IMG/VR virus record: IMGVR_UViG_3300021375_000154
Location: 1-24,808 of that record
Reading direction: 5' to 3' (one strand)
DNA: 24,808 nt
DNA from: a virus
Positions 1 through 24,808 of the stretch are shown piece after piece. The translations under genes were made by a program, and so were the position numbers. The first letter of the stretch is position 1. Every line of letters starts with the position of its first letter. The notes under the pieces are model-generated. The model had not been told where the DNA came from and searched no databases. It was given only the letters and a program-made list of their open reading frames with translations.

Positions 1-2
1 GC

Positions 3-302
3 AACGGCTCTACTGATGGTCCATTTATCTACACAGGATTCAGACCTGCTTGGATAATGGTTAAACGATATACAGCAACCGGTAATTGGCAGATGTTTGA
101 TTCTAGTAGAGATTTATATAACCCAGAAAACGGAAGACTTTACGCTAATTTAGTTGATGCTGAAAACGACCAAAATAGTGTTGATTTCGTATCTAATGGT
201 TTTAAATTAAGAGATACATCAGGCGATAACAACTCAAGCGGTCAAAGTTACATCTACATGGCATTTGCCGAGAATCCTTTTAAAAACGCTAATGCGAGGT
301 AA
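3..302 (+). CDS. Tail fibre/tailspike protein, C-terminal part (5' end outside window)
   Basis: The reading frame is open from the first bases of the window and closes at 302, so this is the end of a longer gene. The visible residues include GPFIYTGFRPAW, NGFKLRD, YIYMAFAENPF and a terminal NANAR. I recognise this as the conserved C-terminal module of marine phage tail proteins (the DUF7483 type), which is thought to be a beta-rich receptor-facing domain; that role is inference. The methionine at 57 lies inside the conserved block and is not the true start. The next gene follows after 3 bp, in keeping with one late operon. Family recognition is fairly sure; which tail part it forms is not. 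Confidence 0.75.
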   Translation, partial: NGSTDGPFIYTGFRPAWIMVKRYTATGNWQMFDSSRDLYNPENGRLYANLVDAENDQNSVDFVSNGFKLRDTSGDNNSSGQSYIYMAFAENPFKNANAR

Positions 303-305
303 ACA

Positions 306-851
306 ATGTATTACTTAGGAAGTACAGTATTAAGACTTAACTCACCATTTACGATAGGCGGTACTCAGTATCCCTCTAACTGGCTGACAGTCTCTACTGA
401 GGCAGACAGAACATCGTTAGGGATTACATGGGTTGCTGATCCAGTCAGAGCAGACGATAGGTTCTACTGGAACGGTGACGCTACCATGCCTAAAGCCCTA
501 GAGGATGTTGATGCTGTTGATGAGAATGGTGATCCACTATGGGTGCAAGAGCTAGACAACTCTGATCCATTGAATCCTGTGATGGTTGACACTACTGAGC
601 GTCTAGTGACTAGAGGTTTAAAGTACACATGGATTGAACAGGTTAAAGACACAGCCGGTAAGATGCTGGCTCAGACTGACTGGATGGTAACTCGTAAGTT
701 TGAACGTGATGTAGACATTCCTGCTGACGTAGTAACTAAACGTGCAGCTATTGTTGCTGAGTGTACTCGACTAGAAACAGCTATTACTGTAGCAGCAGAT
801 ATGGATGCTTTTATTGCAGTAGTGCAAGACCAGAGGTGGTCTAATGAGTGA
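306..851 (+). CDS. Conserved phage protein, tail-fibre-assembly-like (DUF4376-like)
   Basis: This 181-aa protein sits directly behind a tail protein, the usual place for a fibre chaperone or tip protein. The N-terminal half is beta-rich and Trp-containing. The C-terminal part (about residues 125-181) reads WMVTRKFERDVDIP followed by a long amphipathic helix with alternating Ala, Glu and Arg, the layout seen at the end of many DUF4376 and tail-fibre-assembly proteins. The ATG has a GAGG ribosome site six bases upstream, and the 3' end overlaps the next start by 8 bp. Function as a fibre chaperone is inferred from position and shape only; it could equally be a small virion component. Confidence 0.55.
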   Translation: MYYLGSTVLRLNSPFTIGGTQYPSNWLTVSTEADRTSLGITWVADPVRADDRFYWNGDATMPKALEDVDAVDENGDPLWVQELDNSDPLNPVMVDTTERLVTRGLKYTWIEQVKDTAGKMLAQTDWMVTRKFERDVDIPADVVTKRAAIVAECTRLETAITVAADMDAFIAVVQDQRWSNE

Positions 852-1119
852 TCCTAGATTAAAGAGAGCAGGTGTGTCAGGGTTTAACAAACCTAAGCGT
901 ACACCAAACCATCCTACTAAGTCACACGTTGTTGTGGCTAAAGAAGGTGACAAGGTTAAGACTATAAGGTTTGGTCAGCAAGGTGTGTCAGGTGCAGGTA
1001 AGTCTCCTAAGACAGCATCAGAAAAAGCTAGACGTAAATCATTTAAAGCGAGACACGCTAAGAATATATCTAAAGGTAAGATGTCAGCAGCATACTGGGC
1101 TAACAAGGAGAAGTGGTAA
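844..1119 (+). CDS. Small basic conserved phage protein (SAAYWANK family)
   Basis: This 91-aa, Lys/Arg-rich protein starts MSDPRLKRAG and ends SAAYWANKEKW. From memory, close relatives with the same first and last motifs occur in many marine podoviruses and cyanophages, always uncharacterised. The middle carries IRFGQQGVSG and a basic stretch around KARRKSFKARHAK that would suit nucleic-acid or structural-protein contact. The ATG overlaps the preceding gene by 8 bp and the stop shares one base with the next start (TAATG), so translation is probably coupled. No catalytic motif is visible. A minor virion or DNA-packaging role is inference from location in the late operon. Confidence 0.7.
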   Translation: MSDPRLKRAGVSGFNKPKRTPNHPTKSHVVVAKEGDKVKTIRFGQQGVSGAGKSPKTASEKARRKSFKARHAKNISKGKMSAAYWANKEKW

Positions 1120-1313
1120 TGGAAGATACCAATCAACAGTTAGGTAGGCTACAGGCTCAAGTAGAGTCTTTACAAAGACAGATGGAAGAACTACGCATAG
1201 ATGTTAAGTGTATGTCTGATGTCGTTACTAAGTGGAAAGGTGCAGGTGCTTTACTGCTTATACTAGGTGCTTCACTAGGTTGGTTAGTAGATGCTATCGC
1301 TAGACGGTTATAA
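1119..1313 (+). CDS. Coiled-coil plus single membrane segment protein, holin candidate
   Basis: The protein has 64 aa. Residues 5-35 form a heptad-rich coiled coil (LGRLQAQVESLQRQMEELR), followed by a hydrophobic segment GALLLILGASLGWLVDAI and a short basic tail, ARRL. This arrangement resembles XhlA/hemolysin-type small phage membrane proteins. I chose the ATG at 1119, which overlaps the upstream stop as TAATG and has AAGGAG at 1105-1110 eight bases before it, over the GTG at 1113. The next gene, a spanin candidate, begins inside its last 23 bp. Adjacency to a spanin candidate supports a lysis role, but a second small membrane protein at 11973 is an equally good holin candidate. Confidence 0.65.
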   Translation: MEDTNQQLGRLQAQVESLQRQMEELRIDVKCMSDVVTKWKGAGALLLILGASLGWLVDAIARRL

Positions 1314-1716
1314 AAAATACTTGACTTTATTGTTAATATGTGGTATAATAACCATACAAGGTTGTAGTTCATTAGGACTAATTAAAGCAGCAATGCCAGG
1401 TAAATCTGGTACTAATGTTAATGCTAATGCTCAGGTAGGAAAAGAGAACACACAGCAGGTAGTAGGTCAACAAGACAACACCAAGATTGAAGGTGAGAAT
1501 GTTAATGTTAGTCAAAAGGAAAACGACACCAGCATTAACACATCTAAAGTAGATAGCTTAATACAAAATAATACTAATGTACCGATGTGGTACTTATTGT
1601 TGTTGGTATTAGGGTGGTTACTTCCTAGTCCACAAGAGATATGGAATGGGTTCATCGGATCAATAGAAAGAATAATTCATGGCAAGAAACATAACAGCCG
1701 TAAAGACCAGAACTAA
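1291..1716 (+). CDS. Putative unimolecular spanin (lipoprotein with C-terminal membrane anchor)
   Basis: The 141-aa protein has a lipoprotein signal: KK at 8-9, hydrophobic LTLLLICGII and a lipobox IQGC with the lipidated Cys at 25. A polar Asn/Gln-rich periplasmic stretch follows (about 35-95). Near the C-terminus is a hydrophobic segment, MWYLLLLVLGWLLPSPQEIW, with a Lys/Arg-rich tail. An outer-membrane lipid anchor at one end and an inner-membrane helix at the other is the topology of u-spanins such as T1 gp11, which fuse inner and outer membranes at the last lysis step. The ATG lies within the preceding gene and has no clear ribosome site, so it may depend on coupling. A near-consensus promoter overlaps the signal-peptide codons. 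Confidence 0.65.
   Translation: MLSLDGYKKYLTLLLICGIITIQGCSSLGLIKAAMPGKSGTNVNANAQVGKENTQQVVGQQDNTKIEGENVNVSQKENDTSINTSKVDSLIQNNTNVPMWYLLLLVLGWLLPSPQEIWNGFIGSIERIIHGKKHNSRKDQN
1321..1349 (+). promoter_or_regulatory. Near-consensus sigma-70 promoter inside the spanin gene
   Basis: TTGACT (1321-1326) is separated by exactly 17 bp from TATAAT (1344-1349), and the -10 is preceded by TGG, giving an extended -10 (TGnTATAAT). The expected start of transcription is about 1356, reading towards the tail and ejection genes. Five of six -35 bases, all -10 bases and ideal spacing match the housekeeping consensus. It lies within codons for the hydrophobic signal segment, where AT-rich sequence is expected, so chance cannot be excluded. 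If active, transcripts would miss the spanin start and serve the gene at 1679 and those beyond. Confidence 0.5.
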
Positions 1717-2035
1717 CGACAGCGCAAAAGTTGATATGTATACTGTTCCAGCAAAAAACACTGCTGAGATACACATGATTTATATCTTAGCTACTGCTGG
1801 TAATGAGGACGCAGACTTGTACTGGTACGACAGTCACTCAACAACAGAGTATCCATTAGCTCATGCTAAAGCATTGCAAGCAACTAATGGTGAGTATTTG
1901 TTGTTAAAAGACTTACAGATAGATTTAAAAGAAAACGATGTAATTCGTGTTAAGAATAGCGGTACATCAAGCACGATTACTTACATAGTTACTATGAATT
2001 TAGCACCATCATTAGCAACACAATTTCACTCATAG
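1679..2035 (+). CDS. Conserved phage protein of unknown function, small beta-rich
   Basis: This 118-aa protein begins MARNITAVKTRTNDSAKV and contains the motif DLYWYDSHSTTEYPL at about 45-60. The remainder alternates polar and hydrophobic residues, suggesting a single beta-sandwich without signal peptide or membrane segment. I recall similar sequences beside tail and head genes of marine podoviruses and myoviruses, annotated only as hypothetical. The start overlaps the end of the spanin candidate by 38 bp. A decoration or tail-tip protein would fit the size and fold, but nothing in the sequence proves it. Confidence 0.6.
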   Translation: MARNITAVKTRTNDSAKVDMYTVPAKNTAEIHMIYILATAGNEDADLYWYDSHSTTEYPLAHAKALQATNGEYLLLKDLQIDLKENDVIRVKNSGTSSTITYIVTMNLAPSLATQFHS

Positions 2036-2048
2036 ATAGGAGATAGAT

Positions 2049-2111
2049 ATGCCAGGATACGGATACGGTAAACCAATGAAGAAGAAAAAGCCAGTAAAGA
2101 AAAAGAAGTAA
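2049..2111 (+). CDS. 20-residue Lys-rich micro-protein
   Basis: A very short frame reads MPGYGYGKP followed by eleven residues of which nine are lysine. It has a ribosome site (AGGAG, five or six bases upstream of the ATG) and ends in TAATG, sharing a base with the next start, exactly as other genes of this block do. Peptides of this kind appear in several marine phages ahead of the GQWSARKAQ family, which supports it being real. It could act as a nucleic-acid-binding peptide, or as a leader ORF whose translation couples the next gene. Length alone makes it uncertain. Confidence 0.5.
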   Translation: MPGYGYGKPMKKKKPVKKKK

Positions 2112-2290
2112 TGCCTAAGGCAAAGTCTAAAGTAAATCAGGCTGGTAACTATACTAAGCCTACGATGAGAAAGAGACTGTTTGAGCAGATTAAAGCTGGC
2201 AGTAAAGGCGGTAACGCTGGTCAGTGGTCTGCTCGTAAGGCGCAAATGTTAGCAAAGCAATACAAAGCTAAAGGAGGAGGTTATAAGTAA
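2111..2290 (+). CDS. Small basic conserved phage protein (GQWSARKAQ family)
   Basis: This 59-aa protein begins MPKAKSKVNQAGNYTKP and contains TMRKRLFEQIKAGSKGG and GQWSARKAQMLAKQYKAKGG. I recognise the central GQWSARKAQ block as a widespread uncharacterised family in marine viruses. Start and stop each share one base with the neighbouring genes (TAATG at both ends). AAAGGAGG near its 3' end (2272-2279) serves the following gene. It is one of four strongly basic small proteins in 1.7 kb of the late region. A role in DNA binding or virion interior is inference. Confidence 0.7.
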   Translation: MPKAKSKVNQAGNYTKPTMRKRLFEQIKAGSKGGNAGQWSARKAQMLAKQYKAKGGGYK

Positions 2291-2526
2291 TGCCTCTAAA
2301 GAAGTCACAGAAAAGCCTAAAGAAGTGGACTAAGCAAGAATGGAAAACTTCTGATGGTTCTCCTAGTAAAGGTAAGAAAAGATATTTACCTAAAGCAGCT
2401 TGGGATAGTTTATCTCCTTCTGAGAAAGCTGCTACCAACAAAGCTAAAGCTAAAGGTAATAAAAAAGGTAAACAGTTTGTTAAGCAGCCTAAAGCTATAG
2501 CAAAGAAAACCAAAAGGTTTAGATAA
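2290..2526 (+). CDS. Small basic conserved phage protein (KKWTKQ family)
   Basis: This 78-aa protein is nearly one-third Lys/Arg. It carries SLKKWTKQEWKTSDG at the N-terminus, RYLPKAAWDSLSPSEKAATNKAK in two adjoining parts at about 31-53, and a basic end, GKQFVKQPKAIAKK. I know this layout from marine phages and some large algal viruses, where it is an unassigned family; I am not certain of its DUF number. A strong AAAGGAGG lies about ten bases before the ATG, and TAATG junctions join it to both neighbours. Its charge suggests nucleic-acid contact. It directly precedes the adaptor gene. Confidence 0.7.
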   Translation: MPLKKSQKSLKKWTKQEWKTSDGSPSKGKKRYLPKAAWDSLSPSEKAATNKAKAKGNKKGKQFVKQPKAIAKKTKRFR

Positions 2527-3170
2527 TGAACTACTTAGATTTAGTTAATGACGTACTAATAAGACTTAGAGAAGATGAGGTAACTGCTACAACAGATACT
2601 CCATACGCTAAACTTATTGGTAAGTTTGTTAATGACGCTAAAAGAATGGTAGAAGATTCTTTTCAGTGGAATGTATTAACAGAAACATTAACAGTAACTA
2701 CTGCTAATGATTTGTTTAACTATGTTCTTACTGGTTCTGGTCAACGGTTTAGAGTATTAGATGTTGTTCATTCTGAAGACGATGTATTTTTACAGCCTGT
2801 TACATCTAGCGTAATGACTAACTATCTTTTAAACGCATCAGTGCATAAAGGCTCACCATACTATTATAACTTTAATGGTGTTAATAATGGAGACACACAA
2901 GTAGATTTGTATCCAGTACCTGATGGTGTTTACAACATTTACTTTAACATCTTTAAACCACAGGTAGCATTAAGTGCTGGAGCAGACGAGTTACTTGTTC
3001 CTGCAGAGCCAGTAATTAAATATGCTTACGCACAGGCTGTAGCAGAACGAGGTGAAGATGGTGGACTAGCAGCACAAGAAGCTACTGCATTAGCTGATAT
3101 ATCTTTAGCGGATCATATAGCTATGGCAGCACATCGACAGAATGATGAATACATCTGGCATCAAGTCTAA
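2526..3170 (+). CDS. Head-to-tail adaptor protein (T7 gp11 / P22 gp4 role)
   Basis: The 214-aa protein starts MNYLDLVNDVLIRLRE, the helical opening typical of podovirus adaptor proteins. It has the conserved C-terminal block LLVPAEPVIKYAYAQAVAERGEDGG at about 158-182 and a following helical stretch with LADISLADH. In the family this protein forms the ring that docks under the portal and connects it to the tail nozzle. Length is normal. It is coupled by TAATG to the nozzle gene, the same order as in T7 (gp11-gp12) and P22 (gp4-gp10), which strengthens the call. Sequence similarity to T7 itself is not obvious by eye. Confidence 0.75.
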   Translation: MNYLDLVNDVLIRLREDEVTATTDTPYAKLIGKFVNDAKRMVEDSFQWNVLTETLTVTTANDLFNYVLTGSGQRFRVLDVVHSEDDVFLQPVTSSVMTNYLLNASVHKGSPYYYNFNGVNNGDTQVDLYPVPDGVYNIYFNIFKPQVALSAGADELLVPAEPVIKYAYAQAVAERGEDGGLAAQEATALADISLADHIAMAAHRQNDEYIWHQV

Positions 3171-4789
3171 TGGCTGGTAGATTACAATCATCGACAATAT
3201 CAGCACCAGGCTTTCTTGGTATTAACACACAAGAGAGTAGTGTTGATCTTGCGTCAGGCTATGCACTAGAAGCATACAATTGTGTCATAGATAAGTTTGG
3301 TCGTATTGGTGCTAGACGAGGTTGGCAGAAAGTAAACAGTTCTACTAACTCTGATCTAGTAGCAAACGACATTGAGTTTATTTATAACATACCTGAGACA
3401 GATGTAACGCTATGTGCTGGTAATGATTTAATACTTACCAGAGCTAGTGGAGCAAGTACATTAGTAACAGCAGTTAATACTACAGTATCTAATGCAGCAG
3501 GGACAGGTACAACAGCATACAGCATCACAGGTAATGATTGGATGGGTGCTAGTATTGTGTTCGGTGAAGGACCGGATGTTAGTCCTCATGCTTACTTAGC
3601 ACAGGAAGGACACTTACCGTTAGTCTATCACAAACTAGGAGCTAGTCATGCACACACAGGTGCTTATGGTTTTAACTTACTTAGCGATGCTGGCTCAGTA
3701 CCTACCACCTACGCTTCTGCTAGTGATTTTAAGCCTAATGTAGTTATAGGTGCATACGGTAGGACATGGTGGGCTGACATTGCTAACGATAAACAGACAC
3801 TTTACTTTAGTGCGTTATTAGACGGTACTAACTTAGCAACAGGTGACTCAGGTTACTTGTCATTGATTGATGTGTTTCCTAACGGAGACGAGATAGTAGG
3901 ACTAGCAGCACACAATGGTTTCTTAATTATATTTGGTAGAAGAAACATTGCTGTTTATGCTAACCCTATTGATGTTACTAGATTAGAGTTAGTAGACTTA
4001 GTAGCTAACGTAGGATGTATTGCTAGAGACAGTATTGTCAACACAGGTACGGATGTTATGTTCTTGTCTGACACAGGTGTAAGAAGTATTGCCCGTGTTA
4101 TTCAGGAAAAGTCAGCACCTATTAATGACATATCGTTTAATGTTAGAGATGACTTAGTAGCATTTGTAGAATCAGAATCTAATAAAGAAAAGATTAAAGC
4201 AGCTTACTACCCTAAAGATGCTTTTTATATTTTAACACTACCAACATCTAAGTATGTATTTTGTTTTGATCTGCGAGGTAGACTACAGAATGGTGCAGCA
4301 AGGGTTACTATCTGGGATAGTATTGAACCCACCGCCCTACATGTCACTTATACAGGCGATCTTCTCATAGGTAAAGCAGGATACTTAGGTAAGTACTTTG
4401 GATTCTTAGATGACACAGCAAAGTACAGACTACGTTACTACACTAACTACTTTGACTTAGGTAGTCCAACAACTATGAAGTTCTTAAAGAAAGGTAACTT
4501 TGTAGTAGTAGGGGGTGTAGGGCAGGACGTAGCATTAAAGTATGGTTTTGATTACATTAACTCATATCGATCAATAACTAAGCAACTACGAACTGGTTCT
4601 GTTTATGAGTACAACATTGGTGAGTACGCTATTGCAGAGTTTTCTAGTGGTTTAGTTCTTGAAGAAGTGAACAGTAACTTAGGTGGTTCAGGTTCTATTA
4701 TGCAATTAGGGTTTGAAGCAGATATAAATCAAAGTCCATTGTCAATACAAAAGATAGATATTTATGTTAAAGCAGGTAAAACAGTTTAG
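3170..4789 (+). CDS. Tail nozzle / tubular protein B-type structural protein
   Basis: The 539-aa protein opens with SAPGFLGINTQESSVDL and EAYNCVIDKFGRIGARRGW, the start signature of nozzle or DNA-stabilisation proteins (P22 gp10, T7 gp12 role). The middle contains blade-like repeats rich in beta-strand, for example AAHNGFLIIFGRRNIAVY and VMFLSDTGVRSI, as expected for a beta-propeller hub. No signal or membrane segment is visible. Its position immediately after the adaptor and before a fibre gene fits a nozzle that channels DNA and anchors fibres. Nozzle versus hub naming depends on structure, so the confidence is in the structural class rather than the exact part. Confidence 0.7.
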   Translation: MAGRLQSSTISAPGFLGINTQESSVDLASGYALEAYNCVIDKFGRIGARRGWQKVNSSTNSDLVANDIEFIYNIPETDVTLCAGNDLILTRASGASTLVTAVNTTVSNAAGTGTTAYSITGNDWMGASIVFGEGPDVSPHAYLAQEGHLPLVYHKLGASHAHTGAYGFNLLSDAGSVPTTYASASDFKPNVVIGAYGRTWWADIANDKQTLYFSALLDGTNLATGDSGYLSLIDVFPNGDEIVGLAAHNGFLIIFGRRNIAVYANPIDVTRLELVDLVANVGCIARDSIVNTGTDVMFLSDTGVRSIARVIQEKSAPINDISFNVRDDLVAFVESESNKEKIKAAYYPKDAFYILTLPTSKYVFCFDLRGRLQNGAARVTIWDSIEPTALHVTYTGDLLIGKAGYLGKYFGFLDDTAKYRLRYYTNYFDLGSPTTMKFLKKGNFVVVGGVGQDVALKYGFDYINSYRSITKQLRTGSVYEYNIGEYAIAEFSSGLVLEEVNSNLGGSGSIMQLGFEADINQSPLSIQKIDIYVKAGKTV

Positions 4790-4797
4790 GGATTATT

Positions 4798-5499
4798 ATG
4801 TCTGATTATACAAAAGCAACTAACTTTACATTAAAAGACGGATTAAGCAGTGGTGACGCAGGTAAGATTATTAAAGGATCAGAGATAGATGCAGAGTACA
4901 CAGCTATTGCATCTGCTGTAACATCTAAAGCTGATCTAAATGGTCCTACGTTTACTGGAACACCTGCTGCACCTACAGCATCTTTTGGAACATCAAGCAC
5001 ACAATTAGCTACAACAGCTTTTGTTCAAGCTGGTTTAGCTGGTGCGTATCCTGTTGGTTCTATTTACATGAACGCTACTGTAGCAACTAACCCTGCTACG
5101 TTACTTGGGTTTGGTACTTGGGTAGCGTTTGGAGCAGGTAAAGTTCCTGTAGGTTTAAATGCTGCTGACTCAGACTTTGACACTGTAGAAGAAACTGGTG
5201 GTAGTAAAGATTCAATTATACCTACACACAACCATGCAGCAGGAACTCTTGTAAACGCTTCTGCTGGAGCGCACCAGCACACAACTGGAACAGGTAGATC
5301 AGCAAGTACTGCTGGTAGTACTGTAAGTTACTTTTCTGGATTACAAGGAGGAGCTTCTGGTACAGCTTTGTCAACTACAGATTCACAAGGCGCACACGTT
5401 CATACAATATCGGGTGACACAGCTAATGCAGGTGAATCAGCAACAGGTAAGAACTTACAACCGTACATCGTAGTTTATATGTGGAAGCGTACAGCTTAA
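4798..5499 (+). CDS. Short tail fibre / collar-domain protein with HxH motifs
   Basis: Residues 48-76 read like a phage fibre repeat (GPTFTGTPAAPTASFGTSS, then QLATTAFVQ). From about 84 a receptor-binding collar module follows: YPVGSIYMN, LLGFGTWVAFGAGKVPVG, then three HxH pairs (144-146 HNH, 159-161 HQH, 200-202 HVH) and the terminal LQPYIVVYMWKRTA. This layout matches gp10/gp12-type short-fibre C-terminal domains, in which HxH pairs coordinate metal along a trimer axis in the T4 gp37 tip; metal binding here is inferred. At 233 aa it is a short fibre, distinct from the tail protein at the window start. Confidence 0.8.
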   Translation: MSDYTKATNFTLKDGLSSGDAGKIIKGSEIDAEYTAIASAVTSKADLNGPTFTGTPAAPTASFGTSSTQLATTAFVQAGLAGAYPVGSIYMNATVATNPATLLGFGTWVAFGAGKVPVGLNAADSDFDTVEETGGSKDSIIPTHNHAAGTLVNASAGAHQHTTGTGRSASTAGSTVSYFSGLQGGASGTALSTTDSQGAHVHTISGDTANAGESATGKNLQPYIVVYMWKRTA

Positions 5500-5517
5500 T
5501 TTTAAAAGGGCAAACAA

Positions 5518-6459
5518 ATGTTAGGTAAAATAGGTGGTGGTATTATAGGAGCAGTAGGAGGTTATCTTGGAGGTAAGAAGATAGCTGACGGTTTAGGTAA
5601 ACAAGGTGCGTTGATGCAAGCTGCTGGAGAAAAAGCAGCAGGTATGGCTCAGTTTAAACCTGTGGCAATGGTTGCTACTCCTTTTGGTTCTACTACTGGA
5701 ACAGGTGGTTATACTGTATCTCCTGAAATACAAGCATTACAACAACAGTTATCAGGACTGTATAGTCAAAGTCTAGGACAGGCTGAACAGGCTCAAGGAA
5801 TGATGCCACAGTTCCAACAAGCTGCTCAAGGTTTATTAGGTTTAGGTCAGCAATATATTTCACAGAGTCCTGAACAAGCTAGACAACAATATATGTCAGA
5901 ACAGATGGCTGCCCTCCGTCCGTATGACATTGAAGAAGAACAGCGTTTAGCTTCTAGTGTGTTTGGTCGTGGACGAGGTGGACTAAGTGTTGGTGCTGGT
6001 GGACAACCAGAACTACAGGCTCTATCGGAATCAAGAAACAGACGTAACTTACAACTAGCTGCTGCTGCAGATCAAGCTGCACAACAACGTATTGGTTTTG
6101 GTGCAGGTTTATTTGGTCAAGGAGCAAAAACACTTGGTCAAGGTTATGGCATACAAGAACAAGCACTTGCTCCGACTGCTGCTTACTTAGGGTTACAAGA
6201 AGCTACAATGCAGCCAGCAAGACAACAGTACTTAGACTCACTAGAAGAAGCTAGACTACGTGCTGCTGCTGGAGCACAGGCAGGTAGCTTGTATATGGGA
6301 GGTGCTATACCTTCTGCTCAAGCTTATGGACAACAAGCTGGTGTACGTGGTGGTATGTTAGCTGGTTTAGGTCAAGGACTAGGGAGTTCTTTCTCAGGAC
6401 TTTTTGGAAGTTCAGGAGGAGGAACTTCTAATTTAGCTAACTTAGGACGGATGGGTTAA
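5518..6459 (+). CDS. Ejection / internal virion-type protein, Gly/Gln-rich
   Basis: This 313-aa protein begins with a glycine zipper (GGGIIGAVGGYLGGKK), a motif that can insert into membranes. It continues as Ala/Gln-rich helices (for example QALQQQLSGLYSQSLGQAEQ) and ends in GGMLAGLGQGLGSSFSGLFG with a Gly/Ser tail. Such composition is characteristic of podovirus proteins that sit in the head and are ejected to form a trans-envelope channel (the roles of T7 gp14-16 and P22 gp7/16/20). The next two genes have similar features and lie 2 and 1 bp apart. No enzyme motif is present. Assignment rests on composition and context. Confidence 0.6.
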   Translation: MLGKIGGGIIGAVGGYLGGKKIADGLGKQGALMQAAGEKAAGMAQFKPVAMVATPFGSTTGTGGYTVSPEIQALQQQLSGLYSQSLGQAEQAQGMMPQFQQAAQGLLGLGQQYISQSPEQARQQYMSEQMAALRPYDIEEEQRLASSVFGRGRGGLSVGAGGQPELQALSESRNRRNLQLAAAADQAAQQRIGFGAGLFGQGAKTLGQGYGIQEQALAPTAAYLGLQEATMQPARQQYLDSLEEARLRAAAGAQAGSLYMGGAIPSAQAYGQQAGVRGGMLAGLGQGLGSSFSGLFGSSGGGTSNLANLGRMG

Positions 6460-6461
6460 TT

Positions 6462-7598
6462 ATGGCAAGTACAATAGCATCTTTGTTTGGTCCTTCTGCT
6501 GAAGAGATTGTTTACGAAAGACAGAAAGAAGAAAGAGACAGACAAGCACAACAATATCAGACTACATTGTCAGGACTACGTGACACTCCTGGAGCATCCA
6601 CTGGTTACGCTCTAGGTTATCAGAGTGGTCAGGGGTTAGGTCAGGCTGTTGGTGGTTTGTTTGGTAAGTCAACGGAGCTAGAAGACCCTCGTTTAGCTAA
6701 AGCATTACAGATGAATCAAGCATTTGAAGGTATAACTGCTGCTGATTTGAGTGATCCAAACAAACTAGAATCACTAGCAGAAAAACTACAAACTCAAGGA
6801 AATACAGAAGCAGCTTTTAAATTACTTGATAGAGCAAGAACACTAAGGACTGCGATGACTCCTGATTTAAAGAGTCCTGGAACTAGGTTCCAATTAGCAG
6901 ATGGTAATATAGTTACTGGAGGATATGTAGATGGCATGGCTGTAGGTGTCGATCAACAAGGTAATCGTTTTTCTTTAGGCGAAAACTATAGAGTTATTGG
7001 TGATGCTTCAGGCGCACCTAGTCCTGCAGAATTAACAAGCACAAGTGCTGCTTTAGAAAGAATAGGAGCAGATGATTGGGAGGATGATGGTTATCAAAAT
7101 CAAGTTGCTAGTTTAGCAAAAACTATTCAAAATACAGACCCTAGTCAATCTTTAGGTTGGTATCAAGCTGTAGAGCAAGCTCACCTTGCAATACAACAAC
7201 AAAACCAAACGGCACAAGAAGAACAAAAAGCACAAGATGCTTCTGACTTTATGATGAGTATAGGAATGCGTCCTGCTGGACAAGGAGAAACATTTGGTGT
7301 TGACGATAGAGGAATTGGTTACATTAAAAATGCTGATGGTCAAATTATTCTTAGAAGTAATAGAGTATTAACACGCTCTGAAATTAGAAATTACTTACCT
7401 GAGTATGAGGCTAGGCTAGATGCGTTAGGTGCTAACATGGGTCAAGGAACTCCTAGCTCTAAGTTAAGACCTCAAGGAAAGATTGGTGATACTTATGATT
7501 CATTTGGAGGCGTTGAATCAAGAAAACCACAAACAGGTAAACTAAGGTCTCAAGGAACTGCTACTGCTCCTAGACCACAAACAACTAAAATGAGGTAA
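6462..7598 (+). CDS. Ejection / internal virion-type protein with C-terminal short repeats
   Basis: The 378-aa protein is Gln/Ala/Asp-rich. Its N-terminal region is charged (EEIVYERQKEERDRQAQQYQ) and is followed by a small Gly-rich stretch (GYALGYQSGQGLGQAVGGLFG) resembling that of its upstream neighbour. A helical region covers about 235-265 (QQQNQTAQEEQKAQ). The last 45 residues carry imperfect repeats: KLRPQG, KLRSQG, PQTGKLR and PQTTKMR. I do not recognise a named family. It lies between two ejection-type proteins, so an internal virion role is likely. The C-terminal basic repeats could bind DNA or a partner; that is inference. Confidence 0.55.
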   Translation: MASTIASLFGPSAEEIVYERQKEERDRQAQQYQTTLSGLRDTPGASTGYALGYQSGQGLGQAVGGLFGKSTELEDPRLAKALQMNQAFEGITAADLSDPNKLESLAEKLQTQGNTEAAFKLLDRARTLRTAMTPDLKSPGTRFQLADGNIVTGGYVDGMAVGVDQQGNRFSLGENYRVIGDASGAPSPAELTSTSAALERIGADDWEDDGYQNQVASLAKTIQNTDPSQSLGWYQAVEQAHLAIQQQNQTAQEEQKAQDASDFMMSIGMRPAGQGETFGVDDRGIGYIKNADGQIILRSNRVLTRSEIRNYLPEYEARLDALGANMGQGTPSSKLRPQGKIGDTYDSFGGVESRKPQTGKLRSQGTATAPRPQTTKMR

Positions 7599-7599
7599 C

Positions 7600-10548
7600 A
7601 TGGCAGCTATAAAACTACCTACATACGAAGAGTATAAGCAAAGGCTTGCTGCTAATACTCCTCTTATTAAGCCTGAAGAGATGGCTGATCCTGTAGCACA
7701 AGAAGAGCCAATAGATTATGACAGTCTTCCTAAAGTAGATTACATACCTGAAGGTGGTATAGAAATACCTAGACCAACTGCTCCTGAGATTATGTCTTAT
7801 GGGTGGAATGTCAAAGGCATAACAGACTGGCAGAGTCTAGGTAAAATAGGCAGGATAAAAGGTTGGTTTAATGGAGGCATGTTTGATGGATCTGAGTACA
7901 AACAACTTGATGAATTTTATGGTGAAGATTTTAATAATTTAACTGAGTCAGAAAAAAGAGATAGAATAAATGAGGTTGACAGGTTAAATACAATTAGAAA
8001 TAATTTTTCTGTTCTTGCTTACGGAGAAGATAATTCTTTATTAGCTGGTGCTTCTGGTTTTGTAGGGACGTTAGCAACACCTACTACTCTTGTTCCTGGT
8101 TTGTCATGGGCTAAGTATGGAGCAACAGGTCTTGGAGTTACCTCTGCTTTATTTGGGGGAGAGTATAACTTACTAGAACAGTACGCTAATAAAGGTAATG
8201 TTAATATGGGGGAGTTAGCAACTACAACAGCACTTGCTGGAGCAGGTGGTTTAGGTTTAGGACTAGCAGGTAAAGGCGTAATGCGTTTGTTAAACGGTGC
8301 AAAGCCTGTAGCTGTTTCTCAAAAAAGCATTGCTCAATCAGAAGCAGATCAGATACAAGATGCTATGGATGATGCTGTTATAGATGAGATACCGCCAGAA
8401 AAATTAAATGAATATGTAAAAGAAAAGACAGGGTTTTCTGATGATAAAGTAGTGAGTGCTACTGCTAATGCAGAAAGAAAGCCACAGCCTAGAAGTAAAG
8501 AAGAGATACTAGAGACTAGAGAAATTGAAAAGACAAGTATAGACGCAGATACTATCAACAGAAGTCCTACTGTTAATAGGTACGTTACTCCTATTATTGA
8601 AGGCTTTGCAAGAATAGACGAGAAGTTTAAACTAGATGGTTTATTAAAGAACAGAGTTAATCGTTACTTCTATCGTAGCTATACAAATGCTATGGATAAA
8701 ATAACTCCATCACATAGTTTATTAAAAGGGTATAAGAAGATGCCCAAACAACAACAAGAATCTTTTGATAATTTACTTCTTAATCCTACCGAAGAAAACA
8801 TAGCTGCTGCTGGTAAACTTCTTGATGACTATTCTCCTGTTAGTGCTAAAGAGCTACAGGATTTAATGACTAAAGTTAGACAGATGACAGACGAGTTAAA
8901 GGCTGCAGGTATAGACGTACCAGCTAATCCTAACTACATCCCTCGTATTGTTAAAGATTCAAAAGGACTTCAAAGGTTTCTTAATAAGAATCCAGAAGTT
9001 GATACTGTTGTACAGAAAGCATTAAAGCAAAGAGCGCAAGCACTTAAATTAAAAGACACTACTAAATTAAGTAATGAAGATAGAAACTTTATTATTAGTA
9101 ACATACTACAAGGTAGACATGTTGGTACTAATAAAGCAGGTAAATTATATTCAAGAACAAAAAAGACTAGACCTAAAAGAGAAACATTTTTAGAGCCTCG
9201 TAAAATAAAACTAGTTAATAAAGAAATGCAAAAGTATTATGAGAATCCTTTAAATTCTACTATGCGTTATTTTATGGATGCTCATAAACTTATAGAAAAA
9301 AGAAACTTTTTCAATTACAAAAATACTAAGAACGCTACCATGAAGGGTACGGGTTTAGATTTAGAAAAATCTGCTACTAATTTTTTTAAAGATTTAGAAG
9401 ATGCAAACCTAGATGATAATACTGTAACAAGACTTGAAGAAATGTTCAAAGCAATTTTTGTTGATGCTGACAGATCATTAGGTGGGGCACAGAAAGCATA
9501 CAAAGACTTAGTTAATGCTTCACTGTTGGCTAATCCTTTATCAGCACTAACGCAGCTAGGTGATGTTACTTTAGGTGCTTGGAAATTAGGTGTTAAGAAC
9601 GTAGCAAAAGGTTTAGTAGGCAGGGATGTAGACATTGTAAAAGATTTAAACATAGATCAAGCAATGTTAGAACATTTTTCTTCTGGTACTAGCATGACTA
9701 AATTAGTTGATGATATGCTAGAGCTTACTCAGTTTAAAAGAATGGACCGTTTAGGTAAAACATCTATTATAAATGGAGCGTGGAAAAACGTACAGAACAA
9801 AGTTAAAACTGACAAAGGAATTGCTCAGTTAAAAAAAGAATACGGTACTGCTTACGGTCCTGAGTTTAATAAATTTATATCTGATATTAAGAATGGAGAA
9901 ATAACACCGCTTACAAAAGAGTATCTGTTTAATCAGTTAGCGGAGTTCCAACCTATTACTCCTGCTCAAATGCCAGAGGCATACTTAACAGCAAACAATG
10001 GTAGGCTACTATATACCTTACAAAGTTTTACTATTAAACAAGTAAATTTAATTAGAAAAAACATAGTAGAAGAAGTACAGAAAGGTAACTATAAACAAGC
10101 AGCTAAAAATTTATTAGGTTTTTCTTTATTGATACCTCCTTCAAACATGGCTATTGATTACGGTAAGGAAAGGTTATTAGGTAGAGATCCTGATTTTTCA
10201 GATGAGTTAGTTAGAAGGTACGCTAACAACGCACTTAAAGTGTTTGGTTCTTCTGAATATGCTGTTGATAGGTTACTTAAGACAGGTAAGCTAGGTGATT
10301 TTATTCAAGATACTTTCTTACCTCCTATGGAAATGTTTGACGGGTTGATTAAAACTGGTCAAGCAGCAATAGTTAATCAAGAATTTGATCCTGCTGTAAC
10401 TGCACAGCTACCAATAGTAGGAAGACTCGCCCATTACTGGGTATTTGGTGGGCTAGAAGATTGGAACGAGAAACAGAAACAAAAAGATCGTAGAGAATAT
10501 AACGAAAAATATGGTATCGATAAAAAGAAATATGGAATGGAAGGTTAA
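7600..10548 (+). CDS. Large internal virion / DNA ejection protein
   Basis: At 982 aa this is the largest protein in the window. Residues about 145-190 (LLAGASGFVGTLATPTTLVPG, split by small residues) and about 204-232 (MGELATTTALAGAGGLGLGLAG) are Gly/Ala-rich hydrophobic segments that could span a membrane. The long middle is helical and highly charged. The C-terminal third holds LLYTLQSFTIKQVN, a hydrophobic FSLLIPPSNMAI segment, and LPIVGRLAHYWVFGG, a motif I associate with large ejected or polyvalent phage proteins. I see no transglycosylase or protease active site. Position and size match T7 gp16 or P22 gp16 roles. It has a GAGGTAAC ribosome site just before the ATG. Confidence 0.65.
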   Translation: MAAIKLPTYEEYKQRLAANTPLIKPEEMADPVAQEEPIDYDSLPKVDYIPEGGIEIPRPTAPEIMSYGWNVKGITDWQSLGKIGRIKGWFNGGMFDGSEYKQLDEFYGEDFNNLTESEKRDRINEVDRLNTIRNNFSVLAYGEDNSLLAGASGFVGTLATPTTLVPGLSWAKYGATGLGVTSALFGGEYNLLEQYANKGNVNMGELATTTALAGAGGLGLGLAGKGVMRLLNGAKPVAVSQKSIAQSEADQIQDAMDDAVIDEIPPEKLNEYVKEKTGFSDDKVVSATANAERKPQPRSKEEILETREIEKTSIDADTINRSPTVNRYVTPIIEGFARIDEKFKLDGLLKNRVNRYFYRSYTNAMDKITPSHSLLKGYKKMPKQQQESFDNLLLNPTEENIAAAGKLLDDYSPVSAKELQDLMTKVRQMTDELKAAGIDVPANPNYIPRIVKDSKGLQRFLNKNPEVDTVVQKALKQRAQALKLKDTTKLSNEDRNFIISNILQGRHVGTNKAGKLYSRTKKTRPKRETFLEPRKIKLVNKEMQKYYENPLNSTMRYFMDAHKLIEKRNFFNYKNTKNATMKGTGLDLEKSATNFFKDLEDANLDDNTVTRLEEMFKAIFVDADRSLGGAQKAYKDLVNASLLANPLSALTQLGDVTLGAWKLGVKNVAKGLVGRDVDIVKDLNIDQAMLEHFSSGTSMTKLVDDMLELTQFKRMDRLGKTSIINGAWKNVQNKVKTDKGIAQLKKEYGTAYGPEFNKFISDIKNGEITPLTKEYLFNQLAEFQPITPAQMPEAYLTANNGRLLYTLQSFTIKQVNLIRKNIVEEVQKGNYKQAAKNLLGFSLLIPPSNMAIDYGKERLLGRDPDFSDELVRRYANNALKVFGSSEYAVDRLLKTGKLGDFIQDTFLPPMEMFDGLIKTGQAAIVNQEFDPAVTAQLPIVGRLAHYWVFGGLEDWNEKQKQKDRREYNEKYGIDKKKYGMEG

Positions 10549-10550
10549 CT

Positions 10551-11309
10551 ATGGCTAGTGTATTCGATAAGTATCTAACTACAAACAAGTATCAGCAACA
10601 GAGAGATGCAAGTCCTGTGTTGTCTGCTATTAATCAAAGAAGGCAGCCTACATACGATGAGATACAGGAACAGGAAAGACTTAATCGTAAGGCAGGTGTT
10701 ACCTTACCTAGATTTCAAGGTAGTCTTAAAGCAGGACAAGCCTTAAAAAATATAGGTGGTCTGACTTATGTAGTAGAAGATGGTGCTGCTGCTCCAACAG
10801 AAGAAACAGTATCTACTCCTAGAGGCATGAACTTATTTGAAGAAGCGCTTAGTCTTCCTGATGAACCTGCTCCACCTACATATCAAGGTGGTATGCCAGA
10901 GCGTAGACCAATGCAACCACCTGTGCGTTCTGAGCAAGGATTGTTTAATCCTCCTCAACCACAGATGCAACCACCTACAATAGATACAACCATTGATGAT
11001 CTGATGTCACAGTTACAAGGCTACGGTAGACCACCTACTATGCCTGACTTTGATAAGCCTGCACAAAGAGACTTAGGTTTACCTGACTTCACTACTCCAG
11101 GATTTGCACCTCCAGGTTTAATGACTCCTCAGTTACCACAACCCAACGTACCTCAAGTAGCTATGCAGCCTAATGTTCCTGATACGCAGAGCGATACTTA
11201 TACTACAACTGCTGAAGAAGCTATTATAAGAGGATCAACTAGTGACATGACAGATGAAGAGTTTGATGCGTACATTAATAATTATTACAATTCTCTTATG
11301 GGTAGATAA
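10551..11309 (+). CDS. Pro/Gln-rich putative virion protein, unknown
   Basis: This 252-aa protein has a structured-looking N-terminus to about residue 80, then a low-complexity region (about 100-215) in which proline makes up roughly a fifth of residues, with recurring PPT, QPQMQPP and PNVP units. It ends with an acidic helix, MTDEEFDAYINNYYNSLM. I recognise no family. It follows the big ejection protein by 2 bp and its last 56 bp overlap the upstream start choice of the lysozyme gene. Disordered Pro-rich tails in late phage proteins often mediate assembly contacts, but function here is unknown. Confidence 0.55.
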   Translation: MASVFDKYLTTNKYQQQRDASPVLSAINQRRQPTYDEIQEQERLNRKAGVTLPRFQGSLKAGQALKNIGGLTYVVEDGAAAPTEETVSTPRGMNLFEEALSLPDEPAPPTYQGGMPERRPMQPPVRSEQGLFNPPQPQMQPPTIDTTIDDLMSQLQGYGRPPTMPDFDKPAQRDLGLPDFTTPGFAPPGLMTPQLPQPNVPQVAMQPNVPDTQSDTYTTTAEEAIIRGSTSDMTDEEFDAYINNYYNSLMGR

Positions 11310-11973
11310 TAGCATGGCACAAATAGTAGATCCAAATCCAATAAGATTTCTTGATGCCTTTGGTAATAAAATAGGTAGTGATGGCTTTGAAGCTGCAACA
11401 GGTATCTATGATTTTAACAAACAAGCTGACAGAACAGAGGCAGCTAATAAAGGGTTTTATAAGACAGGTGAAGCTGCTGTTGATCTAGCAAAAAGTACTT
11501 TTGATAGAGAACTTAGTCCTCAAGAAAAGTTATTAATTAAGCATGAAGGTTTTACTACTGTTCCTTATTTAGATACTGAAAGCATACCAACAATAGGCAT
11601 AGGTCAGACAGGGCAGTACTTTGATCCGTTAGATATACAAACAGGATTTGAAGAAGCGGTGGCAGATAAAACTAATGCAGTAAAAGAAGAGTTTGATGAT
11701 GCTTACAATTTAGCAGATGACACTAAACAAGGAGCATTACTAAGTTTAGTTTATCGAGGTGACACAAGAAATAAAAATACAGGTAACCTTTATCAGTGGG
11801 TAGGTAAGTATAAAAAGGCAGTAGATAGTGGTAAAAAAGCAGACATGAATAAAGCCTTTGAAGAGTTCTGGGATAACAAAGAATACAAAGACTTAATGGT
11901 TGATGATCCTGATGGTGGTGTCTTGACTAGGATAAGAGAAAACTCTAATATCTTATTTGGTAAGACTAAGTAA
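11254..11973 (+). CDS. GH24 / T4-type lysozyme (endolysin), possibly secreted
   Basis: The protein carries the lysozyme signature LLIKHEGF...YLDTESIPTIGIGQTG. The catalytic Glu, Asp and Thr are spaced 9 and 6 residues apart, as in T4 lysozyme E11-D20-T26; counting from the ATG at 11314 they are E78, D87 and T93. GALLSLVYRGDTR further on is typical of pesticin/T4-type muramidases. It hydrolyses peptidoglycan glycan strands. The start is uncertain. From 11254 (239 aa) the first 22 residues look like a secretion signal: MKSLMR, hydrophobic TLIIITILLW, then SMA before the possible cut. The ATG at 11314 (219 aa) would give a cytoplasmic enzyme. Neither has a strong ribosome site. A small membrane protein follows by TAATG. 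Confidence 0.8.
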   Translation: MKSLMRTLIIITILLWVDNSMAQIVDPNPIRFLDAFGNKIGSDGFEAATGIYDFNKQADRTEAANKGFYKTGEAAVDLAKSTFDRELSPQEKLLIKHEGFTTVPYLDTESIPTIGIGQTGQYFDPLDIQTGFEEAVADKTNAVKEEFDDAYNLADDTKQGALLSLVYRGDTRNKNTGNLYQWVGKYKKAVDSGKKADMNKAFEEFWDNKEYKDLMVDDPDGGVLTRIRENSNILFGKTK

Positions 11974-12131
11974 TGGAACAGTTCATCATCAACTTCTGGG
12001 AGATCATATCAGGTCTTCTTATTGTAGTGTTCCTAGCAATAACTTGGAAGGCAGAAATTGGGGCGCGCATCTCAGTGTTAGAAGAGAAAGTACGCGCCCT
12101 GTTTGATCTAGTTAACAGTAAGAAAGATTAG
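11973..12131 (+). CDS. Small membrane protein, holin candidate
   Basis: This 52-aa protein has an N-terminal hydrophobic segment (IISGLLIVVFLAITW, about 11-25) and a C-terminal amphipathic, coiled-coil-like helix (ARISVLEEKVRALFDLV). It is translationally coupled to the lysozyme gene (TAATG). Lysozyme followed by a one-helix membrane protein is a common lysis cassette, so holin is the leading idea; an internal virion accessory remains possible. It is the last rightward gene: its stop overlaps the ribonucleotide reductase stop on the other strand by 4 bp. Its coding sequence contains a GC-rich inverted repeat that stands out from the AT-rich surroundings. Confidence 0.6.
   Translation: MEQFIINFWEIISGLLIVVFLAITWKAEIGARISVLEEKVRALFDLVNSKKD
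12061..12099. terminator. GC-rich inverted repeat near the convergent junction
   Basis: GGGCGCG (12061-12067) and CGCGCCC (12093-12099) form a perfect 7-bp, all-GC stem with a 25-nt loop. It lies inside the last rightward gene, 30 bp before the point where the late and early arms meet. There is no T-run on either strand, so it is not a classical intrinsic terminator. It could slow polymerase or protect 3' ends, or be chance. GCG-CGC codons are unusual in this AT-rich gene set. Confidence 0.3.
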
Positions 12132-14020
12132 ATTTCACACACCCCTGCTGTACAAGCCAGTTGCTGTGCTCCTTCTACGTTGTCATCCTCTTCAGTAAGA
12201 CTATCCCAATCAATAGTATCAGGCATCTTATGAAGCAGTTCCAAGTACTCTTCCTCGCTGCACTCTTCGTATGGTGCTTGGCGATATGTACCTCCATCAT
12301 AGGGTAAGAAACTTACACCACTGATATCATCGAAGTTCTTCCAACACCAAGCCCCTACCTCTACCCACTCGTCCTCCTCCACTGAGATGGTAACTGATGG
12401 CTTGTGTTCACACCAATGCTTCTGATACATCATCCATAAGTCTAGGTGCTGAGTAGCTGTCAAGTCCTCACGCAGTAGTGCATTGTGTGGTGCTTTCTTA
12501 GGAAAGCTGAAGACAGTAGTAGACTCAGGACGCATGACACAATCTTCTGATGGTATCCCTTGCTCTGTCATGAACGATGTAAGAGGATCTTTCTTATCGC
12601 CCCTAACCCTGCGGACATAATACTTACTATGTCGAGGATGAATACCACTGGCAGAATCAACAAGCTGACTAACAGTGCCACTAGGTTTAACACAAGTGAT
12701 GGCAGTAGAACAAGGAATATTGAGGTCAGTGGATAGCTGTAAGTTAGTATCAACTGATATGTCTTTGAGTCGTTCAAGAAGTGTTCTAGTCTGTTCAACA
12801 GTATCTCCTAATAGTTTGTTGTCCAGTATACCAGTCAGTGATACACCTAGTAATCTCTCTTCCTCAGTGTTGCGTTGCCATATCTTTCTAAGGTAAGGGA
12901 AGTGTGTCATAGTAGACTGATAAGTACCTAACTGTGTAGCCAGTCTGACCTTACGTTCTAGGTCATAGATACTATCACCTTCTCTGACTACTACCTCAGA
13001 TAGATTACAGAACTGGTATGGTCTAAGGATAATCTCAGAGCATGGGTTAGTACCAAACTCCTGTTCAGTATCTCTACGTCCATTCTTCTTAGCCTGATTG
13101 ATAGCAGCCTCTCTGTTAAAGATACCACGCTCACCACTGTGACTATGATATAAGCTAGTCCACTCATTCATGAACTGTCCTACGTCAGGCTTGGTAATAT
13201 ATACAGCAGAGTTGTTAGCCAATGCTCTGTGAGGATTAGCTTCCCACCATTGACCTGTCTTAGCGTGACGCATCTTGTCATCCTCTAGGTCAGACAATGA
13301 GATCATAGCTGAACGCCTAACACCACCCACTACTACTACCTCAGCTACCTTACACATGATGTCGTGGCACTCTAGGGTGTTGAGCTTACGTCCTGCTGCA
13401 CCTTGAAACTTACGGATAACAAACTCAAACAACTCATTGAGTGGTGCTGGTCCACTGGCTCTACCACCAAAGGTCTTGAGTCTAGCACCTGCTGGTCTGA
13501 TCTTTCTTAGATCCCACTTAGGTATCTCACCTGAGTACAGTAGTGCTATGACTTGACGTAATGCTTTAGCCCAGCCTTCTTTACTATCAGATACAACAAC
13601 AGTAGAGTCAGACTTAAACATCTTCTCTGGTATCTCAGGTAGCTTGTCAACATACTTATGTTCAACACTAAAGCCTACACCAGTACCACACAGTAAGATA
13701 TACATAGCCTCATCAAAGCATTTAGGATCATCAACAGGTAGATAACTACAGTTGTATCCTGCTGTGTTGTCCCTCTCAAGAGCCTTACCTGCTGTCATAA
13801 TAGAACGCATGGAAGGTACTATCTCTAAGTTCTTAATGGCTTCACGAAGCTCTGAGTCTGTCTCCATAGGCATGACATACTCATGCTTAGTCTCCAGATG
13901 TTTCTTCATGAAGTCCATGTATCTATCTACTGTTTCATTCCAGTCTTCTCTACGTCCGTCTGCTTCTACAAATCTACAGTACCTAGACTTCGCTATATAC
14001 TGCTGGTAAAAATCCATCAT
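12128..14020 (-). CDS. Adenosylcobalamin-dependent ribonucleoside-triphosphate reductase (class II, monomeric)
   Basis: This 630-aa enzyme makes deoxyribonucleotides for phage DNA synthesis using B12 as radical source. Visible residues: NTAGYNCSYLP with Cys91, NPCSEI with the thiyl Cys327 and Glu329 behind Asn325, FCNLSEV with Cys338 as the disulfide partner of Cys91, VKPSGTVSQLVDSASGIHPR, and the C-terminal redox pair CTAGVC (Cys623, Cys628) with the same five-residue spacing as the Lactobacillus leichmannii enzyme. It is shorter than that 739-aa enzyme, as in cyanophage forms. The start has AAAGGAAA upstream. A 52-aa gene overlaps its start by 4 bp, and its stop overlaps the rightward arm. 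Fold and cofactor class are secure; effector control cannot be read. Confidence 0.93.
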   Translation of the reverse strand: MMDFYQQYIAKSRYCRFVEADGRREDWNETVDRYMDFMKKHLETKHEYVMPMETDSELREAIKNLEIVPSMRSIMTAGKALERDNTAGYNCSYLPVDDPKCFDEAMYILLCGTGVGFSVEHKYVDKLPEIPEKMFKSDSTVVVSDSKEGWAKALRQVIALLYSGEIPKWDLRKIRPAGARLKTFGGRASGPAPLNELFEFVIRKFQGAAGRKLNTLECHDIMCKVAEVVVVGGVRRSAMISLSDLEDDKMRHAKTGQWWEANPHRALANNSAVYITKPDVGQFMNEWTSLYHSHSGERGIFNREAAINQAKKNGRRDTEQEFGTNPCSEIILRPYQFCNLSEVVVREGDSIYDLERKVRLATQLGTYQSTMTHFPYLRKIWQRNTEEERLLGVSLTGILDNKLLGDTVEQTRTLLERLKDISVDTNLQLSTDLNIPCSTAITCVKPSGTVSQLVDSASGIHPRHSKYYVRRVRGDKKDPLTSFMTEQGIPSEDCVMRPESTTVFSFPKKAPHNALLREDLTATQHLDLWMMYQKHWCEHKPSVTISVEEDEWVEVGAWCWKNFDDISGVSFLPYDGGTYRQAPYEECSEEEYLELLHKMPDTIDWDSLTEEDDNVEGAQQLACTAGVCEI

Positions 14021-14175
14021 TCTATTTCCTTTATTAGTTTATCGTAGTTCTCTTCTACTACATCTTCAAATCTATCTAGTATGTCAGACGAGGTAAGGTC
14101 TAATAGCTCTACAATATCTACCTCATCCAACATATTAAGTTTCTCTATGAGTTCAGCAAGCGTCAGTGTGGTCAC
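14017..14175 (-). CDS. Small acidic conserved phage protein with GTG start
   Basis: This 52-aa frame starts at GTG, with GGAG at 14183-14186 seven bases upstream, and ends in an ATGA overlap with the ribonucleotide reductase start. The sequence, LAELIEKLNMLDEVDIVELL followed by DLTSSDILDRFEDVVEE, is strongly acidic, helical and regular. I recall very similar small proteins (EKL..LDE..LLE.L.IS..D..DRF) encoded beside metabolic genes of cyanophages, so I regard it as real although it has no ATG start. It could be a helical adaptor protein; its role is unknown. It overlaps the upstream gene by 23 bp in another frame. Confidence 0.7.
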   Translation of the reverse strand: MTTLTLAELIEKLNMLDEVDIVELLDLTSSDILDRFEDVVEENYDKLIKEIE

Positions 14176-14443
14176 GTTCAGTCTCCAAGTCCTCTATCTC
14201 CATCAATACTAGAGTACAGTATCCAGAGATGTCACGCCATGAGTCATCATACAAAGGGTCACCATTAAGAATCCTAGCTAACTTGTTTGCTATTAACTCA
14301 AGAGACTCTACCATATAAGCTGGCATCAAAGGGTAATTACGAGAGTTCTTAATTACTTTCTTTATGTCCTGACTAATCTGACTAACATCTCTATATTCTC
14401 CATAAGTACCTGCTCTGGTTTGTAATACCTTTTTAATTTCCAT
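14153..14443 (-). CDS. DUF6378-like conserved phage protein
   Basis: This 96-aa helical protein contains RAGTYGEYRDVSQISQDI near the N-terminus and MVESLELIANKLARILNGDP in the middle, then DDSWRDISGYCTLVL. The Arg-x-x-x-Tyr-Gly opening and the regular helices match the DUF6378 family, a frequent phage protein next to nucleotide-metabolism genes. The four-helix pattern is reminiscent of all-alpha NTP pyrophosphohydrolases (MazG-like), but the acidic metal-binding Glu motifs of that family are not evident, so I do not assign activity. AAGGA lies six bases before the ATG, inside the end of the metallophosphoesterase gene. Confidence 0.65.
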   Translation of the reverse strand: MEIKKVLQTRAGTYGEYRDVSQISQDIKKVIKNSRNYPLMPAYMVESLELIANKLARILNGDPLYDDSWRDISGYCTLVLMEIEDLETERDHTDAC

Positions 14444-15197
14444 ACTGTTTCCTTAGATAATTAATCGAGACAGGCATCTCATCAAAGCTACCGTTGTCTA
14501 CCTCGTTAAGCATCCAGATACCAGACCAGCTACCGTTAGTCTGAGGAGTTAGATAGTCCTCGTCATGTTGATAGAAGATACCAGCAAAGATACCAGTGAT
14601 ACCTTTACCATCTGCCTTCTTGCTGAAGGAGATAGCTCGGTCTTGTACGTGACCCATTATACAACTCATGTGTTTCTTTTGCAAGAGTAAACCAGGATTA
14701 CTAACTGGTCTACCCATCACACCAGATGTAAAGTAATGGCTGTATGCTATGCCATTAACAATAGGTACAGAAAGAAAGTCATGAACCTCCCAGTTATATT
14801 TCTTTAGATTGAAATCACTGTAACCAATCAACCCTTCTAGTTTTCTATCTGACTCGATAGCTCTATCAATACGTTGCTCGTGATTACCAATAAGAAATAT
14901 CTTCTTAGGTTTCCATACCTTCTTCTTATTGACACGCTGCCTCTTCTGCTCCTCGATGATAGGCTTCATGAATACATCCATAGCTTTGTTACCAGCTTCG
15001 ATGTCATCATTGTATGTCCTACCCTCGAATGCTTTCTTACCTACGTCATAGACACTGAGACTTGGCATGTCCCAGTGATCTCCTAAATGAACTATAACAT
15101 CAGGCTTAGTCTTGACAGCGTACTCACCTGCCCATTCTAAATGCTCGAATGAGTTATTAGGTTTGCATTGTGTATCAGGGATTACTAAGTGTCTCAT
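14433..15197 (-). CDS. Calcineurin-like metallophosphoesterase
   Basis: The 254-aa protein shows the metallophosphoesterase motif series: DTQ at 8-10, GDHWD with Asp40 and Asp43, GNHE with Asn105, His106 and Glu107, and MGHVQD near 183. These residues bind two metal ions in the family, whose members cleave phosphomono- or phosphodiesters, including DNA ends and cyclic nucleotides. The C-terminal MPVSINYLRKQYG is a tail I associate with marine phage members. It sits between a resolvase-type nuclease (ATGA overlap) and a DUF6378 gene. A role in DNA processing during replication is likely; the actual substrate is not readable. Confidence 0.85.
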   Translation of the reverse strand: MRHLVIPDTQCKPNNSFEHLEWAGEYAVKTKPDVIVHLGDHWDMPSLSVYDVGKKAFEGRTYNDDIEAGNKAMDVFMKPIIEEQKRQRVNKKKVWKPKKIFLIGNHEQRIDRAIESDRKLEGLIGYSDFNLKKYNWEVHDFLSVPIVNGIAYSHYFTSGVMGRPVSNPGLLLQKKHMSCIMGHVQDRAISFSKKADGKGITGIFAGIFYQHDEDYLTPQTNGSWSGIWMLNEVDNGSFDEMPVSINYLRKQYGN

Positions 15198-15535
15198 GTT
15201 GACCTTTCTAACAACTGTAAATAATAGACCGCATCTATAACAACCAATGGGTCTGACTTGTTTTGTTTAACAACAACTACTGGTTCTCTACCTTCAGGGC
15301 AATTGTCTTTTGCTTGTGAATAGAAAGCATAGACAGCCATAGATTCTCTTGACTTACACTCAACAGATATCTTTAGCTTATCACCTGCCAACTGAGAGAA
15401 CAGGATGTCCTCACCGCCAGCACCCATACTTGTAGACCTTACATCGTCTTGGGAAAAGGGAAAGAGTTCGAGGATCTGATCTCGGAACCATTGCTGTAGC
15501 TTTCTTCCTTTGGCTTTTGCACTTTGGGTTTTGAT
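15194..15535 (-). CDS. PD-(D/E)xK resolvase-type nuclease, apparent ATC start
   Basis: This is a 113-aa protein of the small Holliday-junction-resolvase-like class. The N-terminus reads (I/M)KTQSAKAKGRKLQQWFR, followed by FPFSQDDVRSTSMGAGGED and SVECKSRE, giving the Asp...Glu-x-Lys metal-binding set (GGED, ECK). The only ATG (15427) falls in the middle of the conserved DDVRSTSMGAGGED block and would remove the first 36 residues, including the basic DNA-contact region. Upstream the same frame is open to a stop just before 15559, with no ATG, GTG or TTG. An ATC at 15535 has AAGGAG six bases before it (15542-15547) and gives the usual family N-terminus. It overlaps the upstream gene by 97 bp. 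Nuclease class is fairly sure; the start codon is the notable inference. Confidence 0.75.
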   Translation of the reverse strand: MKTQSAKAKGRKLQQWFRDQILELFPFSQDDVRSTSMGAGGEDILFSQLAGDKLKISVECKSRESMAVYAFYSQAKDNCPEGREPVVVVKQNKSDPLVVIDAVYYLQLLERST

Positions 15536-15825
15536 GGTTTTCTCCTTAAATCTAAGAACTTATCTAGTCTCACTTTCTTAATACTCTTAATCCACTGCTT
15601 CGGTATGTGTATCCTAGAGTTAGACTGATCGTGAGAGATTGCAGCAGCAAGACAGACAGCATCGTCAGTCTCATCTACTAAGAAACCTATGCTTAGTACA
15701 GGATGTACATCAGCTTTAGAGTTATCTTCCCATCCTGCATCAGCAACAGCATCAACCCATTGGACATAACCTATTGTGAATTGCTTGGCGGTTTCCACAA
15801 CTGCTTCTCTTGTCTTCTTATCCAT
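15439..15825 (-). CDS. Conserved phage protein of unknown function (GFLV...HIPKQWI family)
   Basis: This 128-aa protein has a compact conserved core: YVQWVDAVADAGW, PVLSIGFLVDETDD, VCLAAAIS and SRIHIPKQWIKSIKKV. I recall such sequences as unassigned proteins in replication modules of many proteobacterial phages. After about residue 95 the sequence becomes low-complexity and basic (RRKPSKPKVQKPKEES); this tail is exactly the stretch that doubles as the start of the overlapping nuclease, so it may be under constraint for the other frame. The 5' end overlaps the exonuclease by 55 bp, with GAGG five bases before the ATG. Function unknown. Confidence 0.65.
   Translation of the reverse strand: MDKKTREAVVETAKQFTIGYVQWVDAVADAGWEDNSKADVHPVLSIGFLVDETDDAVCLAAAISHDQSNSRIHIPKQWIKSIKKVRLDKFLDLRRKPSKPKVQKPKEESYSNGSEIRSSNSFPFPKTM
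15542..15547 (-). promoter_or_regulatory. Ribosome binding site for the ATC-started nuclease
   Basis: AAGGAG on the minus strand is followed by six bases (AAAACC) and ATC. It lies inside the upstream gene's coding frame (Leu-Arg-Arg-Lys codons), and no other start codon follows at suitable distance in any frame. It decides the start of the nuclease at 15535. Confidence 0.55.
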
Positions 15826-16484
15826 AGCAACCTCGCACGTTCAGTTAGTTTATCAATGTCATTGTCGTAAGCAGACAGCACCTCGTCAAATAATTGTTGC
15901 TCACCTTCACAGTCTTTAAGTATCTTCTCTGCTTTCTTAGGTCCAATACCTCTTAATCCTGGAATGTTATCAACACGATCACCAGTTAGTATCTGCATAT
16001 AAAAGTTTCTTATGGCATCTTCTTCCTTTACATAATATAAATCTTGTTTAACAAAGTTGTAGTGCCAGCCACGTAACATGTCTAAGTCTTTATCAATAGA
16101 CATGACACATGACTGGTCTTCGGGTAACTCGTAGACAGCAATACCTATAGCATCATCTGCCTCTTGACCTTGAATTAATTCAAAGCCCCACTTGCTAACC
16201 AAGTATTCTCTAAGGGTGTCGTAGTGTACTGGTTTTCTGTTGTTAACTCTATTACCCTTGTAGTCTTGCTCAGTAGCAATCTTATCTCGGTAGTTTCCTT
16301 TACCTGTGATGTAGCCAGAGTAGGACTCGACACCTTGAACACTTAATAAGTTATCAATGAAGTGTCCCATCCTAGAGATAGCATACTTCTCTTCCTCTGG
16401 ATCATCAACAGAGAATCCCACACGATAGACGAGGATGTCCCCATCAATGAGGGCTTTGACATCCTGCATTGACGGGGTACTCAT
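15771..16484 (-). CDS. 5'-3' exonuclease / flap endonuclease (T7 gp6-like role)
   Basis: This 237-aa protein has the FEN/5'-nuclease metal ligands: D14 and D16 (LIDGDIL), the E108-A-D-D111 cluster, SIDKDLD (D131, D133) and GDRVDNIPG with D169 and D172, followed by the helix-hairpin-helix-type LRGIGPKKAEKIL that grips DNA. Such enzymes remove RNA primers and degrade host DNA for nucleotide recycling; T7 gp6 does both. Length fits stand-alone phage nucleases. The start overlaps the SSB stop (TAATG). Assignment to the family is secure; the balance of exo- and endonuclease activity is not visible. Confidence 0.9.
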   Translation of the reverse strand: MSTPSMQDVKALIDGDILVYRVGFSVDDPEEEKYAISRMGHFIDNLLSVQGVESYSGYITGKGNYRDKIATEQDYKGNRVNNRKPVHYDTLREYLVSKWGFELIQGQEADDAIGIAVYELPEDQSCVMSIDKDLDMLRGWHYNFVKQDLYYVKEEDAIRNFYMQILTGDRVDNIPGLRGIGPKKAEKILKDCEGEQQLFDEVLSAYDNDIDKLTERARLLWIRRQEKQLWKPPSNSQ

Positions 16485-16894
16485 TACAACGCTTCTTCTA
16501 AACTATCATCAAGAGCAGACTCGTCAGCATCGTATACAATCAAGTCAGTAATGACTAGCTTGTTGATACCTGCGGATACACCTGCCTTACCTTTGAACTG
16601 GTAAGCATAGGGCTTGATCCACGCTACTCCTTTTGATCCATTACCTACCTTTCCTGATACGCCTGAACCATCTGGCATCTCAGTCTTGATAGGAAACTTC
16701 TTAGATTTAGCTACAATATAGAAGCCTTTATCTTCCTTACGCTTCACCTCGATACCTTGATCCTCTAGTGCAGAGACTGCACCATCAGATAGGTTACACA
16801 AATCAACCTGATACTTCTCAGACATCTGGTTAGGTGTGTCAAGGAAAGCCCACATGATATCAGCTTTTACCTTTATTGCTTTTAAGTCTTGCAT
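16484..16894 (-). CDS. Single-stranded DNA-binding protein (T7 gp2.5-like)
   Basis: The 136-aa protein begins MQDLKAIKVKADIMWAFLD, with an OB-fold-like beta pattern (KYQVDLCNLSD, IEVKRKEDKGFYIVAKSKK, GVAWIKPYAYQFKGK). It ends in an acidic tail, YDADESALDDSLEEAL, the usual hook by which phage SSBs contact polymerase and primase-helicase. I chose the ATG at 16894 because AAGGAG (16902-16907) lies seven bases upstream and this gives the typical N-terminus. A longer frame from 16924 would add ten residues and overlap the polymerase gene. Its place between polymerase and 5' exonuclease supports the call. Confidence 0.8.
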   Translation of the reverse strand: MQDLKAIKVKADIMWAFLDTPNQMSEKYQVDLCNLSDGAVSALEDQGIEVKRKEDKGFYIVAKSKKFPIKTEMPDGSGVSGKVGNGSKGVAWIKPYAYQFKGKAGVSAGINKLVITDLIVYDADESALDDSLEEAL

Positions 16895-16905
16895 TTTACT
16901 TCTCC

Positions 16906-18546
16906 TTAGTGTGTTGTTGCCCAATTAGTACCTATCTTATACTCACCATCGAGTGGACAACGTAGCCCTAGTGTGAGTCCTGCTTCCTGAATTGCCTGAA
17001 CGCCAGCTTGACCTACAGATTCAGCAAGTTTTTCATTCGTTTCTATCTGCCATTCATCATGAACATTAGCTACAAATGAAGCATCCATTATAACACGATT
17101 TAGTTTAGAATGCAACAATACTAATGCTTGTTTCATTACTACTGCACCTGCTCCTTGTAGTAATACATTCAAGGCAGCGTGTGCTGATCGAACCATGAGC
17201 CTACGACCATCAAGACTAGGTAGCCAACCACGTTTAGCTAGTCTATCTACCTTCTGTCTCAGTGTCTTGAGTGCTGGTGTGTTGGCAAGGAAGCTATCGA
17301 TTAACTTCTTACCTTCACGTTCACCACCACCTACGATAGCACCTATCTTAGCTGGACCTGCACCATAAAGAAAAGCATATATAAAAGTCTTGGCTTGATC
17401 CCTGTTAGTAAGACCTGCTGCTTTCATGTTCTTAGTATGAATGTCACCACTCAGTATCTCGTTGGTGTACTCCTCGTCACGCATGTAGTGTGCAAGCATA
17501 CGTAACTCAAGACCACTAGCGTCTATACCTACCAGTACATTACCATCCTCTACTGTCCAACACTCACGACACTCCTTACCAAACGGATTACCTACACGAG
17601 GAACCTGTGCAAGATTAGGTTTAGAATGAGTCATCCTACCTGTCACTGCTCCGTTGGTGATGATCTTACAGTGAACCCTGTCGGAGTTATCAGCATGGTC
17701 AATCCATGATTCAACTTGAGCCACCCGTTTCTGAACGAGTAAGTATTCTGCAATGAGTTTAGCTTCAGGTAAGTCAATAGTTTGTAATACTTTCTCATCA
17801 ACGATCACCGATCCTTTCTCTGTGTGCTTAGTTGGTTGCCAACCCAGAGTCATCAAGCGTTCTGCTATCTGCTTACGTGATCCAGGATTGAACACTTCTA
17901 CTTTGTCCTTGAGTCTGTTGCCTGTCTTCTCGCTATACCTACGTGTTACAATAGGTCTGAAAACTTCTTGTAGTTCTTCCTCAATTTCGTGTAGTCTTTT
18001 CCTCCAACCTGCCAAAAGGAATAACGCTTTCTTAACATCGAGCTTGAATCCTTTCTCTTCCTGTTGCTTAACAATAAGAGCGACTTGATGTTCGAGATCC
18101 AATGAGTTACCCCATACCAATAGATCATTGCTAAGACGCTTATGTAGTGTCTCGGTAACGGAAACATCTTGTTTACAATAGCTGACCATCTCTTCTGTAA
18201 GCCCACCATCAAAGTCTTTGAAGTCATCCTTGTAGTTTCCTAGTCTGTGACCCCAAGCTCTGAGTGAATGTCCTCCCTCGATGATTGGGTTCAGTAGTCT
18301 TGACATGACTAGCGTGTCTGATATTTTGTGATGAGTTGTATCGATACCCCATACCTTTTGTAGCACAGGCTGATCGAACCCTATGATATTGTGTCCTATC
18401 AATGTGCTTCTTTCTGTTAGGTATTCTGCTAATTGATCTTTCTCTTCCCATACTCTTACCTCCTTAGTTGATAAGTCTTTAGTAACAGCACACCAGATAT
18501 GAGTGGCTGTGCTGTTAGTCTCAATGTCTATGATGATTGACCTCAT
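16906..18546 (-). CDS. DNA polymerase, family A (T7-like) with 3'-5' exonuclease
   Basis: This 546-aa replicative polymerase carries the proofreading motifs IIDIET (D7, E9), IGHNIIGFDQP and YCKQDVSVTE. The polymerase motifs follow: TGRMTHSKPNLAQVP; motif A GIDASGLELRM (D342); motif B NRDQAKTFIYAFLYGAG (R382, K386, Y390); and motif C NVHDEW (H496, D497, E498). The tyrosine four residues after the motif B lysine matches T7 Y526, equivalent to E. coli F762. It is about 160 residues shorter than T7 gp5. I see no obvious thioredoxin-binding insertion, but alignment is needed to be sure. The start overlaps the primase-helicase stop (ATGA). Confidence 0.95.
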   Translation of the reverse strand: MRSIIIDIETNSTATHIWCAVTKDLSTKEVRVWEEKDQLAEYLTERSTLIGHNIIGFDQPVLQKVWGIDTTHHKISDTLVMSRLLNPIIEGGHSLRAWGHRLGNYKDDFKDFDGGLTEEMVSYCKQDVSVTETLHKRLSNDLLVWGNSLDLEHQVALIVKQQEEKGFKLDVKKALFLLAGWRKRLHEIEEELQEVFRPIVTRRYSEKTGNRLKDKVEVFNPGSRKQIAERLMTLGWQPTKHTEKGSVIVDEKVLQTIDLPEAKLIAEYLLVQKRVAQVESWIDHADNSDRVHCKIITNGAVTGRMTHSKPNLAQVPRVGNPFGKECRECWTVEDGNVLVGIDASGLELRMLAHYMRDEEYTNEILSGDIHTKNMKAAGLTNRDQAKTFIYAFLYGAGPAKIGAIVGGGEREGKKLIDSFLANTPALKTLRQKVDRLAKRGWLPSLDGRRLMVRSAHAALNVLLQGAGAVVMKQALVLLHSKLNRVIMDASFVANVHDEWQIETNEKLAESVGQAGVQAIQEAGLTLGLRCPLDGEYKIGTNWATTH

Positions 18547-20135
18547 AGTACGTCTTCCTCTTCGTCTTTACGTTCAATCATTCTACCAGAATCCAAGTCA
18601 TAAAGCAAGCGACACGCTGGTCCAGTGAGTCCAGAGAATCTGTTCTTGAGTACACGTACATGAGTGGTGTGTCTCTCAAGTGGATCATCATCCTGACCAT
18701 TACGTTCCAGTCCAATCACTAGGTCTGATAGCTGTGCAATAGAACCAGAGCCACGTAATTGTGACAAAGATGTGGCAGCGCCTTCCTCATGTCCCTTACC
18801 ATCAGGTCTTTTGAGATGTGACACAACGAACAACGAGATACCACACTCAGCCACGAGCATACGTAGCTTAGTCATGATCTCATCGATAGACTTACGCTCA
18901 TCACCTGACCCCTGTGCTGACACGACTATGGACACGTGATCCAAGAACACGAAACGACAACCTAATCCTTTAGCCAAGTAACGAACTCGACTCAGTATGT
19001 TATCGATACTCGTTGATCCGAAGTGATCGAACAAGAACATACGACCTGTGCCTAGCGTAGCATCAAACGACTGACGCAACTCATCAGTGGTGTACTCTAC
19101 ATCAGGTAGGTGCAACGGCTTGTTAGCATGGAGTGACATGATAGAACGTGCTGTCTTGTTGGTTGATTCCTCTAAGAACATCAGCCCTATGTTATCGTCT
19201 GTGTTCTTCAGAACATGCCACACTAACTCACGTACAAACTGTGACTTACCTAGTCCTGACCCTGCTGTGATAGTCACAAGCTCCTCACGTATACCATACG
19301 ACAGCTTGTTGAGTCCTCTGAATGGGTAGTCAACAATGCTCTTCTCGACAGGCTTAGACACCTCATCCCACAAGGTAGAGCCATCGATGATACCATCCGG
19401 TACATAGCGTTCGGACTGCCACCACTTCTCAAAGAATAACTTCTCATCTCCTCGGCTCAAGTAATCGCAACCATCCTTGAACTCAGACGTAGACTTGAAC
19501 ACCTTGATCTTAGAACCAAAGACTTCAGCTATCTGCTTAGACGCTTCGTGTCCTTGATCGTCATTGTCCATGAACACAACGATGGAATCAAAACTATCAA
19601 GCCACTCATAGTTCTTACGGATGTCAGCACCTGCTGATCCTGCTCCGTTCCTGATTGATACAACAGGGTACTTACTGCCTAGCATCTGGTAACAGGCGAG
19701 GGCATCCATCTCACCTTCTACTATGGTTACATACTTACCGCCCTTGTTAAACAAATGCTGACCAAACAAGCCACCCTCCCTCCAATCACCTACGGTAGAG
19801 AACTTCTTGTCTACAATGCCACGCTTCTTGTACGCTACTACATCGTTGTCATTGTGATACGGAAACCAGTAGCTGTTACTGTCTTGCACAACGCCATACT
19901 TCTCGCACGTTGCTTTGGTTATGCCTCGATCAACGATAGTCTTAGAGACTGCATCGTCATCTGGTTCTGCCATCTTAGTAGAATGGAGTGTCATCTTGTT
20001 CCTTTGTGTTTGATTATTGCCACCCGTCCAGTGCCTTGTCTTACACGAGAAGCAATAGGTAGAGTTCTCGTAGTAAGTCAAAGCATCTGAAGAGCCACAG
20101 TCATTACATGGTTGATGTGTTTTTATTTTATTCAT
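18543..20135 (-). CDS. DNA primase-helicase (T7 gp4-like)
   Basis: This 530-aa protein has an N-terminal zinc ribbon (C10, C13, C28, C31) that reads primer sites. A TOPRIM primase domain follows (VTIVEGEMDAL near 136-145; VVFMDNDDQG near 186-195). The C-terminal half is a RecA-like hexameric helicase with Walker A AGSGLGKS at 291-298, EES at 322-324, Walker B FVFLDH, VVSHLKRP and LRGSGSIAQLSD. It unwinds the fork and lays primers for the adjacent polymerase. The protein is complete with both activities. No Shine-Dalgarno precedes the ATG; the upstream 58 bp are A/T-only for long runs, so initiation may rely on an unstructured leader. Confidence 0.95.
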   Translation of the reverse strand: MNKIKTHQPCNDCGSSDALTYYENSTYCFSCKTRHWTGGNNQTQRNKMTLHSTKMAEPDDDAVSKTIVDRGITKATCEKYGVVQDSNSYWFPYHNDNDVVAYKKRGIVDKKFSTVGDWREGGLFGQHLFNKGGKYVTIVEGEMDALACYQMLGSKYPVVSIRNGAGSAGADIRKNYEWLDSFDSIVVFMDNDDQGHEASKQIAEVFGSKIKVFKSTSEFKDGCDYLSRGDEKLFFEKWWQSERYVPDGIIDGSTLWDEVSKPVEKSIVDYPFRGLNKLSYGIREELVTITAGSGLGKSQFVRELVWHVLKNTDDNIGLMFLEESTNKTARSIMSLHANKPLHLPDVEYTTDELRQSFDATLGTGRMFLFDHFGSTSIDNILSRVRYLAKGLGCRFVFLDHVSIVVSAQGSGDERKSIDEIMTKLRMLVAECGISLFVVSHLKRPDGKGHEEGAATSLSQLRGSGSIAQLSDLVIGLERNGQDDDPLERHTTHVRVLKNRFSGLTGPACRLLYDLDSGRMIERKDEEEDVL

Positions 20136-20193
20136 AATAAATAATAATAAGTAATAATTAATTGATAACTAAGTTAAATATTTTAGCATGGAT

Positions 20194-20403
20194 TTACTGA
20201 TCCGGTACAATTTTATATCCACGCATGTTGAATGCACGTTGTAGCACCTCGATCTGTCTATCGATAGGGTAGTCGTTACCGTTGATTGAGTTGTACAAGT
20301 CAGACAGCAACCCCTCCTGATAAGACTCCTCTTGCCACGCCTCCTCTTGTGCTACTGTCATCTCGTACTCGTGTCCATCTTGATCGTAGTATTCGTCATC
20401 CAT
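20194..20403 (-). CDS. Small acidic early protein, unknown
   Basis: The 69-aa protein begins with a strongly acidic run (MDDEYYDQDGHEYEMTVAQEE) and ends IDRQIEVLQRAFNMRGYKIV. It has AAGGAG six bases before the ATG and is separated from the primase-helicase by an AT-rich 58-bp gap. I recognise no family. Very acidic early phage proteins can act as DNA mimics or bind host polymerase, but nothing specific supports that here. Confidence 0.55.
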   Translation of the reverse strand: MDDEYYDQDGHEYEMTVAQEEAWQEESYQEGLLSDLYNSINGNDYPIDRQIEVLQRAFNMRGYKIVPDQ

Positions 20404-20418
20404 TTGTTTCTCCTTTAG

Positions 20419-20646
20419 TTAGTGATCGTCTACGCTGATACCACCGTAGAGTACTCCGCTTATATTGTCAAGGTCTAAGTCCTCTGGGTAGTCCTCGTAC
20501 TCGTGCATCAATGAGGTGTTACCGTAGCTGTGTACGCCTGTGTCCTTAGCACAACTGACGCACATGTCTAGGAACTCCTTAGTTTCTGCTGACTTCATGC
20601 TTGCCTCATACTCAGAGAGCACAGCATCACAAGATTTACATCGCAT
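20419..20646 (-). CDS. Zinc-ribbon-like small phage protein
   Basis: This 75-aa protein opens MRCKSCDAVLSEYEA and has a second pair, MCVSC, at about 28-32, so two CxxC pairs (C3-C6 and C29-C32) could bind one zinc ion. The C-terminal half is acidic (YEDYPEDLDLDN). Similar MRCK.CD..L.. proteins occur in cyanophages and related marine phages, all uncharacterised; I know of none with assigned function. GGAGGAG lies four bases before the ATG. Its start overlaps the end of the next upstream gene by 11 bp. A transcription or nucleic-acid role is inference from the zinc ribbon. Confidence 0.65.
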   Translation of the reverse strand: MRCKSCDAVLSEYEASMKSAETKEFLDMCVSCAKDTGVHSYGNTSLMHEYEDYPEDLDLDNISGVLYGGISVDDH

Positions 20647-20803
20647 AAAACTCCTCCGTATCTATGTAACCTTCAATGTATTCCTTAATCAACTCAACCT
20701 CAGATAGAGTATGGATCACCCCATCCTCTACCATGCGAGGGTTGAGCTTACGGTTAAAGAATGAATCCTCTTGTCCACATTGGAACGGTGTCATGTCTTT
20801 CAT
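20636..20803 (-). CDS. Small conserved early protein (MTPFQCGQE family)
   Basis: This 55-aa frame reads MKDMTPFQCGQEDSFFNRK followed by LNPRMVEDGVIHTLSEVELI and ends YIDTEEFYAM. AGGAG lies five bases before the ATG, and both ends overlap neighbours (ATGA with the HNH gene, 11 bp with the zinc-ribbon gene). I recall close relatives in marine phages with the same FQCGQE..F opening and LNPR core. No catalytic or binding motif is evident beyond one cysteine. Confidence 0.65.
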   Translation of the reverse strand: MKDMTPFQCGQEDSFFNRKLNPRMVEDGVIHTLSEVELIKEYIEGYIDTEEFYAM

Positions 20804-21219
20804 GTTAACTCCTCTAAAAATGAATTATATTTTTTCCTATTCTCAATAGGGTCTAACAGTTGTAGATTAGATAAAGTATGTAGACCACATACTACTTTAG
20901 AATTCAATGGAATAACATGGTCAACCACTAACCCCAACTCTTTAGCCTTTCGATACAGCTTTTTAATTTCGTCCTTCTCTGACTCATACCAAGACGGTCT
21001 AGCTCGCATCTTAGTCTGCCTTCGTCTCTCACGACGCACCCTAGACTTGTCCTTGTTATTATAATAGTACTCCCGACTGTAAGCTCTAGCCTTTTCCTTG
21101 TTAGCTTCGTGCCATAGTCGATGAGCTTCTTTCTTTCGTGCCTTGTTCTTTTCATACCACAGCTTGTCCCTTAAACGCTTGCGTTCTTTCTTCTCCTCCT
21201 CTGTAAGTTTTTCACCCAT
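20800..21219 (-). CDS. HNH endonuclease
   Basis: The 139-aa protein has a long Lys/Arg-rich helical N-terminus (residues 1-75, likely DNA-binding) and a C-terminal HNH module: VVDHVIPLNSKVVCGLHTLSNLQLLDPIENRKK, written here as VVDHVIPL at 98-105, LSNLQLL near 116-122 and ENRKK at 126-130. Asp100-His101, Asn118 and Asn127 are in the expected places. Free-standing HNH genes in phages are often mobile, but this one is joined to both neighbours by TAATG and ATGA overlaps, suggesting settled use in the early operon. Nicking or cutting of host or competitor DNA is possible. Confidence 0.85.
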   Translation of the reverse strand: MGEKLTEEEKKERKRLRDKLWYEKNKARKKEAHRLWHEANKEKARAYSREYYYNNKDKSRVRRERRRQTKMRARPSWYESEKDEIKKLYRKAKELGLVVDHVIPLNSKVVCGLHTLSNLQLLDPIENRKKYNSFLEELT

Positions 21220-21419
21220 TATACTATCCCTCTAGGTGGTGCGTCTTTCTCGTCTGGTCTGCCTTGTAACTCTTCAACGTGGTTTCTGACATCAACACAT
21301 TTCCACTCGAAGAAGTCATCAAGCGGAGCCTCTTCTGCTATCAGCAAAGCCTCGTCATGACACTCAGCTTGTACCTCCTTCATGTACTCGACATTAACAT
21401 ATAACTTATAACTATTCAT
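21219..21419 (-). CDS. Small early protein, unknown
   Basis: The 66-aa protein starts MNSYKLYVNVEYMKEVQAEC and continues DEALLIAEEAPLDDFFEWKC. I chose the ATG at 21419 because GAGGAG stands seven bases upstream; an in-frame ATG at 21446 would add nine residues and lacks such a site. The pattern (short beta strand, helix with acidic Ala-rich segment) resembles small phage accessory proteins with DUF-type ferredoxin-like folds, but I cannot name a family. Its stop overlaps the HNH start (TAATG). Confidence 0.6.
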   Translation of the reverse strand: MNSYKLYVNVEYMKEVQAECHDEALLIAEEAPLDDFFEWKCVDVRNHVEELQGRPDEKDAPPRGIV

Positions 21420-21573
21420 TCCAATACTCCTCATCGTTGGTGTCAAAAACTAAACAGATTTGTCCCTCGATACCGCACTCAACCTCATCGAAATACAAAC
21501 CAACTGATTCAAGTTTACGTTTCAATTCCTCTACGCTTATCGGTTTGGTTTCTCTCATTTCAAACTTCATCAT
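21412..21573 (-). CDS. Small early protein, unknown
   Basis: This 53-aa frame reads MMKFEMRETKPISVEELKRK, then LESVGLYFDEVECGIEGQIC. AGGAGG lies four bases before the first ATG and seven before the second (21570), so the second methionine may be the actual start. It overlaps the downstream gene by 8 bp and the upstream gene by 4 bp, as expected in this compressed operon. No family is recognised. A beta-strand/helix mix is all I can predict. Confidence 0.6.
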   Translation of the reverse strand: MMKFEMRETKPISVEELKRKLESVGLYFDEVECGIEGQICLVFDTNDEEYWNE

Positions 21574-21746
21574 ACAACCTCCTTGTTAGGTCTGAATAAA
21601 TAAATCTCCAACGCACGATCAACACGATACGTATTGTACATAGTACAGAGTTGGCTCTCAGTTGTAAAGTAAAAACCTCCTCTCTTTTTCTTGTGCTTGT
21701 CCATCAATTTCCTTCTTCGGTTCTGCCTCTGTCTTTCAGATAACAT
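21570..21746 (-). CDS. Small basic early protein, unknown
   Basis: The 58-aa protein begins MLSERQRQNRRRKLMDKHKK, a very basic helix, and continues GGFYFTTESQLCTMYNTYRV. The ATG at 21746 lies just inside the end of the membrane-peptide gene, suggesting coupling. A shorter form from 21704 (44 aa) has AAGGA five bases upstream and is a real alternative. The basic N-terminus would suit nucleic-acid binding if the longer form is made. No family recognised. Confidence 0.5.
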   Translation of the reverse strand: MLSERQRQNRRRKLMDKHKKKRGGFYFTTESQLCTMYNTYRVDRALEIYLFRPNKEVV

Positions 21747-21837
21747 AATACACACCCCATATCATCCATAATAATACACCCACATGAATACCTGCGAGCA
21801 CCAATAGAAATAATAACATTAATAAATCATCCTTCAT
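21736..21837 (-). CDS. 33-residue single-pass membrane peptide
   Basis: This tiny frame reads MKDDLLMLLFLLVLAGIHVG followed by VLLWMIWGVYYVI: almost wholly hydrophobic after a charged start, long enough to cross a membrane once. AGGGG precedes the ATG by six bases, and its stop overlaps the next gene's start. It fills what is otherwise an unexplained gap in a gene-dense operon. Early membrane peptides in phages may alter superinfection or membrane state; that is speculation. Confidence 0.5.
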   Translation of the reverse strand: MKDDLLMLLFLLVLAGIHVGVLLWMIWGVYYVI

Positions 21838-21861
21838 AGTCTACCCCTATATCTCATACAC

Positions 21862-22113
21862 TTATTGTTGAACACTGACTGCCTTGTTCCATAGGATAGA
21901 GGCAAGCTCCGACACAGGTATAACCTCCATACCTATCTCGTTGCGTAGCACCTCCTCCTCTGTCATGCCCTCTGTAAGGTCGTCATAAGCCTCACACGCC
22001 CTTACCTCCTCCTCGTAGAGGGTACCCCTATGCCCGACCCATACAACGTAGCCACCGGCTTCCTCGGTAGCCTCATTGAATATCGCATCTCCGTAATCAT
22101 AATCGTAACTCAT
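21862..22113 (-). CDS. Small acidic early protein, unknown
   Basis: The 83-aa protein is Glu/Asp-rich (MSYDYDYGDAIFNEATEEAG at the start; YDDLTEGMTEEEVLRNEIG in the middle) with a short hydrophobic C-terminal helix (ASILWNKAVSV). AAAGGAG lies eight bases before the ATG, and it overlaps the upstream gene by 4 bp. I recognise no family. The strong negative charge is shared with the product at 20194. Confidence 0.55.
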   Translation of the reverse strand: MSYDYDYGDAIFNEATEEAGGYVVWVGHRGTLYEEEVRACEAYDDLTEGMTEEEVLRNEIGMEVIPVSELASILWNKAVSVQQ

Positions 22114-22295
22114 AACTCTATCTCCTTTGATACAATGGTTGTCTCATCTACACACATGATGTGTCCATGCTCCATCACTAGCTCTTCGATGTCTCGCCAG
22201 TATCGCATCGCCTCATGCTCATCTTGAAACGTAATGATAGGCTCTCCGTTCTTGGTTCTAATGCTATAAGATTTCCTGCTCTCTGTGTATGTCAT
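22110..22295 (-). CDS. Small early protein, unknown
   Basis: The 61-aa protein reads MTYTESRKSYSIRTKNGEPI, ITFQDEHEAMRYWRDIEELV and ends in an acidic stretch. The alternating beta start followed by a helix containing AMRYWRDIEELV suggests a compact alpha/beta domain. AAGGAG is ten bases before the ATG. It overlaps the downstream gene by 4 bp. No family recognised. Confidence 0.55.
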   Translation of the reverse strand: MTYTESRKSYSIRTKNGEPIITFQDEHEAMRYWRDIEELVMEHGHIMCVDETTIVSKEIEL

Positions 22296-22298
22296 TAC

Positions 22299-22529
22299 TT
22301 ACTTACTCCTTAGACGTTGGGGATTCAGTTTATCAGCTTCAATTAACCCATCAAGAAAAGTTAACATTTCTTGTCCGCTAACCCTGTGATAGATATCTTT
22401 TGAATTTAAGGTTAACTGCCATCCTCGTTGATAATAATTCATTTCATAGTCCAGTTCTAACTCCTTGTTGGAGTCAAAGTTTAACAGCCAGTTAACCTCA
22501 TTTAATTTTTTAAGTAGCTTTTGTTTCAT
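22299..22529 (-). CDS. Small early protein, unknown
   Basis: The 76-aa protein starts MKQKLLKKLNEVNWLLNFDS, then a beta-hairpin-like part (LELDYEMNYYQRGWQLTLNS) and a final helix (GQEMLTFLDGLIEADKL). GGAGG precedes the ATG by six bases or so. No cysteine or histidine cluster and no membrane segment is present. I recognise no family; the regular alternation supports a folded small domain. Confidence 0.55.
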   Translation of the reverse strand: MKQKLLKKLNEVNWLLNFDSNKELELDYEMNYYQRGWQLTLNSKDIYHRVSGQEMLTFLDGLIEADKLNPQRLRSK

Positions 22530-22533
22530 CGTG

Positions 22534-22710
22534 TTACCTCCAAGTTGGTTGTTTGATGTTGATAGTGTATCCTAACTGCTCGGCTATTGCCAGCGTCTCA
22601 GGCGTGAGCGTTGTCTTGTTGGTGAGTTGGGCGAACAACTCCGCCCTCTCACATGCCGGATAATACAGCGTCCGCCCGTATACATCCTTTGCTTCGATTG
22701 TGATTTCCAT
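22534..22710 (-). CDS. Small conserved phage/plasmid-type protein (VYG...YP motif)
   Basis: This 58-aa frame reads MEITIEAKDVYGRTLYYPAC, then ERAELFAQLTNKTTLTPETL, and ends LGYTINIKQPTWR. I recall the pattern VYG..L.YP....A..FA.L...KTLT...L..I..LG as a small family spread over proteobacterial phages and mobile elements, function unknown. GAGGAG stands about nine bases before the ATG. Its GC content and codon use appear higher than in the flanking small genes, so it may be a more recent arrival. Confidence 0.65.
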   Translation of the reverse strand: MEITIEAKDVYGRTLYYPACERAELFAQLTNKTTLTPETLAIAEQLGYTINIKQPTWR

Positions 22711-22712
22711 TT

Positions 22713-22874
22713 TTATTTCTCCTCTAAAAGTTGAGTCAAGTAATTGATTTCTTTTTGTTGTTCTCTCTTACTTCTTGCATTAGGTGAATAAAAATCTTTC
22801 ATTGTCTGATGGTATTTTATTCTGCGTTCAATTATATATCTAGGTGAATCAGGTGTAATTAGGTTGTGCCTCAT
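22713..22874 (-). CDS. Small basic early protein, unknown
   Basis: This 53-aa frame starts MRHNLITPDSPRYIIERRIK and continues YHQTMKDFYSPNARSKREQQ, ending in a Glu/Lys helix. AAAGGAG lies six bases before the ATG, and the downstream gene begins 3 bp after its stop. It is rich in Arg, Lys, Tyr and His. The size, ribosome site and close packing support a real gene. No family recognised. Confidence 0.55.
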   Translation of the reverse strand: MRHNLITPDSPRYIIERRIKYHQTMKDFYSPNARSKREQQKEINYLTQLLEEK

Positions 22875-22885
22875 TTTATTCTCCT

Positions 22886-23116
22886 TTATCCTACTAATCT
22901 ATTAATGAATTCTTGACAGACCTTGTACCCTACATCCTTACCGCCTAGATATTGGTTGATATGGCGTGTCGTGGTGGGTGAGTAGTGATCCATAGTTCGG
23001 AATGCTCCGTCATCATCCCAACCTGCGACAGGTGTTTCATAGCTAAATAAAACCCTTGTACCATTCTCAAGGGTTAACTCTGTCATGTTGCTTTTGATTT
23101 GCTTAAGTTTAATCAT
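22886..23116 (-). CDS. Small conserved protein, DUF8033-like
   Basis: The 76-aa protein contains MTELTLENGTRVLFSYETPV, AGWDDDGAFRT, and YSPTTTRHINQYLGG. The combination of a short beta strand with LFSYETPVA, a variable acidic turn, and S.TT.RHIN.(F/Y)(L/I) resembles the DUF8033 family of phages and mobile elements, which I recall only as uncharacterised. An in-frame ATG eleven residues in (MTEL) is an alternative start. No catalytic residues can be named. It lies directly after the ArdC-like gene in transcription order. Confidence 0.6.
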   Translation of the reverse strand: MIKLKQIKSNMTELTLENGTRVLFSYETPVAGWDDDGAFRTMDHYSPTTTRHINQYLGGKDVGYKVCQEFINRLVG

Positions 23117-23131
23117 TTTTTATTTTCTCCT

Positions 23132-23392
23132 TTATGCTTCGTCAGTTTGAGTGATGTTGAATACTGTGAAATATTTGGGAACTTGTGCCATCTTTAACTC
23201 CCCCGTCTTCTTGCTTCTCTTCTTGATTGAGACTACTCGCATGAGTCCAATTCCTTTTTCCCCTTTCCTTACCTGCCTCCCCACTTCCTGCGCTTGCCGA
23301 TAGGTTAAAAAGTGAGGGTCGTCGTATCCACTCATCGATAGAGCTACAAAGTTTTTTCCTGTATATGGTTGTTTAGTAACAAAATTAATCAT
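23132..23392 (-). CDS. Free-standing ArdC N-terminal-like domain (candidate anti-restriction)
   Basis: This 86-aa protein reads INFVTKQPYTGKNFVALSMS, HFLTYRQAQEVGRQVRKGEKG and YFTVFNITQ, which follows the ArdC N-terminal (ssDNA-binding, DUF1738-type) layout: NP.TGK.YRG.N at the start, T..QA...GG.V.KGEKG in the middle, Y.VFN..Q at the end. Full ArdC proteins are about 300 aa and add a zinc metallopeptidase domain with HExxH; that part is absent here and the frame closes cleanly. ArdC protects incoming DNA from host restriction, so a very early position fits. Whether the N-domain alone is active is unknown. GGAG lies upstream of the ATG with usual spacing. Confidence 0.7.
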   Translation of the reverse strand: MINFVTKQPYTGKNFVALSMSGYDDPHFLTYRQAQEVGRQVRKGEKGIGLMRVVSIKKRSKKTGELKMAQVPKYFTVFNITQTDEA

Positions 23393-23395
23393 TTT

Positions 23396-23845
23396 TTAGT
23401 TCTCCTTTTTGGTTATTAGATATGCTTCATCTACTATAAATTGTGGTGCTTTGCCTCTATACTTCTTGTCAATCCAATCATTGTATACCCCATCAACTAG
23501 GCACGCAACGTGATGAATTGAGCCGTGAAAGCTAACAAAATATGTACCCTTGTTGTACTTCTTGGCGAATTGGTTAGCGTTTAAGCCCGTCATTCTAACT
23601 ATGCCGTTACGCATAACCCGCAAAACGCCCGTATGCATACGTTTAGCTTCATATCCAAAAGCGTTTAAAGCCCTTTCTTGCACGGCTCGCATTGTCCCTT
23701 TTCTAAACGTGCGTCCGTGCTTTTCTAACTTACGTTGACAACGTTTGAATGAATAGCCTGTAACGGTAGCTAGTGCGTTGACTGCACAGAAACTAATATC
23801 GCCTAGCTTATCACCTGCTTTTCTAAGAGTTAAATAATCTTGCAT
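23396..23845 (-). CDS. First early gene: papain-fold / C39-like protein (putative cysteine peptidase)
   Basis: The 149-aa protein has the Cys-helix start DISFCAVNALATVTGYSF (Cys20), a GRTFRKGTM segment, and GTYFVSFHGSIHHVACLVDG with His111/His112 followed by VYNDWID with Asn122/Asp123. The order Cys, His, Asn/Asp with C.V.ALA and H...C/A.VDG contexts is that of papain-fold peptidases and their inactive relatives in phages. A peptidase or deamidase-type activity against host proteins is plausible but unproven. I chose the ATG at 23845 because AAAGGAGG stands seven bases upstream; the frame is open further to a TTG at 23977 (193 aa), without a ribosome site. Confidence 0.65.
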   Translation of the reverse strand: MQDYLTLRKAGDKLGDISFCAVNALATVTGYSFKRCQRKLEKHGRTFRKGTMRAVQERALNAFGYEAKRMHTGVLRVMRNGIVRMTGLNANQFAKKYNKGTYFVSFHGSIHHVACLVDGVYNDWIDKKYRGKAPQFIVDEAYLITKKEN

Positions 23846-23852
23846 TGTAAGA

Positions 23853-23860
23853 CCTCCTTT
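23853..23860 (-). promoter_or_regulatory. Strong ribosome binding site of the first early gene
   Basis: AAAGGAGG on the minus strand lies seven bases before the ATG at 23845 and is the best match to the 16S tail in the early region. It decides the start of the papain-fold gene over the longer frame from TTG 23977. Confidence 0.7.
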
Positions 23861-23970
23861 TGTTAATGCGTTCAACGCTCTATTATCTAAAACGCTGAAG
23901 GCATTAGCCTCACACTTTAACGAATTTCTAAGGGCTTTCAGTCTCTCAAGCGTTCGCGCCCCTTTGTTAT

Positions 23971-24252
23971 CGTGCAAGGCTGGTATGCCTTACTTGTGTT
24001 AATCTGGACTTCAGTGTTTCCACCTACTAACCTGTCAACCTACTTAGCGCATTACCTATGGCTACGCTTTCAGCCGATCCTTTGCCAGTCCCTAGTCTTT
24101 CACAGTTGATTCACTTGGGGTTCGAGTGCCTTTCGGCTCCGGCTCAAGCTCACCGTAGGTGGCTATCGTGCTACTCTTACCCCTTGCTACTACCAGTGCT
24201 ACTGCGACTTGGTATGGTTCCCATTGTGAACGCATCCGACGGTGGTGTCAAG
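23971..24252 (-). ncRNA. Candidate structured leader RNA of the early operon
   Basis: This block has no credible gene and looks GC-richer than its surroundings. Read on the minus strand it holds several perfect small hairpins, two capped by GAAA tetraloops: GCC-GAAA-GGC (24137-24128), GTG-GAAA-CAC (24023-24014), CACC-TAC-GGTG (24161-24151), AAGGC-ATACCA-GCCTT (23991-23976) and GTTC-ACAATGG-GAAC (24231-24217). GNRA loops appear only in this orientation, which favours an RNA copied with the early genes. Short repeats are present too: AGTAGCA three times within 24205-24165, and GCACGATA twice (24171 and 23975 regions). It could be a long regulatory leader, a phage ncRNA or an RNA that blocks a host factor. 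I found no tRNA, and no convincing group I or II intron core. Confidence 0.4.
24223..24251 (-). promoter_or_regulatory. Candidate early promoter (perfect -35, A-tract UP-like element)
   Basis: On the minus strand TTGACA (24251-24246) follows an A/T-only run including seven A (24262-24253), resembling an UP element. Seventeen bases later is CACAAT (24228-24223), a four-of-six -10. A start near 24216 would give a leader of about 370 nt ahead of the first early gene. The weak -10 lowers confidence. The T-run on the opposite strand could instead be read as a terminator end. Confidence 0.4.
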
Positions 24253-24283
24253 CTTTTTTTAAATTATTTTATTCCCGAATTTA

Positions 24284-24324
24284 CCTACAGAAAATCATTA
24301 GATGAGCCTACGTAAAATCATTAG
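24284..24324. repeat. Tandem 18-bp imperfect direct repeat, 23-bp period
   Basis: CCTACAGAAAATCATTAG (24284-24301) and CCTACGTAAAATCATTAG (24307-24324) match at 16 of 18 positions with a period of 23 bp, about two helical turns. They lie 33 bp upstream of the TTGACA of the candidate early promoter, a place suited to an activator or repressor binding as adjacent dimers on one DNA face. The CTAATGAT part recurs just before the GTTATAAC repeat at 24521. Confidence 0.6.
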
Positions 24325-24443
24325 GCGGGTTATACCTTATATATATACGGGCGAGATATGATATGTTATAACATAACAATGATACAGTATCACAAAAGAT
24401 AGGCTAAGTCATTGATTTTAAAGGCTTTTGACGATCGGGTCAT

Positions 24444-24458
24444 GGGGTAGGCTACCCC
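24444..24458. repeat. Perfect palindrome GGGGTAG-G-CTACCCC
   Basis: A 7-1-7 perfect inverted repeat lies in the gene-free right end, followed by CCTACC which repeats part of the right arm. With a one-base centre it is better suited to a DNA-bound dimer or cruciform than to an RNA hairpin. No family of operator is recognised. Confidence 0.6.
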
Positions 24459-24491
24459 CTACCGAAACGCCCAAAGCCCGTAGAGGGGCTG

Positions 24492-24504
24492 TGAGAGCCT
24501 CTCA
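24492..24504. repeat. Perfect palindrome TGAGAG-C-CTCTCA
   Basis: A 6-1-6 perfect inverted repeat is centred 47 bp from the GGGGTAG palindrome, overlapping an alternative longer hairpin (GAG-GG-GCT ... AGCCTC around 24483-24501). It lies 17 bp before the second GTTATAAC-type repeat. Role unknown; it may be part of an origin or control region. Confidence 0.5.
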
Positions 24505-24555
24505 GAGGGTATCGCCTAATGATATGTTATAACATCACATCCACGAACAGGCTAG

Positions 24556-24572
24556 ATGAGAATGATTCTCAT
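24556..24572. promoter_or_regulatory. Fur-box-like palindrome ATGAGAAT-G-ATTCTCAT
   Basis: A perfect 8-1-8 inverted repeat matches the 7-1-7 form of the Fur site (TGAnAATnATTnTCA), the operator of the bacterial ferric uptake regulator. It lies between the second and third GTTATAAC-type repeats. Fur binding by a host protein is inference; the same sequence could serve a phage regulator. Confidence 0.45.
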
Positions 24573-24721
24573 TAGCATTTATAAATGATACGTTATAACA
24601 TAACATCCCCACCCCCTCGATCTTTTTTAAATGATACGATATAACATAACATGAGGGTACATAGCCGATACACACACAAAGGCTAATGAGACTCACTCAA
24701 CTATGTAAATGCTAATGCAAA

Positions 24722-24748
24722 TGAGAATGATTCGTGTTTAGATTCTCA
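24722..24748. repeat. Second, split copy of the TGAGAAT element
   Basis: TGAGAATGATTC (24722-24733) repeats the left 12 bases of the Fur-like box, and ATTCTCA (24742-24748) repeats its right arm after a spacer. AAATGCTAATG just to the left is the inverted copy of ATTAGCATTT, which follows the box at 24556. The two elements are therefore arranged as diverged inverted copies about 150 bp apart. Confidence 0.5.
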
Positions 24749-24808
24749 CTAGGCTCGGATGACAGGGGGGGAGGGCTACGCAGACTAGCTAGTTAGGGGG
24801 GGTAGCTA

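What the first reader, a model, noticed from the sequence alone, without database searches (positions are those of the whole stretch)
23132..23845. Likely anti-host pair: stand-alone ArdC N-domain and papain-fold protein
The first two genes of the early transcript encode a domain resembling only the ssDNA-binding half of ArdC and a protein with a Cys-His-Asn/Asp arrangement. ArdC is an anti-restriction protein whose peptidase half is missing here; the neighbouring gene might supply a peptidase of a different fold. A split, two-protein version of an ArdC-like function would be new. The pairing is inference from adjacency.
Basis: inference. Interest (0 to 1): 0.6.

Follow-up and report, generated by a model that had tools for sequence, protein, structure and literature searches.

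The report
Lone ArdC DNA-binding domain beside cysteine hydrolase
The first two early genes of this uncultured phage do encode the DNA-binding half of an anti-restriction protein and a protease-like enzyme, but related phages swap them independently, so they look like two separate tools against the host rather than one split machine.

Summary
Both structural guesses hold. P1 (23132-23392, minus, 86 aa) is a stand-alone ArdC N-terminal domain: Pfam ArdcN E 5e-16; model pLDDT 95; R388 ArdC Z 12.3, 1.6 A over 85 of 86 residues. P2 (23396-23845, minus, 149 aa) has a papain-like, C39-peptidase-like fold and belongs to phrog_3754, of unknown function. The pairing is not supported. P2 is kept in this phage group, but P1 follows it in only 5 of 22 contigs, one an exact copy. 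The same P1 (90%) sits beside a P2 only 33% identical where primase is 99% identical. Best reading: two independent early cassettes, a DNA-occluding anti-restriction domain and a hypervariable host-targeted cysteine hydrolase. ArdC's peptidase was dispensable in the published test (PMC7213743), so no replacement is needed. GGCC avoidance (0 seen, 21.9 expected) shows restriction pressure. By-product: 25 complete stand-alone ArdcN genes; 10 lie just upstream of a HExxH protein, a more literal split ArdC.

The parts
23396..23845 (-). P2: papain-like cysteine hydrolase, 149 aa, phrog_3754, triad Cys20-His112-Asp123; first gene of the early cluster
23132..23392 (-). P1: stand-alone ArdC N-terminal (ssDNA-binding type) domain, 86 aa; second gene of the early cluster
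23864..23906 (-). conserved leader hairpin upstream of the P2 ribosome-binding site
   Evidence: 3 pairs with changes on both sides in 10 sequences
16484..16924 (-). gp2.5-like SSB; bears on the rival that P1 is the replicative SSB
   Evidence: phrog_112 E 3.4e-5

Best explanation
P1 and P2 are two independent early host-takeover cassettes at the head of the early gene cluster. P1 is a stand-alone ArdC N-domain. Shown: its fold. Inferred: it coats single-stranded or partly melted stretches of the entering and replicating phage DNA and hinders restriction enzymes by occupying their substrate, with no peptidase needed. P2 is a papain-like cysteine hydrolase. Shown: predicted fold and invariant Cys-His-Asp. 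Inferred: it cleaves or deamidates a host protein early in infection; its sequence is exchanged wholesale between otherwise near-identical phages while the active site stays fixed, as expected if its target or the host varies. They share a gene cluster but are not two halves of one ArdC.
For: P1 fold and family. P2 fold and triad. P1 follows P2 in 5 of 22 P2-bearing contigs, window and its exact copy included. P1 90% but P2 33% identical in L050, primase 99%; P2 34% in L045, L047, L048, L049 with primase 99-100%. P2 family without ArdcN nearby in ACP17, PAK_P1, M5.1, P26059A, DC31. Restriction pressure: GGCC 0 vs 21.9 expected; 6-mer palindromes 183 vs 387 (2000 sets of 64 random non-palindromes never fell below 0.80). 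The phage has its own SSB-like gene. ArdC E229A is still antirestrictive (PMC7213743, passages).
Against: No activity was tested. P1 lacks ArdC's first helices, so binding may be weaker than ArdC's. Where P1 is present in this phage group it is always directly after P2 (5 of 5 contigs), which a pair would also give. GGCC avoidance is as strong in close relatives without P1, so it does not tie P1 to restriction. Foldseek found no solved structure for P2 at E 1e-3 or better (best 0.035); the fold call rests on VIA Z, the element order and the triad.
Confidence: 0.55

Rival explanations
1. Split ArdC: P1 tethers P2 to DNA and P2 acts as the peptidase half, so that protection needs both.
For: Directly adjacent, 1-4 nt apart, in all 5 contigs that carry P1 in this group; in T4-like contigs stand-alone ArdcN also lies within 475 nt upstream of a peptidase-like HExxH protein in 10 contigs; Rad4 carries a papain/transglutaminase-type domain beside ArdC-N-like domains (PMC7213743, passages).
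Against: P2 without P1 in 17 of 22 contigs; the same P1 with a 33% identical P2; none in 5 named phages opened; ArdC peptidase dispensable (PMC7213743); 11 of 25 stand-alone ArdcN loci have neither neighbour by these profiles.
Confidence: 0.15
2. P1 is an accessory ssDNA-binding or recombination protein for phage replication, not an anti-restriction factor.
For: Fold binds ssDNA in ArdC and related domains serve in DNA repair (PMC5512222, passages); it lies in the DNA metabolism cluster.
Against: A gp2.5-like SSB is present; P1 is absent from most close relatives with near-identical replication genes.
Confidence: 0.18
3. P2 is not a host-directed protease but a phage-protein processing enzyme, an amidase or deamidase, or an enzyme of the cell-to-phage transition with another substrate.
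For: Papain-like folds include amidases, transglutaminase-like and deglycinating enzymes (rows; PMC10318531, passages); no substrate is known.
Against: Early position and allele swapping do not suit a structural-protein maturase; no catalytic site other than Cys-His-Asp is conserved.
Confidence: 0.25

Closest known systems
ArdC of plasmid R388 (PDB 6i89, 6sna)
   Same: P1 has the fold of residues 42-130 of its ssDNA-binding domain, 39% identical, with the VFN motif
   Different: no first helices (profile 1-36), no HExxH metallopeptidase domain; phage early gene, not plasmid gene
Full-length ArdC-like phage proteins (phiCbK gp225, Brevundimonas phage Bambus and others)
   Same: same ArdcN domain
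   Different: in 6 of 6 records opened of 33 hit the gene is 280-343 aa; the two aligned here carry a HExxH domain
C39 peptidase domains (ComA, PCAT1)
   Same: best structural matches of P2, Z 10.1-10.5 over 112-115 residues
   Different: no ABC transporter fused, 12-14% identity, no C39 profile match; the C39 glutamine before the Cys (recalled) is not conserved in the family alignment
phrog_3754 (PAK_P1 gp42, M5.1 gp114 'peptidase', ACP17, P26059A)
   Same: P2 is a member (8.5e-10); same triad; in PAK_P1 and M5.1 also in a cluster upstream of primase/helicase
   Different: no ArdcN nearby in the five phages opened; function unknown
Rad4/XPC
   Same: a beta-hairpin domain resembles P1 (Z 4.2, 44 residues); the protein also has a transglutaminase-type domain (PMC7213743, passages)
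   Different: one eukaryotic repair protein, enzyme domain inactive; weak Z

Membership tests
ArdC anti-restriction protein | ArdcN (PF08401) ssDNA-binding domain | tested here: met
   59.4 bits against cut-off 22.6; Z 12.3 to 6i89
ArdC anti-restriction protein | C-terminal HExxH metallopeptidase domain | tested here: not met
   86 aa, ends after the ArdcN domain; alignment A5
ArdC anti-restriction protein | antirestriction activity | not testable with these tools
   needs plating or conjugation assays
Papain-like cysteine hydrolase fold | Cys at the N-end of a helix, then strands carrying His and Asn/Asp | tested here: met
   C20 opens helix 20-29, H112 opens strand 112-117, D123 follows strand 120-122; triad 22 of 22
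Papain-like cysteine hydrolase fold | structural match to solved members | tested here: met
   35 chains at Z 8 or more; listed rows at Z 8 or more are C39, PeiR, staphopain, Josephin and other papain-like folds; Foldseek best only E 0.035
Peptidase family C39 (PF03412) | sequence match to the family profile | tested here: not met
   no C39 family among Pfam matches up to E 5
phrog_3754 | profile match | tested here: met
   8.5e-10, positions 16-135 of 145; 6 of 6 relatives scanned also match
Two-component split ArdC | the two genes are inherited together | tested here: not met
   P1 in 5 of 22 P2 contigs; allele mismatch
Two-component split ArdC | physical or functional interaction | not testable with these tools
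   no complex prediction or assay on hand

The most novel reading that the evidence does not exclude
Phages use a family of stand-alone ArdC-N proteins of about 85-95 aa as DNA-tethering modules that work with whichever peptidase-like protein is encoded next door, a HExxH protein in T4-like phages and a papain-like one here, so that ArdC is only the fused form of a modular, split anti-host system with exchangeable peptidases.
Probability: 0.1. Interest if true: 0.65.

Novelty: new variant of a known kind. Interest (0 to 1): 0.4.

Why it matters
It separates what the ArdC N-domain does from what its peptidase does: there are natural versions of about 86-95 aa with no peptidase attached, in several different phage contexts, so the published inference that DNA binding alone gives antirestriction can be tested with a minimal protein. 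It also flags phrog_3754, present in laboratory Pseudomonas phages such as PAK_P1, as an early cysteine hydrolase family with a fixed triad, swapping alleles and no known target.

Tried and rejected
Tried without result: PADLOC and NCBIfam for P1 and P2 (NCBIfam gave one match far below cut-off, 12.1 against 228 bits); phmmer of P2 against PDB sequences (best E 0.66); tblastn of P2 and of L011's P2 against named phages (no match); a profile-based rescan with A1, which gave the contigs already known; a genome-contig scan for ArdcN with A2, where 64 stretches matched a pattern and none passed tblastn; Rfam (none; one chance-level match).

Considered and rejected: P1 as the phage's main SSB (one search shows a gp2.5-like one, and P1 is absent from most relatives); P2's TTG-started 193-aa ORF as the true gene (AGGAGG before ATG 23845; extension not kept); restriction-site avoidance as evidence for P1 itself (as strong without P1); Rad4 as a homologous two-domain precedent (Z only 4.2, enzyme domain inactive). 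Pfam DUF4224 and DUF4090 matches to P2 are below their cut-offs and were dropped.

Print claims: searches listed no paper that, by title or abstract start, describes this pair, a stand-alone phage ArdC-N protein as such, or a function for phrog_3754; one paper notes a PF08401 protein in a SAR11 phage genome (PMC6811365, passage). Of the listed papers I read passages of seven only (PMC5512222, PMC7213743, PMC7824862, PMC10318531, PMC12753301, PMC10196503, PMC6811365). The library lacks most subscription journals.

Full report
What is there. The window is a 24.8-kb virus record with genes on the plus strand in its first half and a minus-strand cluster of DNA metabolism and early genes: ribonucleotide reductase, metallophosphoesterase, RusA-like resolvase, exonuclease, gp2.5-like SSB, family A polymerase, primase-helicase, endonuclease VII-like protein, then a run of small genes. 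The two genes in question head that cluster: P2 (23396-23845, 149 aa) then P1 (23132-23392, 86 aa).

P1. Pfam ArdcN matches at 5.2e-16, covering profile positions 37-123 of 123. phmmer finds R388 ArdC at 1.1e-11. The model (9-sequence alignment, pLDDT 95.0) matches ArdC 6i89 by Foldseek at 2.3e-7 and by VIA at Z 12.3, rmsd 1.6, 85 residues; Rad4 and XPC follow at Z 4.2 and 3.7. So it is the ArdC ssDNA-binding domain minus its first helices and minus the whole peptidase domain. This is no truncation by the record's end: the gene is complete and its copies in three other, non-identical contigs have the same length at 90-92% identity.

P2. It belongs to phrog_3754 (8.5e-10). The model (pLDDT 81.2, pTM 0.76) gives PCAT1 peptidase Z 10.5 (rmsd 3.1-3.2, 114-115 aligned), ComA peptidase Z 10.3, PeiR 9.6, staphopain 8.9, Josephin-2 8.2. 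Foldseek points to the same fold but weakly: no solved chain at E <= 1e-3, best 0.035 at probability 0.98, 5xe9 at probability 1.00. In BFVD 15 phage proteins match at E <= 1e-3; none has a named function apart from one labelled thioesterase. In an 18-sequence alignment the only invariant columns are C20, G44, R45, G50, H112 and D123; adding PAK_P1 gp42, M5.1 gp114, P26059A_0109 and DC31_41 leaves C20, R45, G50, H112 and D123 at 22 of 22. That is the papain-type order, with Cys opening a helix and His opening a strand.

Are they a pair? I collected contigs that encode P2 (scans), P1 (12, 100) and the primase (37; 126 relatives, best 80 kept). Profiles for P1 and P2 were run on every ORF held, and gene order was read from P2 to the primase. 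P2 is found in 22 distinct contigs, window included (19 close; 3 distant: L081, L088, L115). P1 follows it in 5: the window, a contig 100% identical in these genes, L005/L058, L007/L059 and L015/L050. In the other 17 the next gene is something else: a KLHH-type 104-126 aa protein, a 93-aa protein, phrog_5643, a g6-like gene and others. The same small genes recur in different orders, so this is a modular early region. In five named phages with the P2 family (ACP17, PAK_P1, M5.1, P26059A, DC31) the ArdcN profile finds nothing in the stretches opened.

The allele pattern is the sharpest test. In L050 primase is 99% identical to the window, P1 90%, but P2 only 33%; its leader upstream of P2 (same contig, L015) is 81% identical over 469 nt. 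In L045, L047, L048 and L049 P2 is 34% while primase is 99-100%. P2 is thus replaced as a unit between near-identical phages, with its catalytic residues intact, and P1 does not follow. A tight complex would be expected to move together. The counter-observation is that P1, when present in this group, is always directly behind P2 (5 of 5), but these contigs share gene order by descent and are not independent.

Stand-alone ArdcN elsewhere. Scan 100 kept 32 loci: 25 carry a complete stand-alone ArdcN ORF (86-111 aa as called, the longer ones by upstream starts), 3 are full-length ArdC-like (291-334 aa), 4 run off a contig end. Of the 25, four have P2, ten have a HExxH protein that starts -1 to 475 nt downstream, in T4-like contigs next to a DnaB-like helicase, and eleven have neither by these profiles; one of those contigs (L018) has a DUF932 gene downstream. 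The HExxH protein of L016 matches phrog_10499, matches no Pfam peptidase above cut-off, and among its 80 kept relatives of 161 only L016's own contig shows a strong ArdcN in the stretches fetched. So a literal ArdcN-plus-HExxH arrangement exists in some T4-like phages, and is also a minority state. The six named-phage ArdcN records that I opened, of 33 hit, are all full-length ArdC-like genes.

How it probably works. R388 ArdC prefers ssDNA and overhangs; its E229A metal-site mutant still acts, and its authors propose that binding alone hinders HsdRMS (PMC7213743, passages). A lone ArdC-N is therefore expected to be able to work without a peptidase. The window shows the imprint of restriction: GGCC is absent (0, expected 21.9 from shorter words) and palindromic hexamers are at 0.47 of expectation, against a minimum of 0.80 in 2000 sets of random non-palindromic hexamers. 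Close relatives without P1 avoid GGCC as well, so this shows the pressure, not P1's role. P2's early position, with family members also upstream of the primase in PAK_P1 and M5.1, and its exchange between near-identical phages suit an enzyme aimed at the host. Jumbo-phage authors argue likewise for patchy phage peptidases (PMC7824862, passages). In polyvalent proteins four peptidase superfamilies are listed and papain-like is not among them (PMC5512222, passages).

Verdict. The two domain guesses are right and were good reading; the split-ArdC inference is not supported by co-inheritance and is not needed mechanistically, though it is not excluded.

Noticed in passing
window 23864-23906, minus strand: Hairpin of 6+12 pairs just upstream of the P2 ribosome-binding site, kept in 10 sequences with changes on both sides at 3 pairs, also in phages that carry a different P2 allele; the 377-nt leader folds at z -2.80.
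   Followed up: partly
window 24351-24652: Five copies of a 29-nt repeat (most ATGATAYGTTATAACATAACA, with a palindromic core) upstream of the early genes; look like operator or iteron sites.
   Followed up: no
window 24553-24575 and 24714-24733: ATGAGAATGATTCTCATTAG resembles a Fur box (consensus recalled, not from a call); a second partial copy lies further on.
   Followed up: no
whole window and relatives: GGCC is absent (0 vs 21.9 expected) and hexamer palindromes are halved; GGCC is also 0 in several close relatives.
   Followed up: partly
L216:2501-3780, L222:2501-3601, L016:4968-5785: T4-like contigs with a stand-alone ArdcN gene between a DnaB-like helicase and a HExxH protein (L016's is phrog_10499): a literal two-gene ArdC-like arrangement.
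   Followed up: partly
L010:473-992: P2 is broken by a frameshift in this contig, though the rest of the region looks intact; could be a sequencing error.
   Followed up: no
L018:5257-6228 and L115:4335-5189: DUF932 genes lie downstream of a stand-alone ArdcN in L018 and downstream of a P2-family gene in L115.
   Followed up: no

Follow-up and report, generated by a model that had tools for sequence, protein, structure and literature searches.

HK022 put suppresses transcription termination independently of protein through the beta' zinc-binding domain, the packaging RNA (pRNA) of phi29 is a structured phage RNA encoded beside the early genes, and GOLLD and ROOL are often stand-alone RNAs near tRNA genes. 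In ompA-type 5' stabilisers and the T7 RNase III ends, a helix secures the 5' end of the transcript, with a long stem located just upstream of the ribosome-binding site. The put RNA is ~70 nt in length, comprises two stem-loops downstream of early promoters, and is active over >10 kb without dedicated proteins (PMC9378689), and GOLLD combines a conserved 3' region with a variable 5' region (PMC12286853).

The leader RNA described here, posed at the head of the early operon of an uncultured phage, shares features with several of these systems. Similar to HK022 put, it is predicted to be a structured, first-transcribed RNA read from a host-type early promoter and heading a long early operon (PMC9378689), however it differs in its length (316–403 nt among relatives), its several domains, its tie to the ribosome-binding site, and the lack of both a sequence match to put and a downstream excess of terminators. 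Likewise, it resembles GOLLD, ROOL, and OLE as a large, ornate phage or bacterial RNA recognised by covariation, however it is shorter, has no Rfam match and no tRNA nearby, and forms an mRNA leader between promoter and ribosome-binding site in every relative. As a structured phage RNA encoded next to early genes it recalls phi29 pRNA, but its location in an mRNA leader, the absence of an Rfam match, and the presence of both TerS and TerL genes in the phage set it apart. With riboswitches and autoregulatory leaders it shares a cis position before the ribosome-binding site, and a folded domain with a hairpin near the Shine-Dalgarno sequence, but no known aptamer was found, its modules are swapped between phages, and any switch is only putative. 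The helix at its 5' end and the long stem directly upstream of the ribosome-binding site are reminiscent of the ompA-type and T7 stabilisers, although the leader is far more elaborate, with conserved unpaired motifs beyond what stability requires. As for cis-acting mRNA leaders in general, it lies directly upstream of a gene and shows covariation, with co-transcription suggested by the promoter and the gene order.

Genomic setting, promoter, and limits of the leader

The window, comprising the whole stretch of DNA analysed, is a 24.8-kb viral fragment with an overall GC content of 40.5%. Its early operon reads leftwards from 23845 to 12128, ~12 kb in one direction, and encodes a primase/helicase, a family A DNA polymerase, and a class II ribonucleotide reductase amongst others. 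In a further contig of the same phage (L003), the terminase genes are found past the window's right end, in the opposite direction, placing the leader in a divergent control region.

The product of the first early gene belongs to phrog_3754, where its function is unassigned. An alignment of relatives (A3) shows conserved residues Cys20, His112, and Asn122/Asp123, together with a conserved basic stretch, SFKRxxRKLxKxGR, in the N-terminal half of the protein. The AlphaFold model (pLDDT 89.6) matches the C39 peptidase domains of PCAT1 and ComA with Z scores of ~10 over 117–120 residues, with Foldseek alone giving only weak matches (best E 0.02), and a papain/C39-like peptidase fold is predicted, fold likeness being no proof of activity. 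The first genes of relatives encode differing yet homologous proteins of the MQDY.., MQQY.., and MPHY.. types. The second early gene (23132–23392, minus strand) encodes 86 residues matching the ArdC N-terminal domain (anti-restriction; Pfam PF08401, E 5e-16). The description of the leader as standing ahead of anti-host genes in the first-pass annotation therefore finds only partial support, in the anti-restriction domain of the second gene, the first having a papain/C39-like fold with no assigned role.

Table 1. Positions of the leader, its structural elements, and flanking features in the window
Feature	Position	Strand	Details
Sigma70-type early promoter	24223–24251	-	-35 TTGACA 24251–24246, 17-nt spacer, -10 CACAAT 24228–24223
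Leader RNA, ~371 nt	23846–24216	-	Expected start (CAUACC) to the base before ATG; homologous leaders in relatives
Exchangeable 5' module	23996–24216	-	67% identity to L010 5' module
P1, closes first domain	24091–24212	-	CCAAGUC 24212–24206 with GACUAGG 24097–24091; covariation
P1c	24117–24183	-	GGGGU 24183–24179 with ACCCC 24121–24117; kept in L051
P1d, one bulged base	24124–24176	-	GAGUaGC 24176–24170 with GCACUC 24129–24124; covariation
P1e hairpin	24151–24161	-	CACC-UAC-GGUG; relatives CCGC/GCGG, UCGC/GCGA, UACC/GGUA
P2	24004–24088	-	CUGG 24088–24085 with CCAG 24007–24004; immediately after conserved GGGA
P2b hairpin, GNRA loop	24013–24024	-	GGUG-GAAA-CACU; GGCG-GAAA-CGCU in L004, GCUA-GCAA-UAGC in L008
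Conserved 3' module and start codon	23843–23995	-	Covariance model R1 match, 139 bits, E 5e-29
Hairpin	23974–23993	-	GUAAGGC-AUACCA-GCCUUGC; GUAAGGC/GCUUUAC, GUAAGGC/GCCUUAC in relatives
Hb	23913–23974	-	CAC(ga)UAAC 23974–23966 with GUUA(aa)GUG 23921–23913; encloses conserved GCGAACGCUUGAGAGAC apical segment
17-bp hairpin	23865–23905	-	AAUGC-C-UUCAGCGUUUUA ... UAGAGCGUUGAA-C-GCAUU; ends 19 nt before ATG
Ribosome-binding site	23853–23858	-	AGGAGG; conserved in relatives
First early gene, 149 aa	23396–23845	-	phrog_3754; ATG at 23845

The promoter-like TTGACA noted in the first-pass annotation is followed by a -10 hexamer at a 17-nt spacing, with the pair matching 10 of the 12 sigma70 hexamer positions, and a TTGAC[A/T] -35 with a -10-like hexamer is found at the same place in most relatives, L030 and L032 excepted. 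As the -10 hexamer ends at 24223, transcription is expected to start near 24216–24217.

Further sequence elements surround this promoter. The direct repeat CCTAC(AG/GT)AAAATCATTAG, with copies 23 nt apart at 24284–24324, lies immediately upstream and also occurs in L030 and L032; as the promoters of these two relatives have no clear TTGACA -35, the repeat may bind an activator. Four palindromic operator-like copies close to TGATATGTTATAACATATCA are located upstream of the early promoter (24359–24378, 24520–24539, 24586–24605, and 24632–24651), none being expected by chance, and L006, L007, L008, and L051 carry similar sequences upstream of the leader. These somewhat resemble zinc-repressor (Zur) sites, with a half-site spacing unlike that of the enterobacterial box. 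The divergent control region also holds TGAGAATGATTCTCA (24557–24571), a perfect 7-1-7 palindrome that resembles a Fur box, with a second imperfect copy near 24716–24733 (0.24 expected at ≤2 mismatches). A close variant is kept upstream of the leader in seven relatives (L004, L011, L030, L031, L032, L033, and L051), and the palindrome is therefore conserved; these sites are possibly iron-regulator operators in a phage.

The structured RNA had initially been placed at 23971–24252, a block that is indeed relatively GC-rich (51%) and holds the repeats and capped stems ascribed to it, with three copies of AGTAGCA (24203, 24191, and 24175), two of GCACGATA (24171 and 23975–23968, the second straddling the edge of the block), and the GAAA-capped stems GCC-GAAA-GGC and GGTG-GAAA-CACT. 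The perfect hairpins offered as evidence do not exceed chance, as 6 stems of ≥4 bp with short loops compare with 4.3 in shuffled sequences (75 of 300 shuffles reach 6), and a single stem of ≥5 bp compares with 1.1. Folding of 23960–24270, close to these boundaries, gives a z-score of -0.49 against shuffles, which is uninformative because the promoter is included and the 3' module is cut off; single-sequence folding of the opposite strand gives a z-score of 0.1. Since 24252–24217 is promoter, the true unit begins near 24216, and the correctly bounded leader (24216–23846, minus strand) gives a z-score of -3.3 against dinucleotide shuffles. The claim of a structured non-coding RNA at the head of the early operon holds with these altered limits, however the evidence first given for it would not by itself have established an RNA, the actual structure resting on long-range helices absent from that list.

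Relatives of the leader and exchange of its modules

Homologous leaders are present in at least 16 further contigs, one in each and always directly before the first early gene. Relatives were sought in viral contigs using the first early protein, its alignment, two divergent first proteins, and DNA patterns, with the pattern TKGAGCCGGAGCCNNAARSC returning mainly chance coding matches in addition to L051; the set includes L007, which is nearly the same as L005, and L026, which is cut off at its 5' end. Full-length leaders give z-scores of -0.6 to -6.4 (median near -3), with 15 of 16 below -1. The leader is judged not to be protein-coding, as first proposed, since an open frame is not conserved across relatives: leaders differ in length by numbers that are not multiples of three, and one base fewer in L006 and one more in L017 put the sequence before the ATG out of frame.

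Searches of the window against Rfam 15, including GOLLD, ROOL, pRNA, EAR, intron, ribozyme, and riboswitch models, returned no match at the gathering threshold. The only match at E ≤ 5 was a chance match to PCA3_2 over the promoter region (13.6 bits against a threshold of 100), and nothing was found at E ≤ 0.5 in six relatives. No tRNA or tmRNA was detected in the window by ARAGORN, and neither the leader nor the first early gene matched phage records, including HK022, by blastn or tblastn. Within positions 1–20000 and 44000–54103 of the isolate HTVC103P, which has a related DNA polymerase, no match to R1, the covariance model of the 3' module, was found. In bacterial genomes, neither a relative of the first early gene nor an exact copy of a 3'-module pattern was found, which gives no prophage or host link. 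Together with the covariation found by comparative folding of homologous phage right ends, the absence of an Rfam match bears out the earlier suggestion of a long, folded leader outside the known RNA classes. A structured leader RNA family of uncultured phages almost certainly exists, and is best read as an uncatalogued RNA family of its own.

On the pattern of sequence identity, the leader is composed of two exchangeable modules that are inherited separately. The window and L010 share 89% identity in their 3' modules and 67% in their 5' modules (shuffled expectation 64%), whilst the reverse is seen with L051, where the 5' modules are 88% and the 3' modules 72% identical, and with L011, which follows L051 in this pattern. 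L011, L030, and L031 share 3' modules of 90–94% identity and have unrelated 5' modules. At least four unrelated 5' modules occupy this one locus.

Structures of the 3' and 5' modules

The 3' module (~120–150 nt) is common to all leaders, and R1 matches it in full exactly once in each contig, with every such match ending at the first early ATG; the weaker, partial matches either come from the same hairpin read on the other strand or do not exceed chance. The most strongly supported element is the 17-bp hairpin, recovered de novo by RNAalifold from an unguided MAFFT alignment of 16 sequences, in which 98.5% of its cells form standard pairs, compared with 25–48% when the partners are slid. Six pairs have changed on both sides, and neither its pairing nor its double changes are reached in any of 2000 replicates of a tree-based null, in which the substitutions of each column are re-drawn on the phylogeny. 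Among 4753 column pairs, the two that rank highest belong to this hairpin (E 0.025 and 0.175), in a sample too small for most single pairs to reach significance. The cells of this hairpin hold 49 G-U pairs and 1 A-C pair, which shows that selection acts on the minus-strand RNA rather than the DNA, as the G-U wobble is kept and would be a mismatch on the other strand. The base of the hairpin lies 18–21 nt from the AUG in relatives, while total leader length varies by 87 nt. Downstream of it comes AACAA in the window and the relatives nearest to it, with other A-rich sequence in the remaining leaders; as no U-run follows, the hairpin is not an intrinsic terminator. Compensatory changes are also observed in the apical stem. 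Helix Hb is canonical at 21 of 21 pairs in six relatives once its 2x2 loop is removed; in L006-, L011-, and L051-type leaders its position is taken by other helices.

In the 5' module, P1 pairs the 5' end of the transcript (CAUACC...) with a segment ending at GGGA. Seven distinct strand pairs occur in 10 relatives, including CCGAAAC/GUUUCGG (L011), CCGAGUG/CAUUCGG (L005), CCAAGUG/CACUUGG (L008), and CCGCAAU/AUUGCGG (L030), with 47 of 49 pairs canonical and five positions changed on both sides; 28 of 2000 tree-based replicates reach this pairing, and 6 of 2000 its double changes. P1d is represented by five distinct strand pairs (GAGUaGC/GCACUC, GUGUaGC/GCACAC, GUAAuAC/GUUUAC, GCAGaGC/GCCUGC, and GUAGgGC/GCCUAC), all 30 pairs being canonical, four positions having changed on both sides, and the bulge being present in all. 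Other relatives have CUAGUUAGA/UCUAACUAG or CAAGUUAGA/UCUAACUUG in the place of P1c, and the varying position of P2 is U-A, C-G, or G-C. Most of the 5' helices were spotted by eye before pairs were counted, and covariation in this module is drawn from few sequences, with single pairs not significant alone.

The 5' modules of the L006 type have neither sequence nor the P1 and P2 helices in common with those above, and possess a closing helix of their own, 7 bp long, in which several pairs have changed on both sides (CUUAGUC/GACUAAG to CUCAACC/GGUUGAG). All four leaders of this type (L006, L060, L068, and L069) retain two hairpin loops whose 8-nt segments, GCCACGGC and GCCGUGGC, are fully complementary, which suggests a kissing-loop or other long-range contact. 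The segment GAUUAAGAUACC of L006 was considered as a likeness of the 16S 790 loop and dropped, being absent from the window type and without an Rfam rRNA match.

Possible roles of the leader

The leader likely acts in cis at the start of the early mRNA, given its 5' position, the absence of a terminator, and the constant distance between the 17-bp hairpin and the AUG in leaders of varying total length. Translation or stability is the most likely target, since the conserved module lies at a fixed distance from the start codon, and we see about an even chance that the RNA is the 5' leader of the early mRNA acting in cis on translation initiation and/or mRNA lifetime. Starting at the sigma70-type promoter, host RNA polymerase would first transcribe the two modules, together ~370 nt. 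In the 5' module, pairing of the 5' end of the transcript (P1) would close a long branched domain, after which comes the P2 domain, and the 3' module would end with the 17-bp hairpin just upstream of the Shine-Dalgarno sequence. By keeping a fixed geometry to the ribosome-binding site, the 3' module would set translation initiation and/or the lifetime of the early mRNA, whilst the 5' module may protect the 5' end and act as a swappable domain on which a factor of the host or the phage docks. The size of the leader and its tertiary-looking motifs, which exceed the needs of translation or stability control, count against this explanation, as does a start region of unexceptional predicted accessibility.

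A riboswitch or autoregulatory leader, in which a ligand or the first gene product toggles between the 17-bp hairpin and a small AGGC-UAAU-GCCU hairpin beside the ribosome-binding site, appears quite improbable. The two hairpins are mutually exclusive, with the small one competing for the base of the 17-bp hairpin, its AGGC segment can also pair with the Shine-Dalgarno–AUG spacer in the window and L004, and the basic stretch of the first gene product is conserved. However, the small hairpin, whilst conserved in sequence, shows no covariation above the null and is broken in L069, leaving a switch only putative. Occlusion of the ribosome-binding site is likewise putative, as the accessibility predicted for the start region is not special (0.44, with no clear difference from the mean of 0.53 for other early genes), and the free recombination of 5' modules and first genes would be odd for a dedicated aptamer-gene pair.

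Processive antitermination similar to that of HK022 put, whereby the RNA binds host RNA polymerase and permits read-through of the ~12-kb operon without a phage protein, would account for the leader's position, directly after the early promoter and at the start of a long operon read in one direction, and for a window in which neither a phage RNA polymerase nor an N-like protein was seen. We nevertheless regard it as unlikely, as the minus-strand early operon holds only two weak intrinsic terminators (8 on both strands compared with 6.4 expected), the leader is five times the length of put and matches no phage record, and its conserved part is fixed to the ribosome-binding site rather than the promoter. 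The ornate fold, with its GNRA loops, bulged helix, and the complementary loops of the L006 type, and the unrelated 5' modules at one locus would also suit a trans-acting RNA, cut from the early transcript or accumulating alone, which binds host RNA polymerase, the ribosome, a nuclease, or a defence protein, in which case variation of the 5' module would mirror different hosts or an arms race. Such a role seems unlikely, given that no terminator or obvious processing site separates the RNA from the gene, the conserved module adjoins the ribosome-binding site at a constant distance, and no copy was found away from the early gene.

Action in cis on translation initiation and/or mRNA lifetime remains our preferred reading. 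It is conceivable, if rather doubtful, that the leader represents a new class of ornate phage RNA, a modular machine acting on host RNA polymerase or ribosomes at infection. If so, an invariant core beside the start codon would be combined with swappable 5' domains for host adaptation or for evading RNA-targeting defence, and the RNA would act in trans as an effector or else serve as an elongation factor that needs no protein and greatly exceeds put in size.

Knowledge of how long early operons are transcribed by host machinery in phages that encode neither an RNA polymerase nor an N-like protein, and of how early mRNAs are kept intact and translated, comes from few model phages. A leader of ~370 nt, conserved yet swapping domains among relatives, would be a new control element, and should the 5' modules prove host-specific, it would offer a rare case of RNA-domain shuffling under selection. 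More broadly, the leader indicates that phage early leaders can harbour elaborate RNAs missed by current catalogues.
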